64,000 nt of DNA, taken from contig NZ_CP103057.1 in the NCBI RefSeq assembly GCF_025231525.1, forward strand, positions 3,234,501-3,298,500, written 5' to 3'. Positions within the stretch are counted from its first letter, which is position 1; each line of letters opens with the position of its first letter. The stretch is from Sphingomonas endolithica. GTDB taxonomy: Bacteria; Pseudomonadota; Alphaproteobacteria; Sphingomonadales; Sphingomonadaceae. The notes under the pieces are model-generated. The model worked only from the letters and a program-made list of their open reading frames with translations. It was not told where the DNA came from and ran no database searches. The translations under genes were made by a program, and so were the position numbers. Shown one piece after another: positions 1 through 64,000 of this stretch.

Positions 1-265
1 CATCGCCGCCGATGTCGAAGCGATACTCGACCGGCTTCAGCGAGGTCATCGCGCCCCAGATCATGCCTACCGACGGCTGGCGAAACGCTGCGGCCTCGAG
101 CGCCACGCCGTCGCACTGCGCCTGCGGGCGCCAGGTCAGTAGCAACCGCTGCGACATCGCTGCCTTAGGGATGCTTCGCACGTGGGGCGCGATGTCGATG
201 ATCGGCGGCGGTGTTTGGGCTGCCGCGACCAGTGGCAGGCAAAGTCCGATAAGAGCGCGTTTCAT
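1..265 (-). CDS. Hypothetical exported protein (3' end outside window)
   Basis: Begins with ATG at 265 and stays open to the window edge (88 codons visible), so the C-terminus is missing. Residues 1-16 (MKRALIGLCLPLVAAA) form a short signal peptide, followed by a Pro-rich stretch. I do not recognise the family. The last visible residues (EYRFDIGGDG) resemble the strand-turn seen in TonB C-terminal domains, but this is only a resemblance. It lies 49 bases downstream of the SorB-like gene in the same direction and may be the last gene of that operon. Confidence 0.5.
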   Translation of the reverse strand, partial: MKRALIGLCLPLVAAAQTPPPIIDIAPHVRSIPKAAMSQRLLLTWRPQAQCDGVALEAAAFRQPSVGMIWGAMTSLKPVEYRFDIGGD

Positions 266-314
266 AATCCGGAGAGTGCCGAACGATCATGACACGCACA
301 AGACGCGATCGGCT

Positions 315-710
315 CTATCTCGCCGCTGGTGCCGCCGCGCGCTGCGAGGGCAGGGCAGTAAGCGCCGCGATCAGCGCCTTGTCGTCGTTCGGTGCGATCG
401 GTGCCTTGTAGACGGTGCGCATCTTGTCGATCGTCGCCTGCCACTGCTCCGCGCCCAACACCGGCTGCGTGGCGATCATCTCGGCGGAATGGCAGGCGGT
501 GCAGTTGGCGGTGATAAGGTCGCTACCCGCCGGCAACGCGGCGGTTTCCTCAGGCAGCGTGATCTGGTCCGACACCAGCGTAACTCCGCCGCCGGATACA
601 CCCGCAGCCGCCGCGGTCTCAGTCGGACCTGAACGAAGCAGCACGACCCAAACCACTGCCAGTACCGCGATCAGCCCCAGCACCGACAGCGCGATCGTCC
701 GCTTGCTCAT
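315..710 (-). CDS. Membrane-anchored monohaem cytochrome c, SorB-like sulfite dehydrogenase subunit
   Basis: Encodes 131 residues. A hydrophobic N-terminal segment (about residues 6-25) looks like an uncleaved anchor or signal, and one CxxCH haem site (Cys70, Cys73, His74) follows. The only other clear feature is an Ala/Pro-rich tail. Its ATG overlaps the stop of the upstream molybdoenzyme gene by ATGA, which fixes the start at 710 although the frame is open further upstream. Position directly after a sulfite-oxidase-type gene indicates it is the c-type electron acceptor of a SorAB-like periplasmic sulfite dehydrogenase that passes electrons towards the respiratory chain. The cytochrome assignment is from the motif; the partner is inferred from context. 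Confidence 0.8.
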   Translation of the reverse strand: MSKRTIALSVLGLIAVLAVVWVVLLRSGPTETAAAAGVSGGGVTLVSDQITLPEETAALPAGSDLITANCTACHSAEMIATQPVLGAEQWQATIDKMRTVYKAPIAPNDDKALIAALTALPSQRAAAPAAR

Positions 711-1930
711 GCCGCGGTCACCGCGATCGTCTCGATCGGGTTGCGCATGAAGCCGGCCGGGTTCCAGATCGCCTGCGCCACCTGCGTCTGGCCGGTGCTG
801 TTCGTGCAGCGTACCGCCAGTTTGTACCGGCCCGGCGCGACACCCGGCACCGTCGCCTCCCATAGTCGGAAGCCGTAGCGCCCCTGATCGGGGCCAAGCG
901 GCGCGGCGTGCCAGCTACGTCCGCCGTTCATCGACAGCTCGACCCGCGCCACGCCGCTCGTGCCACCCATTGCCAGGCCGCGGATGTAGAAAGGCGACCG
1001 CGCCGTCACGTTCGCGCCATTGGCGATGTTGGTGAAGAAGGCGCGTGGCACCATGCCGTTGATCGGCACGGTCGGGAAATCCTTTGCGCCAGGCCGCACG
1101 TTCGCACCGGGCGTGTCGGGAATGCGATACGCCTTTTCCATCCAGTAACCGGTATCCGGCGCGCTGAGCACCTCGATCCGGTCGAGCGCCTTCACCCAAT
1201 AGGTCGAATACCAGCCCGGCACGATCAGGCGCAGCGGAAAGCCGTTGAGCATCGGCAATTGCGCACCGTTCATCAGATAGGCGATCATCACCTCGCCGCC
1301 GCGCGCATGATCCAGCGCGAGCGATTTCTCGAATGCAGGTGCGCCAGGCGGCGGCTTGTCCAGCCCGCCGAACTTCACCGCGACGGCGCCCGGTGCGACA
1401 CCGGCCCGGTCCAGCACGTCGCGCAAGCGCACACCGACCCACTTGGCGTTGCCGATCGCGCCATTGCCCCATTGGGCGCCCGGCACGCGCGGGCTGAACA
1501 GGCCGCGCGAATTGCCCGAACACTGGTTGACCGCGGCGATCTCGATGCGCGGCATGGCCAGCAATTCGGCCAGCGACAGGCTCAGGCGCCGCCGCACCGC
1601 GCCGCCGACGTTCAGCCGAAAGGTGCGCACATCCACCGCGGTCGGAATATCGCTGTAATGCCAGCGCACGAAGAAGCGGTCGTTGGGCGTGAAGACCTGA
1701 CCGTCCAGCGCGTCCATTGGCGTCTCCAGCAACGGCGCGCGGCCGCGCTGCAGGATCATGTTGCCCTTGCCGGGGAAATTGCTGGTGCTCGGCCGTGCGC
1801 CGTTGCCCCCAGGCAGGCCAAGATCGACCAGCGCCTGTGCCCAGGCCGGCGCGCTCGCAAGACCTGCGCCCACCCCGATCAGCCCGAGCGCATGGCGGCG
1901 ATCCCACAACTGGTCGAGCGCGTCAGCCAT
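707..1930 (-). CDS. Molybdopterin sulfite oxidase family enzyme, SorA-like
   Basis: Encodes 407 residues. The N-terminus carries a twin-arginine signal (RRHALGLIGVG, about residues 11-21) ending near AWAQA, so the folded enzyme should be exported by Tat to the periplasm. The central molybdopterin domain contains NQCSGNSRG, in which Cys137 is the expected molybdenum ligand. The last ~120 residues form the Ig-like Mo-co dimerisation domain. Length and layout match bacterial sulfite:cytochrome c oxidoreductases. The start at 1930 overlaps the upstream reductase stop by 8 bases, and the gene overlaps the cytochrome gene by 4, so the three are translationally coupled. Likely role: oxidation of sulfite released by the neighbouring monooxygenase. 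Other sulfite-oxidase-family substrates cannot be excluded. Confidence 0.82.
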   Translation of the reverse strand: MADALDQLWDRRHALGLIGVGAGLASAPAWAQALVDLGLPGGNGARPSTSNFPGKGNMILQRGRAPLLETPMDALDGQVFTPNDRFFVRWHYSDIPTAVDVRTFRLNVGGAVRRRLSLSLAELLAMPRIEIAAVNQCSGNSRGLFSPRVPGAQWGNGAIGNAKWVGVRLRDVLDRAGVAPGAVAVKFGGLDKPPPGAPAFEKSLALDHARGGEVMIAYLMNGAQLPMLNGFPLRLIVPGWYSTYWVKALDRIEVLSAPDTGYWMEKAYRIPDTPGANVRPGAKDFPTVPINGMVPRAFFTNIANGANVTARSPFYIRGLAMGGTSGVARVELSMNGGRSWHAAPLGPDQGRYGFRLWEATVPGVAPGRYKLAVRCTNSTGQTQVAQAIWNPAGFMRNPIETIAVTAA

Positions 1931-2531
1931 TGGTGTGTATCGACAGCGGTGCGAACCGCGCGACCTGCTTGCCGACCATGCACAATTGCTCGACCACCGC
2001 CGGGTCGCTTGCGCCGCCCTCATCGTCGAACTTGGTGATCTGCGTGTTGATCGCCGCGGCAAACGGCGTCGGCCAGCCGCGCAGCGCATGGACGATCGAG
2101 CGCAGCGCCGCGATCGTGCTGCCGGTCGCCTGCCAGCCATAGGCAGTGGCGATCAGCCCGACCGGCATGTCGGCCAGATAGGGGCGCTCCGTATCGCGCG
2201 CGGTCTCCTCCAGCAGGTCGAGCGCGTTCTTGACCACACCCGATATGCTGCCGTGATACCCGGGCGAGGCGATGATCAACGCCGATGCCTGGCGTACGGT
2301 ATCGACGAACTCGCGCTCTTCGGGCGTACGCGTCGCGGCGCGCGGATCGTAGAGCGGCAGTCGCCCCATCTCCGCCCCGCCGAAGATGCGCGTGCGGAAG
2401 CCCTCGCGCCCGGCAGAATCGAGCGCGATCCGCAGCGCCCGCTCGGTCGAGGAGGTGCCGCCGATCGTGCCGCCAATCCCAACGACGAGGGGCTGATCGA
2501 TGGGCGGCCGGTCTGGTGCGATTGTTGTCAT
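1923..2531 (-). CDS. NADPH-dependent FMN reductase (SsuE/SmoA type)
   Basis: About 202 residues with the flavodoxin-like fold of the NADPH-dependent FMN reductases. An N-terminal strand (LVVGIGGTIGGTSSTE) leads into the phosphate-binding region, and SPGYHGSISGVVKNALD is the family's conserved flavin-binding segment. Such enzymes supply reduced FMN to two-component monooxygenases. The partner is almost certainly the SsuD-like gene just upstream, separated by about 130 bases that contain a palindromic repeat. An in-frame GTG at 2546 would add five residues; I prefer the ATG at 2531 because the family homology begins just after it, although its Shine-Dalgarno is weak. Confidence 0.78.
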   Translation of the reverse strand: MTTIAPDRPPIDQPLVVGIGGTIGGTSSTERALRIALDSAGREGFRTRIFGGAEMGRLPLYDPRAATRTPEEREFVDTVRQASALIIASPGYHGSISGVVKNALDLLEETARDTERPYLADMPVGLIATAYGWQATGSTIAALRSIVHALRGWPTPFAAAINTQITKFDDEGGASDPAVVEQLCMVGKQVARFAPLSIHTNG

Positions 2532-2568
2532 GCCTCGTTCTACCACGCTGGTTCGTTCTGAGTAGCCA

Positions 2569-2631
2569 TTGAGCTTGTCGAAACGGTGGATCGGACGACA
2601 CGCATCGTTAGGCGGCCGTCGACAAGCTCAG
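2569..2631. repeat. REP-like palindrome between monooxygenase and FMN reductase genes
   Basis: GAGCTTGTCGA at 2571-2581 and its exact complement TCGACAAGCTC at 2619-2629 flank about 37 bases. The same arm sequence recurs at 56912-56979. It lies in an otherwise tight gene string and may act as a processing or attenuation hairpin. Dispersed palindromes with this core are common in sphingomonad genomes (general knowledge, not checked here). Confidence 0.7.
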
Positions 2632-2662
2632 CGTCTACTTGGCACGACCCGCAATGTTTGGA

Positions 2663-3730
2663 TCAACGAGTAAGCGGCGCATGGTCGATGTGCGGCAGCA
2701 CGTGGCGGGCGAACAGATCCGCCTCGGCGGCATGCGGATAGCCCGACAGGATGAACGCCTCGATTCCCATGTCCCGGTAAGCGTTGATCTTGGCCAGCAC
2801 TTGATCCGGATCGCCGACGATCGCCGCGCCGCAGCCGGAGCGCGCCCGGCCGACGCCGGTCCACAGGTTCGCCTCGGCATAGCCGTCATCCGCGGCATTC
2901 TCGCGCAACGCCGCCTGTGCCGCCACGCCGGCGGAGGTCGAATCGAGCGACTTGGCGCGGATCGCCGCACCTTCGGCATCGTCGAGCTTCGAGAGCAGCC
3001 GGTCAGCGGCGGTGCGTGCCTCGGCCTCGCTGTCGCGCACGATGACATGCGCCCGGTAACCAAATCTCAGCGTGCGGCCATGCGCGGCGGCACGCGCGGT
3101 CATGTCGGCGATGATCGCCGCCACCGTCTCCTGGCGATTGGGCCACATCAGGAATACGTCCGCGCCCTTGGCGGCCGCCTCGCGTGCATCCGGCGACAGC
3201 CCACCGAAATACAGCAACGGCGCCTTGCCGCCGATCATGCCGATCCGCGGCGGATCGACCTTCAGCTTCCAGAATTCGCCGTCATGGTCGAGCGACTCGC
3301 CGTTCAGCAGCGTCTTCAGGATGTTCATCGCCTCGACCGTGCGCGCATAACGCGGCGCCGAGCCCAGCGTTTCGCCCGGCAGGTCGGATGAAATGATGTT
3401 GATCGTCAGCCGCCCGCCGAGCAACTGGTCGATCGTCGCGATCTGCCGTGCGAGCTGCGGCGGCCAGCTTTCGCCGACACGCACCGCCATCAGCAGCGCC
3501 ATGCGCCGCAGCATCGGTGCGATCGCCGCGGCAAACGCGGTGGTGTCGATGCCCAGCGCATAGCCCGAGGGCAGCAGGATATTGTCGAAACCGCCGCTTT
3601 CGGCCTGCAGCACGATGTCGCGGCAATGCGCCCAACTGGATTTCAGCTTGTCATCGGGAACGCCCAGAAACTCGTAATCGTCGTCGCACAGCGCGGAGAA
3701 CCAGCTGACTTCGCAAGGAGGATTGGTCAC
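2663..3730 (-). CDS. SsuD-like FMNH2-dependent monooxygenase (luciferase family), candidate sulfoquinovose monooxygenase
   Basis: Encodes 355 residues of the bacterial luciferase/alkanesulfonate monooxygenase family, a TIM barrel using reduced FMN and O2. Visible family landmarks are the N-terminal EVSWFSALCD, RLTINIISSDLPGE, and the YFGGLSPDAREAAAK segment typical of SsuD. The GTG start at 3730 overlaps the stop of the aldo/keto reductase (GTGA) and has GGAGAA six bases upstream, so I reject the longer frame to 3787. Known SsuD/SmoC enzymes cleave C-S bonds of sulfonates, giving sulfite and an aldehyde. With a flavin reductase, an aldo/keto reductase and a sulfite dehydrogenase beside it, a sugar sulfonate such as sulfoquinovose is a reasonable substrate, but nothing in the sequence alone proves it. 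Confidence 0.78.
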   Translation of the reverse strand: MTNPPCEVSWFSALCDDDYEFLGVPDDKLKSSWAHCRDIVLQAESGGFDNILLPSGYALGIDTTAFAAAIAPMLRRMALLMAVRVGESWPPQLARQIATIDQLLGGRLTINIISSDLPGETLGSAPRYARTVEAMNILKTLLNGESLDHDGEFWKLKVDPPRIGMIGGKAPLLYFGGLSPDAREAAAKGADVFLMWPNRQETVAAIIADMTARAAAHGRTLRFGYRAHVIVRDSEAEARTAADRLLSKLDDAEGAAIRAKSLDSTSAGVAAQAALRENAADDGYAEANLWTGVGRARSGCGAAIVGDPDQVLAKINAYRDMGIEAFILSGYPHAAEADLFARHVLPHIDHAPLTR

Positions 3731-4644
3731 GGCAGTTTCTCCCCACGCGCCGCAACCAGCACGTCGTACCATTCGGTGCGCGTCCACCGAACGCCGGCCA
3801 CGTGGGCGATCTCGGCGATGCGGCCGACATTCTGCGTGCCTACGATCGGGATTACCCGAGCCGGATGCGCCATGATCCAGCTATAGGCCGCAGTCGTCCG
3901 GCTGACTCCGCTGCTTGCCGCCTTGATGTCCAGTGCGGCGGCGACCGCCTGTTCCTGCGGCGTGCCCGGCTGCGCGATCCGCCCACCGCCGAGCGGCGAC
4001 CAGGCGAGCACGGCGATGTCGCGCTCCATCGCCAGATCGAGCAGCCCGCTGGTGATCGGCTCCAGCTCCAGCGGCGAGAATTCCGGCTGCGCGGTGGCAA
4101 GCGGGATCGTCAGATAGCTGGCCAGCGCCCTGGTCTGCGCCAGCGTGTAGTTCGACACGCCAACGGCGCGCACCTTGCCGCTGGCGACCATCTTCTCGAG
4201 GCAGGCGGCGACTTCCTGCGGGTGTGCCAGGATGTCGGGGCGGTGGATCTGGTACAGGTCAACATGATCGGTGCGCATCCGGCGCAGCGACGCGTCCAGT
4301 GCCTGCTCTAGATACGAACTACTCGAATCGTACGGCACGGGCGGGGTGATGCCACCCTTGGTTGCCAGCACCATGCGCTCGCGCAAGCCCGGCGACTCGG
4401 CGAATACCTGACCCAACAGCGCCTCGGCATCGCCGAATCCGCCAGCGCCATCGAAGCCGTAAATGTCGGCGGTATCGAACAGGGTGACTCCCGCATCGAA
4501 CGCTGCCTCGATCAGCGCGCGTCCTTCCGCTACCGGCACGCCGGCAAAGCGCCACATCCCCCAAGCTATTGGTGAGACGAGCAATCCGCTCTTGCCGAGC
4601 GGGCGCATTTCGGGCTTAAGATCGGTGTCAGACATCGCTGTCAT
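3727..4644 (-). CDS. Aldo/keto reductase (candidate SmoB-like aldehyde/sugar reductase)
   Basis: Encodes 305 residues, a typical length for an aldo/keto reductase TIM barrel. The catalytic tetrad is visible as Asp57 and Tyr62 (DTADIYGF), Lys96 (LATKGG) and His134 (LYQIHRP). The C-terminal NADP-binding region contains PIVGTQNVGRI. It is the first gene of the minus-strand operon leading to the monooxygenase, reductase and SorAB-like genes. In the described sulfo-SMO pathway an AKR (SmoB) reduces 6-oxo-glucose to glucose, so its placement here is suggestive. Start is ATG 4644, or ATG 4635 three codons later. It is divergent from the 4662 gene with only 17 bases between the starts. Confidence 0.82.
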   Translation of the reverse strand: MTAMSDTDLKPEMRPLGKSGLLVSPIAWGMWRFAGVPVAEGRALIEAAFDAGVTLFDTADIYGFDGAGGFGDAEALLGQVFAESPGLRERMVLATKGGITPPVPYDSSSSYLEQALDASLRRMRTDHVDLYQIHRPDILAHPQEVAACLEKMVASGKVRAVGVSNYTLAQTRALASYLTIPLATAQPEFSPLELEPITSGLLDLAMERDIAVLAWSPLGGGRIAQPGTPQEQAVAAALDIKAASSGVSRTTAAYSWIMAHPARVIPIVGTQNVGRIAEIAHVAGVRWTRTEWYDVLVAARGEKLP

Positions 4645-4661
4645 ACATAAGGGCGAGAGGC

Positions 4662-5741
4662 GTGGTAGAGCAAGTACGTTATGGATTGGTCGGTGCCGGC
4701 ATGATGGGCATCGAACATATCACAAACCTTGCCATCACGCCCGGCGCCGTGGTGACCGCGCTTGCGGATCCCACGCAAAGCTCGCTCGACCACAGCCAGG
4801 CTGCGCTCGGCCGGTCTGTCGCGACGTTCGACAGCGCCGCGGCGCTTGCGGCAAGCGGCCTGTGCGATGCGGTGATCGTCGCCAGCCCCAATCATACGCA
4901 CCGCACGGTGCTGGAGCCGTTGTTCGACGCGGGGCTACACATTCTGTGCGAAAAGCCATTGGCCACGACGATCGAGGATGCGCGCTGGGTCGCCTATCGC
5001 GCCGGGCAGAGTGACCGCGTGTTCTGGACGGCGATGGAATATCGCTACATGCCGCCCGCCGCCGAGTTCATCCGCGCGATCCATGATGGCGACATTGGCC
5101 GGCTGCAGATGCTGTCGATCCGCGAGCATCGCTTCCCGTTCCTCGAGAAGGTCGGTGACTGGAACCGCTTCAGCCGCAACACCGGTGGCACGATGGTCGA
5201 GAAATGCTGTCATTTCTTCGATCTGATGCGGCTGATCGTGCGGAGCGAGGCCGTGCGCGTCTATTGCTCGGGCGCGATGGACGTCAATCATCTCGACGAA
5301 CGCTATGATGGCGAGACGCCCGACATCATCGACAACAGCTACACCGTGGTCGATTTCGCCAATGGGGTGAGGGCGATGCTCGATCTGTCGATGTTCGCCG
5401 ATGGCGCCGAGAACCAGGAGGAAATCGCCGCGGTCGGCTCGGACGCACGGCTTGACGTGCTGATCCCGGAAGGCGCGCTGGTCCATGCGCCACGCGTCGG
5501 CTTCCGCAATCCCAAGAAGGTCACGCGCCGGGTGGTGCATACCGACGCGACGGCGCTGAATGCGGGGAGCCATCACGGCTCGACCTTCTACGAACACCAG
5601 AAGTTCAACGCCGCCGTGCGCGGGCAAGGGCCGGTCGAGGTCACTGCGCATGACGGCTTGATGGCGGTCGCGATCGGCACCGCGGCGGAAATCAGCGCGC
5701 GCGAGCACCGCGTGGTGACGATGCGCGAATTGGGGTTCTGA
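4662..5741 (+). CDS. Gfo/Idh/MocA family NAD(P)-dependent oxidoreductase or oxidoreductive glycosidase
   Basis: Encodes 359 residues. The Rossmann motif GLVGAGMMG is at residues 8-16 and the family hallmark CEKPLA at about 96-101. The C-terminal alpha/beta domain has the Gfo/Idh/MocA substrate-binding pattern, including GGTMVEKCCHFFD. The start is GTG at 4662, preceded by a GAGAGG stretch. Members act on sugars or inositol, and some (GH109, GH188) use NAD+ to cleave glycosidic bonds; GH188 members include sulfoquinovosidases. Because the neighbouring genes resemble sulfoquinovose catabolism and no GH31 enzyme is present, a GH188-like role is worth testing, but a plain sugar dehydrogenase is equally compatible with what I can see. 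Confidence 0.8.
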   Translation: MVEQVRYGLVGAGMMGIEHITNLAITPGAVVTALADPTQSSLDHSQAALGRSVATFDSAAALAASGLCDAVIVASPNHTHRTVLEPLFDAGLHILCEKPLATTIEDARWVAYRAGQSDRVFWTAMEYRYMPPAAEFIRAIHDGDIGRLQMLSIREHRFPFLEKVGDWNRFSRNTGGTMVEKCCHFFDLMRLIVRSEAVRVYCSGAMDVNHLDERYDGETPDIIDNSYTVVDFANGVRAMLDLSMFADGAENQEEIAAVGSDARLDVLIPEGALVHAPRVGFRNPKKVTRRVVHTDATALNAGSHHGSTFYEHQKFNAAVRGQGPVEVTAHDGLMAVAIGTAAEISAREHRVVTMRELGF

Positions 5742-5749
5742 CAAGCCGC

Positions 5750-5767
5750 GCTTGGCCTCGGCCAAGC
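5750..5767. promoter_or_regulatory. Inverted repeat in the leader of the TonB receptor gene
   Basis: GCTTGGCC TC GGCCAAGC is a perfect 8-bp dyad with a 2-base centre, 8 bases after the 5741 stop and 71 bases before the receptor ATG. There is no T-tract after it, so it may be an operator rather than an intrinsic terminator. The remaining leader (5768-5838) must hold the promoter; GGGAGG lies just upstream of the start. Confidence 0.4.
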
Positions 5768-5838
5768 ATGATTGCGCTGTCAGAGCCGGCATAACTGAAT
5801 AACCCATCGCTCGAATGGGATTTGAGGGAGGACGATAG

Positions 5839-8151
5839 ATGAAAAGCTTCTACCTGACTGGCGTCGCGGCGCTCGCGCTGATTGCCGCGCCGGCCCACGC
5901 GCAGGACAATTCGGTCGGCGGCGTCGTCAGCGATCAATCCGGCGTATCCGCAGGCACCGAGCCCAACGACACGGACGATGCCACGACCGGCGACATCATC
6001 GTCACCGCGCAGAAGCGTAGCGAACGGTTGCAGGACGTGCCGGTCGCCATTTCGGTCATCTCGGGCGACCAGCTTGCCGCCAAGGGCGCGATGAACCTCG
6101 AGGGTGCGCAATATCTCGTGCCGACCTTGAACTTCCGCAAATCCGGCACCGCCATCAACCAGTCGCTGTTCCTGCGCGGTGTCGGCACCTCGACCTTTTC
6201 GATCGCCGGCGAGCCTTCGATCTCCACCGTCGTCGACGGCGTCGTCTATAGCCGCGCGGGCGAGGCGTTCAGCGACCTGATCGACATCGACCGCATCGAA
6301 GTGCTGCGCGGGCCGCAAGGCACGTTGTTCGGCAAGAACACGTCTGCCGGCGTGATCAACATCGTCACCAAGCGGCCGGGCAACGATTTCGGTGGCTTCC
6401 TGGAGGGCGGCTATTATACAAACGGCAACGAATATCGCGTGCGCGGTGCGGTGGATGTGCCGCTCGGGGAAAATGTGAAGAGCCGCTTCACCGGCTTTTA
6501 CGGCAATTACGACGGCAACATCCGCAACATCGCGCACGATAACGACCGGGTGAACGGTTACGAACATTATGGCGTACGCGGCATGATCGTGGCCGATCCG
6601 ACGCCGGACCTGACCTTCACGCTGATCGCCGACTACCGCAAGTCGAAGGACGATTGCTGCGCCGAGGTGATCGGCACGACGCCGACCAACGCCACCGCCA
6701 GCGTGCTACCGGACATCCGCGGCGACAAGTCGCGCACCGTCAACCAGGATCTCGTCACCCGCAGCAACGAGACGAGCTGGGGCGTGTCGCTACAGGCCGA
6801 CGCCACCCTCGGCACCCAGACGGTTACCTATATTGGCTCGTATCGCGAATACGACAACGAGGAGATCCGTGACGGCGACTGGCTGCCCCAGGCCTATGTC
6901 GGCTTCAACCAGCTGCACGATTTTGGCCCGCAAACATCGAATACCTTTACGCAGGAGCTACGTCTCACCTCGCCGTCGAACCAGTTCTTCAGCTATGTCG
7001 TCGGTGCTTTCTACTCGCGCGCCGAAACCGAACGCACATTCCGACGTGACGATGTCGTCTGCACGCTGACGCCAACGCCGACGGTGCTGACGCCCTGCTC
7101 GACGACCGGCGCTACCGTGACACGCCCGACCGGAACCGCCGTGTTCGGCTCGGTGTTCAAGAACCTCGCCTTTTTCGGTCAGGGGACGTTCAACCTCACG
7201 GACCGTTTCCGTGCCATCGCCGGTTTTCGCTACACCAGCGATCAACTCGACGTCTTCCACAACCGCGTGACTACGCTCGCTGGTCCCGGCATCAACCCGA
7301 GCTTCGGCCCATTCACTGGCAAGACCACCAACAGCAATTGGTCGGGCAAGGCCGGACTGCAATATGACGTGGCGCCGCAATCCGTTGCCTACGCGACCTA
7401 TTCACGCGGCTATAAAGGGCCCGCGTTCAACGTGTTCTACAACCTGACTGCCACGGGCACCAACGTGGTCGAGCCGGAGACCGCCGACGCCTACGAGGTC
7501 GGTCTCAAGAACACGTTCTTCGGCGGCAAGCTCGTGCTCAACCTGGCCGCTTATTATGCCAAGTATCATAATTTCCAGGCCAACAACCCTGATCTGGTCG
7601 CCGGAGTGCTCGTCACGCGCTTCACCAATGCCGGTGAAATCTCGACACGCGGTGGCGAGCTCGATCTGGTATTCCGCCCGGTCCCCGATCTCTCGTTCAG
7701 TGGTGGCCTGGCCTATACCGATGCGCATATCGATCGCTTCAAGGTGCCGACCAACGGTGTTGTGACCGGCGTGGTGCCCGATGGTACGACGCTCGGCTAT
7801 GCGCCCAAATGGAAGGGCTCGCTCGGCGCCGATTACCGCATCCGCACCGGCGGCGTGGTCGATTTAACGCTCGGCGCGCAGGGCTCTTATCAGTCAAAGC
7901 AGCTGTCTCAGCTCGATGCGTCGGCGGCTGTCCGCGATGCGACGACGATCAAGAGCTATGGTCTGGTCGATCTCTCGGCCGGCATCGTCGATAATGCCGA
8001 TCGCTTCCGCGTCAGCCTCCAGGTCAAGAACCTGTTCGACCAGAGCTTTGCCAGCGCGATCACCAGCGGCGGTCCTGGGGGCAGCTATCGCTACCTCATC
8101 CCGCGCGACGCCGATCGCTATTACGGCATCACCGGCCGCGTGAACTTCTGA
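5839..8151 (+). CDS. TonB-dependent outer-membrane receptor
   Basis: Encodes 770 residues. A signal peptide (residues 1-22, ending APAHA) is followed by a plug domain that begins at about residue 50 (DIIVTAQKRSERLQDVPVAI) and includes the LRGVGTS and GPQGTLFGKNTSAGVINI segments. The rest is a 22-strand barrel pattern ending in an aromatic C-terminus (GITGRVNF). This is the large sphingomonad class of receptors for carbohydrates and aromatic or natural products rather than ferric citrate types; no STN signalling domain is seen. It follows the Gfo/Idh/MocA gene by about 100 bases and a dyad. Its likely role is uptake of the substrate of this locus across the outer membrane, taking the place an ABC system fills in other sulfo-SMO clusters. 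Confidence 0.88.
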   Translation: MKSFYLTGVAALALIAAPAHAQDNSVGGVVSDQSGVSAGTEPNDTDDATTGDIIVTAQKRSERLQDVPVAISVISGDQLAAKGAMNLEGAQYLVPTLNFRKSGTAINQSLFLRGVGTSTFSIAGEPSISTVVDGVVYSRAGEAFSDLIDIDRIEVLRGPQGTLFGKNTSAGVINIVTKRPGNDFGGFLEGGYYTNGNEYRVRGAVDVPLGENVKSRFTGFYGNYDGNIRNIAHDNDRVNGYEHYGVRGMIVADPTPDLTFTLIADYRKSKDDCCAEVIGTTPTNATASVLPDIRGDKSRTVNQDLVTRSNETSWGVSLQADATLGTQTVTYIGSYREYDNEEIRDGDWLPQAYVGFNQLHDFGPQTSNTFTQELRLTSPSNQFFSYVVGAFYSRAETERTFRRDDVVCTLTPTPTVLTPCSTTGATVTRPTGTAVFGSVFKNLAFFGQGTFNLTDRFRAIAGFRYTSDQLDVFHNRVTTLAGPGINPSFGPFTGKTTNSNWSGKAGLQYDVAPQSVAYATYSRGYKGPAFNVFYNLTATGTNVVEPETADAYEVGLKNTFFGGKLVLNLAAYYAKYHNFQANNPDLVAGVLVTRFTNAGEISTRGGELDLVFRPVPDLSFSGGLAYTDAHIDRFKVPTNGVVTGVVPDGTTLGYAPKWKGSLGADYRIRTGGVVDLTLGAQGSYQSKQLSQLDASAAVRDATTIKSYGLVDLSAGIVDNADRFRVSLQVKNLFDQSFASAITSGGPGGSYRYLIPRDADRYYGITGRVNF

Positions 8152-8160
8152 TCCACCCGC

Positions 8161-8184
8161 CCCCGCGCATAAATATGCGCGGGG
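8161..8184 (+). terminator. GC-rich hairpin after the TonB receptor gene
   Basis: An 11-bp perfect stem (8161-8171 with 8174-8184, arms CCCCGCGCATA/TATGCGCGGGG) around AA, ten bases after the receptor stop. A run of G rather than T follows, so termination would rely on hairpin strength; it may also protect the mRNA 3' end. Confidence 0.55.
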
Positions 8185-8201
8185 GGCAACGGGCAGTTCG
8201 G

Positions 8202-8312
8202 CTATTGGTAGCCGCCTTCGTCCTCGCGCTCATGCGCCGCTTCTTCTTGTACCTCTTCCATCGCTTCTGCTTCGCTGTCCTCGTCGTCCTTGCGCGGTTC
8301 GTCGATCATCAT
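8202..8312 (-). CDS. Very small acidic protein (36 aa), unknown
   Basis: A short ORF starting at the first of two adjacent ATGs, with GGAGACAG immediately upstream as a good ribosome-binding site. The product is extremely acidic, rich in Glu and Asp (DDEDSEAEAMEE and similar), with Gly-Gly-Tyr-Gln at the end and no hydrophobic segment. The reading frame is open further upstream to 8552, but that extension has no coding character. No family recognised. Call rests on the ribosome-binding site and composition only. Confidence 0.35.
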   Translation of the reverse strand: MMIDEPRKDDEDSEAEAMEEVQEEAAHEREDEGGYQ

Positions 8313-8412
8313 CTGTCTCCTCTGCAACAGCAACGATCGACCGCGCAGACGGGTCCAATGATCGTTGAAGCCGTGGGACCCACAGAACCCGACGCCGGGG
8401 TTTCCGGTTTGG

Positions 8413-8622
8413 TCAGCGCTCGCGGGGCTTTGCTGCTCTTGGCCTACCCACGGGCGTTTTTGCATCCTTGGGATGGCAGAGGCGGGCGACAGGCTGGCAG
8501 GCGATGCCGATGTTCGAGCAGCGCTGCTTGCCGCTGGCCGCCGTGCAGGCACGGCATTCCCGCTTGATGTCGGTGCACCGTTGCGGCGAAACGAGCAGCA
8601 GTGCCAAGGTTGCGAGCATCAT
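8413..8622 (-). CDS. Small cysteine-rich exported protein, unknown
   Basis: Encodes 69 residues. Two tandem ATGs are preceded by GGAG at six bases. A short hydrophobic leader (MMLATLALLLVSPQ) is followed by about 35 residues containing seven cysteines (pattern CTDIKREC, CTAAS, CSN, ACQP, LC) and then a basic Lys/Arg/Pro tail. The arrangement suggests a secreted or periplasmic disulfide-bonded protein. I recall similar unnamed Cys-rich small proteins in sphingomonads but cannot name a family. It lies alone between the TonB receptor and the peptidase, on the peptidase strand. Confidence 0.5.
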   Translation of the reverse strand: MMLATLALLLVSPQRCTDIKRECRACTAASGKQRCSNIGIACQPVARLCHPKDAKTPVGRPRAAKPRER

Positions 8623-8772
8623 CTCGTTCTCCGATCGCGGTGGTAGCGACGGGTGCGCGGTACTGACGTCCAGCAGCGGCGCTCGTTTACAGTTCCTCGG
8701 CGCAGCCGGGGTCCAGTAGGGGCGAGAAGGTAACTGGCGCTACGCATGATCATGACCACCTACGCAAGTGGG

Positions 8773-8790
8773 CCCCGGTCAGCGCCGGGG
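8773..8790 (-). terminator. Possible hairpin after the S9 peptidase gene
   Basis: CCCCGG TCAGCG CCGGGG forms a 6-bp stem 46 bases downstream of the peptidase stop. No T-tract on the minus strand, so only a weak candidate. Confidence 0.3.
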
Positions 8791-8835
8791 AACCGCCAGA
8801 GTATATCGCCGCAAGACGCTCGCCGCTTGATCCGC

Positions 8836-10875
8836 CTACCGCCGCGTCCGATAGCGATCGAACCAGGCGATGATTGCTGATGCCTTGGCCGCCGACTGCG
8901 ACGGGCGCGCCGCGAGGCCGCCATGGCTCGCGCCGGGCACCTTCACCAACGCCGTCGGCACGCCGGCAATCTGCAGCGCGGCGTAATACTGCTCGGATTC
9001 GCTTACCGGCGTGCGGTAATCGTCGCTGCCGACCACGACGAGGGTCGGCGTCTTGACGTTGCCGACCAGGCTTAGCGGCGAGCGCTGCCAATAGCTCATT
9101 GGGTCTTCCCACGGCAGCTTGGCGAACCAATAGCGTGACGTGAACAGCGTATTGTCCATCGTCAGCGCCTCGCTTACCCAATTGATCACCGGCTTCTGTG
9201 TCGCCGCCGCCTTGAAGCGGTTGGTTTTGCCGACGATCCATGCGGTCAGCACGCCGCCGCCCGAGCCGCCAGTGACGAACAGATTGTCGGGGTCCGCGGT
9301 ACCGTCGGCGATCGTCGCATCGACGGCGGCGATCAGGTCGTCATAGTCGGCCGAGGGGTAGTTCTTGTCGATCAGGTTGGCGAACTCGGCGCCGTAAGAG
9401 GTCGAGCCGCGCGGATTGGTCCACAGCACGGCATAGCCTGCCGCGGCATACAATTGCACGTCGCTCGAAAAGCCCGGCCCATAGGCACTGTTCGGTCCGC
9501 CGTGGATTTCCAGCACCAGCGGCAGCCGCTGTGCGGGTGCGCGCCCCGGAGGCACCGCCAGCCAAGCGTCGATCGCTCTGCCATCGGGGGCGGTGACAGC
9601 GATCTTGCGCACCTGCGCCAATGCCTTCGATTCGGTCAGCACGGCGTTAAGATTTGTCAACCGCCGCCTGCGTCCGCCTGCCAGCACCCACACGTCGGCC
9701 GGCGCATTCGCGTCGCCGCCGGTATAGGCGATCGTGCCGCCACGCGAGACAGTGAACTCACCACCGGTATAGGGCCGGTCGAGCCCGCCGCCGGCGACAT
9801 TGTCGATCAGCGGCGTCATTCGCCCGTCCATCCCGATCCGCCCAACGTGGCGCTGGCCGTGATCGTCATAGCTCGCATACAGGCTGCGACCATCGGCCGA
9901 CCATTGCGCGTCCTCAATCGCGCGATCCAGGTTGCCGGTCAGCGAGCGTGGACCCGCCGCATCGCGGTCGCCGACATACAATTGCGTATTCTCATAGCTC
10001 CGACGCTTGTCGTCGAAGCCGAGCCAGGCGATCCGCGCGCCGTCCGGCGACACGCGTGGCTGCGCATCCGGACCGTCACGCGAGGTAAGCGTGCGAAGTG
10101 CGCCGCTCGCCACGTCCACCGCGATCACGTCCGAATTCATCACCTGCCGGTCGGCATCTGGCGAGCGGATCGCCGCGAACACGATGCCGCGCCCGTCCGG
10201 CGTCCACGATAGCGGCCCGCCATCGTCGAACTTGCCGAATGTCAGCTGCCGTGCTCCACCGCCATCCGCGGCGACCACGAACAGGTGATCGTAACCAGGC
10301 TTTACATAGCCGGGGCCATCATTGCGGTAATTGACCCGGTCGATGACGGTCAGCGGCTCGGCCCATTTCGCGCCCTCCGGCTTGGCCGGGCTGGTGCCGA
10401 GCTTCGTCGCCTCGCCAGCGACGGTGGCGATATACGCGAGCTTGGTGCCGTCCGGCGACCAGGCCAGCGCCTGCGGATCGCCCGGAAAACTCGTCACGCG
10501 CGCGCTCGCCCCGCTGGCGATCCAGCGCACGAACAATTGCGCGTGATCGCCGTCGGACGCCGAATAAGCGATCCGCGTGCCATCCGGCGACCAGCGCGGG
10601 TTGCTACCCTGGGTGGCAAACGGCGTTTGCCGGCCGCTTGCCACGTCGATCAGCCATAGCGACGATTGCAGCCGATCGGTCATCACGTCGCCGGTGCGCC
10701 GGACATATACGATCGAGCGCCCGTCCGGGCTGATCTGCGGATCGGCGGCGATCGACAGGCCGAACAGGTCGCTGCCGGTGAAGCTGCGGCTCGGCGCGTC
10801 GGCCGGCGGCGTGGATGGTTGCTGAGCGGCCGCCGGCGTCGCGGCGAGGATCAGGATCGCAAGGGCAAAGCGCAA
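8836..10875 (-). CDS. S9 family (prolyl oligopeptidase/acylaminoacyl-type) peptidase, exported
   Basis: About 679 residues. From the TTG at 10875 (AAGGA about ten bases upstream) the product opens with a clean signal peptide ending TPAAAQQ. A TTG at 10935 would add 20 residues that do not look like a signal. The N-terminal half is a WD40-like beta-propeller (repeated SPDGxxI, SPDGTKLAY units). The C-terminal half is an alpha/beta hydrolase with nucleophile GGSGGG, acid GSDDYRTP and histidine GASHGG. It cleaves peptides, probably in the periplasm. It follows the MFS gene by about 90 bases on the same strand and may be cotranscribed; its link to the sugar/sulfur genes is unclear. Confidence 0.85.
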   Translation of the reverse strand: MRFALAILILAATPAAAQQPSTPPADAPSRSFTGSDLFGLSIAADPQISPDGRSIVYVRRTGDVMTDRLQSSLWLIDVASGRQTPFATQGSNPRWSPDGTRIAYSASDGDHAQLFVRWIASGASARVTSFPGDPQALAWSPDGTKLAYIATVAGEATKLGTSPAKPEGAKWAEPLTVIDRVNYRNDGPGYVKPGYDHLFVVAADGGGARQLTFGKFDDGGPLSWTPDGRGIVFAAIRSPDADRQVMNSDVIAVDVASGALRTLTSRDGPDAQPRVSPDGARIAWLGFDDKRRSYENTQLYVGDRDAAGPRSLTGNLDRAIEDAQWSADGRSLYASYDDHGQRHVGRIGMDGRMTPLIDNVAGGGLDRPYTGGEFTVSRGGTIAYTGGDANAPADVWVLAGGRRRRLTNLNAVLTESKALAQVRKIAVTAPDGRAIDAWLAVPPGRAPAQRLPLVLEIHGGPNSAYGPGFSSDVQLYAAAGYAVLWTNPRGSTSYGAEFANLIDKNYPSADYDDLIAAVDATIADGTADPDNLFVTGGSGGGVLTAWIVGKTNRFKAAATQKPVINWVSEALTMDNTLFTSRYWFAKLPWEDPMSYWQRSPLSLVGNVKTPTLVVVGSDDYRTPVSESEQYYAALQIAGVPTALVKVPGASHGGLAARPSQSAAKASAIIAWFDRYRTRR

Positions 10876-10968
10876 CGGCCGGGGTTCCTTCGGATATGGT
10901 GGTGCGCAAGATGCGCAATTGTGGGGCGGACGCAAGCATGTCCTAAGGTCTGAGATCGGTGTGGCGGC

Positions 10969-12225
10969 TCAGTGCGCCATGGCAATTGCAGTACCCTCCT
11001 CCTGCTCGACCAGTACGATCACCGGAATCAGCAACTGCACGCAGCCCAGGGCCAGCAGGTACGAGCACGAACAGATCGCCAGCAACGGCCCATAACCATA
11101 GCCATGCGCCAGCGACACCGCTGCGAGCTGGATCAGCACGATCGACCACATATTGCCGCAAAATGCGGCGATCCCGATCGTCGAGCCGACCGCGCGCGCC
11201 GGAAACACGTCGGTGGTGAGCGCGAAGACGTTGGTGGAAAACCCCTGATGCGCAAACAGCCCGAGCCCGAGCAGCAACGCCGCCACCCATGCGCTGTCCA
11301 CGAACAGCACCAGCGTAACCGGCAGGATCAGCAAGGCGTAGAGCAGCAAGGTCGATTTACGCGCCCGGTTGACGCTCCATCCGACCGCCATCAGCCGCGT
11401 CGGCAGCCAGCCGCCGGTCAGCGCGCCGCAGGCCGCCATGACATAGACGAGCGCGACCGGCAGCCCCACCGTGCCCTGCGGCAGGCCGAACATGCGGTGG
11501 AACAGATCGGGCAGCCAGGCGAGCATGAAGAACCACACCTGATCGGACAGGACCTTGGCCAGCGCGATGGCCAGCGTCTTGCGGTCGCGCACTAGGCTCA
11601 GCCACTTGATCGGCGCCGGCTTCACCGCATCGGCGGCGACCGGCTCCACCTTCACCGCCAGCCACACCGCGACCCAGACGAGCCCGAGCCCGCCCGCGAC
11701 CAGGAACGCCGCCTTCCAGCCGAACGCGACGGCCAGCGCCGGTATCACCAGCGGCGTGACGATCGCGCCGATATTGGGCGCGGTGTTGCCGATGCCGAGC
11801 GCCATCGACCGCTCCTTGGGCCCGAAATACGTAGCAGCCGTCTTGACCGCGGCGGGGGTTCCTACCGATTCAGCCGCGCCAAGCACGACACGCGAGGCGA
11901 CAAACCCACCGACCGTACCGACCAACGCATGCGCCATCCCCGCCAGGCTCCAGATGCCGACGCCGAGCGCGAAACCCAGACGCAGCCCCACCCGGTCGAT
12001 GAACCATCCAGTGCCGAGAAACGCCACCGCGGCGGCGAATTGGAAAGCCGATATCATGTTGGCGTAATCGCCGTCGCTCCAGCGAAACTCCGCCTCCAGC
12101 GTCGGCTTCAGCAACGCCAGGATCTGTCGATCGACATAATTGAGCATGATCGCGAAGAACACCAACGCGACGATGATCCACCGTCGCCGCTCCTGTGCCT
12201 GGCCCGCCATCATCTCCGCTCCCAT
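10969..12225 (-). CDS. MFS transporter, ACS/hexuronate-transporter-like
   Basis: Encodes 418 residues with about 12 membrane helices. The first loop motif (ALLKPTLEAEFRWSDGDYANM) and LNYVDRQIL in helix 1 are typical of the anion:cation symporter branch that carries hexuronates, galactonate and related acidic sugars. Arginine after the first motif (DRVGLRLGF) is present. Start ATG 12225; ATGs at 12213 and 12210 follow a GGGAGCGGAG and are alternatives. A LacI-type dyad lies ten bases upstream of the start. A carrier for a negatively charged sugar would fit sulfoquinovose or its glycoside entering the cytoplasm. Substrate is inference. Confidence 0.8.
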   Translation of the reverse strand: MGAEMMAGQAQERRRWIIVALVFFAIMLNYVDRQILALLKPTLEAEFRWSDGDYANMISAFQFAAAVAFLGTGWFIDRVGLRLGFALGVGIWSLAGMAHALVGTVGGFVASRVVLGAAESVGTPAAVKTAATYFGPKERSMALGIGNTAPNIGAIVTPLVIPALAVAFGWKAAFLVAGGLGLVWVAVWLAVKVEPVAADAVKPAPIKWLSLVRDRKTLAIALAKVLSDQVWFFMLAWLPDLFHRMFGLPQGTVGLPVALVYVMAACGALTGGWLPTRLMAVGWSVNRARKSTLLLYALLILPVTLVLFVDSAWVAALLLGLGLFAHQGFSTNVFALTTDVFPARAVGSTIGIAAFCGNMWSIVLIQLAAVSLAHGYGYGPLLAICSCSYLLALGCVQLLIPVIVLVEQEEGTAIAMAH

Positions 12226-12234
12226 TTGCTTTCC

Positions 12235-12246
12235 GATAACGTTGTC
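12235..12246. promoter_or_regulatory. LacI-family operator candidate upstream of the MFS gene
   Basis: GATAACGTTGTC is a near-perfect 12-bp dyad centred on CG (GAyAACGTTrTC), the form bound by many LacI/GalR regulators. It lies just upstream of the MFS start. No LacI-type gene occurs in the window, so the regulator would be elsewhere. Confidence 0.4.
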
Positions 12247-12283
12247 ATACTCCAGCGCACTCGGCTACAGCCTAATCTCTGGC

Positions 12284-12310
12284 CGTCACCCCGGAACAAG
12301 TCCGGTGACG
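12284..12310. repeat. Dispersed palindrome, family CCCCGGAACAAGTCCGG
   Basis: CACCCCGGA ACAAG TCCGGTG hairpin between the divergent MFS and YeiH genes. A second copy with the same core lies at 57843-57869. It overlaps the upstream end of the open frame of the YeiH gene, which argues for a start after it. Confidence 0.65.
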
Positions 12311-12349
12311 ATGGGGGTAGAATTGGCAACAGTGAAACGACCTCTGCCA

Positions 12350-13366
12350 ATGGCCGCAGACCTGTACGGCGATATCGAGCCCTCGCCCAAAGGGACGTGG
12401 CAGACGCACTTCCCCGGCCTGGCGATCGTCGCCGCTGGCACGCTCGCCGCGGCATTCATCTCCGATCATTACGGCGCGCCGCTGACGCTGATGGCATTGC
12501 TGATCGGGCTTGCGCTCAACTTCCTCAGCGCGGACATGCGGCTGACCCCCGGCCTTGCCTTTGCCTCGCGGTCGCTGCTGCGTTGGGGGATCGTGCTGGT
12601 CGGCGTGCGCATCACCTTCGGGCAGATCGTCGATCTCGGCCCGGTCGCTTTGCTCTGCGTGCTGACGATCGTTGCGCTGACGATCGGCGCGGGCATCCTG
12701 GGCGCGCGGCGCTTCGGCTTCGACACCGCCTTTGGAACGCTGGCGGGCGGCGCGGTGGCGATCTGCGGCGCATCGGCGGCGATGGCGCTGGCCACTACGC
12801 TCGGCGAGCGGCGCGTCAGCCAGGCGCAACTGACGATGGTGCTGGTCGGCATCTCGGCGCTCAGCGCACTCGCCATGGTCCTCTACCCGATCGCCGCGCA
12901 CGCGCTGCACCTGAACGACCTCAAGGCCGGTTTCCTGCTGGGTGCCGCAATCCACGACGTCGCGCAGGCGCTGGGCGCGGGCTATTCCTATTCGGATGCA
13001 GCGGGCGGCATCGCCGCGATCGTCAAGCTGACGCGGGTCGCCTTGCTCGCGCCGGTACTGGCGATCGTCGCGCTGTTCCTGCGCGGCGACGGCACACGCA
13101 CGAAGGGCCCGGGCATTCCGTGGTTCGTCGTCGGATTCTTCGTGCTCGCCGGGATCAACTCCTTCGGCGTGATCCCGGTGCTCGTCGCCCGAGGTGCCGA
13201 GCAGGTCGCCGGGGGCTTGCTCGCGGCGGCAGTCACGGCAACCGCGATCCGTTCGCCGCTGTCGCAACTGCTGGAGGCGGGGCCAAAGCCCTTGCTCGTG
13301 ATCCTGGCAGCGACCTTGGTCGCCTTTCTGCTCGCGCTGGCCGCCGCGATGCTGCTGATCGGCTAG
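12350..13366 (+). CDS. YeiH-family putative sulfate exporter
   Basis: About 338 residues, 10-11 hydrophobic helices, matching the YeiH/UPF0324 family that is annotated as putative sulfate exporters. Visible hallmarks are the RLTPGLAFASRSLLRWGIVLVGVRI segment split over helices 2-3, GGAVAICGASAAMA, and GAAIHDVAQALGAGY. The frame is open to 12140, but that part runs through the divergent MFS gene and a palindrome. I take ATG 12350; GTG 12332 and ATG 12311 are alternatives and none has a strong ribosome-binding site. The family function is not biochemically firm, but an exporter of sulfate or sulfite would fit the adjoining desulfonation genes. Confidence 0.78.
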   Translation: MAADLYGDIEPSPKGTWQTHFPGLAIVAAGTLAAAFISDHYGAPLTLMALLIGLALNFLSADMRLTPGLAFASRSLLRWGIVLVGVRITFGQIVDLGPVALLCVLTIVALTIGAGILGARRFGFDTAFGTLAGGAVAICGASAAMALATTLGERRVSQAQLTMVLVGISALSALAMVLYPIAAHALHLNDLKAGFLLGAAIHDVAQALGAGYSYSDAAGGIAAIVKLTRVALLAPVLAIVALFLRGDGTRTKGPGIPWFVVGFFVLAGINSFGVIPVLVARGAEQVAGGLLAAAVTATAIRSPLSQLLEAGPKPLLVILAATLVAFLLALAAAMLLIG

Positions 13367-13405
13367 CGGCGGATCAGCGGCATCTGGAGCGGCTACTCCC
13401 GCAAC

Positions 13406-14152
13406 TCACTTGCGAAACTTGAACACGAACTGATCGGTATGCCCGCGGATCGCGGGATCGAACACCTTCTTGCTGTGATCGTCCGCCGGATTGGCGAGCA
13501 CCGCCGTCTGCCCGATGAATGTGAAGCCGGCCTTGATGACCTGCGCCTTGACCGCCGCGGGATCGATCCGGTGCGTGGCCGCGGTGCCGGCAAGCCCGCT
13601 GCCAGGCGCGTCGGCATGGTCGATCACCATGTAGATGCCGCCGCGCTTGAGCATCTTGAACGCCGCGGCATCGAACGCCGCCAATGCCGCCTCGCCACCC
13701 GCATTGTTCACGTCATGATAGTTCTGCACGGTCCAAACCAGGTCAACCGGCTTGGCCACGCTCGCCGGGCCGGACGTCTGTACGTCGACGACCACGTTGC
13801 TCAAGCCGCGCGCCGACAGGGCCGGTGCCGCCTGGTCGGCATGTTCGGTCGCGCCGGCCGGCCACATCGCGATCACCTGACCGCGCTTGCCGACGATCCC
13901 CGAGAAGATCCGCGTCCAATAGCCTTGGCCGGGGATCAGATCGACCACCCGGTCGCCTGGCCCGACGCCTGAAAATTCCAGCACGTCGGCCGCCTTGCGC
14001 CGCGCGTCGTCACCCGCTTGATCGGCCCGCGCCGGATCGGCTAGCGCGGTGGCGATCGCCTTGCGGGTCTCAGCAGTGGGATGAACGCGCCCGGATGCCG
14101 CCGTCCCGCTGGCGATCAGTGCAACAATCGCAACGCTCGTCATTGCCTTCAT
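13406..14152 (-). CDS. Class I SAM-dependent methyltransferase with signal peptide (COG4798-like)
   Basis: Encodes 248 residues. ATG 14152 is preceded by GAGGGAG at a good distance. A signal peptide (residues 1-20) is followed by a methyltransferase core with the SAM-binding motif DRVVDLIPGQGYW and an acidic second strand. This exported 'predicted methyltransferase' family is common in Alphaproteobacteria. Its substrate is unknown, and a periplasmic SAM methyltransferase is hard to explain, so the SAM-binding function may be altered. Convergent with the YeiH gene. Confidence 0.72.
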   Translation of the reverse strand: MKAMTSVAIVALIASGTAASGRVHPTAETRKAIATALADPARADQAGDDARRKAADVLEFSGVGPGDRVVDLIPGQGYWTRIFSGIVGKRGQVIAMWPAGATEHADQAAPALSARGLSNVVVDVQTSGPASVAKPVDLVWTVQNYHDVNNAGGEAALAAFDAAAFKMLKRGGIYMVIDHADAPGSGLAGTAATHRIDPAAVKAQVIKAGFTFIGQTAVLANPADDHSKKVFDPAIRGHTDQFVFKFRK

Positions 14153-14672
14153 GTTCTTGCTCCCTCGTTCGCTCTGCAACAAACTGATTGTTTGAAACAG
14201 GCCCAACGCATTTCTCCCAAATTCCGTGCAATCTGAAAAGAGGTTGCCTGTAGGCCCAACCCAATTGGATGGACGGCTTCGACGATCAGAACCGATTGCC
14301 TGGTCGGATTCTTCCTTTCCACGGGACGCGAGCCAAGGGAGCGTCGGCTAGCGCTTCACCTGCGGGGCACCGCGGATGCCCGGCATCATCGCCCTGGATC
14401 AGCTAGCGGCCGGATTGACCAGTAGGGACAGGCGACTTGATCGCGCCGCCCGGCGGCCAAGCGCTTTCCGACCACAGCTACATAGGATCCTGCATGACCA
14501 CGATACGGGGCCTCCCAATCCCTGCGGGGTCGATATGAGCGGGTACCAAGAGTCGAAAGCGGTCGGCCGAAATGCAGTGATTGCCAACGGTGGTGAACTG
14601 TCTGCGCGCTTACGGTATCAGCACAGGGGCATCGCCGGCTCGGGCTGACTGGGTAAGTATCATCTGCGAATA
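14153..14672. other. 520-base gap without a recognisable gene
   Basis: Only short ORFs without homology or ribosome-binding sites. GC is mixed and there is no tRNA-like or terminator structure that I can support. It marks the left edge of the transferred or decaying segment 14.2-17.1 kb. Confidence 0.5.
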
Positions 14673-16211
14673 TCAGGCGGCCAGATGTGCCTGAATCACT
14701 GCAAGGGCTTCGGGCCGAGACCATAGCGATGAGACTGCCGCACCTTCTGGAACCATAGGTTTGATTCCGGCAGAATCCAGAGCCGCGCGGACGTCCTTAC
14801 GGCGCAGCCCTCGCGCGACGGCTCCGAGCTCGTTGAGGTCAATGCACCTAGCCCTTAGCATTTCAATGGTCTCGCATTCCAAGAACCGATTTCCGGTTTC
14901 GTATTCCAACAGTCCGGCAATCTTCGCTACCGAAATCGTGTTCCTCTTCCAGCCGCACTGCCTCGTGGCCTGCGCAATGGTCAGGCGTCCGCACAAATCA
15001 GCAAGGATTTGCGGTACCGAATTCCTATCAAACAACACATCTCTGAACCTATCAGATCCGTATTTCCGGGCGCGGGGCAATAGCTCTCCGGTCACAACCG
15101 CGGAGAATATCCGGTCCTCGCTAATACGTGTCATGTACCTCAGTTCGCGGATATCGATCAGCGCACCACGGCGCTGCCAATGTACCTCATCGAGGCGGGC
15201 AAGATTGTCTACCATCTCAGTCACACTCTGCTTTGACACCAGCTTGCGGCGTTCCGAAATGCCAGGGACCATCTCTGGCAATATCCCGGTAGCCACAAAT
15301 TGGTAGATCGTGCGGAAGGTGCAGCCCAACTTCGCGGATAGGCCCTGCACCGATTCCGTTCTCCCGAGGAAATCGGAGACAGGCTTTAGATCCGCGGTGC
15401 AGAACATGTGAGCACGATACCTGTCCGATGGTGAACAGGACCTTCTCGTCAGCCCAAGCTCTGTGAGCACCAAGATGATGATATCCTGCCCATAGCCAAT
15501 GATCTTTGAAGTATTCTCTAGGCTTATCCATTCGGCATTTTGCACCTGCTGATCGAAGATCTTAGTCTTCGGGCTCACAGGTGCGTTGCGACGAATATGC
15601 TCCAAGAGGATGTCGCGGTAAACATCAAGCTCCGGCGCTTTCTCTTGAACCAGGAATGCAGAGATGCCGCCATACAGGCCTCCTCGAGGTCCACGGATCG
15701 GTGCTTCGCTGGTCCGTTCGGCCAGCAGGCTATCCAGGAGATTCTCAAATCCATTCGGCCAGCATAGTGATGCATGCCACCCGGCCGAACGAACCACTGC
15801 CTCTTCCTCTGAACTAACCTTCCATGACTTGAACGGGAGGGTCCGACGCTCCAACGCCATACCGATGGCAAAGCAGAACTTGGACCCGAGCTCTGGCGAC
15901 ATTGTATCGACGACCGGATGAGGCAACGGCTCCATGGCTGCAGCCTTCACCGTCATGGTGGACGCGTTGCGGGCAGCTATGACCCGCACCGCATCAGGCT
16001 TGATAGCGAAAGCTACGCCGCGTCTGGATCCCGTTGGGATCCGGTCAGTAGCTTCGAGCAGCGCGCGCGTGCGCTCATATCCGTAGCCGAGCGACCGGGC
16101 GACCTGCGTCGCGCTCACAGTTCTCGGCGCAGCATTGCCCAGTCGGGCTTCATCCGCGGCCATGAGGCCGTGTCTTACAGCATGTGCATAGACAATCGGG
16201 CGGACGTGCAT
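14673..16211 (-). CDS. TniQ/TnsD-like protein with repeated helix-turn-helix units, probably N-terminally truncated
   Basis: Encodes 512 residues. At least four helix-turn-helix-like units are visible: about residue 35 (TQVARSLGYGYERTRALL), 230 (IIGYGQDIIILVLTELGL), 295 (LSAKLGCTFRTIYQFVATG), and 430 (ATRQCGWKRNTISVAKIAG). The segment GGLYGGISAFLVQ...RRNAPVS resembles the part of TniQ that precedes its repeated HTH units. The N-terminal zinc-finger domain of TniQ/TnsD is absent and the start at 16211 has no ribosome-binding site, so this is probably the 3' part of such a target-selection gene. Codon use is less GC-biased than neighbours, as expected of transferred DNA. No tniA or tniB is nearby. 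Family call is tentative. Confidence 0.45.
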   Translation of the reverse strand: MHVRPIVYAHAVRHGLMAADEARLGNAAPRTVSATQVARSLGYGYERTRALLEATDRIPTGSRRGVAFAIKPDAVRVIAARNASTMTVKAAAMEPLPHPVVDTMSPELGSKFCFAIGMALERRTLPFKSWKVSSEEEAVVRSAGWHASLCWPNGFENLLDSLLAERTSEAPIRGPRGGLYGGISAFLVQEKAPELDVYRDILLEHIRRNAPVSPKTKIFDQQVQNAEWISLENTSKIIGYGQDIIILVLTELGLTRRSCSPSDRYRAHMFCTADLKPVSDFLGRTESVQGLSAKLGCTFRTIYQFVATGILPEMVPGISERRKLVSKQSVTEMVDNLARLDEVHWQRRGALIDIRELRYMTRISEDRIFSAVVTGELLPRARKYGSDRFRDVLFDRNSVPQILADLCGRLTIAQATRQCGWKRNTISVAKIAGLLEYETGNRFLECETIEMLRARCIDLNELGAVARGLRRKDVRAALDSAGIKPMVPEGAAVSSLWSRPEALAVIQAHLAA

Positions 16212-17062
16212 TGCAGTGGCATCGTCAACGGCAAGCCATTCTCCATAGATCCAACCGTAGGCATACTCGCGACCGCCCTGGGCCTCACACGATCGGACGA
16301 TCTTGCGTTGGTCGCATCGGACGTGGGCTTCGTCGAAGCTCTCGCCCGAGCCGCCGACGCCGAGCTAATCGGCAAGGAGATGGCCGTCCTCGAAAGGATG
16401 TTGGCCGACCCGCCGCAGCATCAGCCGGACGGCTGGTTAAGCCACCTCCCGAACCGGCCCGAGGTCATCGCTCCGCTTGCGGGCCGGATCTTCGCCGCCC
16501 TGCGCGCGCTCCAGACGTCCGATCTTTCGGCGAGCGAGAATGGTCGCAACCTGTGGCGACTGGCGGCTGCGCTGCCGCCGGGCGCACTCGCGTCGCATCG
16601 AGCCGATATGATCGACATGCTCCAGCCTGGACAGGCGCGCGGCTAGACGCAGCAGACCGGTGACATCTACGCGCGCCTTGACGGCACCGTTCCGGTCGAA
16701 GCCGAGATTCTGCTCGACCGGCTCGAGACCCGGCGGGGCGACTTGGAGGCCGCCCTGCTGTCTTCGTTCTGCCGGATGGGTGCGGCGACACCAGAGGACG
16801 CGAAGCGGCGGCTGTTGAGCCTGTGGCACAAGCGCGCGCCGAGTGAAGGGAAGCCAGCCATGGGCGCTCGAGAGAGGACGTGCCGCTCTACTTCACAATC
16901 GCTCGCCTGGGACTGAAGCAGCAGGCTGGGCAGGTCGAGCAACGATATTATGGCTCGCCCTTCGCGGCGATCTGGGCCGAAGTGACGCCTAAATTTTCCG
17001 ACCAACTCTGCAGCGGATCAGTCGACGACATCAGCAATCACTTCCGAAAGCGATCAGGTTAG
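16150..17062 (+). pseudogene. Remnant of an unrecognised gene, broken by a stop and a frameshift
   Basis: One plus-strand frame from about 16150 has coding character through to TAG at 16644-16646, then continues in the same frame with equally gene-like sequence (GDIYARLDGTVPVEAEIL, then RRLLSLWHKRAPSEG) to about 16860. A shifted frame (PLYFTIARLGLKQQ... to 17062) carries on. The 5' end overlaps the oppositely oriented TniQ-like gene, so it was truncated there. The product is helical and Leu/Ala rich; no family recognised. Confidence 0.45.
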
Positions 17063-17239
17063 ATTTTGCCGACACGCCGTCTGCGCAAATGACCGCCATT
17101 CTGTTGCCAGACAGGCCAGGTCATCATCAGCGACTCGGCGTCGGCGGTCATGACCCAAACCCGGTCACTCAAACGTAATCTGGACCTTCCCAAATAAGAC
17201 ATTCGTTCATTGTGGGATCGTCGTGCCAAACCGACATGG

Positions 17240-18142
17240 TCAGCGGCGCTCAAAGCCAGGCTCGGCAGCGAGTTGTTCGGCAGCGATCCGCTGCAGTGCG
17301 GTCGCTTCTTCGCCAGAAAGGCCAAGCTCGTCGGCGGCAGTTTCGTCCTTGCCCAAAGTGCGCGGGTCGATCCCGGCAATGCGCCCAAATACGACCAGCG
17401 CCTCAAGGTAATAGCCGTACGTACTCGCGTGATATTGGTCGTACGCCCAAAGGTTCATCTCGCCGAACGTGGTGCCGTCATAGGGATCGGGATCCGCGAC
17501 GCGGCTGGCAAAGGCGCGGTTCCACGCCTGGCCGACCGGAAGCACGCCGCGGACGCCCGGCACGGCGGCCCGTGCGCGATCGGCAGCGGCTCGCAAATCC
17601 TCGGCCATCGTGGCAATCGGGCGGTTGCCCCACGGACCGCCACGCCCCCGATACGCGAGGTCAGCGCGGCTCCATGTTGCCATCAGTTGCACGTCGACCC
17701 TAGAGTTGCGCGCGCGTAGCATCGGCACAATACGCCCTATATCGGCTATGTAGCGGCCGGGATCACCCGGTCGTTCGCGATCGAGTGTGCTAAATTCCTG
17801 CAGCACGACAACGTCCCAAGCGCGATCAATCAGCGAACGGCGCTCATCGTAATGGAAGCCAAGCGACTTGCCGCCTTGCGTCTCCAGGCTGACGTTCCAG
17901 TTCAGCCCGGCCTCTTCGGTAAACCGCTTGAACAGTGCCGGCACGCCGCCATAGCCGGCATTGTTGAGGTCGGTCACAGTGTTCGCGCGCCAGTTACGCA
18001 CTGCCGAATGCGCTCCCTGCGTGAAGCTGTTGCCGATGAACAGGATCGTGCGCGGCGCGCTGCTGCGCACCGGGACCGGGGAAACCTGTCCCGCCACCGG
18101 AACGGCAGCGAGCAGAGTGAGAGTGGCGAACCAGTATTTCAT
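17240..18142 (-). CDS. Exported SGNH-type hydrolase (DUF4886-like)
   Basis: Encodes 300 residues. A signal peptide (residues 1-19, ending VAGQ) is followed by ILFIGNSFTQG, which is SGNH block I with Ser as likely nucleophile. The C-terminal DQYHASTYGYYLEA supplies the Asp-x-x-His pair. QEFSTL fits the central block. Such enzymes are esterases or lipases/deacetylases. The start is one base beyond the stop of the large TonB receptor, so the two are surely cotranscribed with dctA. It probably hydrolyses an ester in the periplasm or at the surface; the substrate is unknown. Confidence 0.78.
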   Translation of the reverse strand: MKYWFATLTLLAAVPVAGQVSPVPVRSSAPRTILFIGNSFTQGAHSAVRNWRANTVTDLNNAGYGGVPALFKRFTEEAGLNWNVSLETQGGKSLGFHYDERRSLIDRAWDVVVLQEFSTLDRERPGDPGRYIADIGRIVPMLRARNSRVDVQLMATWSRADLAYRGRGGPWGNRPIATMAEDLRAAADRARAAVPGVRGVLPVGQAWNRAFASRVADPDPYDGTTFGEMNLWAYDQYHASTYGYYLEALVVFGRIAGIDPRTLGKDETAADELGLSGEEATALQRIAAEQLAAEPGFERR

Positions 18143-18143
18143 G

Positions 18144-21100
18144 TTAGAACCTCTTGCTCACGCTGGCGTACAGATAGCGGCCATAGGGCACGTAAAGCGA
18201 ACCGAGATAGCCATCCGCGGTGATCGGCGGGTCCTTGTCGAACAGGTTGCGCGCGCCGATGCGGAACCGCGTGTCGTCAAGCACCCCGCCCTTGAAGCGG
18301 TATTGCGCATACAGATTGACGGTAGCCTGTCCCTCGACCGTGTAAGGCCGGCCATTGACGTCCAGGAACGAGGTGTCCTGAACGTCAGCGGTGTAGTTGA
18401 CGAAGCTCCCGATCTGGAAGCCTTCGAGACTCCAGGTGAGCGAGCCGGAAAGACGCCACTTTGGGCGCCCGCGCTGCTCGATCAGGTCGCTGGCGTCAGT
18501 CAGTGGTGTCGCGGTGTTGATCTGCCCGGCAGCACGCGCGTCGAACAAGGCTTGGACTGCGGACGGGGTATCACGGCTGAACTTGATGAGGTGCGCGGCG
18601 TTCAGCGCCACATCAAACTTACCGATGCCGGTCCGCACGTTGTAGAGCAGCGCGAGATCGAGCCCGGTCACGGTCTGCGGCAGCAGGTTGGTGAACTGGT
18701 CGTTGATCTGCGTCACGGCACCCGCCGGATTGAGGCCCGTGCCGGCAAAGACCGGCGTGTCGTCGGCCGTAACCGCGGCGCGCACCACGTTGGGGTTTGA
18801 CGATCCGCCCTGGCGTAGCAGGTAGTCTAGGATCAGCGCGTTCTGAGGCCCGAACTGCCCGACGATACCGGTTTGGTGGATCGACCAGTAATCCGCGGTC
18901 AGCGTCAGGCGACCAAAGGCGGGATCGATGAAGTTTGGCTGCACGACGACACCGAACGTATAGTTCGTGCTCTTTTCCGGTTTTAGGTCAGGATTCCCTG
19001 AAACGGAGATCGAGTAACTTGTCGCACGCCCGCACGCGCCGAAGCTGGTGATCCGCCCAGCGCGCAGATCGGCCTCGCAGCGAACGAAATCGGTATTCGA
19101 GCCCAAGCGCGAATATTGCACCGTGTTGGTCTGTTCGAGGTTCGGCGCGCGGAAGCCTTTCGAGTAGGATCCGCGGAAGCGGAAGCCATCGATCACATCC
19201 CATGCTGCGGCGATCTTGGGCTTCGCGATCGAGCCGAAATCACTGTAATGCTCGTAGCGCCCGGCAAGCTGCACCTCGATCCGGCGGATCCCGGGGATGT
19301 TCATTTCGGGCGAGATTACCGGCACGGCAAGCTCGCCGAAGGCTGAGAACACGGTACGCCGGCCACTGGTAGAGGGCGTCGGGCTTACCGCTGCGGTGTT
19401 CGACAGATTGCGCTCTCCGGTCACGCTGTCAACGAACTGATTGGTGCCGTTGACGTTGTCGCTGCGGATGTCCTGCTGCGTCTCGCGTCGACCCTCGATG
19501 CCGAAGGCGATGCCAAGATCGCCGCCGGGTAGCGAAAAAAGATCAGCCTTGGACAGCTTGAAATCAGCGAGACCCAGCGTGGTCTTCGAACGGCGCACGA
19601 GATCAAAGGTGAACGAGTCGATCGTCGCCTGAGAGGCCGGCGAGCAGTCGTTCAAGCTTGGCGTCGCCGAACAGCCGCCACTGAACGGGTTGTAGGCATC
19701 GGGCGTCGACAGCGCCAGATTGGCCTGTAGTTTGGTCATGTCGATCGCGTTCGAACGGTCGGTCGCCTGCGCTTCGGAATAAAGTAGGGCAGTGTCGAAA
19801 TCGAACCCGGCTAGCTTGCCCCGCGCACCGGCGAGGAAGCGGGACTGCCAGTTATCGACCTTCACCACCTGCTTGCCGACATCGACGAAGCGGTAGGTAG
19901 AGAGACGTACGGGCAGACCAGCGGCGGGAACGTTGGTCAGGCCAGCGATCCGGTTGGGGTTGGCGACGCCGTTGATCGTCGTCGCACCGAACGGGTTCCA
20001 GTAGTTGGTCGTGGGCACGACAATGCTGTTTAGATTGATCGTCGGCGGCTGGATACGCGTTGTGTCGGCCCGGTAGTAACCCAATTCGGTGTAGAGCGTG
20101 AAGCTGTCCGACACATCGTAATGGGCGGACAGGAAAGTGTTGTAACGGTTGATGCGCGGAGTGACTGTGGTCCCCAGCCGCGTGTCGAACCGCTCCGACC
20201 GCAACGTCGTCCCGGTTGCGCGCGCCCCTGTCCCAAGGCAGGTGTCGGCGTTTAACGTCTGTATGCAGCCGGGGTTGAGGATCGACTGGGTATGGAACGC
20301 GCCGGCCGAAGAGGTCACGGCGGTGTTGCCCCGGCGGATCGTGCCGGGTCCGCCGACAATCGCGAAATTGGCCCACGGGCTTTGTGTCGCACGGCCATCC
20401 GCGGTGAGGTTACCGGCGAAGCGCGGATCGTTGGCAAAGTATTGCAGCAGATTGTCGCTGGCGGTGTAATCCTGGTCCTCGGCGAGCTGCGCGGTGCGGC
20501 GCGTATAATCCAGGTATAGGGAGACGTTGCCGCGCCCTTCAGCGAAGTCGGTGCCGAGCAGACCGGTCGCCTGAAATTCGCGGCGATGCGTGCCTTCCGC
20601 GCCGCCATAGCGGAAGTCGATCTGCCCGCCGTCGTAATTGGATTTAGTGACGGTGTTGACCACGCCTGCCACAGCGTCGGCGCCATAAATAGCGGCCGCC
20701 CCGTCACGCAGGATCTCGAGCCGCTCGATGCCTGCAACAGGCAAGGCGTTGCTGTTGTACCCGAGTACCGGCACATTGCCGTCGCCTGCCTGAGATGTCG
20801 GATGCTGTACGAGCCGGCGGCCGTTCAAAAGCACCAGCGTGTTGCCGATGCCGAGATTGCGGAGATTGATCGAGTTGACGTCACCTCGCGCGGCGTTTGA
20901 GGTTTGCGCGTTGTTGGATTCGTTAAATGTCACGTCTCCTGCTTGCGGGATCGAGCGGAACAGGTCGTCGCCCGATACTGCGCCGGTCGCGTCGATCTGG
21001 TTGGCGTCGATCACCGTGACCGGGAGCGCCGCAGATACGCTGCTGCCCTTGATCTGTGATCCGACCACAACAATGTCCTGTTGGGCCGGCTCGCTGCTGG

Positions 21101-21236
21101 CATCGGCTTGGGTCGATGCCTCGATCCCCGGCACACTCTCACTCTGTGCCGGTGCAGGCGCTGCGGTCTGTGCCGAAGCTTGAGCGGCGATCAGGGCCGC
21201 TATGGCGCAGCTTGCGCCCAGTGCAATTTTCTTCAT
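18144..21236 (-). CDS. Large TonB-dependent receptor (oar/BtuB-like sphingomonad class)
   Basis: Encodes 1030 residues. Signal peptide residues 1-22. The plug starts at about 53 (DIVVVGSQIKGSSVSAALPV), with NLRNLGIGNTLVLLNGRR and ERLEILRDGAAAIYGADAVAGVVN, the form usual in large sphingomonad and xanthomonad receptors for peptides, glycans or other bulky ligands. The barrel ends with YLYASVSKRF. It sits 33 bases after dctA and immediately before an SGNH hydrolase, both on the same strand. I infer joint uptake of a compound whose hydrolysis releases a C4-dicarboxylate. Confidence 0.88.
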   Translation of the reverse strand: MKKIALGASCAIAALIAAQASAQTAAPAPAQSESVPGIEASTQADASSEPAQQDIVVVGSQIKGSSVSAALPVTVIDANQIDATGAVSGDDLFRSIPQAGDVTFNESNNAQTSNAARGDVNSINLRNLGIGNTLVLLNGRRLVQHPTSQAGDGNVPVLGYNSNALPVAGIERLEILRDGAAAIYGADAVAGVVNTVTKSNYDGGQIDFRYGGAEGTHRREFQATGLLGTDFAEGRGNVSLYLDYTRRTAQLAEDQDYTASDNLLQYFANDPRFAGNLTADGRATQSPWANFAIVGGPGTIRRGNTAVTSSAGAFHTQSILNPGCIQTLNADTCLGTGARATGTTLRSERFDTRLGTTVTPRINRYNTFLSAHYDVSDSFTLYTELGYYRADTTRIQPPTINLNSIVVPTTNYWNPFGATTINGVANPNRIAGLTNVPAAGLPVRLSTYRFVDVGKQVVKVDNWQSRFLAGARGKLAGFDFDTALLYSEAQATDRSNAIDMTKLQANLALSTPDAYNPFSGGCSATPSLNDCSPASQATIDSFTFDLVRRSKTTLGLADFKLSKADLFSLPGGDLGIAFGIEGRRETQQDIRSDNVNGTNQFVDSVTGERNLSNTAAVSPTPSTSGRRTVFSAFGELAVPVISPEMNIPGIRRIEVQLAGRYEHYSDFGSIAKPKIAAAWDVIDGFRFRGSYSKGFRAPNLEQTNTVQYSRLGSNTDFVRCEADLRAGRITSFGACGRATSYSISVSGNPDLKPEKSTNYTFGVVVQPNFIDPAFGRLTLTADYWSIHQTGIVGQFGPQNALILDYLLRQGGSSNPNVVRAAVTADDTPVFAGTGLNPAGAVTQINDQFTNLLPQTVTGLDLALLYNVRTGIGKFDVALNAAHLIKFSRDTPSAVQALFDARAAGQINTATPLTDASDLIEQRGRPKWRLSGSLTWSLEGFQIGSFVNYTADVQDTSFLDVNGRPYTVEGQATVNLYAQYRFKGGVLDDTRFRIGARNLFDKDPPITADGYLGSLYVPYGRYLYASVSKRF

Positions 21237-21269
21237 TCACAATCCCCTAAAAAGTAGGCGTCCAGGCTC

Positions 21270-22616
21270 TCAGGCCGGGTTCACCGTCATGTGTGCGTCG
21301 TCTTCATCGATTGGTCGGTCGTCAGAAGCGGCGCGGTGGTTGAGCACCTCGTCGAGGCGCGTTCGGTCTAGTTTGCCTTCCCAGCGCGCGACGACGATCG
21401 TCGCGACTGCATTGCCGATGAAGTTGGTGAGGCTGCGACATTCGCTCATGAAGCGGTCTACGCCGAGGATCAGTGCCATGCCCGCGACCGGGACCGAGGG
21501 CACGATCGACAGCGTCGCGGCGAGCGTAATGAACCCCGCACCGGTGACCCCGGCGGCTCCCTTAGACGATAGCATTGCCACGCCAAGCAGCGCTGCCTGT
21601 TGGCCCCAGCTTAGTTCGATGCCGGTTGCCTGCGCGATGAACAGGGCGGCGAGCGTCATGTATATATTTGTGCCGTCCAGGTTGAACGAATAACCGGTCG
21701 GCACGACGAGCCCGACCACACCCTTGTCGCAGCCCGCTCGCTCGAGCTTTCCGATCAGGCTCGGCAACGCCGCTTCGGACGAGGAAGTGCCGAGCACCAA
21801 AAGCAGTTCAGCCTTTAGGTAAGCGATCAGCTTGAAGATAGAGAAACCATGTAACCAAGCCACCGTGCCGAGCACGCCAAGCACGAAGATCAACGAGGTG
21901 AGATAAAAGGTCGCGACCAGGGCACCGAGATTGACCAGCGTACCGACGCCGTATTTGCCGACTGTGAATGCCATCGCGCCGAACGCGCCGATCGGCGCCG
22001 CCTTCATCAGGATACCGACAAGGCGGAACACGACGAGCGTCAATCGCTCGAGCAGTTCGAATATCGGTTCGGCTGGCTTGCCGACCAAGCTCAGCGACAC
22101 ACCGAAGAGAATCGCAACGAACAGGGTCTGCAGGATCGATCCGTCGGTCAGCGCTGAAACCATCGTCGTCGGGATTACCGACATCAGGAAACCCGTCAGC
22201 GTGCTCTCCTGAGCTTTGTGAGCGTAATCAGCGATGGCGCCGGCATCCAGCGTCCCCGGATCGACATTCATCCCTGCGCCAGGCTGCACGACATTGGCCA
22301 CGATCAGCCCGACGATCAGCGCGAGCGTCGAGAAGAACAGGAAATAGGCGAACGCCTTGCCCGCGACGCGCCCGACCGCGGCAAGCTCGCGCATCCCGGC
22401 GATCCCCGTGACAACGGTCAGGAAGATCACCGGTGCGATGACCATCTTAACCAGCTTGATGAAGCCGTCGCCGAGCGGCTTTAGTGCCTCGCCGGTCGTA
22501 GGCCAGAAATGGCCAAGCACTACTCCGGCGACGATCGCGAAGAGCACCTGCACGTACAGATGCCGCCATAGCGGGATTGGTTTGCCCGGAGGCAATGGGG
22601 CAGCGGTGACCTTCAT
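21270..22616 (-). CDS. dctA: C4-dicarboxylate:cation symporter, DctA-like
   Basis: Encodes 448 residues. The length and all main motifs of the DAACS/SLC1 family are visible: the N-terminal [21 protein letters not shown], the re-entrant [11 protein letters not shown], the substrate-site [15 protein letters not shown], and the hairpin-2 [16 protein letters not shown] 22616 has GAGAGG seven bases upstream; an upstream open frame to 23033 is spurious. The C-terminus is His/Asp/Glu rich. It imports succinate, fumarate or malate with protons or sodium ions. It is the first gene of the operon with the TonB receptor and SGNH hydrolase, and it is divergent from a DctB/DctD-like pair that should regulate it. 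Confidence 0.88.
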
Positions 22617-22743
22617 GAAACCTCTCACGCCCTTGTATGCAGGGCTTGTTCGTGCCGTTGTATCGAGGTCGGGAGGGGCAAGGCCAGATTCAGGTCGGCT
22701 TCTTTTATCTAGCTGTGAATCAACAATAATAGATCGGTGAGTT

Positions 22744-22754
22744 GTCAAGTTGAC
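22744..22754. promoter_or_regulatory. Dyad in the dctA-dctB divergent promoter region
   Basis: GTCAA G TTGAC is a perfect 5-1-5 dyad in the 198-base intergenic region 22617-22814, 128 bases from the dctA start and 61 from the kinase start. It is a candidate site for the DctD-like regulator. I found no -24/-12 (GG-N10-GC) sigma-54 promoter in this region. Confidence 0.35.
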
Positions 22755-22814
22755 TGATGCGTGCGCCATTTCCGCCACCGACACTGGGCGCATTATGTGC
22801 GATATTCCGCACAG

Positions 22815-24559
22815 ATGATGACCCGCAAACTCGTCTGGCCGCTCCTGTGCCTCACCTTGCTCGGGCTGACCCTGGCGCTGCTCGGCATTCGCTGGGCATC
22901 GGGGCAGGCGCGCACTGCGGCGGACGAGTCCGCACTGTCGTTGGCGCAGGGGCATGTCGGGCTGCTGACGAGCGAATTGCAGAAGTTCCGCCTGCTGCCG
23001 CTGGTGCTCGTCGATTATCCTGATGTGGCGCAAGCGCTGGGCAATGACGCTGCGGCGGCCACTCGGCTAAATAACACACTGGAATTGTTCGCTCGGCGCA
23101 CCGACGCGGCGGCGATCTACGCGCTCGATCGCGGCGGCCGCGCCGTGGCGGCAAGCAACTGGCGGCTGCCGACTAGCTTCGTTGGCCAGAATTACGCTTT
23201 CCGCCCCTATTTCGCAGAAGCTATGCGCAATGGTGCATCGGAACTATTCGCGCTCGGTACGGTCAGCGGCCGCCCCGGCCTGTATCTCGCACGGCGGGTC
23301 GATGCTGGCCGCCATGTGCTCGGCGTGGTCGTCGTCAAGGTCGAGTTCGATCGCGTCGAGGCGACTTGGCGACGTGCGGCGGGAATAAGCCTGGTTACTG
23401 ACGCGCACGGCGTGGTGCTGGTCACCGGCGTACCTGCATGGCGCTTCCGCACAACCCACCCTCTCGACGCCGCGACACTTGCCGAAACGCGTCGGACCCT
23501 GCAGTTTGGCCATTCCCCGCCCGCCGCCGCACCAATCGCGTTTGACGGTGCGGAGGCGGTGGTAGACGACGCTCGGTACCGCGTCGCCACGTTGCCAGCA
23601 CCGGTGGCCGGCGGGCGGCTGCTGCATCTGTCGCCGCTTGAACCGGCACTGGTCGCGGCGCGATCGCGTGCGCTGCTGTGGGCGTTGGGGACATTGCTGG
23701 TCGTTGGAAGCGCCGGCGGCCTGGCGATCCGTGCTGCCGAGACGCGACGGTTGCAGCGTGTCGGCCGGGAAGCATTGGAACTTGAGGTCGTACGACGGAC
23801 CGCCGAACTGAGCGCGGCCAATAGCGAACTCACCATCCTATCGGAGGATCGCCTGGCTGCCGATCTGCGCTACCGCGAGGCACGCGAGGAACTGGCACAG
23901 GCCAACCGGCTTGGGTCAATCGGACAGATCACTGCCGGGGTTGCGCACGAAATCAACCAGCCGGTCGCCGCAATACGCACCCTCGCCGAAAATGGTGGCG
24001 TGCTGCTCGACCGCGGGCGGATCGAGACCGCACGAGAGAATTTGGCGCATATAGTCGGCCTAACCGAGCGCATCGGCGCGATCACTGCCGAACTACGTGC
24101 TTTTGCTCGCCGCAAGGCTCCGGCGACTGGCACGACGGAGCTCGGCGCGGTACTCGACGGCTTGATGCTGCTGATAGGTGCACCCGCGCGGCGCGCGCTT
24201 GACAGCCGCGTCAGCGCCGAACAGCGCGGTGTGCGCATCGTCGGGGATCGCATCCGCATCGAGCAGATATTGGTTAATCTCGTCACCAACGCGCTCGACT
24301 CGTTGGCCAATCGACCTGACGGCCGCATTACGATCGCCGCAACGATCGGCGAAATGGTGCAGGTTCGCGTGTCGGACAATGGCGGCGGGATTGATCCAGT
24401 CCTTACCGACACATTGTTCTCACCATTCGTGTCGTCGAAGGCCGACGGGCTCGGGCTGGGCCTGGCCATCGCACAGACCATCGCGCGTGAATTTGGCGGC
24501 GATCTCATCCTCGTCGACAGCGAAGCGGGAGCGGCGTTCGTCATGACGCTACAGCGCGC

Positions 24560-24563
<4 letters not shown>
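22815..24563 (+). CDS. DctB-like sensor histidine kinase
   Basis: About 582 residues. N-terminal transmembrane helix (about residues 5-25), a periplasmic PAS-like double Cache domain containing [15 protein letters not shown], a second helix near 290-310, a coiled-coil linker, then the H-box [21 protein letters not shown] and ATPase boxes NLVTNALDS and DNGGGIDP. This matches DctB, which senses dicarboxylates in the periplasm. The first ATG of the frame is 22761; I prefer 22815, where the membrane helix begins. It overlaps the regulator gene by ATGA and is divergent from dctA. Confidence 0.8.
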
Positions 24564-25879
<1,316 letters not shown>

Positions 25880-26515
25880 GGCTTCACGCATTTGAGTATG
25901 GCCTCATTCGATCGCCGCCGGCGAGCGACACAGCGCGCACTTGCGGCAAAGAACGATGACCTAGTGAAGAGGCACGGCTGGCACCCCTTAGGCGTCCGAC
26001 GAGACCCAATAGGCGACACTCAGAGCGTTCCGCCGTCCTTCCAACTTCAGACGCCCGTTCATAATGCTGCGGATCGCAATTTTGCGATCACGTCAGGAGA
26101 TTGCCAGTTGCCGTGAGCTCGCAAGCTCACGAAGTTGGCTGATCGCGTCCCATATTTCGGCGACTACTTCTCGACGAAGAGCTTCACCTCGATCGCGCTC
26201 ATTCGAAATGGCGAACGCACGGGCGACAGGCTCCGCGATCTAGTGCAATGCCGCGCCCTCCTTGCGACCGTGTAAGCTGCCCCCGGGACGTGGACCCAAC
26301 AGTAGCCAGCTTAAGCGGTCCGGCGCCACCCGCTGGTCTTCGGCTTGCCGAGGGCAAGGCAGCAGGATGAGGAGATCGTGGGAAGCTCGGGTATGTGTCA
26401 GCCCCTCTACCGTCTAACCAGTGACATCATAACAGAACTTCCATGACATTCGTCACTACTCAGCCGGGCGTAGGCGCTTCAGAAATCAATCTCAGAGATT
26501 GCTGAAGGAAATCCG
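25880..26515. other. 636-base gap with no gene that I can support
   Basis: Contains short ORFs without homology, a perfect hairpin at 26112-26131, and the ribosome-binding site of the next gene at its right end. Some in-frame runs look like decayed coding DNA, but I cannot assign them. Confidence 0.5.
26112..26131. repeat. Perfect 8-bp hairpin
   Basis: CGTGAGCT CGCA AGCTCACG, about 230 bases after the regulator stop, with no T-tract. Function unknown; weak terminator or operator candidate. Confidence 0.35.
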
Positions 26516-27481
26516 ATGCTCGACCGCCGCCGCTTCCTCAAGGCCGGGTTTGCCGCCGCCACTGTCGGCGCGATCACCGGCATGCCGATGCCATCCTTCG
26601 CCCAACAGGCGGTCATACGCTCGGACGTGCGGGAGGCGGGGCTGGTGGGGCGCCTCCACGCGCTCCCGGATGCCCAACGCCGCACGACCGTCATCATGCT
26701 CAACGGGTCCGACGGCGGCCTGCCATCGGCGCGCGATGCGGACGACCTCGCACAAGCCGGTTATCCGGTGCTGGCGCTAGCCTATTTCAAGGACTGGCGC
26801 GCACAACCCGAGGGCGTGCCCGCGAGCCTCGAGCAAATCCCGCTTGAATATTTCTTCGGCGCGATCGACTGGCTCAAGCGGCGCCCCGAGGTCGATCCTA
26901 CGCGCATCGTCGTCATGGGCCTGTCGCGCGGCGGCGAGCTTGCGTTGCTGCTCGGGTCGCTGCGTCCCGATCTGGCGGGCGTGATCGCTTACTCGCCAAG
27001 TGACTGGGTGTGGGGCGGGATACCGGCCGCCAGCGCACCCAGAGTGGCGAACGCGCCGGTCAAGCCTGCGTGGACGCTCGGCGGCCGTCCCCTCGCCTTT
27101 CGCCAGATGAGCTTCACACCCGGCACCTCGATGCGCGAGGCGTTCCTGCGCGCGCCTGCATCCGAGCCTGCGCGCATTCCCGTCGAGCGCATTCGCGGGG
27201 CCGTCCTGCTACAGTCGAGCACCGCCGATGCGCTATGGCCTTCTGACGTCTATGCCGATGAGGCCGCCGCGCGCCTTGGGAAGCGATCAGGCCGGGCAAC
27301 AATGCAGAACCTCCACTATGCCGATGCCAGCCATTTGCTGATGGGCACCGGCCCGGCGATGACCAAGCTTCAGATCCCCGGCACGACCTTCTCGATCGAT
27401 TTCGGCGGAACAGCGGAAGGCACGATCAAGGCGCGCGCCGAGGCTTGGGCGGCGAGCAAGCGCTTCCTCGCGGCGCTATAG
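26516..27481 (+). CDS. Tat-exported alpha/beta hydrolase of the BAAT/dienelactone type
   Basis: Encodes 321 residues. A twin-arginine signal (DRRRFLKAG, residues 3-11) ends at about SFAQQA. The alpha/beta hydrolase core has nucleophile Ser138 in GLSRGG and a C-terminal DASHLLMG supplying the His. The fold and the C-terminal half resemble the acyl-CoA thioester hydrolase/BAAT C-terminal domain, but an exported protein would not meet acyl-CoA, so the substrate is likely another ester or thioester. AGGAAATCC precedes the ATG as ribosome-binding site. It is the gene before the ABC operon, separated by 117 bases. Confidence 0.75.
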   Translation: MLDRRRFLKAGFAAATVGAITGMPMPSFAQQAVIRSDVREAGLVGRLHALPDAQRRTTVIMLNGSDGGLPSARDADDLAQAGYPVLALAYFKDWRAQPEGVPASLEQIPLEYFFGAIDWLKRRPEVDPTRIVVMGLSRGGELALLLGSLRPDLAGVIAYSPSDWVWGGIPAASAPRVANAPVKPAWTLGGRPLAFRQMSFTPGTSMREAFLRAPASEPARIPVERIRGAVLLQSSTADALWPSDVYADEAAARLGKRSGRATMQNLHYADASHLLMGTGPAMTKLQIPGTTFSIDFGGTAEGTIKARAEAWAASKRFLAAL

Positions 27482-27502
27482 GTCGGTCGTCCCTGGCCGG
27501 TT

Positions 27503-27526
27503 GCGAGGTGACATGTGTCATCTCGC
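27503..27526. promoter_or_regulatory. 24-bp imperfect dyad upstream of the ABC/two-component operon
   Basis: GCGAgGTGACATGTGTCAtCTCGC has 11-base arms with one mismatch pair and a perfect TGACATGTGTCA core, 73 bases upstream of the ATPase start. It is a good candidate site for the NarL-type regulator encoded at the end of the operon, or it could serve as a terminator for the preceding gene (no T-tract). Confidence 0.45.
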
Positions 27527-27598
27527 CAGCATGACGCGCAACACTGCCAGGGCTGCGACCGCTGCTGCACTACCGCTGCATCTTAGAGGAGACGGACG

Positions 27599-28507
27599 AT
27601 GGAAAGCGGAGACTTGGCGGCGGTCGCGCGATTGCGCGCGGTGACGAAGCGCTATGACGGGCGCGCAGTGCTCGACGGCCTTTCGCTCGATCTGCACGCC
27701 GGCGAAGTGACGGCCTTGCTGGGGCCGAACGGCGCCGGCAAGACCACCAGCGTCGGCATCCTCACCGGCCGGCTGAAAGCCGATGCCGGCCAGGCCATGC
27801 TGTTCGGGATCGATCCGAGCCGTCCGGCGGCGCGCGCGCGGATGGGGGTAATGTTGCAGAGCGCGGGGTTGCCGGACGTGCTGAGCGTACGGGAGCTGAT
27901 CACGCTGCAAGCGGGCTATTATCGACGCCCGCGTGAGGTCGGGGATACGATCGCGCTCGCGGGACTCGACGGTCTCGAAACGCGCCGCGCCAGTGCGCTT
28001 TCGGGCGGGCAGGCCCGCCGCCTGCTCTATGCGCTCGCGATCTGCGGCAAGCCCGACCTGCTCGTCCTTGACGAACCGACCACCGGGCTAGACCATGATG
28101 CGCGCCGCCGGCTCTGGTCCACGGTGCGCGACGAAGCCGATGCGGGCGTCGCGGTGCTGCTGACGACGCACTACCTCGAAGAGGCCGATGCACTGGCCGA
28201 TCGCATCGTGGTGATCGACTCCGGCCGGATCATCGCCGACGGCACGCCTGCCGCGATCAAGGCGAGCGTCGCCGGTTCGACCATCCGCTGCCGGACCGAG
28301 TTGCCCGATCGCGTGCTGGCGACGTTGCCGGGGGTGCACAGCGTCGCGCGCAGCGGCGGTACGGTCACGTTGGTCGGGCGCGATGGCGCCACGACCGCGC
28401 GCGCGCTTCTGGCGGCGGATGCCCATGTCGCCGACCTGACGATCAGCGCCGCGTCGCTCGAGGATGCGCTCGCCAACCTCTCCACCGATCTTCGAAGGGC
28501 CGCCTGA
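27599..28507 (+). CDS. ABC-2 exporter ATP-binding protein
   Basis: Encodes 302 residues. Walker A GPNGAGKTT (residues 42-50), signature LSGGQARR, Walker B LLVLDEPTTGLD, and the H-loop TTHYLEE are all intact. The ~80 residues after the core form the C-terminal extension of DrrA/NatA-type ATPases. AGGAG lies upstream of the ATG. Its stop overlaps the permease start. With the permease it makes a drug, lipid or peptide exporter. The operon also encodes a sensor kinase and regulator that probably control it. Confidence 0.88.
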   Translation: MESGDLAAVARLRAVTKRYDGRAVLDGLSLDLHAGEVTALLGPNGAGKTTSVGILTGRLKADAGQAMLFGIDPSRPAARARMGVMLQSAGLPDVLSVRELITLQAGYYRRPREVGDTIALAGLDGLETRRASALSGGQARRLLYALAICGKPDLLVLDEPTTGLDHDARRRLWSTVRDEADAGVAVLLTTHYLEEADALADRIVVIDSGRIIADGTPAAIKASVAGSTIRCRTELPDRVLATLPGVHSVARSGGTVTLVGRDGATTARALLAADAHVADLTISAASLEDALANLSTDLRRAA

Positions 28508-29259
28508 TGGAAATCGCTATCGCCCCGCCAGTCGGCGTGTTCGCCCGCGAGAGCATCGCCGAGCTCAAGAAGAACCTGCGGCTGCCGCAGTTCGCGCTAC
28601 CGACGATCATCACCCCGGCGGTCTTCTATGCCTTGTTCGCGATCGGCCTTGCCAAAGGCAGTGCCGATGCCGCTGCCTATTCGCTCGCCACCTTCGGGGT
28701 GTTCGCGGCAACCGGCCCCGCGCTGTTCGGCTTCGGCGCCGGGGTCGCGATCGAGCGGGAGAACGGGCTGATCGAACTCAAGCGCGTCTCGCCGCTGCCG
28801 GGCGGAGCCTATCTCACTGCCAAGCTCGTCTCGGCCGGTGCGATGGCGGCGATCGCCTTGCTGCTGATCTACGCACTGGCGCTGATCGGCGGCGTCCGGC
28901 TGAACGCGGGCCAATGGTCGGCGCTCGTGCTCATCCATCTCGGCTCGGTAATACCCTATGCCTTGATCGGCTTTGCGGTCGGCATGCGGCTGAGCGCGAA
29001 GGGCGCGATCGCGGCCGCCAACGCGCTCTATCTGGGCTTCTCGATCCTCGGCGGGCTGTGGATGCCGATCACGGTGTTGCCCGGCTGGATCCAGCACGCC
29101 GCCTGGATCACGCCCTCGTTCCACCTCGGGCAATTGGCGCTCGGGACGATCGCCATGCCTGTCAGCGGGTCGATCGGCGCGCACCTCGCAGCGTTGGGGA
29201 TGATCACGCTGGTCGCGGCATGGTCGGCCGCAAGCGGCTGGCGCCGCAGCGCCGCTTGA
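28507..29259 (+). CDS. ABC-2 family permease
   Basis: Encodes 250 residues with about six membrane helices. The region GFGAGVAIERENGLIELKR and the later GGLWMPITVLPGWIQ are typical of ABC-2 permeases of the NatB/DrrB class. It begins on the last base of the ATPase stop (translational coupling) and is followed at 15-33 bases by the kinase. Confidence 0.85.
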   Translation: MEIAIAPPVGVFARESIAELKKNLRLPQFALPTIITPAVFYALFAIGLAKGSADAAAYSLATFGVFAATGPALFGFGAGVAIERENGLIELKRVSPLPGGAYLTAKLVSAGAMAAIALLLIYALALIGGVRLNAGQWSALVLIHLGSVIPYALIGFAVGMRLSAKGAIAAANALYLGFSILGGLWMPITVLPGWIQHAAWITPSFHLGQLALGTIAMPVSGSIGAHLAALGMITLVAAWSAASGWRRSAA

Positions 29260-29291
29260 CCGAGCGTGCCACGGTGAGCAGCATCGCTGCG

Positions 29292-30392
29292 ATGACAAAG
29301 TCCGCCCCGACTGATCAGACCGAAAGCTGGCTGCGTCGTATCGTCGACGTGCGGGGCCCCTGGGTTTGGCTTGCCTATCTGCCGCTGTTCGGCGCGCCTT
29401 GGATCAACCATAGGCCGAGCGCAATCCATCTTGCAGTGTCGCTGGCTGGGCTGATCGTCTTTCTCGCGCTGTATATTTGGGCAGACGGCCGCAAGGGGCG
29501 TGCGGTGATCCTGCCAGCGATTCTCGCTCTCTTGCTCTCGTTTGCGCTGATCCCGTTTCACGGCAATTGGACGGTGCTGACCGTCTATGCGGTGTCGATT
29601 GCCGTGGAGTTGCGGCCTGCGCGCGCGGCATGGCGGATGGTCGCTCTCTTCGTCGCGGCATCGATGATGGTCGCGACGCTGATCGGGCTCAGCTGGTATT
29701 TCATCGTCATGATGGGCGTGTTCCAATGCATGGTCGCGATCAGCAAGATCTTTGGCCTGAACCTGGGCGAGAAAAATGCCGACTTGGTACGCGCGCAAGA
29801 AGAGGTTCGACGCTTGAGCCGCGACGCCGAACGCGAGCGGATCGCGCGCGACCTGCATGATCTGCTCGGGCGCACGCTGACGCTGATCGCGCTCAAGGCC
29901 GATCTGGCGGTCAAGCTGACCGGCCCGGATCCGGAAAAAGCGCGCGCCGAGATGGTTGACATCGCCGACGCCGCGCGGACCGGGCTCGCCGATGTTCGCG
30001 CCGCGGTTGCGGGCATGGCGCATGCGAGTCTTGCGCGCGAGCTCCAGGCGTCACGCGTCGCGCTCGCGGCAGGTGGCGTTGCGTGCGAGGTCGACGGCGC
30101 CGAGCGGGCGATCGCGCAATCCGACAGCGCGGTGCTGGCAATGGCATTGCGCGAGGCGGTGACCAACGTGATCCGCCACGCGGGCGCGCGCCACTGCCGG
30201 ATCAGCGTGGACGAGGATCGTGGCGTGACCAGCGTGACCGTTCGCGACGATGGCCAAGGCGGACATTTCCGCGAAGGCGCGGGGCTAGCCGGAATGCGCG
30301 CCCGCCTGCCAGCGGCGGGCGGCGCCTTGACCATTCATGCCGATACGAGCGGCACGCGCGTCTGTGCGCTTTTGCCGGGCGCCACCGGATGA
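29292..30392 (+). CDS. DesK-type sensor histidine kinase
   Basis: About 366 residues. Several membrane helices fill the first ~150 residues, then a HisKA_3 dimerisation helix with ERIARDLHDLLGRTLT, whose His is the phosphorylation site, and an ATPase domain with REAVTNVIRHA and DDGQGG. This is the DesK/LiaS/NarX group that partners NarL-type regulators. GTG 29274 in the same frame is a possible earlier start; neither has a strong ribosome-binding site. It overlaps the regulator by ATGA. The sensory part has no extracellular domain, so it likely senses membrane state or the transporter itself. Confidence 0.82.
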   Translation: MTKSAPTDQTESWLRRIVDVRGPWVWLAYLPLFGAPWINHRPSAIHLAVSLAGLIVFLALYIWADGRKGRAVILPAILALLLSFALIPFHGNWTVLTVYAVSIAVELRPARAAWRMVALFVAASMMVATLIGLSWYFIVMMGVFQCMVAISKIFGLNLGEKNADLVRAQEEVRRLSRDAERERIARDLHDLLGRTLTLIALKADLAVKLTGPDPEKARAEMVDIADAARTGLADVRAAVAGMAHASLARELQASRVALAAGGVACEVDGAERAIAQSDSAVLAMALREAVTNVIRHAGARHCRISVDEDRGVTSVTVRDDGQGGHFREGAGLAGMRARLPAAGGALTIHADTSGTRVCALLPGATG

Positions 30393-30994
30393 TCCGGATC
30401 GTCGTCGCCGAAGACCAGGCGCTGGTGCTCGGCGCCATCGCATCGCTGCTGTCGCTCGAGCCCGACTTCGAGGTCGTTGGCCGCGCGCCGGATGGCGAAA
30501 CGGCAGTCGCGTTGGTGAACGCGCTCGCACCCGACGTGCTTTTGTCCGACATCGAGATGCCGGGCCTCACCGGGATCGAAGTCGCGGCGCGCGTTCGTCA
30601 CCTGCAGCTCGCCACGCATGTGCTGATCGTCACGACGTTCGGCCGTGCCGGTTATCTGCGCCGCGCGATCGATGCCGGCGTGCGCGGCTATATTCTCAAG
30701 GACAGTCCCGCCGACCAATTGGCCGACGCCATCCGTCGCGTCGCACGCGGCGCGCGGGTGATCGACCCGGAGCTCGCCGCCGCCACGGCCTTCGCTCCTG
30801 TCGATCCGCTGAGTGACCGCGAACGCGCAGTATTGCGGCTCGCCGACGAGGGGCGTTCGAACAAGGAGATCGGCCGAGCCCTCGCGCTGGCACCGGGAAC
30901 GGTCCGCAATTATCTGTCTGAGGCTGCTGGCAAGCTTGGTGCCGCCAACAGAGTCGAGGCGAGCCGCCTCGCGCGCGAAAACGGTTGGTTATGA
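30389..30994 (+). CDS. NarL/DesR-type response regulator
   Basis: Encodes 201 residues. Receiver domain with acidic pocket ED (residues 8-9), phosphoacceptor Asp54 (SDIEMPG) and Lys in YILKDS. A LuxR-type HTH at about 140-195 contains LSDRERAVLRLADEGRSNKEIG and APGTVRNYLS. The start overlaps the kinase stop. It probably controls the ABC exporter operon, possibly through the dyad at 27503-27526. Confidence 0.88.
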   Translation: MIRIVVAEDQALVLGAIASLLSLEPDFEVVGRAPDGETAVALVNALAPDVLLSDIEMPGLTGIEVAARVRHLQLATHVLIVTTFGRAGYLRRAIDAGVRGYILKDSPADQLADAIRRVARGARVIDPELAAATAFAPVDPLSDRERAVLRLADEGRSNKEIGRALALAPGTVRNYLSEAAGKLGAANRVEASRLARENGWL

Positions 30995-31186
30995 TTGGAT
31001 GCGCTAATTACCGGATGACCCACATCCGGTCGTGCACGCTGTCTTCGCCGCTTCCCAAAACCAGACGTCGTCTAATGGCGGGCTTTGCAAGCGCCTTTTG
31101 GTGTCGGACGTGTTTGCCGGGGCACGGTCGTCTTCGCGGTCGGCATGAGCCGCCGCATCATGGGGCTTCGCGGGATGGATCTTCCA

Positions 31187-32459
31187 ATGTTCGTTACGCA
31201 CGCTCCGAGCCGGGCTCGTGATGCAACGTCCGAAGCGGAATGGACCAGCCTACGTCCCGGCAGGGACGCCTCGTTACGCCATCTGGCGCTGTCGAGCTCT
31301 TGGGTCAGGCGGCCGCGGCCGTCCTGGTGAACAGTTCGCCGGAGCGAAGCATCGCATGCATGATGACCGCGAGCTTGCGGGCAACGGCGACCGCGGCACG
31401 CTTGAAGCCGACCTTCTCGCGGAGCTTCATACCCCAGACCCGCAGATCACTATCGGCGTGGCAGCGGGTAAGGATCACGACAGCCGCCTCATACAGCAGC
31501 GAGCGGACATGTGCATCGCCACGTCGGGAGATGTGGCCATCGTAATCCACTTCGCCTGATTGATAGCGCCGCGTGGTCAGCCCGAGCCAGGCGCCCACCG
31601 AGCGCGATCGGCTGAAGTTGGCGGGATCCTCGACTGCGGTCAGGTAAGCAGTAGCGGTGATCGCACCGACGCCGGGGATCGACATCAGCAACTGACACTG
31701 TTGGTTCCTGCGTGCCTCTGCGAGGAGTTGGCGCCCTAGCTCGGTCGCCTGGATGCGCAGGCTCCGCCACGCCTCTAGCAGAGGCAGGATGATCCGCGCG
31801 AGATCGACATGCTCGGCGAGCAGCGAGCGGACGTTCGCCTCGAACTTGCCGCCTATGCCACGTGGTACGATCAGCCCGAACGTCTTCATCAACCCACGGA
31901 TCTGGTTCGCTACGTCCAGCGTCGCCCGAACGAGCTTGGTGCGTGCCCCAACCAGCGTACGCGAGAGCATGCTGTCGAAGCCCTTGACCCGGACTTCACG
32001 GTAGAAGCCGACCTCGGCTAGGTGCGCCAAGCCGTCCGCATCATTGGCGTCCGTTTTGTTGGCGGCCATGTCGAGCGCGGCCTTGGCATGGCGAGCATCG
32101 ATGCAGATCGCTGGCAGTCCGGCCGCGCTCAAAGCATGGTAGAACCAGACCGAGAGCGGCCCCGTCTCGAACACCACCCGCTCGACTGATGGAGCATGCC
32201 TGCGGATCAACGCGGCGATCGCCGCTGGGTCCGACAAGCACTTGCCACGCCAAACACGCTTGCCCCTACGTCGAATGGATACCGCTGTCTCTTTCAGCGA
32301 AACATCTAACCCGATATACTCACCCATGGTTGTTCTCCGTGCGATGTATGGGCCCGGCTACCAGTCGTGAGCCCGCGCCTTCATCTATCGGGGAACAGCC
32401 ACCTTCCGCGCCATCGCTGATCGAGGTAACTCGCTCCCGCAATTACCCCATGTTCGTTA
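31187..32459 (-). mobile_element. IS110-family insertion sequence (boundaries approximate)
   Basis: A single transposase gene flanked by a 10-base direct repeat ATGTTCGTTA at 31187-31196 and 32450-32459. IS110 elements lack terminal inverted repeats, so the ends cannot be set from inverted repeats. The direct repeat may be the edges of the element or the target, and the coordinates are a proposal. No second copy is in the window. Confidence 0.55.
31305..32327 (-). CDS. IS110 family transposase
   Basis: Encodes 340 residues. The N-terminal DEDD RuvC-like domain starts with GLDVSLKETAVSI (Asp8), followed by VVFETG and KTDANDADGLA, giving the acidic catalytic residues. The C-terminal transposase_20 domain contains SIPGVGAITA and GAWLGLTTRRYQSGE with the conserved Ser. 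Length and both domains are complete, so the element is probably active or recently so. Confidence 0.9.
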   Translation of the reverse strand: MGEYIGLDVSLKETAVSIRRRGKRVWRGKCLSDPAAIAALIRRHAPSVERVVFETGPLSVWFYHALSAAGLPAICIDARHAKAALDMAANKTDANDADGLAHLAEVGFYREVRVKGFDSMLSRTLVGARTKLVRATLDVANQIRGLMKTFGLIVPRGIGGKFEANVRSLLAEHVDLARIILPLLEAWRSLRIQATELGRQLLAEARRNQQCQLLMSIPGVGAITATAYLTAVEDPANFSRSRSVGAWLGLTTRRYQSGEVDYDGHISRRGDAHVRSLLYEAAVVILTRCHADSDLRVWGMKLREKVGFKRAAVAVARKLAVIMHAMLRSGELFTRTAAAA

Positions 32460-32500
32460 ATCTGAGCTAGGTTTCGCATTTCCGCGCCGCTCCACAGCGT

Positions 32501-33223
32501 TCAGACCACATCCTCCCATAAGTCAGGTGACAGTTCGAACAGACTTGCCAACATCCGGCGGCCAAGCGGGGTGACGATGACCGCTCGTGACCCGGCCACA
32601 GTGCGAAGCCACGCCCATTCGAGGGAATGGTGGAGCAATGCTCTCCCGACCAGCCCCGCGATGTGGGGGCGGCGCTCGCTCCAGTCGAGGCATGGCCGAC
32701 AGAATGCTCTCCTACCGCGCCGGCCATCTTCTTGAGGGAGGTAGAACCCAGCGTTGACCAACAGACGTGCGCCCAGCCCGGTCAATTCGCCACCATCGAC
32801 ACCGAACCTGATCTCACCGCGCACGACCATACTATCGGCGATCGCCACGGCTACGCGCCCGGCCAAATGGTCGTAGCACGTCCTTGCCCGACGCATCGCC
32901 AGGTCCTTCGGGCCGGTTGGAGTCGCCGCGCGACGATTGGCAGAACCGGTGGCGGCGACCGCCATCATGCCCTCGATCATCTGTGCGATCGCGGGCGTCG
33001 CCACGCGGTGGTAGCGATGGCGACCTTGGCGCTCCACTGCGACCAATTCCCCGGCGACGAGTTGCGCGAGATGGCTACTGGCGGTCTGCGGCGACACGCC
33101 AGCGACAGTAGCGAGTTCCGTAGCGGTGAGCGCCCGGCCATCCATCAGGGCGACCAGCATGCTCGCCCGCGCCGGGTCGCCAACGAGCGCGCCGATCCCG
33201 GCGAAGGCGTTAGTCGTGAGCAT
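32501..33223 (-). CDS. ArsR-family transcriptional regulator with C-terminal extension
   Basis: About 240 residues. The first ~90 form a winged helix (GALVGDPARASMLVALMDG, then TATELATVAGVSPQTASSHLAQLVAGELV), typical of ArsR. The remaining 150 residues are the extension found in the longer ArsR group, with Cys residues in CRPCLDW that could bind metal. ATG 33223 has GGAGGG upstream; the in-frame ATG at 33235 carries that ribosome-binding site within it. It is divergent from the NIPSNAP/monooxygenase pair with a perfect 20-bp dyad between them, which is its likely operator. Confidence 0.85.
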   Translation of the reverse strand: MLTTNAFAGIGALVGDPARASMLVALMDGRALTATELATVAGVSPQTASSHLAQLVAGELVAVERQGRHRYHRVATPAIAQMIEGMMAVAATGSANRRAATPTGPKDLAMRRARTCYDHLAGRVAVAIADSMVVRGEIRFGVDGGELTGLGARLLVNAGFYLPQEDGRRGRRAFCRPCLDWSERRPHIAGLVGRALLHHSLEWAWLRTVAGSRAVIVTPLGRRMLASLFELSPDLWEDVV

Positions 33224-33272
33224 GCGGCCCTCCATCTAATTGCCTGCGCGCTATCACATGTTCCGCCGGGAC

Positions 33273-33292
33273 GCTTCGATCGAGATCGAAGC
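33273..33292. promoter_or_regulatory. Perfect 20-bp dyad, likely ArsR-type operator
   Basis: GCTTCGATC GA GATCGAAGC: 9-base perfect arms and a 2-base centre, midway between the divergent regulator (start 33223) and the NIPSNAP gene (start 33343). Confidence 0.6.
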
Positions 33293-33342
33293 TTCGCAGC
33301 CGCTTCCCCGGCTACAACGCGGCAGCAAACGGAGACACACTG

Positions 33343-33672
33343 ATGATCACATGCTTCATACGATACGAAATCGATCCCTACCGCGTAGATGCCTTCGAGC
33401 AGTACGCCCGTAATTGGGGCGAGGCCATCCCACGCTGCGGTGCCGACCTGATTGGATACTTCGCGCCACATGAAGGCTCGGCGACAACCGCTTATGGCGT
33501 CTACTCGATTGAAGACTTGGCGGCGTACGAAGCCTATCGCGCACGCCTGTGCGACGACCCACTGGGCCGGGAAAACTATGAGTTTGCCAGGCGAGAGCGG
33601 TTCATCACGCGCGAGGAACGCATCTTCCTGCGACTGGCATCCACACGGCATTCGCGGTCGGTGCCAGCGTGA
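33343..33672 (+). CDS. NIPSNAP family protein
   Basis: Encodes 109 residues with the NIPSNAP ferredoxin-like fold: an opening strand FIRYEIDPYRVDAFEQYA, then LIGYFAPHEGSATTAYGVYSI and a YEAYRARLCDDP helix. GGAG lies eight bases upstream of the ATG. It overlaps the next gene by GTGA. Function in bacteria is not established; it is often paired with small monooxygenase-like or stress genes under ArsR control. Confidence 0.8.
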   Translation: MITCFIRYEIDPYRVDAFEQYARNWGEAIPRCGADLIGYFAPHEGSATTAYGVYSIEDLAAYEAYRARLCDDPLGRENYEFARRERFITREERIFLRLASTRHSRSVPA

Positions 33673-34034
33673 TCGCCGTCATCTTCGAGGTTGTTCCCGC
33701 CCCCAATTGCAAGCAGCGCTACCTCGATCTCGCCGCCGCGTTGAAGCTCGAGCTTAGTGTTGTCGACGGCTTCATATCGGTCGAGCGGTTTCAGAGCTTG
33801 AGCGATCCGGGCAAGATGCTGTCGCTCTCGTTCTTCCGAGACGAGCAAGCTGTGATGGCCTGGCGCAATACGGCCGCCCATCGAGCCACGCAGGCGCGCG
33901 GTCGGGCCGGCGTGTTCTCGGATTACCGACTGCGCGTTGCCGAGGTGTCCCGCGACTACGGCATGTTCGCGCGCGCGCAAGCACCGCGGGACAGCCGCAA
34001 CGCGCATCTAACACCGCGTAGCGAAGTCTGCTGA
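33669..34034 (+). CDS. Antibiotic-biosynthesis-monooxygenase (ABM) domain protein
   Basis: Encodes 121 residues from a GTG start inside the previous stop. The ABM fold is visible in IAVIFEVVPAPNCKQRYLDLAAAL, VDGFISVERFQSL, and FFRDEQAVMAWRNTAAHRATQARGR. Such small dimeric proteins act as haem-, quinone- or aldehyde-handling oxygenases or are stress proteins. Partner of the NIPSNAP gene in a two-gene operon. Confidence 0.78.
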   Translation: MIAVIFEVVPAPNCKQRYLDLAAALKLELSVVDGFISVERFQSLSDPGKMLSLSFFRDEQAVMAWRNTAAHRATQARGRAGVFSDYRLRVAEVSRDYGMFARAQAPRDSRNAHLTPRSEVC

Positions 34035-34305
34035 ACTTGCGGTCGCGACGACCCAATTGCCAGACGTTCGTGAGCGGTTTCCGGCTTCCCAACCTCGACC
34101 ATTCATTCATAATTGCCTACGGCGGCGGCTGAGCTTCCTGCCAAAGCCACCAGCCTCCTGCTTGAGCATCAATTAGCGCCGAGGCCTGGTGTCCAGCCAA
34201 AATCCTCGAGCGTGGAACCGACAATTCCCCAGAGCGTCATGGTCGCGGCAGCGAAGTGCGGACGCCGTCCGGAAAATGATTTGGTAAGCAAATTAGGAAG
34301 TTGGC

Positions 34306-36240
34306 ATGATCATTCAGTCCGAAACGGAAGACTTGCTGGCGCCAGCGAGCGGTATGGCTATGTCGGATGCGAAAGTGGACCGAGGGCATCTGCCACGCCC
34401 GGCGATGCAGCCCGAGGCAATTTCGGCACCGCAGGACGTGGATTATTGCGGCGTGCTTGTGCTGGAAATCGATGCCACGGACACAATGCGAGGCATAGTT
34501 TCCGCGAGGCTCGTGGTGCCGGTCGCTAATAGCGGGCGGATGACGTTGCTCTACCCCAAATGGATGCCAGGCTATCATTCGCCGCAGAACCCGATCGAGC
34601 TCTTCGCCGGGCTTGAGATCAAGGCAGGCGATCTCGTGCTCGACTGGATACGCGATCCGGTTGAAGTCTATGCGTTCCACATCGACGTTCCGGCCGGAAC
34701 GTCGACGCTCGACGTGAGCTTCCAATTCCTTTCTCCGACGACATCGAACCAAGGCGATGTCGTCGTGACAGAAGACATGCTGAACCTGCAATGGGGGCGG
34801 GTGCTGCTCTACCCCGCCGGCTATTTCGCACGCCGGGTTGAGGTACAGGCCAGCATGACGCTACCGAAGGGATGGCAGTATGCGACTGTGCTGGAGGTAG
34901 AAAGGCGAGATGGGGACACCGTTCGCTTCGCTCCGGTAGCCTTGGACGTACTGGTCGATTCACCCTTGATGGCGGGGGTACATTGCCGCGAACTGGTGAT
35001 TGCCGACGATGGCGCCGTTCGCATGAATCTGTTCGCGCACCAGGCAGATGACCTGGAGCTCACGACTGAGCAGGTCGCGCTGCACGCCGCTCTGGTAAAG
35101 CAAGCGGACACGCTCTTTGCCGCGCGTCACTTCGACACCTACCGTTTCCTGGTGGCCCTCAGTGAGGAATTGGGCGGCGGGGGGATCGAGCACCATCGGT
35201 CGGCTGAGATTATCGTGCCGCCAACTTACTTCACGCAGTGGGAAGCCAACCGTACCAAGCGCGACGTGTTCGCGCACGAGTTCACCCATAGCTGGAACGG
35301 AAAGTTTCGCCGGGGCGCGGACTAATGGACGCCCAGCTTTGAAGTTCCCATCCGCAACAGCCTCATGTGGCTGTACGAAGGTCAAACTCAGTACTGGGGA
35401 CATGTGCTGACGACGCGCGCTGGAATGTGGTCGACCAAAGCGTCGCTTGAATTGCTCGCCAAAATTTCAGCGACCTACGATGTGCGTCCCGGAGGCCTGT
35501 GGCGGACGATGGCCGACACCACCGAGGATCCCGTGATCAACGGCCGCGCGCCACTGCCGTGGCCAAGCTGGCAGCGCAATGAGGATTATTATTCGGAAGG
35601 CCAACTGATGTGGCTGGCGGTGGACACGCTCATCCGCGAAGCCTCAGAGGATCAGCGCTCGCTCGACGACTTCGCGAGCGCTTTCTTTGGCATCGACGAG
35701 GGTAGCATGGTAACGCGAACCTATGATCTAGACGATGTCGTGGACACCCTCAATGGTGTCGTCGAGCATGACTGGGCCGATTTTCTAGATAAGCAGTTGC
35801 ACCGCCGCGAAGAAGGCGCACCGCTTGAAGGACTGGGGCGCGGCGGTTACCGTCTAGTCTACCGTGATTATCGTACTGATTTCTGCAAGAGCTTCGACGC
35901 GCAGGCGGCCCAGCTCGATCTACGCTTCTCGGTCGGGCTGAACATCGCCACGAGTGGGACGGTGCAGGAAGTGATGTGGGGAAGCCCGGCGTTCGACGCG
36001 GGATTGACATCAGGGGCGCTGATCCAGTCCGTTAACGGACTGGATTATAGCGAGCAAGCGATCGGCGACGCGATCCAGGCCGCGCAGAACGGTGGTCCGT
36101 TGCTACTGACGGTGAAAGCACGATCGCAGTCTCGGACCCGGGAAGTCAATGTGGACTATCGAGGAGGGCATCGGTTTCCACACCTTGAGCCGAATCCGGG
36201 CGCGCGGCTGCGGTTGAATGAAATTCTTGCAAGTCGATAG
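34306..36240 (+). pseudogene. M61 glycyl-aminopeptidase-like gene with one internal stop
   Basis: One frame runs for 644 codons, with a single in-frame TAA at 35323-35325. Before it are the N-terminal beta domain and HEFTHSW, the zinc site HExxH; after it comes WTPSFEVPIRNSLMWLYEGQTQYWG, including the third zinc ligand region, and a C-terminal PDZ domain (SPAFDAGLTSGALIQSVNGLDY). The stop separates the zinc ligands, so neither half would be active. A single T-A change from a Leu or other codon would explain it. No signal peptide is visible at the current ATG, unlike other M61 enzymes. A sequencing error is possible. Confidence 0.75.
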
Positions 36241-36918
36241 CACAAGGTTGTGGAGAAAATTGGCGCGGCAACCTCCGTCGCCGCGCCGATCCGGATCGCG
36301 AACCTAGTGCTCACTCTTAGTGTGGGATAGCTCGAGGCATCACAAAGGCTGCCCCGCCTGGCAGCGTTCCAACTCGATCGGATCATGCGCGCACGTGACG
36401 GTGAGTTCGTCGCGGCGTTCGCGCGCCCCCTTCGCGGGCGGTAGGTTGTTGCTTCGTGGGCACAAGTCAGGGATCTTTCAGTAACCTAGGTTAGCGTATG
36501 CGCATCGCGCCGCTCCTTTCGTAATCGCGCTTAAACGCACTGAGTTTTACTCCGAGCCAGGCGTCCCGAGGAGCGACATCCCCTCCTGAGCGGCACCGCT
36601 CGCAAAGGGTTAGTCCCGCGGCACTCGGCTGCAACGTCGGCTTCAATTCCGAGCTGGAGCCATCATCGACGGTGCCCAGCGGAGACGCTTAACCAGCGGT
36701 TGTAGCGGTCTCCCCCTCGCGATACTCAAGACGACGGCCTTCCCGAAGAGGGTTCCAAACGGGACCTTGATTGTGCTTGTATCTGCAAACGCATGGAACA
36801 GCATCGCCGGTCATTGGGTTCTTCGCGCAAAGCAGGGAGCCGTCCGGATGATCGTCTTGAAATGCAAAGCATGCGATCTGGCAACGCTGCTGCGACGGAA
36901 CGTCGCACGGCATAGCGC
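36241..36918. other. 678-base gap without a supported gene
   Basis: Only short ORFs without homology. The last bases before 36919 contain no clear Shine-Dalgarno. Nothing tRNA-like was seen. Confidence 0.5.
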
Positions 36919-37689
36919 ATGAGCGCGCCGCGCTGGCCGAGCACGCTTTGGATCGTTCGGCATGGGGAAAGTGCGGGCAATGTGGCGCGCGACGAGGCGC
37001 ACGCCCGCGGCGCCGAGCGCATCGAGCTATCCGCGCGGGACGTTGACATCGCCTTGTCGCCGCGCGGTAAGACGCAAGCGCGCTTGCTCGGCGAATGGTT
37101 CGCCGCGCGGAACGCGGATGATCGTCCCGAGATCTTGCTCGCATCACCCTATGCCCGTGCGCAGGACACTGCGCGCGTGTTCCGCGACAGCCGCGGCACC
37201 GCCGGCAACGAGCCGATATGCATCGACGAGCGCCTGCGCGAGAAGGAGTTCGGCATTCTCGATGGCTTGACGACAAGCGGCATCGCATCGGTCTTCCCCG
37301 AACAGGCTGAGTTCCGACGCATCCTCGGCAAATTCTACCATCGCCCGCCCGGCGGCGAGAGCTGGTGCGATGTCATCTTCCGGCTGCGCTCGCTCATCGA
37401 CACGATCACGCTTCATTATGCCGAGCGCCGCGTTATGATCGTCGCGCACCAGGTTGTCGTGCTGTGCCTGCGCTACATCATTGAGAACCTCTCCGAGGAA
37501 GAGATCCTTGCGATCGATCGGGAGGGCGACGTCGCCAATTGCTCGGTGACAGAATACCGCTTCGACCCCGGCAGCGGACGCGAAGGGAAGCTGGTCTTGG
37601 AGAGCTACAATGTCGTGACGCATCTCGAGGAAAGCAGCCCCTCGACCGTCACCGCCGAGTCCGATGCAGCCGCCGGAGTCCGAGGATGA
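36919..37689 (+). CDS. Histidine phosphatase family protein
   Basis: Encodes 256 residues of the phosphoglycerate-mutase-like superfamily. The catalytic RHG motif is at residues 14-16 (WIVRHGESAGN), with the Arg of SPYARAQDTA, the Glu of EKEFG and the second His (IVAHQVVV). It overlaps nnrD by ATGA, and the next gene downstream was pncB, so it belongs to a small NAD-metabolism group. Substrate unknown; it may act on a nucleotide or sugar phosphate of that pathway. Confidence 0.85.
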   Translation: MSAPRWPSTLWIVRHGESAGNVARDEAHARGAERIELSARDVDIALSPRGKTQARLLGEWFAARNADDRPEILLASPYARAQDTARVFRDSRGTAGNEPICIDERLREKEFGILDGLTTSGIASVFPEQAEFRRILGKFYHRPPGGESWCDVIFRLRSLIDTITLHYAERRVMIVAHQVVVLCLRYIIENLSEEEILAIDREGDVANCSVTEYRFDPGSGREGKLVLESYNVVTHLEESSPSTVTAESDAAAGVRG

Positions 37690-38570
37690 CACACGAAGCT
37701 ACCCCGATCGACAGCGCCTGGATCGCGGCCAATCCCGTGCCCGTCCACAGCAGCGGCACCACCAAGAACAGTCGTGGCCGCGTGCTCGCGATCGGCGGAT
37801 CGCGGATGGTGCCCGGCGCGCTTCGTCTCACCGGGGAAGCGGCGCTGCGCGTCGGTGCGGGCAAACTGCAGATGGCAACGGTGGGCTCCGCGGCGGTAAT
37901 GCTCGGCCTGCTCGTGCCGGAGGCGGCGTCGATCGCGGTTGACGAAGGTACTGGTGGTGAAATTGCTCCCACGCTGGGCCCAGCGCTCGAAAAAGCATTG
38001 TCCGAATGCGATGCGGCGGTGATCGGTCCAGGCATCGGCGACGCCGATGTCGCCGCGGAGCTCTTGCGACAGGTGATGTCTCAGCAGCGCGACGATCTCG
38101 TGCTGGTAATCGACGCCATGGCGATCGGCGGCCTGCGCGACCTTCGCAGCGAGGCGGCGCATTTTTCCGGCCGCCTTGTGCTGACCCCGCATTATGGCGA
38201 GATGGCCGTGCTGTCAGGCCGGGATGAAGACGCCATCGCCGCCAATCCGGCAGCCGTCGCGCACGATGCTGCGGTCAAGTTCGGCGCTGTCGTCGTGCTC
38301 AAGGGCAGCAGTACGGTGATCGCCGATCCAGAGGGTGCCCTGCTGCACTATGCGGGCGGCGGGACAGGTCTTGCGACCGGCGGGTCGGGCGACGTCCTGG
38401 CAGGGGCGATCGCCGGCCTCATCTCGCGCGGCACACCCCCGCTGGTCGCCGCCGGCTGGGGCGTCTGGCTGCATGGGCAGAGCGGCCGGCGGGTCGCCAC
38501 GACGAGCGGCCCGATCGGCTTTCTCGCGCGCGAACTGCCCGACGAGTTCCCGCGCCTCCTACCCCAGTAA
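37686..38570 (+). CDS. nnrD: ADP-dependent NAD(P)H-hydrate dehydratase
   Basis: Encodes 294 residues of the ribokinase-like CARKD/YjeF C-terminal family. Landmarks are [48 protein letters not shown], and the ATP/ADP-site [19 protein letters not shown]. It repairs damaged NAD(P)HX using ADP. It stands alone here, without the NnrE epimerase domain that is fused in many bacteria. ATG 37686 overlaps the histidine phosphatase stop. Confidence 0.88.
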
Positions 38571-38587
38571 TCGGCAACGGCCTTCAC

Positions 38588-38696
38588 CGACATCGCAACA
38601 CGGGTCTTATACCTACGGCTTCCGCCTCGATCCGGTCGTCCGCAGCCTGCTCGACACAGACCTCTACAAGCTGCTGATGCTGCAGATGCACCTGTC
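38588..38696 (+). pseudogene. 5' fragment of nicotinate phosphoribosyltransferase (pncB)
   Basis: The start of the gene is recognisable: TDIATRV in one frame, then, after a small frameshift, [26 protein letters not shown], which matches the strongly conserved N-terminus of NAPRTase. Nothing after about 38696 continues it. It lies 18 bases after nnrD, in line with a former histidine phosphatase-nnrD-pncB cluster. Confidence 0.7.
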
Positions 38697-39552
38697 AGGA
38701 ACACTGCATCGAACACACCGAACTTTTGCGCCGCATAGGCTCGGCATCGTCGTCTGCACGCGCAACGATTGTCACCGCGGGCGTCGGCACCATCTGTGAC
38801 AGGGTGGCAGCGTAGCTTTCACCTGAGCTCTTCTCGGCCGGTCCGCCGCGGGCAGCCCGTTCATCAGGCGGTTCGCTTTCAGTGATCAGATAACGAGACA
38901 ACACGACTTGTTCTGTGACGGAGCCCACATGACGTCTTAGGGCGCTGGCGGACGCATCGGACCTGTCGATGTCGTATCAATCACCCCTCAACTAGCCGTT
39001 CAAGCCTCCCGAAATGGGCGCAAAGACCCAGAAGCTGCCGCTCAGTCCGCATTTGCCGCTCGCCAGGAGCGGACGTCCGTTCAACTTGACCTGGCAAGGT
39101 CAATCGTAGCGTGCTGGATGCTGGCAAACCCGGCCGAGAGCCGGCATACGACCGCCAGCAGCCTCCCAGCAGCAGACACTCGTTCATCTTGAACTCAGAT
39201 GTCTGCTAAGCAGCCCCTTTCGGTCGTTCATCGCTAGCTTTTGCGCTCACAAAAGCGGACATTCAGGCCGCTGCCCTCCAAAGGGAGAGGAAAGGTTGGA
39301 ATCCCATCGGGTGCGCCATACGTGCCCAAGCTAGGAGTTTTGAGACGTTGGAGAGACTGCCTCTGGGAGAACTGCTAACGCCGACAAATGCCTTCATGCG
39401 ATCATCGATGAGCACCGTTGATCTCATGCTTGATGCTGGGATGACGGCATCGAAGAGTTGCTCAAGCCACTTGATTGATTGCGCGCTCGACTAAGTATTC
39501 TTGTGATGAACATGTTCAACTTGGGAGTTTCATCAAGTTTGGAAAAAAGGGC
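38697..39552. other. Noncoding stretch between the pncB remnant and the HNH-NACHT gene
   Basis: No gene that I can support. A 77-codon minus ORF at 38695-38928 has no recognisable family. The part 39000-39260 contains phrases such as AGCAGACACTCGTTCAT and AAAAGCGGACATTCA that recur loosely elsewhere (AGACATTCGTTCATTG at about 17195) and look like old dispersed intergenic repeats. Confidence 0.45.
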
Positions 39553-40713
39553 GTGACCAGGCGTCGCGACGAGTTTCCGGCCGCCGTGAAGCGCAAGTTA
39601 GAGCGACTGGCCGGGCATGTCTGTTCGATTTGCGGCGTTCCCACTTCGGGAGCCAACGCCGACGGTTCCGGCGAAATCACAGTCGGCACTGCAGCCCATA
39701 TCTGCGCGGCGGCGATCGGCGGTCCTCGCTACGACGAGAAGATGTCGAGCGAGCAACGCAAAGCCGCGGACAATGGCATCTGGCTCTGTCGCAATCACGG
39801 CGACGAGGTGGATGATGACGAGAAACATTACACTGTTGATCGCCTCCGCCAGCTGAAGTGGGACGCTGAGCGGGCGTCCTGGAGGCGGGTCAGCCAGAGC
39901 AGACCGCTCATATTCCACAGCGTGTCGCTCGAATATGCGGACTTGCGTGAACGTGCGCGAGCCGACCTTGGGACTATTCGGCAGACGTCCCGCTGGCCAC
40001 AAAGTGCAGTCGGATTGACAGTCACAGTCGATGGGATGGAAGCGCCGCTGTCCAGCTTCGCGCTCGCCGCCGCCGCTCAGGAACTTGATGACCTGATCCT
40101 TGTAGCAGCGCCGGGTATGGGAAAGACGACGACGCTGCTGCAAATTTGCCAGAGCGTTCTCGACGGCGAGCAGAGCTTTCCAATCTATGTCGCGCTTGCC
40201 GACTGGGTCACGGGAAATAGCACGCTCTTGGGATCAGTTCTTGAGCGTTCGACATGGCGCGACGCCACCGATGTACAGCTGCGCGATGCGGCGGCACGAG
40301 GACGGTCCGTGTTGCTGCTCGACGGCTGGAACGAGCTAGACCCCAATAGTCGCGAGCGCGCACGTGTAGAAATTGAGCGTCTCAAGTCGGAAATTCCCGA
40401 ACTGGCGCTGATCCTGTCGACCCGCCAGCAAGCGATGGACGTCCCGCTTTCCGGGACCCGCGTCGACATCTCACCGCTCGATGATCGTCAACAGCTCGCG
40501 ATCGCGGAGGCCATACGTGGTGACGAGGGTGCCGCATTACTTGATCGAGCCTGGCGGACCCCGCATGTCCGCGATCTGGTCGGGATACCGCTGTATCTGA
40601 ATGCGCTTATGCGTTTGCCTGCAGGATCATCGTTCCCGGATAGCCGACGATATAAGTTACGCCGTCGCCGGCGAGTTCTGCCCGAAGCTCGTCCGCTCCG
40701 TCGAGTCCCATAA
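39553..40713 (+). CDS. HNH endonuclease-NACHT NTPase fusion, C-terminally truncated
   Basis: About 386 residues from GTG 39553, which has AAAAAAGG just upstream; a TTG at 39475 is a less likely start. Residues ~10-110 are an HNH-like nuclease: CSICG, AAHICAAAIGGPRYD, NGIWLCRNHGDEVDDD. Residues ~190-360 are a NACHT-type STAND NTPase: Walker A APGMGKTTTL, Walker B RSVLLLDGWNEL, and the sensor ILSTRQ. After LPAGSSFPDS (near 40645) the sequence turns into Arg-rich low-complexity residues and stops at 40713. The winged-helix and sensor repeats expected after NACHT are therefore missing. Such fusions are antiphage defence genes in which ligand sensing by the C-terminus activates the nuclease; this copy has lost its sensor. 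Confidence 0.75.
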   Translation: MTRRRDEFPAAVKRKLERLAGHVCSICGVPTSGANADGSGEITVGTAAHICAAAIGGPRYDEKMSSEQRKAADNGIWLCRNHGDEVDDDEKHYTVDRLRQLKWDAERASWRRVSQSRPLIFHSVSLEYADLRERARADLGTIRQTSRWPQSAVGLTVTVDGMEAPLSSFALAAAAQELDDLILVAAPGMGKTTTLLQICQSVLDGEQSFPIYVALADWVTGNSTLLGSVLERSTWRDATDVQLRDAAARGRSVLLLDGWNELDPNSRERARVEIERLKSEIPELALILSTRQQAMDVPLSGTRVDISPLDDRQQLAIAEAIRGDEGAALLDRAWRTPHVRDLVGIPLYLNALMRLPAGSSFPDSRRYKLRRRRRVLPEARPLRRVP

Positions 40714-40799
40714 CGCCGTTCCAACGCCGTATGGACACCCAATCGGGGTGGTCAGACATGCAATCGATTAAGTTGGACACGCAGCCGGCTCATTCTAGA

Positions 40800-41222
40800 T
40801 CAGTAAGAAGGGACGTTTGGGCGATCCTCGTGTTTGAACCAATAGCGGCGCTCTTTTGATTCGAAGACGCCCGATCTCCAAAGGATAGTTCCGAGATGCT
40901 TTCCAGGCTCATCACCGCCAACAACAACTCCGGCGGTAAGCAACCGCCGGAGGATCTCATTGCGAGCTAGTGGCTCATTTGCTTGTCGAAGGATCTTGCC
41001 CGCAGCGTCCACGATAACATCGGTGGCCGTCGCTCTCGCGGCTAAACCGTGGATTTCCTTCAATGCAATCCAAAGGGGATCCGACACGATTTCCGGGTCT
41101 GGTGAAATTAAGGACTCGCAAGTTTCAAGAAAGGAATCGAGGGCGGAGATCTCTCGAACGTTCCGCTCTCGCCGCGCAACGGCAAGGGCACGAAGCTCCT
41201 TGACGGCTTTATCAGCCCTCAA
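40800..41222 (-). CDS. Small protein with winged-helix-like C-terminus, unknown
   Basis: Encodes 140 residues from a TTG at 41222 that is immediately preceded by a stop in frame; no ribosome-binding site is evident. The N-terminal half is helical and charged. The second half (AAGKILRQANEPLARNEILRRLL, then GTILWRSGVFESKERRYWF) looks like a winged helix of the type found in phage, restriction or defence regulators. Its position between the truncated HNH-NACHT gene and gyrB suggests it came with accessory DNA and may itself be N-terminally cut. Family not identified. Confidence 0.5.
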   Translation of the reverse strand: MRADKAVKELRALAVARRERNVREISALDSFLETCESLISPDPEIVSDPLWIALKEIHGLAARATATDVIVDAAGKILRQANEPLARNEILRRLLTAGVVVGGDEPGKHLGTILWRSGVFESKERRYWFKHEDRPNVPSY

Positions 41223-41330
41223 GTTCTAACCAATCTAGGACAAGCTAGGGTGATTTCGAACATCCAATCGGCTCTCGTGTCCACTCAATCGGTTCTGAAT
41301 CCAGGCAATCGGTTCGCTCCAGATTCGCGC

Positions 41331-44575
<3,245 letters not shown>

Positions 44576-44663
44576 GATCTTACTCCTGGATTTCTGGAAC
44601 GGCAGCATAACGAACCCTGTGCGACGCTTGTTCCGCGTCGCGCCAGGGAGAAACGGATGACCG

Positions 44664-45434
44664 TCAGAAGCGGTCGGCGCGCTGGCCGAGCAGGGTCACT
44701 TCGACACGCCGGTTCTGCCGCATGCCGGCGGGCGTGGTGTTGCTGGCGACCGGATCGGCCTCGCCATGCCCGACGACCGCAAAGCGGGCGCGCGTCACGC
44801 CCATCGTGTCGAACGCGGCGCGGACGCTGGCGGCGCGCCGCTCCGACAGATCCTGGTTATGGGCGTCGGTGCCGCGCGCGTCGGTATAGCCGTCGATCGC
44901 CACGCGCACGCCGGGCTCGGCCCGCAGATAATTGGCCAGCGGGCGCAATTTATCGATCGCGCCGGGGCGCAGCACGTCGCTGTCGGTCTTGAACAGCACG
45001 TCTTCCTGCAGGTTCAGCGTCGCGCCGCGCGAGGTCTGGCGGAAACCATAGTTGCGCATCGCGCCACGATCCCAGGTGGTCGTCTCGACGATGGTCGTGC
45101 CACCACCGCGGATGCCGTCACGACGATCCCAATCGAAGCGATCGCGGCGGGGGCCGGCGACATCGGCAAAGGCGCGGTTGGCGGCCTGTGCCTCGCGCGG
45201 GGAAATGCGGCCATCGCGATTGTCGTCGAAATTGCGCATCACGAAGGCACGACCGCGATTGGTGGCGCGCAGCTCGCGGTAGAGGGTGGGGACGCCGGCC
45301 CCGACCAGGCGATATTCGCGGTCGCCCTGGCGCCCGCCGTCATAATCCCAGCGCGACTGCGCCGAGGCGGTTCCGGCGACGCTCGTGGCGGTGGCCGCCA
45401 GCAACGTGGCGAGCAGGATGGCATTGCGTTTCAT
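44664..45434 (-). CDS. OmpA-family peptidoglycan-binding protein with an EF-hand
   Basis: Encodes 256 residues. Signal peptide residues 1-26 (ending ASAQS). A calcium-binding EF-hand loop (DDNRDGRISPRE, about residues 70-81) is visible, with Asp, Asn, Asp, Gly, Ile and Glu at canonical positions. The last ~110 residues are an OmpA C-terminal domain (VLFKTDSDVLRPGAIDKL, GYTDARGTDAHNQDLSERRAASV), which binds diaminopimelate of peptidoglycan. An outer-membrane-attached or periplasmic anchor is likely. It sits between recF and the DUF4398 gene. Confidence 0.82.
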   Translation of the reverse strand: MKRNAILLATLLAATATSVAGTASAQSRWDYDGGRQGDREYRLVGAGVPTLYRELRATNRGRAFVMRNFDDNRDGRISPREAQAANRAFADVAGPRRDRFDWDRRDGIRGGGTTIVETTTWDRGAMRNYGFRQTSRGATLNLQEDVLFKTDSDVLRPGAIDKLRPLANYLRAEPGVRVAIDGYTDARGTDAHNQDLSERRAASVRAAFDTMGVTRARFAVVGHGEADPVASNTTPAGMRQNRRVEVTLLGQRADRF

Positions 45435-45548
45435 GATCGTATCTCCTCAAGGCCCCCGCCCGATGGCGGCGAGGTGCCACCAGACGCTTGAACGCCCGGT
45501 GAGTTGCGCCGACAGCTGAGGTTCAGGCCGCCTGCCGGGAGCTGAGGT

Positions 45549-46694
45549 TCAGGCAGGCGGCCGGCCTAGGGTCAGGCGGAACGCATCATCGCCGATCGCG
45601 GCGAACAGGCTCTCCTCGGTGCCGGTCATCCACACCTGGCCCTTGCCGGCCAGCCGCGCGAACAAGGCCGCGCGGCGCACCGGATCGAGATGCGCGGCAA
45701 CCTCGTCGAGCAGCAGGATCGGCGCGCGGCCGGTGCGCTGCGCGACGAGATCGGCATGGGCGAGCACGATGCCGAGCAGCAATGCCTTTTGTTCGCCCGT
45801 CGAGCAGAGCGCCGCCGCCTGGCCCTTGCCGAGATGGGTGACCGCCAGATCGGTGCGATGCGGGCCGACCAGCGTGCGACCGGCCGCGGCATCGCGGCGT
45901 CGGCCGCCCGCGAGATCGGCGGCCAGCGTGTCGCCGCCGCCGTGCCACCCGTCGAGCGCCAGCCCGGCGCGGGCAAACGGGCCTTCCGGCTGGTCCGCCA
46001 TGGCATCGGCGAGCGTCGCCACGGTGTCGCGCCGCGCGGCATCGATCGCGGCGCCATGTTCCGCCATCTGCGCTTCCAGCGCGGTCAGCCAGTCGGGATC
46101 GGGCGGCGTCTCCTCGGCCAGCAAGCGGTTGCGCGCGCGCATCGCCGCCTCGTAGCGGTTGCTGTGCACGGCATGGCCGGGGCTGAGCGCGAGCGTCAGC
46201 CGATCGAGGAAGCGGCGGCGTTCGCTGGCCGGTTCGGCGAACAGGCGATCCATTGCCGGGGTGAGCCACAGGATGGTGAGCCATTCGGCGAGGCCGGTGG
46301 CGGCAACGGGCGCGCCCTGGATGCGGACGATGCGCCGTTCGGGCGCCGAGGGGAGGGTGCCGGTGGCGAACTCGACCAACTCCGCACCCGCTTGTGGGAT
46401 CGGCGGTCCATCGATCGCGTCGGGTATGTTCGACAGGCCCTCCCCCGACCCCTCCCGCGAGCGGGAGGGGATAAGAGAGGCTGCGACGCCAAAACCACCA
46501 GGCCCGCCTTGCCGCGCCATCTCGCCAAGCGCCGCGCGCCGCAACCCGCGCCCCGGCGCGAGCAGCGACACCGCCTCCAGTACATTGGTCTTGCCCGCGC
46601 CATTCTCGCCGGTCAGCACGACGAAGCCCGGCCCCGGCGCGATCACCGTGTCGGCATGGTTGCGGAAATCGGTCAGGACGAGGCGCGCGAGCAT
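45549..46694 (-). CDS. recF: DNA replication and repair protein RecF
   Basis: Encodes 381 residues. The SMC-like ATPase has N-terminal [12 protein letters not shown], Walker [10 protein letters not shown] (residues 30-38), signature region [12 protein letters not shown] and Walker [13 protein letters not shown]. RecF loads RecA on gapped DNA with RecO/RecR. At about residues 76-86 the protein carries an unusual insert, [11 protein letters not shown], encoded by a 22-base palindrome of repeat type (46449-46470), read in frame. The insert is in a surface-like region after the first strands. Confidence 0.93.
46449..46470. repeat. Perfect palindrome inside recF
   Basis: CCCCTCCCGC GA GCGGGAGGGG, 10-base arms around GA, in the context CCCTCCCCCGACCCCTCCCGCGAG of a dispersed hairpin repeat known from many high-GC genomes. 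It keeps the recF frame. Confidence 0.8.
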
Positions 46695-46806
46695 GAACGC
46701 GCCCCTTTAGCGGCGGATCGTCGCGCCGTCGCGTGGTGTTACGCGGGGGAGCCCGTACGCCGGACTGGCATTGTGCCGGCACCGTGATGCCTCGAGCGGC
46801 TCGTGT

Positions 46807-47358
46807 TCAGATCACGCTGCGCCGCTGCGGATCGAGATAGTCGAAGGCGGCTTGTTCGAATGCCTCCTCTAAAGCCTCCACGCCATGCGCCTTTTTGTAG
46901 GCTATTTCGGCGAACGTGACCGGAACAAGCCAATAGATTTTGATCTCGCGGCTCTCCACGGTCAGCGTCTCCAGCATGGGGCCATCCAGATAGGGCAGCG
47001 AGATCAGCCCGTAGCTGCAATCGGACTCTGCGATCCACGGGCGCCCGTAATTGACCGAATGGCCGACATCGAGCGTGGCGCCGGTGCGATGGAAATGGGC
47101 GGTGACGACAAGCAACTCGACCAGTTCATCCGCCCGCCACGGACTGAACAGGTGCAGTTCGATGGGATTCTCGTCGGCAGGCGAGGACATGCACCGCGTG
47201 GCATAGGTCCACATCGTCCGCTCGCCATGCGGCGCAAAGCGCAGCACCGTGAACCCGTCCGGCAGATCACGGGCCGGGCCGGCGGTGAAGTCGCATGGTT
47301 CGGGCGTGCCGTGCCAGGCGTTCCGATAGTGATCCTTGATGCTGGCCTGCCATGTCAT
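46807..47358 (-). CDS. Suppressor-of-fused (SUFU) domain immunity-type protein
   Basis: Encodes 183 residues with the SUFU fold: VLRFAPHGERTMWTYATRCMS, ELHLFSPWRADELVELLVVTAHFHRTGATLDVGHSVNYG, then ISLPYLDGPMLETLTVE. Bacterial SUFU proteins serve as immunity factors in polymorphic toxin loci. It is the gene of the effector island nearest to recF; no cognate toxin is next to it. Confidence 0.8.
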   Translation of the reverse strand: MTWQASIKDHYRNAWHGTPEPCDFTAGPARDLPDGFTVLRFAPHGERTMWTYATRCMSSPADENPIELHLFSPWRADELVELLVVTAHFHRTGATLDVGHSVNYGRPWIAESDCSYGLISLPYLDGPMLETLTVESREIKIYWLVPVTFAEIAYKKAHGVEALEEAFEQAAFDYLDPQRRSVI

Positions 47359-47449
47359 GAGCGTTCAACCGATGGGAGAGGAGCCTTGTCGGGCCGCGTG
47401 ATCGACCGATCCATTGCGGTGCGCACCGTGTTCAAGCGGTCGAGCAGCG

Positions 47450-47929
47450 TCATGATCCGGTCTCGTCCGGCTTCAGGTTGGCGATGAAGGTGGCGAAGTC
47501 ATCGGCCAGATGGGTCATGTTGGGGAAATCCGCGACGCGCGCGCCGCCATCCTCGGGCTCGTCCTCATGATCCCAGAAAAACACCTGCCCATACGTGGCG
47601 GGCTCCAGGCTGATCAGGAACTTGTTGCCGCCCGGGTCGTCCGCGATCGGCAGAGACTGGACCGGGATGCGGTCCATGCCGCGCAGCATGCGATACTGCT
47701 CGACGATATCGTAGCTCGGGTCGATCGTCGTGAACATGTAGTTGAGCACCGTTTCATCGCCCAACTGCGGCAGATCGACCGTGTTGATCCGGAACGTGCC
47801 GCCATTGCTCTGACGAAGATATTCGACATAGCTTTCGGGTAGTGGTGCCTCGATCAGCGCTTCGAGTTTCGCGACGTCCGCGTCCGATATCGGGGCCGCG
47901 TGCGTATCAAGCAGGCTGAGATAATCCAT
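47450..47929 (-). CDS. SMI1/KNR4 (SUKH) family immunity protein, copy A
   Basis: Encodes 159 residues; ATG 47929 has GGAGG six bases upstream. SUKH features: ALPESYVEYLRQSNGG (here LPESYVEYLRQSNGG) near residue 30 and a buried C-terminal FIANLKPDE. It is about 70 percent identical by eye over the C-terminal half to the copy at 48649-49125 (MDRIPVQSLPIADDPGGN, then FFWDHEDEPEDGG, then ADDFATFIANLKPD). These proteins neutralise toxins by binding; the partner is unknown. Confidence 0.82.
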   Translation of the reverse strand: MDYLSLLDTHAAPISDADVAKLEALIEAPLPESYVEYLRQSNGGTFRINTVDLPQLGDETVLNYMFTTIDPSYDIVEQYRMLRGMDRIPVQSLPIADDPGGNKFLISLEPATYGQVFFWDHEDEPEDGGARVADFPNMTHLADDFATFIANLKPDETGS

Positions 47930-47978
47930 CGAGGTCCTCCGTGGGCGCCGGCGGCCCGCTGCGAGCAATATGCGCCGA

Positions 47979-48566
47979 TCACGCCTTGAGCTGTGCGTCG
48001 AATATCAGGCCGACATCGGCATCCGCTAAGGCCGGCAATTGGGAGCAGGCGGTCGGGGCCGACCGATACGCCCCGATATCGTCGTTCTTGACGATGAACA
48101 TCTTGTACGCGTCGTACGCATTGGCCTGCGCGAGGACGAACGAGTAGAAGGTAGCGGCCAGGGCGATAATGCCTGGGGGGTCGTCCGTCGGGTCGAGCAG
48201 ACCAACGCCCTGCGGCGACACAAAGATGCTTCCGGCACCATAATCGCCGATGAAGAGGATGTCATCGCTCGCCTCGAACCGCTGGCGGATAGCGCGATCG
48301 TAATGCGCGATTTGTTCGGCCGGGGTAGTGCCGGCGGCCGGCGCGAAACGGAACGCGCCAATCTCCTTGCCGCGCAGGTCGACGGTCGAAAGCACCGCTG
48401 CAGCGTCCGCTGGCAGCGGCTCAGAAAAGCGGTCACGGGACAATTCTATCACGATCGATTCGGCGAGTTCTGCATACAGGTCCGGATCGGCGGCCTCGAG
48501 CGGCGCAAGCCAGCTGGCGGAAAGTGCCGGCAATTCTCCAAGCGTCTCGATCATGGTCCGTGCCAT
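47979..48566 (-). CDS. Unknown immunity-island protein, possibly SUKH-like
   Basis: Encodes 195 residues, acidic and without membrane segments or signal. ILFIGDYGAGSIFVSPQGVG in the second half has a loose likeness to the central strands of SUKH proteins. No firm family. ATG 48554 (MIETLG) is an alternative start. It sits between the two copies of the SUKH gene, spaced 50 and 82 bases from them, and could be an immunity protein for another toxin. Confidence 0.55.
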   Translation of the reverse strand: MARTMIETLGELPALSASWLAPLEAADPDLYAELAESIVIELSRDRFSEPLPADAAAVLSTVDLRGKEIGAFRFAPAAGTTPAEQIAHYDRAIRQRFEASDDILFIGDYGAGSIFVSPQGVGLLDPTDDPPGIIALAATFYSFVLAQANAYDAYKMFIVKNDDIGAYRSAPTACSQLPALADADVGLIFDAQLKA

Positions 48567-48648
48567 ATGGGTTGTTGTCGCCAGTGTCTGTTCGTCGCTA
48601 CCGATACATGACGATGACGCGCTCGTCTTTGCGCGACAGAGCGATGCG

Positions 48649-49125
48649 TCATGGTTCGGTTTGGTCCGGCTTCAGGTTGGCGATGAAGGTGGCGAAATCA
48701 TCGGCGACGAACGTCATGTTGGGAAAATCGGCCAGGCGCGTGCCGCCATTTTCGGGCTCTCGTTCGTGATCCCAAAAGAAGATCTGGCCATGCGTGTCCG
48801 GTTCGACGCTGACGATGAACACATTGCCCGCCGGATCGTCTGCGATCGGCAGGGCTTGTACCGGAATGCGGTCCATGCCGCGCAGCATCTCGTAATCATC
48901 GAAGATATTGTAGCTCCGCGCCGTCGTCGAATACATGTAGCTGAGGACCGTGTCGTCGCCCGGAATGGTCACGATGTTGTCGCGGAAATGCCCGCCATTG
49001 CTCTGGCTCAGGAACGACCAATAGCTTTCCGGCACGGCCGCTGCGACCATCGCCTCTAGCCTGGCGCGGTCGCCGTCGGGCGCCGGCTCGGCGCGTGTTG
49101 CGAGCAGGGGAAGATAGTTCATCAT
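48649..49125 (-). CDS. SMI1/KNR4 (SUKH) family immunity protein, copy B
   Basis: About 158 residues; GAGGACC precedes tandem ATGs at 49125 and 49122. The SUKH core VPESYWSFLSQSNGGHF is followed by the segment shared with copy A: MDRIPVQALPIADDPAGN, FFWDHEREPENGG, then FATFIANLKPD. The DNA of the last ~250 bases of both copies is nearly the same, showing a recent duplication. Confidence 0.82.
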   Translation of the reverse strand: MMNYLPLLATRAEPAPDGDRARLEAMVAAAVPESYWSFLSQSNGGHFRDNIVTIPGDDTVLSYMYSTTARSYNIFDDYEMLRGMDRIPVQALPIADDPAGNVFIVSVEPDTHGQIFFWDHEREPENGGTRLADFPNMTFVADDFATFIANLKPDQTEP

Positions 49126-49209
49126 GGTCCTCATGGCTATGTACCGCTTGTCGCCAGCGTGAGCGTCGTTTTTCGTGGCACTGTAGCGGAATGCGGCTGT
49201 TGCTGGCCC

Positions 49210-49686
49210 TCAGCGGAACTCGCCGTCGCGGTATATCGGGGGGCCAAGGTCGGCCGGGTCGATCGGATCGGATTTGAAGATCTTTGCGGCGCCCTCGGCC
49301 GACGTCAGCAATGTATCAACATCGGTCGCCAACCACTCGGCGTCCTCATCGAGAAACAAGGATCCCGCCTCCAGCAGGTACAGGCCTGGCCCGCGCAGCC
49401 CATCACCATAGACCAGGATCTCGCCGCCGCCATTGTCGCCAAACGGCATGGCGCCTGGGATCATCGCCGAAACACCGTATGCCGCATCCATCGCCAGCAC
49501 TTCCTCCGGTCCCCACAGCCGCAGCTCGCCACGACCGTTCCACAGCAACGTCACCGCCGTCGCTTCCTCGACCGCGGATCGATATCCGGCGGGCAATGCC
49601 GGGTAGCGCTCGGTCACGCGCTGCACATCTTCCGGCCGCGCGGGCGGACCGTATTGGAAGATGCGAAAGGATGGATGGAGCAGCAT
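49210..49686 (-). CDS. SMI1/KNR4-like immunity protein
   Basis: Encodes 158 residues. LPAGYRSAVEEATAVTLLWNGRGELRLWGPEEVLAMD, then DNGGGEILVYG, and the C-terminal DVDTLLTSAEG are typical of SUKH members that bind toxins (the YobK type). Distinct from copies A and B. Its stop is 85 bases before copy B. Confidence 0.72.
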   Translation of the reverse strand: MLLHPSFRIFQYGPPARPEDVQRVTERYPALPAGYRSAVEEATAVTLLWNGRGELRLWGPEEVLAMDAAYGVSAMIPGAMPFGDNGGGEILVYGDGLRGPGLYLLEAGSLFLDEDAEWLATDVDTLLTSAEGAAKIFKSDPIDPADLGPPIYRDGEFR

Positions 49687-49703
49687 CGACGTATTCCATC
49701 CGG

Positions 49704-50126
49704 CTAAAGATCTGCCCGCGTGCGCAGGAAGCTCAAGTATTTAGGGTCCTCGTCGGCGAAGATATGGTCGCCCTCGGCCATATAGGCGCGCATCAATTCG
49801 TCGGCGGCGGCGTCGTTCTCGCCCTGGTCCAACAATATTTCACCGCGGCGCAGGTGCAGGAAGGGATTGCCGATCGCCCCAGGGCACGTCATCGCATAGT
49901 CGATCGCCTTGCGTGCCGATGTCAGATACCCGCCCTTGAACGAGGCGTCGGCGATCGCCGCCAAAATCCATGTCGAGGCTTCCCACTCGTTCTTGGGTTC
50001 GGCCACCAATTCCCATGCCATGTTGTAAGCGGCGATCGCGGCGGTCGCATCGTTGCGCTCGAGCAATATGTCTCCCTTGGAGCAATGCTGCTGGATCTCG
50101 TGAAGAATCCTCTCCGTTAATTCCAT
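49704..50126 (-). CDS. TPR-repeat protein in the effector island
   Basis: About 140 residues. Starts MELTERILHEIQQ from ATG 50126, with a weak GGAAAC upstream. Helical pairs at about 15-40 (SKGDILLERNDATAAIAAYNMAWEL), 55-80 and 95-125 (HLRRGEILLDQGENDAAADELMRAY) form three to four TPR-like units. Proteins of this kind accompany effector-immunity genes, and some are immunity or adaptor proteins. It follows the Tsi6-like gene by 128 bases. Confidence 0.65.
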   Translation of the reverse strand: MELTERILHEIQQHCSKGDILLERNDATAAIAAYNMAWELVAEPKNEWEASTWILAAIADASFKGGYLTSARKAIDYAMTCPGAIGNPFLHLRRGEILLDQGENDAAADELMRAYMAEGDHIFADEDPKYLSFLRTRADL

Positions 50127-50254
50127 GGCCGTAGTTTCCTGGTTGTACGGCGCCGGCAATTGTTCGAGCGTCTGTTATTGTCCATCCCATCTGATCGCCA
50201 CGGGGGATGGGCTTGCGTCACCCGGAGCTTACTGTGCCGGTGCGCATGGCGCGT

Positions 50255-50539
50255 TTAGCTCGGGCTCGGCGCTGAATGTTCGATCTCGTATTGGATCACG
50301 TGCAAGGCATGGGCAAAGGCCGCCTCGTCATTGCCCAATTCCTTCGCTGCCATGAGGCCGAGATCAGGATCCCGCGGGACTTCGGCCAAGCTCCCGCCCC
50401 CCGCCAGAACCGCATCGATCAGACGGACTTTGTCCAGCGTCGTCCGGTAAATGGCATCGAATGGGTACGTCTCCAGTCCCCGAGCCGCGTGCTCACGCGC
50501 AAGATCCAGCGCTTGGGTAAAACTGAGATCGCTGGTCAT
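50255..50539 (-). CDS. Tsi6-like immunity protein
   Basis: Encodes 94 residues, an all-helical protein: FTQALDLAREHAARGLETYP, then DKVRLIDAVLAGGGSL, then NDEAAFAHALHVIQYEIEH. The layout matches the Tsi6 immunity family, which binds the NAD(P)+-hydrolysing toxin Tse6. Its ATG overlaps the stop of the effector gene by ATGA, as expected for a cognate immunity gene. Family call by recognition only. Confidence 0.65.
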   Translation of the reverse strand: MTSDLSFTQALDLAREHAARGLETYPFDAIYRTTLDKVRLIDAVLAGGGSLAEVPRDPDLGLMAAKELGNDEAAFAHALHVIQYEIEHSAPSPS

Positions 50540-51717
50540 GGTGCAAATGCTCCCTTGTCAGTGACAAAATACTGCGTTCCGCCACCTTCGGCGCGATAAG
50601 TGGTTCCCGGGACCGACCAAGTGTCGTCGACAGATGCAGCGGTGGATCGCAGTACCTGGACATCGCGTGTCGTCGTGTAGGTCAGCGGCGTCTTATTGAC
50701 TACGGCGCCGGTGGTGCGCGAGACGCCTTCCGGCGAAATGCCAAGCTTCGAAGCCGGCGTGCCCGGCGGCGCGTAATAGTTGCCCTGCCGGCCACCGGGC
50801 ACCTGATACTGGGTTACTGGAGTGTCCTTCGGGATCGTCGCGACGCTCACCGGCCGGTCCAAGTTGATCCCCTTTATGTGGCCAGGAATGTCTTTCTGTG
50901 CAAATCCTTGGTCCTCGTAGAAGCGTTGTGCGACCGCTGCACGTTGGCCGCGCACGGCGCCGACACCCGCCCTGCCGCCGAGCATGCCACCAACCAGTCC
51001 CCCGCCGACCTCGAGCGCGCGGGTATTCGCCTCCGACAGGCCCAGCGCTTCCCCCAAAGCACGACCGCCGATCGCCAGGCCGATGCTGCCGATTGTCGAT
51101 GCCGCTCCGATCGCCAACGTCGCCGCCACGCCCGCCGTCGCGACGGCAAACGGCAAGGCGGCGACCGCGCCGGCGATGCCGAGCACCTTCAGCGTCGTGA
51201 CTGCCCAGGCCGGCACTTCGGGCTGGATCGCGACGCGGGGATCCTGCGCGCTGGCACCACCGATGAACACGTTGGGGGAGACTTGCGGCACGGATTGCGC
51301 GCTGCAGCCGATCTTCTCGGTCTGCCGCCCGGCCATGCCGAAATTGATGAACACGGTGGAGGAGCCGGTGGCGAGCGGGATCGGGCTGCCGCCATCCTTG
51401 CTGCACGACGCTGTCGATCCCGCGGTGAAGGTCGCCGGGCGGCCATTGATGAACACGTTGGGCGAGCCGGTGACGAACTTGCCGCACGCCGGCCCCATTG
51501 ATGCTTCGCCGATATACATGCCGCCCAGGCCGCCGGCGGAGACCATGCCCGCTGCCGCCCCCGCCGCTGCGACCAGCGCGAGCCCGCCAGTGGCGATCGT
51601 CGCGCCGATCAGCACCGCGCCCACCGCTGCGCCGACGAGCACGCCGCGCAGCATGCCGATGCCGGCGTTACTGTGCGCGATATCGTCGCCGACGCGGGCC
51701 GCGGGCTGCATCGTCAT
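50536..51717 (-). CDS. PAAR-domain T6SS effector, Tse6-like, with C-terminal toxin domain
   Basis: Encodes 393 residues. A transmembrane region (~22-62) is followed by PAAR repeats (~65-150: SPNVFINGRPATFTAG, GSSTVFINFGMAGRQTEK, SPNVFIGG), a second transmembrane region (~165-235), then a toxin domain (~265-393) containing YQVPGGRQGNYYAPPG and VLRSTAASVDDTWSVPGTTY. This order (TM-PAAR-TM-toxin) is that of Tse6, loaded on VgrG and delivered by T6SS. The toxin domain resembles the Tse6/Ntox46-type NAD(P)+ glycohydrolase. The C-terminus shares four bases with the Tsi6-like gene. An Eag chaperone gene lies upstream. Enzyme activity is inferred. Confidence 0.75.
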   Translation of the reverse strand: MTMQPAARVGDDIAHSNAGIGMLRGVLVGAAVGAVLIGATIATGGLALVAAAGAAAGMVSAGGLGGMYIGEASMGPACGKFVTGSPNVFINGRPATFTAGSTASCSKDGGSPIPLATGSSTVFINFGMAGRQTEKIGCSAQSVPQVSPNVFIGGASAQDPRVAIQPEVPAWAVTTLKVLGIAGAVAALPFAVATAGVAATLAIGAASTIGSIGLAIGGRALGEALGLSEANTRALEVGGGLVGGMLGGRAGVGAVRGQRAAVAQRFYEDQGFAQKDIPGHIKGINLDRPVSVATIPKDTPVTQYQVPGGRQGNYYAPPGTPASKLGISPEGVSRTTGAVVNKTPLTYTTTRDVQVLRSTAASVDDTWSVPGTTYRAEGGGTQYFVTDKGAFAP

Positions 51718-51744
51718 CGATGGGGTCCGGGCGTCATGGGTCGA

Positions 51745-52215
51745 TCAATGCTGCAGGTCTCGCGCAGGCGCGATGACTAGGTCGGCGAGCCCTCGGTCGA
51801 ACGCCGCTTCGTGTGCGGCGTAATCGTCCAGCGCAGCAGTCGCCGTGAAGGTCACTACCACGCCAGAACCGGCAGAGATGAAGAATACGCGCTGGCGCAG
51901 CGTGCCCGCGCCGGACATCCAGGTGAACAGGATCTGGAACGCGTCGCGATCCTGTACGCGGCCCGGCCCCTCCGTCTCGCGGTGGAACTGCGGCAGGGTG
52001 GTGCGGAACCCGTCGATCTGGCGATTGCAATATTCGCGGAAGGTTTCCTGGCCGCCCAGCGCATCGCGTGCGATCAGCATGTTCGCCGCTATCGCCTGGC
52101 CCGGCTGTGCTGGCGCCGAATAGATGATCATGGTCTTGTCGATCCAGCCATCCGGGCGGCGGCCGGAGACCGTGATGTCTGGAACAGTGGCCAAGATCGA
52201 CTCCCACTCGTGCAT
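51745..52215 (-). CDS. Eag-type chaperone (DUF1795/DcrB-like)
   Basis: About 156 residues. PDGWIDKTMIIYSAP, then ANMLIARDALGGQETFREYC, and the C-terminal ARDLQH show the DUF1795/DcrB-like fold of EagR/EagT chaperones that shield the transmembrane segments of PAAR effectors before secretion. Its position immediately upstream of a PAAR effector with such segments supports this. The frame is open to 52368, but ATG 52215 gives a normal Eag length; the ribosome-binding site is poor for every candidate. Confidence 0.75.
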   Translation of the reverse strand: MHEWESILATVPDITVSGRRPDGWIDKTMIIYSAPAQPGQAIAANMLIARDALGGQETFREYCNRQIDGFRTTLPQFHRETEGPGRVQDRDAFQILFTWMSGAGTLRQRVFFISAGSGVVVTFTATAALDDYAAHEAAFDRGLADLVIAPARDLQH

Positions 52216-52430
52216 CGGACGACTTGATCGGAGCGCATTCGCACCGCGATCTTCCGGCGGAACTATACTGCCCCGCTCTGGCGCATCATAGCCGACCGAT
52301 CCACGATTGCCAGCCATGGTCGACCAACGATCCACGTGCCGGCGCCGGCCGGGTGACGCGTGCTGCAATCAGCTGAACAGCAGCGACACCCTGACCGTGA
52401 TCCGTTCGCTAGGCGCTCCGATAATCGCCC

Positions 52431-53543
52431 TTACACCCGCATCGGCATCAGGACGTACAGCGCCGAACTCTTGTCGTTCTCGCGGATCAGCGTCGGGGCG
52501 GCGGCGTCGGCGAGGTGGACCTCGATCGTGTCGCCGTCCAGCTGCCCCAAAATGTCGAGGAGATAGCGGCTGTTGAAGCCGATCTCGAACCCGTTGGCGA
52601 CATATTCGCCGGGCACTTCTTCTGCCGCCGTGCCGTTTTCGGGCGAGGTGACCGACAGGGTGATCTTGTCGCGGTCCAGCGCCATCTTCACCGCGCGCGT
52701 CTTTTCAGTCGCGATGGTCGACACGCGGTCGACGCCTTCCTCGAAGCTGCGCGGATCGATCTTGAGGATCTTGTCGTTGCCGGTCGGGATGACGCGGCTG
52801 TAATCCGGGAACGTGCCGTCGATCAGCTTGGAGGTGAGCAATGCCTGGCCGAGATCGAAGCGGATCTTGGTCGGCGAGAGCGTGACGCCGACCGATCCGT
52901 CGATCTCGTCGAGCAGCTTGCGCAGCTCGGCGATGCATTTGCGCGGGATGATCACGTCGGGCATCTTTTCGGCGCCGTCCGGCCGCGGCATCGTCACGCG
53001 GGCGAGGCGGTGGCCGTCGGTCGCGGCGGCCTTCAGGACGGGCAGCGGATCGTCCGAGACGTGCAGGAAGATGCCGTTCAGATAATAACGCGTCTCTTCG
53101 GTCGAGATGGCGAAGCGCGTCTTGTCGATGATCTGCTTGAGCGTCTCGGCCGGCAGTTCGAACGACACCGGCAATTCGCCCTCGGCGATCACCGGGAAGT
53201 CGTCGCGCGGCAGCGTGCCGAGCTGGAAGCGCGCGCGGCCGGCCATGATCGTCAGCTTGCCGTCCGCTGCGGCCAGGCTGACCTGGCTGCCTTCGGGCAG
53301 CTTGCGCGCGATGTCGAACAGGGTGTGTGCCGACACGGTGGTGGCACCCGGCTGGTCGACCGCGGCCGCGATCGTCTCGTTGATCTGCAGATCGAGATCG
53401 GTCGCCATCAGCTTCAGCCCGCCTTCGGCCGTCGCCTCGATCAGCACGTTGCTGAGGATGGGAATGGTATTGCGCCGCTCAACCACCGACTGGACGTGGC
53501 TCAGCCCCTTCAGCAGGGTTGCGCGTTCGATCGTCGCCTTCAT
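52431..53543 (-). CDS. dnaN: DNA polymerase III sliding clamp (beta subunit)
   Basis: Encodes 370 residues, three clamp domains. Landmarks: MKATIERATLLKGLSHVQSVVERRNTIPILSNV, ETRYYLNGIFLHV, FNSRYLLDILGQL, and the typical C-terminus YVLMPMRV. GGGGGA precedes ATG 53543. It is the first gene, on this strand, of the dnaN...recF...gyrB order; the Eag/PAAR island follows it 215 bases on. Confidence 0.96.
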   Translation of the reverse strand: MKATIERATLLKGLSHVQSVVERRNTIPILSNVLIEATAEGGLKLMATDLDLQINETIAAAVDQPGATTVSAHTLFDIARKLPEGSQVSLAAADGKLTIMAGRARFQLGTLPRDDFPVIAEGELPVSFELPAETLKQIIDKTRFAISTEETRYYLNGIFLHVSDDPLPVLKAAATDGHRLARVTMPRPDGAEKMPDVIIPRKCIAELRKLLDEIDGSVGVTLSPTKIRFDLGQALLTSKLIDGTFPDYSRVIPTGNDKILKIDPRSFEEGVDRVSTIATEKTRAVKMALDRDKITLSVTSPENGTAAEEVPGEYVANGFEIGFNSRYLLDILGQLDGDTIEVHLADAAAPTLIRENDKSSALYVLMPMRV

Positions 53544-53646
53544 GAAAATTCCCCCGGGCCGGCCGCCCAATGTCGAGCCTGCCGCCAAATCTATAACCCG
53601 CCAGCCGTGTAGAGTCGGGGGTGTTGACCGTCTCCTAACCTTAACG

Positions 53647-53679
53647 AAAAAAAGGGCCGGAGCAAGCGCTCCAGCCCTT
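53647..53679 (-). terminator. Rho-independent terminator of the porin gene
   Basis: Read on the minus strand: AAGGGC, A/C mismatch, GGAGC, loop GCTT, GCTCC, GCCCTT, then a run of seven T. It lies 47 bases after the porin stop (53726) and before the dnaN start. Confidence 0.8.
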
Positions 53680-53725
53680 CCTTGCTGTCCGAATATACGC
53701 GCCGGCGGACCGGCGCCGGTTCGGT

Positions 53726-54334
53726 TTAGAAGCGGAAGCCTACGCCCGCCAGGACCTGGTGACGGTCCAGATCGATGTCGACATCCGCGCCATCGATGTT
53801 GCTGTAGTTCGAGTAGCGATACTCGCCCTTCACATAGGCGTTGGTGCCGAGCTTGTACTCGATGCCGGCGCCGACGCGGTAACCCTCGGCATCCTCATGG
53901 TCGCGCACGCTTGTGGCGCCGAGCGTGTAGTGCGAGTTGATGCGTGCGTTGGTGTAACCAGCCTTGGCGTAGATCATCGCGACCGGCGAGATCGCATAGC
54001 CGAGACGGGCGCCGGCATACAGATCGCGGCCTGCGCTGATGCGGAAGGTGTCGCCTGCTGCGACGAGGCCGCGGTCGGTGCCCTTGGTGGTGGCGTCGGT
54101 GATTTCGCCTTCGACACCCAGGATCACGCCGCCGACCTGCGCGTCATAGCCGAGCACGCCGCCGTACACGAAGCCGTCACGGCCATTCTCGCCGCCGATA
54201 TGATCGTACCCGGCAACGGCTTCGACACGGGGGCCGGTGAACGGCGCGGCTTCGACGGGCACGTCCTGCGCGAACGCCGGTGCGGCAATGCCGAGTGCCA
54301 GCAGGCTGGCGGCGGTGAGAGCAAACTTACGCAT
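53726..54334 (-). CDS. Outer-membrane beta-barrel protein (OmpA-like porin family)
   Basis: Encodes 202 residues. ATG 54334 has GGAG seven bases upstream. Signal peptide residues 1-22 (APAFAQD). Eight alternating strands are visible (VEAVAGYDHIGG, FVYGGVLGYDAQVGG, AGARLGYAI, MIYAKAGYTNARI, YRVGAGIEYKLG, AYVKGEYRYSNYSN, HQVLAGVGFRF), with a C-terminal aromatic residue. Small alphaproteobacterial barrels of this type are abundant structural porins. A T-rich terminator follows. Confidence 0.82.
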   Translation of the reverse strand: MRKFALTAASLLALGIAAPAFAQDVPVEAAPFTGPRVEAVAGYDHIGGENGRDGFVYGGVLGYDAQVGGVILGVEGEITDATTKGTDRGLVAAGDTFRISAGRDLYAGARLGYAISPVAMIYAKAGYTNARINSHYTLGATSVRDHEDAEGYRVGAGIEYKLGTNAYVKGEYRYSNYSNIDGADVDIDLDRHQVLAGVGFRF

Positions 54335-54472
54335 TGTGTAACTCCATTGGTCAACCCCGCCATGTTCTCGGCCGGGGATCGCTAAATAGGTGGGCGGACA
54401 AGGCGTTGCATGAACCCCAGATAAATAGGGAAAAACGTTGCTTTTGCGCCACACGGGGTTGATTGGCGGGGC

Positions 54473-55132
54473 ATGGCTTCCAAGGCAGTATCGCTCCCCT
54501 CGGCACGGTGCGGGCGGGATTTCATCGCGCGGCACGGGGAGACCGTGTTCAACGCCGCAAAAAGGTTGCAGGGGGATGCGCCGCACACACCATTGACGCG
54601 CGCGGGCTTTGCCCAGGCCGACGAAATGGGCCGGGCGCTGCGCATCGAACTGGGGGCAAGACCGGCATTGACCCTGTGGGCATCGCCGACCGGCCGGGCA
54701 TTGCAGACGCTGAGCGTGATCGCCGAGCATCTCGAACTCGACTGGCATGATGCGCACACCGATCCGCGCTTGGTCGAGATCGGCATGGGCGGCTGGGGCG
54801 GGCGTTATTATGCCGATGTCGTCGCCGAGGCGGGGCCGGTGATCGATCCCGCCAGCGGCCTGCTGCGATGCGCGCCGGACGGCGAGCACTATCCGGCGAT
54901 CGCCGCGCGCGTGTCGGGCTGGTTGCGCGATACCGCGAGCGACGCGGGCGACCGGCTGGTGATCATGCACGGCATCTCCAGCCGCGTCATGCGCGGGGTG
55001 ATGACCGGCGCGGCCAGCGTGCCCGGCTTCGACGCGCCGGCGCTGCCCGGGTTGCCGCAAGGATCGGTGACGGTGATCGAAGGCGGGCGCGAGCGTGTGG
55101 TCCATCGCGGCACCGGGCACGCCCCGGCATGA
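54473..55132 (+). CDS. Histidine phosphatase (phosphoglycerate-mutase-like)
   Basis: Encodes 219 residues. RHGETVFN near residue 20 gives the catalytic His, SPTGRALQT the Arg, and IMHGISSRVM the second His. GAGCG-type residues (LVEIGMGGWGG) supply the acid. Overlaps the IalB-like gene by ATGA. No strong ribosome-binding site is seen. Substrate unknown. Confidence 0.82.
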   Translation: MASKAVSLPSARCGRDFIARHGETVFNAAKRLQGDAPHTPLTRAGFAQADEMGRALRIELGARPALTLWASPTGRALQTLSVIAEHLELDWHDAHTDPRLVEIGMGGWGGRYYADVVAEAGPVIDPASGLLRCAPDGEHYPAIAARVSGWLRDTASDAGDRLVIMHGISSRVMRGVMTGAASVPGFDAPALPGLPQGSVTVIEGGRERVVHRGTGHAPA

Positions 55133-55617
55133 TCCGCCTGCTGCTGCCGGCCGCCTTGCTCGCCGCGCCGGCCGTGGCGGAACCTTCGTCGAAGACGTCG
55201 CTCGGCGTGTTCGACCGCTGGGGCGCGTTCGCCGATGCGGCGCCCAGGCGCTGCTATGCCATTGCCCAGCCGGTGCGTGCTGCCGGTGCCGCGCGCTGGC
55301 GCCCGTTCGCCAGCATCGCCACCTGGCCGGGGCAGGGGGCGCGCAACCAGCTCAACATCCGCCTGAGCCGTGAACGCGATTCGCGGGCGCGGGTGACGCT
55401 GTCGGTCGGCGAGCGCCGCTTCGCTTTGGTCGCCGGCAGCATCGACGCCTGGTCGCCGGACCGGCGGACCGATGCCGCGGTGGTCGCGGCGATCCGCTCG
55501 GGCCGCAGCATGAGCGTCGAATCGCTCAGCAAAGCAGGCGTGCCGTTCGCCGACGTCTATACGCTGCGCGGTGCGGCGACGGCGATCGACGCGGCGTCCC
55601 TGGGGTGCATACGCTGA
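55129..55617 (+). CDS. Invasion-associated locus B (IalB)-like exported protein
   Basis: Encodes 162 residues. Signal peptide residues 1-17 (VAEPSS). [26 protein letters not shown] and [20 protein letters not shown] fit the IalB-like family, a small beta-rich periplasmic protein of unknown function common in sphingomonads upstream of rlmN. It starts inside the stop of the histidine phosphatase gene. Confidence 0.65.
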
Positions 55618-55645
55618 ACTGGAAAAGCCACGCGTTTTCGACTAC

Positions 55646-56863
55646 ATGGTTCCCATGCCCAACACCGCGACGACCCTGATGCCCATCCCGGGGCATATCG
55701 ATCCCGTGCCCGTCCCGCGCGAATTGAAGCCCCGTGCCGATGGCCGCATCGACCTGCTCGGCCTGACCAAGCTCGATCTGCGCATGGCGCTGGAGACGTC
55801 GCAGCTGGAGCCCAAGCAGGCAAAATTGCGCGCCAAGCAATTGTGGCACTGGATCTACAATCGCGGCGTGACCGATTTCTCGCTGATGAGCGACATCAGC
55901 AAGACGATGCAGCCGTGGCTCGAGCAGCGCTTCGTGATCAGCCGGCCGGACGTGGTGGAGGCGCAGGTCTCGACCGACGGCACGCGCAAGTGGTTGCTGC
56001 GGTCGGACGACGCGCAGGATTACGAGATGGTGTTCATCCCCGATGCCGATCGCGGCACCTTGTGCGTGTCGAGCCAGGTCGGCTGCACGCTCAACTGCAC
56101 CTTCTGCCATACCGGCACGATGCGGCTGGTGCGCAACCTGACGCCCGGCGAGATCGTCGGGCAGGTGATGCTGGCACGCGACGCGCTGGGCGAATGGCCG
56201 AGCCAGCCCGAAGGCCGCATGCTGACCAACATCGTGATGATGGGCATGGGCGAGCCGCTGTACAATTTCGACAATGTCCGCGACGCGCTGAAGATCGTAA
56301 TGGACGGTGACGGCCTTGGCCTGTCGCGTCGGCGGATCACGCTCAGCACGTCGGGTGTCGTGCCGATGATGGCGCGCGCGGGGGAGGAGATTGCGGTCAA
56401 CCTTGCCGTATCGCTGCACGGCGTCACCAAGGAAGTGCGCGACGAGCTGGTGCCGATCAACCGCAAGTACGGCATCGAGCAATTGCTGCAGGCGTGCGCC
56501 GATTATCCCGGCGCGAATAATGCGCGGCGCATCACGTTCGAATATGTGATGCTGCGCGACAAGAATGACAGCGATGCCGAGGCGCACGAGCTGGTCCGCT
56601 TGCTGAAGCATTACGACCTGCCGGCCAAGGTCAATCTGATCCCGTTCAACCCCTGGCCGGGCGCGCCGTACGACTGCTCGACGCCGGAGCGGATCAAGTC
56701 GTTCAGCAACATCATCTTCGATGCGGGTATTTCGGCGCCGGTGCGTACGCCGCGCGGGCGCGATATCGATGCGGCATGCGGGCAGTTGAAGACCGCCAGC
56801 GAAAAGCAGAGCCGCGCTGATCGAGATCGGCAAACCGAAGAAAAACTGGCGGCCATCGGCTAG
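55646..56863 (+). CDS. rlmN: 23S rRNA (adenine-2503-C2)-methyltransferase
   Basis: About 405 residues. The radical-SAM cluster motif [11 protein letters not shown] is intact; [11 protein letters not shown] and [20 protein letters not shown] are family segments, and [12 protein letters not shown] near the end carries the second catalytic Cys. Methylates A2503 of 23S rRNA and A37 of some tRNAs. The frame runs back to 55571 but homology begins near [13 protein letters not shown] 55646 or 55655 is the real start. Confidence 0.93.
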
Positions 56864-56911
56864 CGATTTCAATCGGCTCGCTTTCTTCAGAGCGCAGCTT
56901 TTCTAAAACGG

Positions 56912-56979
56912 CCGTTCGTCTTGAGCTTGTCGAAGGGCGTGGTCCGGAGCACGTGCTTCGACAAGCTCAGCACGAACGG
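56912..56979. repeat. Large dispersed palindrome
   Basis: Arms CCGTTCGTCTTGAGCTTGTC (and on to GAAG, 56912-56935) and its near complement (56956-56979) with two mismatches around 20 bases. Same GAGCTTGTCGA core as 2569-2631. Lies between rlmN and the permease. Confidence 0.8.
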
Positions 56980-56985
56980 GGTTTT

Positions 56986-57750
56986 GTGGCCGATATCTCG
57001 ATAGCTTCGTTCGCAGTGATCGCTGCCGCCGGCGTTGTCGGCGGCGCGATGAATGCGCTTGCCGGTGGCGGCACCTTCGCCACGCTGCCGGCGCTGATCG
57101 CGCTCGGTTTGCCCGCCGATACCGCCAATGCGACCTCCAATGTCGCGTTGCTGCCGGGCGCGGCGACGAGCGCCTGGGGGTTCCGGTGCGAGCTGGCGCC
57201 CGTTGGCGGCATCGACGTGCGGGTGCTCGGCGGCATCACGTTCCTCGGCGGGCTGGCGGGCAGCGGGCTGCTGGTCGTCACGCCGACGCATGCCTTCGAC
57301 ATGATCATCCCCTGGCTGCTGCTGTTCGCCTTCGTGGTGATCGCGTTCGGGCGCCACGCCGCCGACTGGTTGCACGGGCGCGTGACGATCGGGCGGCGCA
57401 GCCTGATCTCGGCACAGGTGTTGCTCGGCATCTATGGCGGCTATTTCGGCGGCGGCGTCGGGCTGATGACTACCGCCGTGTACGGCCTGCTGGCGGGCGT
57501 ATCCCCCCGCGCGCTGTTCGCGCCGCGCACGCTGATGCTGGCGCTCGCCAATGCCGCCGCGGCGATCGTGTTCGTGTGGGCGGGGCTGATCGATTGGGCG
57601 GCGTGCCTGCCGATGCTGGTGGGATCGGTGCTCGGCGGCTGGCTGGGGACGCGGATCGGGAGGCGGTTGCCGGCAGGGGCGGTCAGGGCGTGGACCTTGC
57701 TCGTGACCGGGGCGACGACGGCGGTGTTCTTTTGGCGGGCGTATTTCTGA
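56986..57750 (+). CDS. TauE/SafE family permease (putative sulfite exporter)
   Basis: About 254 residues and 7-8 membrane helices. GGAMNALAGGGTFATLPALIALGL and ATSNVALLPGAATSAWGF are the first TauE/SafE repeat; GGYFGGGVGLMT is the second. Members export sulfite or other organosulfonate products. The ATG at 56953 lies inside the palindrome and would add residues encoded by it, so I take GTG 56986, preceded by GGGG. Far from the sulfur block at the window start, so a link is not implied. Confidence 0.8.
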   Translation: MADISIASFAVIAAAGVVGGAMNALAGGGTFATLPALIALGLPADTANATSNVALLPGAATSAWGFRCELAPVGGIDVRVLGGITFLGGLAGSGLLVVTPTHAFDMIIPWLLLFAFVVIAFGRHAADWLHGRVTIGRRSLISAQVLLGIYGGYFGGGVGLMTTAVYGLLAGVSPRALFAPRTLMLALANAAAAIVFVWAGLIDWAACLPMLVGSVLGGWLGTRIGRRLPAGAVRAWTLLVTGATTAVFFWRAYF

Positions 57751-57842
57751 TCGCAGCGGGACCATCCCTGCACCGTTACGCCGGACTCGTTGCCGGGTCC
57801 GCCGTGCCGCATCCTCCCAGGCCGCTCAACGTGTGGAGCAGT

Positions 57843-57869
57843 GGACCCCGGAACAAGTCCGGGGTGACG
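57843..57869. repeat. Dispersed palindrome, second copy of the 12284-12310 family
   Basis: CCCCGGA ACAAG TCCGGGG at 57846-57864 with flanking GGA and TGACG. Lies in the 167-base gap between convergent genes and could stop transcription from both. Confidence 0.65.
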
Positions 57870-57917
57870 GTGAGGAAAATCGGAGCGGGATGTCTAACAA
57901 GGCTGCGGCCGACAACC

Positions 57918-58523
57918 CTATCCCGGCCGACCCATCTTGAACAACTCGCCGACCTCGAAATAATCGGCCGGCCCGCCGCCGCGCGAGATCGGGTTGGCGC
58001 GGGCGGTTTGGTAGATGCCGTCCTCGATCAGTGCGGGATCGATGTGGATGCCGACTGCTTCGCCAAGCACCAGCCATTGGTCGAGTTCGCGGCCTTCTTT
58101 CGTCTCCAGCCGAATGAGTTGCGTTAGCTTGCATTCGAACGCCACTGGGCTGGCCGCGACGCGGGGCGGCGCGACCAGGCGGGAGGGCGCGGCGTCGATC
58201 CCGGCATGGTCGAATTCGTCGGCCTTGAGGTCGGTGGCGCTGGCGTTCATCGCCTCGGCAAGCGGACGGGTGACCAGGTTCCAGACGAACTCGCCGGTCG
58301 CCGCGACGTTGGCCACGCTGTCCTTCCACCCCATCGACGAAAAGCCGATCAGCGGCGGACGATAGTTGAATAGGTTGAAGAACGAATAGGGCGCCAGGTT
58401 ACGCACACCCGCCGCGTTCAGCGTGCTGATCCAGCCGATCGGCCGCGGCGCGACGATGGCGTTGAGCGGATCGTGCGCCAAACCGTGGCCGTTCACCGGC
58501 TCGTAGAAATGATGATCGGACAT
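57918..58523 (-). CDS. Flavin reductase-like protein (FMN-binding split barrel)
   Basis: About 201 residues. RPIGWISTLNAAGVRNLAPYSFFNLFNYRPPLIGFSS is the FMN-binding stretch of the flavin-reductase-like domain, followed by VWNLVTRPLAEAMNASA. Likely an FMN-binding oxidoreductase of unknown substrate. ATG 58523 (MSDHHFYEP) is preferred to 58541. Confidence 0.82.
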   Translation of the reverse strand: MSDHHFYEPVNGHGLAHDPLNAIVAPRPIGWISTLNAAGVRNLAPYSFFNLFNYRPPLIGFSSMGWKDSVANVAATGEFVWNLVTRPLAEAMNASATDLKADEFDHAGIDAAPSRLVAPPRVAASPVAFECKLTQLIRLETKEGRELDQWLVLGEAVGIHIDPALIEDGIYQTARANPISRGGGPADYFEVGELFKMGRPG

Positions 58524-58589
58524 GGACCAGATAGCCTTCAAACGACGATTGCTGTTCTAGAACGCCGCGGAACGCGATAAGCACCGGAT

Positions 58590-59360
58590 ATGGTCGAGCA
58601 ATCCCCCATCGCTGCGCCCGCCGCACCCGGAACGACGATCTACCGGCATGCGCTGGTCACGCGGCTATGGCATTGGGTGACGGCGATCACGATGTTCATC
58701 ATGATCGGCAGCGGCATCGGCATCCTGAAGGCGCATCCGCATCTGTATTGGGGCCGCTACGGCGCGAATTTCGACACGCCGTGGCTGTCGCTCGACTGGA
58801 TGCCGCCCTGGGTGGGTACCATGCTCAATGTCCTGACCATTCCCGCCAGCTACAATCTGGCGCTATCGCGGCGCTGGCACCTGTTCTTTGCCCTGGTGTT
58901 CGCCTTCGCCCTGCTTGCCTTCATGATCGTCAGCCTGATCAACCGGCATTTCCAGCGGAAGTTGCGCGTACGGGCCGGGGAGCTTGCCCCGCGCAATATT
59001 AGCCACGACTTTCGCGAGCATCTGGCGTTTCGCTTCCACGATCCGGCCGACCCGCAGGCCTATAACATCTTCCAGAAGCTGTCTTATGTCGTCGTCATCT
59101 TCGTGGCGTTCCCGCTGATGATCTTCACCGGGCTTGCCATGTCGCCGGGCATGGATGCCGCCTGGCCGTGGCTGCTCGAGGTGTTCGGCGGCCGGCAATC
59201 GGCGCGCTCGGTTCACTTCATCGCCGCCACGTTCCTGGTGCTGTTCATCGTCGTGCATCTGACGCTCGTCATCCTCGCCGGGCCGTGGAACGAGCTGCGC
59301 TCGATGATCACCGGGCGCTGGCGGGTGCCCGACGGTAGCCTGGGGGAGCGCGGCCTGTGA
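58590..59360 (+). CDS. Cytochrome b561-type membrane subunit
   Basis: Encodes 256 residues with four main membrane helices and His ligands (RLWHWVTAI at ~28; RWHLFFALVF at ~93; SVHFIAATFLV at ~207; VVHLTLVIL at ~221). This is the dihaem b561 layout used to pass electrons from quinol to periplasmic molybdoenzymes. It overlaps the next gene (GTGA) and so forms a pair with it. Confidence 0.8.
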   Translation: MVEQSPIAAPAAPGTTIYRHALVTRLWHWVTAITMFIMIGSGIGILKAHPHLYWGRYGANFDTPWLSLDWMPPWVGTMLNVLTIPASYNLALSRRWHLFFALVFAFALLAFMIVSLINRHFQRKLRVRAGELAPRNISHDFREHLAFRFHDPADPQAYNIFQKLSYVVVIFVAFPLMIFTGLAMSPGMDAAWPWLLEVFGGRQSARSVHFIAATFLVLFIVVHLTLVILAGPWNELRSMITGRWRVPDGSLGERGL

Positions 59361-60115
59361 CGTTGATCACCAGGCGCGGATTGATCGGCGGCGCGGCGGC
59401 ATCGGCCGGATTGCTGCTGTCGGGGTGCGATCGGCTGGCGGAAAACCAGCAATTCCGGCAGATCCTGTTCTCGGGGGAGAAAATGAACCAGGGGCTGCAG
59501 CGCGCACTGACCAACCGTGATGCGCTGGCGCCCGAATTCCGCCCCGACCAGATGTCGCCGCGTTTTCGCACCAACGGCACCGCCAACCCCAATACGCCTG
59601 AATATGCCGCGCACGCCGCGGCGCGTTTCGCCGATTGGCGGCTGGTCGTGCAGGGGCTCGTCACCCGCCCGCGGGCGTTGTCGATGGCGGACATCCGACA
59701 ACTGCCCGCGCGCACCCAGATCACGCGGCACGATTGCGTCGAAGGGTGGAGCGCGATCGGCAAGTGGGGCGGCCCGCGCCTGTCGACGATCCTGGACGCC
59801 GCGGGGCTGAGCGACCGGGCGCACTACATCGTCTTCACCTGCGCCGATCTGTACGGCGGCGCCAACTATTACGAATCGATCGACCTGGTCGATGCGCGCC
59901 ATCCGCAGACCATCCTGGCCTGGATGATGAACGACCGCCTGCTCGATATCGGGCACGGCGCGCCGCTCAGGCTCCGAGTCGAGCGGCAATTGGGCTACAA
60001 GCATGCCAAATACGTGCAGCGTATCGATGCGGTCGCCAGCCTGGACGGGATCGGCCTGGGCAAGGGCGGCTATTGGGAGGACAATGTCGATTACGATTGG
60101 TATGCCGGCATCTGA
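59357..60115 (+). CDS. YedY/MsrP-like molybdopterin oxidoreductase, lipoprotein type
   Basis: Encodes 252 residues from GTG 59357. N-terminal ITRRGLIGG is a twin-arginine motif, and LLLSGC is a lipobox, so the protein may be a Tat-exported lipoprotein. The molybdopterin site HDCVEGWSAIGKW contains the Mo-ligating Cys (about 123). It lacks the C-terminal dimerisation domain of sulfite oxidase, as in YedY. Electron donor is the cytochrome b gene just upstream. Methionine sulfoxide reduction is one possible role; the substrate is not known. Confidence 0.82.
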   Translation: MTLITRRGLIGGAAASAGLLLSGCDRLAENQQFRQILFSGEKMNQGLQRALTNRDALAPEFRPDQMSPRFRTNGTANPNTPEYAAHAAARFADWRLVVQGLVTRPRALSMADIRQLPARTQITRHDCVEGWSAIGKWGGPRLSTILDAAGLSDRAHYIVFTCADLYGGANYYESIDLVDARHPQTILAWMMNDRLLDIGHGAPLRLRVERQLGYKHAKYVQRIDAVASLDGIGLGKGGYWEDNVDYDWYAGI

Positions 60116-60133
60116 GCCGGTATTGGGCTGCGC

Positions 60134-61375
60134 ATGGCACTGATCGACCTGTTCCTCGCCCGCCGCGTCTTGCGCGGTCAGCTCACCGTCCACCACGCCG
60201 ATGGCAAGACCAGCCGCTTAGGCACCGCAGACCCCGCCTTCCGCGATGTGACGATCCGCTTCACCGACAAGGGGGCGGCGAACTTCATCGTGCGCAATCC
60301 CGGGCTCGGCGCGGCCGAGGCCTATATGGACGGCCGCCTGATCATCGAACAGGGCGACATCCGCGACCTCGTCAACCTGCTGTCGGGCAACGGCCCATGG
60401 GAAGCGGGCAAGCGCGGGCTGAAGCCGACCCGCGGTCGGCTTGCCGTGCAAGCGGTCACGCACCGCCTGGGGCGGATCAACATGGCGCGCCAATCGAAGA
60501 AGAATGTCGCGCACCATTACGACCTCAGCGACCGGCTATACGACCTCTTCCTCGACGCCGACCGGCAATATAGCTGCGCTTATTATACGGATACTGCCAA
60601 CAGCCTGGAACAGGCGCAGGCCGACAAGAAGGCGCACATCGCCGCCAAGCTGGCGATCGCGCCGGGGATGCGCGTGCTCGATATCGGCTGCGGCTGGGGC
60701 GGCATGGCGCTGTATCTGCACGCCAAGACCGGCGCCGAGGTGCTGGGCGTTACCTTGTCGGAGGAGCAGTTGAAGGTCGCGCGCCGGCGGGCGCAGGAGG
60801 CAGGCGTTGCCGACAAGGTCAAGTTCGAGCTGATCGACTATCGCTCGCTGACCGGCACGTTCGACCGCATCGTCTCGGTCGGCATGTTCGAACATGTCGG
60901 CCCGGCACATTATGGCGCCTTCTTCCGCAAGTGCCGCGACCTGCTGACGCCAGACGGCGTGATGCTGATTCACACGATCGGCCGCATGGGCAAGCCCGGC
61001 GTCACCGACGATTTCACCGCCAAGTACATCTTCCCCGGCGGCTACAACCCGGCGCTATCGGAGATCGTGCGCGGGTATGAAGGGTTGCGGCTGTTCCCGA
61101 CCGATATCGAGGTGCTGCGGCTGCACTACGCCTATACGCTGGATGCCTGGTACGATCGCACGGTGGCGGCCAAGGAGCAGATCGTCGCTTTGTACGACGA
61201 ACGCTTCTACCGCATGTGGACCTTCTACCTGGCGGGCGCGGGCCAGGCGTTCCGCCACGGCGGCCTGGTCAATTACCAGCTGCAATTCTCGCGCAGCCGC
61301 ACCGCCTTGCCGATCACGCGCGATTACATGGTCGAGGGTGAGCGCATGCTTGCTCAAGGCGCCCCCGCCGCATAG
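60134..61375 (+). CDS. Cyclopropane-fatty-acyl-phospholipid synthase family
   Basis: Encodes 413 residues. The SAM-binding site [15 protein letters not shown], the Cfa motifs [12 protein letters not shown] and [15 protein letters not shown], and the length match Cfa. An N-terminal ~120-residue domain precedes, as usual. It methylenates unsaturated phospholipids in the membrane. It stands just after the YedY-like gene by 18 bases and may be cotranscribed with it. Confidence 0.9.
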
Positions 61376-61410
61376 GACGCGCGCGAGTTCAGTATCGCCG
61401 GAGCCGTTGC

Positions 61411-62631
61411 ATGACAGACCAGATCAACCGTGTCGTTCTCGCCTATTCGGGTGGCCTCGACACCTCCGTGATCCTGAAATGGCTGCAGCAGACCTATCAG
61501 TGCGAGGTGGTGACCTTCACCGCCGATCTGGGGCAGGGCGAGGAACTGGAGCCCGCGCGCAAGAAGGCGCAGGACGCCGGCGTGAAGCCCGAGCACATCT
61601 TCATCGACGATTTGCGCGAGGAGTTCGTCAGCGACTACGTCTTCCCGATGATGCGCGCTAACGCGATGTACGAGGGGCTGTACCTGCTCGGCACCTCGAT
61701 CGCGCGGCCGTTGATCGCCAAGCGCCAGATCGAGATCGCGCGCATGCTGAACGCCGATGCGGTGAGCCATGGCGCGACCGGCAAGGGCAACGACCAGGTC
61801 CGCTTCGAGCTCGGCTATTATGCGCTGGCACCCGACATCAAGGTGATCGCGCCGTGGCGCGAATGGGATCTGACCAGCCGGACGCGCCTGATCGAATTCG
61901 CCGAACAGCATCAGATCCCGGTCAGCAAGGACAAGCGCGGCGAGGCGCCGTTCTCGACCGACGCCAACATCCTGCATACCTCCTCCGAAGGGCTGGTGCT
62001 GGAAAATCCGTGGGACGAGGTGCCGGACTATGTCTATTCGCGCACCAACAACCCCGAAGACGCGCCCGATACGCCCGAATATATCACGGTCGATTTCGAG
62101 CGTGGCGACGGTGTGGCGATCAACGGCGAGGGGATGAGCCCGGCGACGCTCCTGGCCAAGCTCAACGATTATGGCCGCACGCACGGCATCGGCCGGCTCG
62201 ACCTGGTCGAGAACCGCTTCGTCGGCATGAAATCGCGCGGGATGTATGAGACGCCCGGCGGCACGATATACAATCTCGCGCATCGCGGGATCGAGCAATT
62301 GACGCTCGACCGGGGGGGCGCGCACCTCAAGGACGAGCTTGCGCCGCGTTACGCCGAACTGATCTATAACGGCTTCTGGTTCTCGCCCGAGCGCGAGATG
62401 CTGCAGGCGGCGATCGACCACAGCCAGGAAAAGGTCGCGGGCACGGTGCGGCTGAAGCTGTACAAGGGCAGTGTCTCGGTGGTCGGGCGCAAGTCGCCGA
62501 ATTCGTTGTACTCGGAAAAGGTCGTGACGTTCGAGGACGACCAGGGAGCCTATGACCAGCGCGATGCGGCAGGATTCATTAAGCTGCAGGCGCTGCGGCT
62601 CAGGTTGTTGGGGCGGCGGGACCGCGATTGA
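61411..62631 (+). CDS. argG: Argininosuccinate synthase
   Basis: Encodes 406 residues. N-terminal PP-loop [10 protein letters not shown], then [13 protein letters not shown] and DENLLHTS-like segment ([11 protein letters not shown]). Length and motifs match the standard enzyme, joining citrulline and aspartate in arginine synthesis. No special leader seen in the 35 bases before it. Confidence 0.97.
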
Positions 62632-62642
62632 TCTACCATTCG

Positions 62643-62657
62643 TTAACCATGGCTTAG
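62643..62657. promoter_or_regulatory. CtrA-like box before the 62710 gene
   Basis: TTAA CCATGGC TTAG resembles the CtrA site TTAA-N7-TTAA with one mismatch, 52 bases upstream of the next start. Candidate only. Confidence 0.3.
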
Positions 62658-62709
62658 CCTTTGATCGCCACATACGGTCCTTGAGAAACCATTTCCCAAG
62701 GGCCTGAAC

Positions 62710-64000
62710 ATGCATCCCGACCAAGCCGTCGACGTGGCGATCATCGGTGCAGGGCCCGCTGGGCTGACCGCCGCCTATCAGCTCACCAAGCTCGGCTACT
62801 CCGTGACGGTGATCGAAAAGGACCCGATCTATGTCGGCGGCATCAGCCGCACCGTGGAGCATGAAGGCTTTCGTTTCGACATTGGCGGGCACCGCTTCTT
62901 CTCAAAGTCGAAGGAAGTGGTCGATCTGTGGAACGAGCTGCTGCCCGACGATTTCATCGAGCGGCCGCGAATGAGCCGCATCTACTACGAGGGCAAGTTC
63001 TACAGCTACCCACTCCGCGCTTTCGAGGCGTTGATGAACCTAGGGCTGTGGCGGTCGACCTTGTGCATGGCGAGCTATGCCAAAGCCAAGGCGTTCCCCC
63101 ACAAGAACCCCAGGAGCTTCGAACAATGGGTGGTCAACCAGTTCGGACACAAGCTGTATTCGATCTTCTTCAAGACCTATACCGAGAAGGTGTGGGGCAT
63201 GCCGTGCGACGAGATGTCGGCCGATTGGGCGGCGCAGCGCATCAAGGGGCTGAGCCTCGGCGGCGCAGTGCTCGACGGACTGAAGCGGTCGCTTGGTCTT
63301 CACAAGCGCCGTAACGACGGCATGGCGGTTAAGTCGCTGCTGGAGACATTCCGCTATCCGCGGCAGGGCCCGGGCATGATGTGGGACGCGGCGCGAGACC
63401 GTGTGGTCGAGGCCGGGAACCGCGTGCAAATGGCAACATCGCTCCATCAGCTCAGCCATGACGATGTCACCGGCCGGTGGCGCGTGGCCGTGAAGCACGA
63501 GGACGAGATTGCGATCATCAAGGCCAAGCACGTTATCTCGTCGGCGCCGATGCGTGAACTGGCCGGGCGGATCCACCCGCTGCCCAAGTCGCTGCCCAAC
63601 GCGCTCGATCTTGGCTATCGCGACTTCCTCACTGTCGCGTTGATGATCCGCTCGGACGATCTGTTCCCCGACAATTGGATCTATGTTCACGATCCGCGCG
63701 TAAAGGTCGGTCGCGTGCAAAATTTCCGCAGCTGGTCGCCCGAAATGGTGCCCGATGCGGCACTTGCCTGTGTCGGCCTCGAATATTTCTGCTTTGAAGG
63801 CGACGGTATATGGTCGTCGAGCGATGCCGATTTGATCGCACTGGCGACGCAGGAGCTCGCCACGCTTGGCCTGTGCGATCCAGCCACGGTGGTCGGCGGG
63901 CGAGTCGTCCGGCAGGAAAAAGCCTACCCGGTTTATGACGACGCCTATCGCGCCAATGTCGATGCGATGCGTGACGAGCTGGAGACGCGGTACCCGACGC
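62710..64000 (+). CDS. FAD-dependent NAD(P)/amine-oxidase-like oxidoreductase (5' part; end outside window)
   Basis: 430 codons are visible. VAIIGAGPAGLTAAYQL at residues 9-25 is the FAD-binding GxGxxG motif, and VIEKDPIYVGGISRTVE with GFRFDIGGHRFFS is the pattern of protoporphyrinogen-oxidase/UDP-galactopyranose-mutase-like enzymes used in polysaccharide or lipid pathways. ATG 62710 is 78 bases after argG. Its role cannot be stated further without its neighbours. Confidence 0.85.
   Translation, partial: MHPDQAVDVAIIGAGPAGLTAAYQLTKLGYSVTVIEKDPIYVGGISRTVEHEGFRFDIGGHRFFSKSKEVVDLWNELLPDDFIERPRMSRIYYEGKFYSYPLRAFEALMNLGLWRSTLCMASYAKAKAFPHKNPRSFEQWVVNQFGHKLYSIFFKTYTEKVWGMPCDEMSADWAAQRIKGLSLGGAVLDGLKRSLGLHKRRNDGMAVKSLLETFRYPRQGPGMMWDAARDRVVEAGNRVQMATSLHQLSHDDVTGRWRVAVKHEDEIAIIKAKHVISSAPMRELAGRIHPLPKSLPNALDLGYRDFLTVALMIRSDDLFPDNWIYVHDPRVKVGRVQNFRSWSPEMVPDAALACVGLEYFCFEGDGIWSSSDADLIALATQELATLGLCDPATVVGGRVVRQEKAYPVYDDAYRANVDAMRDELETRYPT

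What the first reader, a model, noticed from the sequence alone, without database searches (positions are those of the whole stretch)
315..13366. Sulfo-SMO-like desulfonation locus served by a TonB receptor
Seen in sequence: one minus-strand string with coupled starts (AKR, SsuD-like monooxygenase, FMN reductase, SorA, SorB), a divergent Gfo/Idh/MocA gene, a TonB receptor, an ACS-type MFS carrier and a YeiH putative sulfate exporter. Established: in the Agrobacterium sulfo-SMO pathway a flavin reductase and monooxygenase release sulfite from sulfoquinovose and an AKR reduces the product to glucose; GH188 NAD+-dependent sulfoquinovosidases belong to the Gfo/Idh/MocA type. Inference: this is a sphingomonad version with TonB/MFS uptake and periplasmic sulfite oxidation, using an oxidoreductive glycosidase in place of GH31. 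I do not recall a described cluster with this layout.
Basis: partly seen in the sequence, partly recalled or inferred. Interest (0 to 1): 0.75.

Follow-up and report, generated by a model that had tools for sequence, protein, structure and literature searches.

The report
Sphingomonad sulfoquinovose (plant sulfosugar) degradation locus
A Sphingomonas carries a complete-looking gene set for taking in and desulfonating the plant sulfolipid sugar sulfoquinovose; the pathway is already known, but the receptor, sulfite-disposal and regulator parts seen here point to specific genes that could now be tested.

Summary
The genes are there and the reading holds at sequence level. The monooxygenase is 54% identical to the PDB chains 7oh2/7olf (SmoC by recall) against 37-38% to SsuD/MsuD; the AKR is nearest 7bbz/7bby (SmoB by recall); the Gfo/Idh/MocA protein fits GH188 (379 bits to FlSqgA, next unrelated chain 82) with nine of nine checked residues kept. 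In 201 same-genus genomes GH188 occurs in 78, 77 of them SmoC+. Of 13 SmoC+ genomes without GH188, 12 have GH31 beside SmoC; of 13 GH188+ genomes I picked, none. Close homologues of the TonB receptor occur in 63 genomes, all SmoC+ (0 of 111 SmoC-). SorAB is an optional add-on (SorA beside SmoC in 20 of 90). I add a LacI-type palindrome, TGACANCGNTGTCA, before SmoB/GH188, receptor and MFS genes; the LacI ortholog lies about 214 kb away here. Sulfo-SMO in sphingomonads is in print, and Kaur et al. 2023 list a GH188 cluster of Sphingomonas sp. Leaf17, whose locus shares all our parts except SorAB and the S9 gene. Verdict: a new variant of a known kind. Receptor substrate, YeiH's role, operator binding and all activities are inferred.

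The parts
315..710 (-). SorB-like c-type cytochrome (P0006): N-terminal hydrophobic segment, one CxxCH at residue 70
   Evidence: NCBIfam SorB NF052246 73.7 bits, below its cut-off of 93; CxxCH; 4-nt overlap with SorA
707..1930 (-). SorA-like molybdenum sulfite dehydrogenase (P0005), presumed periplasmic
   Evidence: NF052245 494.6 bits (cut-off 600), PF00174 179 bits; PDB 2blf 374 bits
1923..2531 (-). NADPH-dependent FMN reductase, PF03358 (P0004), presumed flavin donor for the monooxygenase
   Evidence: PF03358 76.8 bits; SsuE/MsuE models far below cut-off
2570..2630 (.). dispersed inverted repeat (TGAGCTTGTCGA / TCGACAAGCTCA) in the 131-nt gap between monooxygenase and reductase
2663..3730 (-). 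SmoC-type FMNH2-dependent sulfoquinovose monooxygenase (P0001), GTG start
   Evidence: 54% to 7oh2/7olf, 36-38% to SsuD/MsuD; W196, R226, H228, R297 kept, loop RSGC as in 7oh2 and 7olf
3727..4644 (-). SmoB-type aldo-keto reductase (P0002), presumed 6-dehydroglucose reductase
   Evidence: PDB 7bbz/7bby 173-174 bits, next 132; in the same stretch as SmoC in 77 of 80 loci
4630..4643 (.). LacI-type operator candidate AGACATCGCTGTCA, overlapping the start codon region of SmoB
   Evidence: 1 mismatch to TGACANCGNTGTCA
4662..5741 (+). GH188 NAD+-dependent sulfoquinovosidase (P0003), GTG start 17 bp from the SmoB start
   Evidence: 379 bits to 8qc2; after 8qc3 and 8zn9 the next chain has 82 bits; 9 of 9 ArSqgA ligand/catalytic residues
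5769..5782 (.). LacI-type operator candidate TGATTGCGCTGTCA before the receptor gene
   Evidence: 2 mismatches; 23 of 49 receptor genes in relatives have a site
5839..8151 (+). TonB-dependent outer-membrane receptor (P0007)
   Evidence: PF07715 + PF00593; close homologues in 63 of 201 genomes, all SmoC+
10969..12225 (-). MFS carrier (P0008), best model the galactonate-transporter (TIGR00893) group
   Evidence: PF07690 147 bits; TIGR00893 155 bits, below cut-off 395; in 60 of 80 loci
12234..12247 (.). LacI-type operator candidate CGATAACGTTGTCA between MFS and YeiH genes
   Evidence: 2 mismatches; 31 of 53 MFS genes in relatives have a site
12350..13366 (+). YeiH-type PF03601 membrane protein (P0009; ORF opens at 12140, likely start about 12350), presumed sulfite exporter
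   Evidence: PF03601 192 bits; TIGR00698 123.5 bits, below cut-off 232.6; within 20 kb of SmoC in 28 genomes

Best explanation
It is a sulfolytic sulfoquinovose (SQ) utilisation locus of the sulfo-SMO (sulfo-ASMO) type in a Sphingomonas. Proposed path: the TonB receptor brings SQ glycosides (sulfoquinovosyl glycerol) across the outer membrane and the MFS carrier across the inner one (inferred). The GH188 enzyme cleaves the glycoside in the cytoplasm by transient NAD+ oxidation at C3 (known for the family, inferred here). The FMN reductase feeds FMNH2 to SmoC, which releases sulfite and 6-dehydroglucose; SmoB reduces that to glucose (known pathway, inferred here). Sulfite leaves through YeiH and is oxidised to sulfate in the periplasm by SorAB, passing electrons to cytochrome c (inferred). 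A LacI-family repressor acts on three palindromic sites (inferred). Shown here: gene identity at sequence level, kept active-site residues, conserved linkage, motif placement. Not shown: any activity, substrate or expression.
For: SmoC: 54.4/54.5% to 7oh2/7olf against 37.9/36.5% to MsuD/SsuD; 53 columns invariant in at least 97% of 109 relatives' sequences and in both chains but different in MsuD and SsuD; MsuD's sulfonate motif (PMC8234197 section 7) kept as W196, R226, R297 with loop RSGC. SmoB nearest 7bbz/7bby. GH188: 379 bits against 82; R157 and K163 match ArSqgA's sulfonate-binding Arg166 and Lys172; 9 of 9 residues in P0003, in 75 of 75 nearer and 9 of 9 farther relatives. Linkage. GH31/GH188 swap: 12 of 13 against 0 of 13. 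No GH31 gene above the YihQ cut-off in the genome. YeiH drives sulfite resistance in Salmonella (PMC12880088, abstract). Operators.
Against: SmoB similarity is moderate (174 bits; other AKRs 132). The FMN reductase scores only 33 bits on SsuE (cut-off 164). SorA, SorB, YeiH and the MFS miss their curated NCBIfam cut-offs. SorA lies within 2.5 kb of SmoC in only 20 of 90 SmoC+ genomes and in 0 of 40 family loci outside the genus, and 36 SmoC- genomes have SorA too, so it is not core. 27 of 90 SmoC+ genomes have no receptor homologue at E <= 1e-130, and two genomes (G327, G433) have a second one far from SmoC. 8 of 48 YeiH genomes lack SmoC. The LacI ortholog is not in the cluster here. The SmoB operator overlaps codons, so coding conservation may inflate that count. 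The locus samples overlap each other and are not corrected for kinship. The single-sequence GH188 model was useless (pLDDT 37).
Confidence: 0.88

Rival explanations
1. A sulfur-scavenging alkanesulfonate locus: the monooxygenase is an SsuD/MsuD that strips sulfite from short alkanesulfonates, with the AKR and Gfo genes unrelated neighbours.
For: Same enzyme family; W, R, R and H sulfonate-site residues are common to SsuD/MsuD and 7oh2/7olf.
Against: SsuD equivalog score 241 against cut-off 518; 16-18 points nearer 7oh2/7olf; GH188 in 77 of 90 SmoC+ and 1 of 111 SmoC- genomes; a LacI-family regulator lies in 49 of 80 loci (I did not look for sulfur-starvation regulators).
Confidence: 0.04
2. 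The locus acts on a different sulfonated hexose or a wider range of sulfosugars, with the same chemistry.
For: Identity of about 54% leaves room for changed sugar specificity; SmoB is only moderately similar; no substrate was tested.
Against: The nine residues named for ArSqgA, including the C4-OH Glu and the sulfonate Arg/Lys, are kept in P0003; GH31 genes take the same slot in relatives.
Confidence: 0.07
3. The enzymes are for SQ, but receptor and MFS carry something else and sit there by chance.
For: TonB receptors are common in sphingomonads (17-126 first-look candidates in the genomes listed with a match); the nearest solved chains are siderophore and colicin/pesticin receptors; an S9 peptidase gene intervenes.
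Against: Close receptor homologues found in SmoC+ genomes only, 63 of 63, the best one within 20 kb of SmoC in 58; operator-like sites before receptor and MFS genes.
Confidence: 0.1

Closest known systems
Agrobacterium sulfo-SMO pathway (SmoA/B/C; Sharma 2022, paper not held; pathway seen in reviews, cluster content recalled)
   Same: SmoC monooxygenase, SmoB reductase and a flavin reductase giving sulfite and glucose
   Different: Agrobacterium uses an ABC importer with binding protein SmoF and a GH31 sulfoquinovosidase (recalled); here TonB receptor + MFS, GH188, and SorAB
Novosphingobium aromaticivorans DSM 12444 sulfo-ASMO (SquD/SquF; Liu 2021, seen through PMC9594981 passages)
   Same: Sphingomonad with SmoC- and SmoB-type enzymes
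   Different: Found through a YihQ gene and lacks an SsuE in the cluster; here GH188 and a PF03358 reductase
Sphingomonas sp. Leaf17 GH188 cluster (Kaur 2023, PMC10755693, Fig. 5c legend; figure not seen)
   Same: Leaf17 locus L091: reductase-SmoC-SmoB | GH188-receptor-MFS-YeiH-LacI
   Different: No SorAB hit within 10 kb there; in the window LacI is elsewhere and an S9 peptidase gene sits between receptor and MFS
Sphingomonas hylomeconis locus L079
   Same: SorB-SorA-reductase-SmoC-SmoB | GH188-receptor-MFS-YeiH
   Different: LacI at the end of the cluster and no S9 peptidase hit

Membership tests
sulfo-SMO (sulfo-ASMO) pathway | SmoC-type monooxygenase and SmoB-type reductase encoded together (rule used in PMC13372026, passage) | tested here: met
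   adjacent, 4-nt overlap; that the nearest PDB chains are SmoC and SmoB is recalled
sulfo-SMO (sulfo-ASMO) pathway | flavin reductase in the cluster | tested here: inconclusive
   PF03358 present, but SsuE/MsuE models far below cut-off
sulfo-SMO (sulfo-ASMO) pathway | release of sulfite from SQ and growth on SQ | not testable with these tools
   needs bench work
GH188 sulfoquinovosidase | sequence kinship with SqgA chains far above other Gfo/Idh/MocA proteins | tested here: met
   379 and 372 bits to 8qc2 and 8qc3 (SqgA by PMC10755693), 330 to 8zn9 (named only putative oxidoreductase, taken as GH188 by similarity); next 82
GH188 sulfoquinovosidase | NAD/SQ-contact residues K107, Y136, E164 (Glu163 in the paper), R166, L170, K172, E189, H193, H321 of ArSqgA | tested here: met
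   9 of 9 in P0003
GH188 sulfoquinovosidase | NAD+-dependent cleavage of SQ glycosides | not testable with these tools
   needs assay
SsuD alkanesulfonate monooxygenase (TIGR03565) | curated equivalog score 518.2 | tested here: not met
   241.3 bits
GH31 sulfoquinovosidase YihQ (NF007746) | a member in this genome above 553 bits | tested here: not met
   two GH31 ORFs found; one scores 102.5 bits, the other has no match to that model
SorAB sulfite dehydrogenase | curated scores SorA 600 and SorB 93 | tested here: not met
   494.6 and 73.7 bits; still the best models by far, and PDB 2blf 374 bits: likely works like SorAB, divergent
YeiH family TIGR00698 | curated score 232.6 | tested here: not met
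   123.5 bits; PF03601 met with 192 bits
TonB-dependent receptor | plug and beta-barrel domains | tested here: met
   PF07715 58 bits, PF00593 160 bits

The most novel reading that the evidence does not exclude
Sphingomonads run SQ use as one LacI-controlled regulon with its own outer-membrane receptor for sulfolipid head groups, a YeiH-type sulfite exporter, and, in a subset including this strain, a SorAB enzyme that turns the released sulfite into respiratory electrons: an uptake-to-energy version of sulfo-SMO.
Probability: 0.5. Interest if true: 0.6.

Novelty: new variant of a known kind. Interest (0 to 1): 0.42.

Why it matters
SQ is made on a scale of about 10 billion tons a year (PMC10755693). 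I found no paper on how Gram-negative degraders move its charged glycosides through the outer membrane (listing only; TonB has 0 occurrences in the three SQ papers searched). Here a receptor whose close homologues were found in SmoC+ genomes only (63 of 63) and a YeiH linked to a sulfite-releasing enzyme give specific genes to test. The within-genus GH31/GH188 swap is independent support for GH188 as the alternative glycosidase, and the operator motif gives a way to look for further regulon members.

Tried and rejected
PhyH gene as a replacement desulfonating enzyme: L058 has PhyH and no SmoC in its stretch, but its genome G101 has SmoC on another contig (82% identity), so rejected. SorAB as a core part: rejected as core (20 of 90 adjacent; 0 of 40 family loci) and kept as add-on. 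Consensus sigma-70 promoter and terminator scan: 0 promoter-like sites (2.6 expected) and 8 terminator-like (8.2 expected), uninformative. Single-sequence AlphaFold model of P0003: pLDDT 37, not used, and no fold search was made. No pocket model of the monooxygenase was made; residues were compared by alignment instead. Sharma 2022, Ye 2023 and Liu 2023 were not held, so pathway details from Agrobacterium rest on review passages and recall. That 7oh2/7olf and 7bby/7bbz are the published SmoC and SmoB structures is recalled: the PDB names them alkanesulfonate monooxygenase, methanesulfonate sulfonatase and aryl-alcohol dehydrogenase, and one search found no held paper naming three of these codes (7OLF, 7OH2, 7BBZ).
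Full report
WHAT IS THERE. The window (a stretch of a 4.09-Mb single-contig genome; the nearest named monooxygenase relatives are Sphingomonas) holds on the minus strand AKR, monooxygenase, FMN reductase, SorA and SorB, and on the plus strand a Gfo/Idh/MocA protein and a TonB receptor, then an S9 peptidase (-), an MFS carrier (-) and a YeiH-type protein (+). Three of four junctions on the minus strand overlap; the monooxygenase-reductase junction is a 131-nt gap with a dispersed inverted repeat. SmoB and GH188 start codons are 17 bp apart; the divergent pair is similarly tight in the 54 loci in which the script found it (65-91 bp between fixed anchor residues, against 68 here; pairs 400 bp or more apart were not kept).

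ENZYMES. P0001: best PDB chains 7oh2 (390 bits) and 7olf (384), SmoC by recall, then MsuD 7jv3 216 and SsuD 199. Identity 54.4/54.5% against 37.9/36.5%. In 109 sequences from the fetched loci, 53 columns agree (at least 97%) with both chains and differ from MsuD and SsuD. MsuD's sulfonate site (W195, R225, R296, loop RGGA; PMC8234197, section 7 read) corresponds to W196, R226, R297 and loop RSGC in P0001, the loop of 7oh2 and 7olf. The SsuD equivalog model is not met (241 of 518 bits). P0002 is nearest 7bbz/7bby (174 and 173 bits, SmoB by recall; next 132). P0003 scores 379, 372 and 330 bits with 8qc2, 8qc3 and 8zn9, and 82 with the next chain; 8QC2 and 8QC3 are SqgA structures of GH188 (PMC10755693, parts 1-3 of 4 read). 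The nine ArSqgA residues named there are all kept in P0003, in 75 of 75 sequences of the nearer tier and in 9 of 9 of the farther tier (the paper's Glu163 falls on E164 in my numbering). The reductase P0004 is PF03358 but no SsuE by curated score. SorA, SorB, YeiH and MFS have these families as best models but stay below the NCBIfam cut-offs.

LINKAGE. The three samples below overlap (for example L147 and L045, or L154 and L040, are the same contigs by length, and L079 appears to be G349), so they are not independent, and none is corrected for kinship. Family sample: 61 of 298 genomes have GH188 at E <= 1e-60, 39 (own included) at 63-100% and 22 at 47-55% identity. I fetched 31 of the 38 other nearer and 9 of the 22 farther loci. 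Of L032-L061 (30 nearer loci) 29 have SmoC, 29 SmoB and 28 a receptor hit; L062 has neither enzyme in its stretch, though its genome has SmoC on another contig; SorA occurs in 0 of 40 and the reductase in 1 of 40. Named loci: of 80 (the best 80 of more), SmoB 77, MFS 60, receptor 56 (two only by weak hits), LacI 49, GH188 45, YeiH 37, reductase 19, SorA 17, SorB 17; some stretches are cut by contig ends, so these are lower bounds. Eight (L077, L079, L081, L097, L101, L103, L120, L140) carry SorB-SorA-reductase-SmoC-SmoB-GH188-receptor. Genus sample of 201: SmoC 90, GH188 78 (77 SmoC+), receptor 63 at E <= 1e-130 with five candidates scored per genome (all SmoC+, best hit within 20 kb in 58, on another contig in 5), YeiH 48 at E <= 1e-40 (40 SmoC+, 28 within 20 kb, 10 on other contigs, 2 far), SorA 104 at E <= 1e-80 (68 SmoC+). 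Fisher p values are 1.6e-40, 6e-31, 5e-10 and 1.4e-9. SorA is within 2.5 kb of SmoC in 20 and within 10.5 kb in 27 of 90 genomes; 0.4 expected by chance. Thirteen SmoC+ genomes lack GH188; 12 have a GH31 gene within about 9 kb of SmoC (the exception is G424), against 0 of 13 GH188+ genomes that I picked, of which 4 have no GH31 match at all. The own genome's two GH31 genes are not YihQ by curated score.

REGULATION. A palindrome TGACANCGNTGTCA occurs in the window at 4630 (1 mismatch), 5769 (2) and 12234 (2), that is before SmoB/GH188, the receptor and the MFS; a fourth hit with 2 mismatches at 4617 overlaps the first, and two more with 2 mismatches lie at 24200 and 56566; the 80 loci hold 191 sites with at most 2 mismatches against 39 after shuffling. 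In the 80 loci, genes with such a site from -300 to +40 of the start: SmoB 63 of 73, GH188 35 of 45, MFS 31 of 53, receptor 23 of 49, YeiH 10 of 35, PhyH 1 of 8, SorB 1 of 17, SmoC 0 of 79, LacI 0 of 49, FMN reductase 0 of 19, SorA 0 of 17, S9 0 of 1; shuffled means 0-1. I derived the motif from this window and its relatives, so the counts describe it and are no blind test; SmoB and GH188 share one site where they diverge, and that site overlaps SmoB codons. Genome-wide there are 9 places with at most 1 mismatch against 2 for the reversed pattern; only one lies in this locus. The LacI of the S. hylomeconis cluster has an 80% ortholog here (other matches 30-46%) at C1:3020149-3021177, about 214 kb off, next to a transglycosylase/transpeptidase gene. 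That it binds these sites is inference.

MECHANISM AND LITERATURE. The steps are set out under Best explanation. Sulfo-SMO in sphingomonads (Novosphingobium) is in print (PMC9594981, PMC12890257 and PMC13372026, passages seen). GH188 in sulfo-SMO clusters and a Sphingomonas Leaf17 cluster are in Kaur 2023 (legend seen, figure not). The Leaf17 locus has the same core without SorAB, without the S9 gene and with LacI at its end (L091). A search for sulfoquinovose plus TonB gave 7 papers whose titles and abstract starts show none on SQ uptake by a receptor (listing only); sulfoquinovose plus sulfite dehydrogenase gave 4 (listing only, two of them on SQ degradation); sulfoquinovose plus Sphingomonas gave 6, none on SQ degradation by title (listing only). 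The library lacks most subscription papers, so this does not show absence in print. YeiH as the main driver of sulfite resistance in Salmonella: PMC12880088, abstract.

VERDICT. Real, correctly read, and a variant of a known pathway. New relative to what I could read: the receptor's tie to SmoC, the SorAB add-on in more than one arrangement (beside the reductase, as here, or behind LacI in L117, L121, L123, L125 and L127), YeiH linkage, the within-genus glycosidase swap, and the predicted operator set.

Noticed in passing
L063-L071 (e.g. L063:9499-14240, L065:9423-14200): A second sphingomonad GH188 tier (47-55% identity, all nine checked residues kept in the 9 fetched loci) sits with another AKR (9 of 9) and an SSF symporter (9 of 9), a TauD-type dioxygenase in 4 of 9 and GH42 in 4 of 9 (families from one representative each); SmoC was found in none of the 9 genomes. 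Looks like a sulfo-SDO (dioxygenase) type of SQ cluster.
   Followed up: partly
L033, L037, L045, L058; 9 of 80 loci: A 250-aa PhyH-type dioxygenase gene recurs in SmoC loci, often beside the MFS gene; role unknown.
   Followed up: partly
G000:C1:3020149-3021177 (L172:8144-9160): The LacI ortholog that relatives keep in the cluster (49 of 80 loci) lies about 214 kb away in this genome.
   Followed up: partly
window 8836-10935: S9 prolyl-oligopeptidase-type gene between receptor and MFS; only 2 of 80 relative loci have any S9 hit (L122, L131), neither at this place.
   Followed up: no
upstream of window base 265 (L072:18630-19766, -): The gene directly behind SorB on the same strand encodes a protein with a TonB C-terminal domain (PF03544).
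   Followed up: no
window 2571/2619, 43239, 56923/56958: Dispersed palindromic element GAGCTTGTCGA, twice as an inverted pair.
   Followed up: no
window 17240-21236: A 1030-aa TonB receptor and, behind it, a protein with only sub-threshold GDSL/DUF4886 matches.
   Followed up: no
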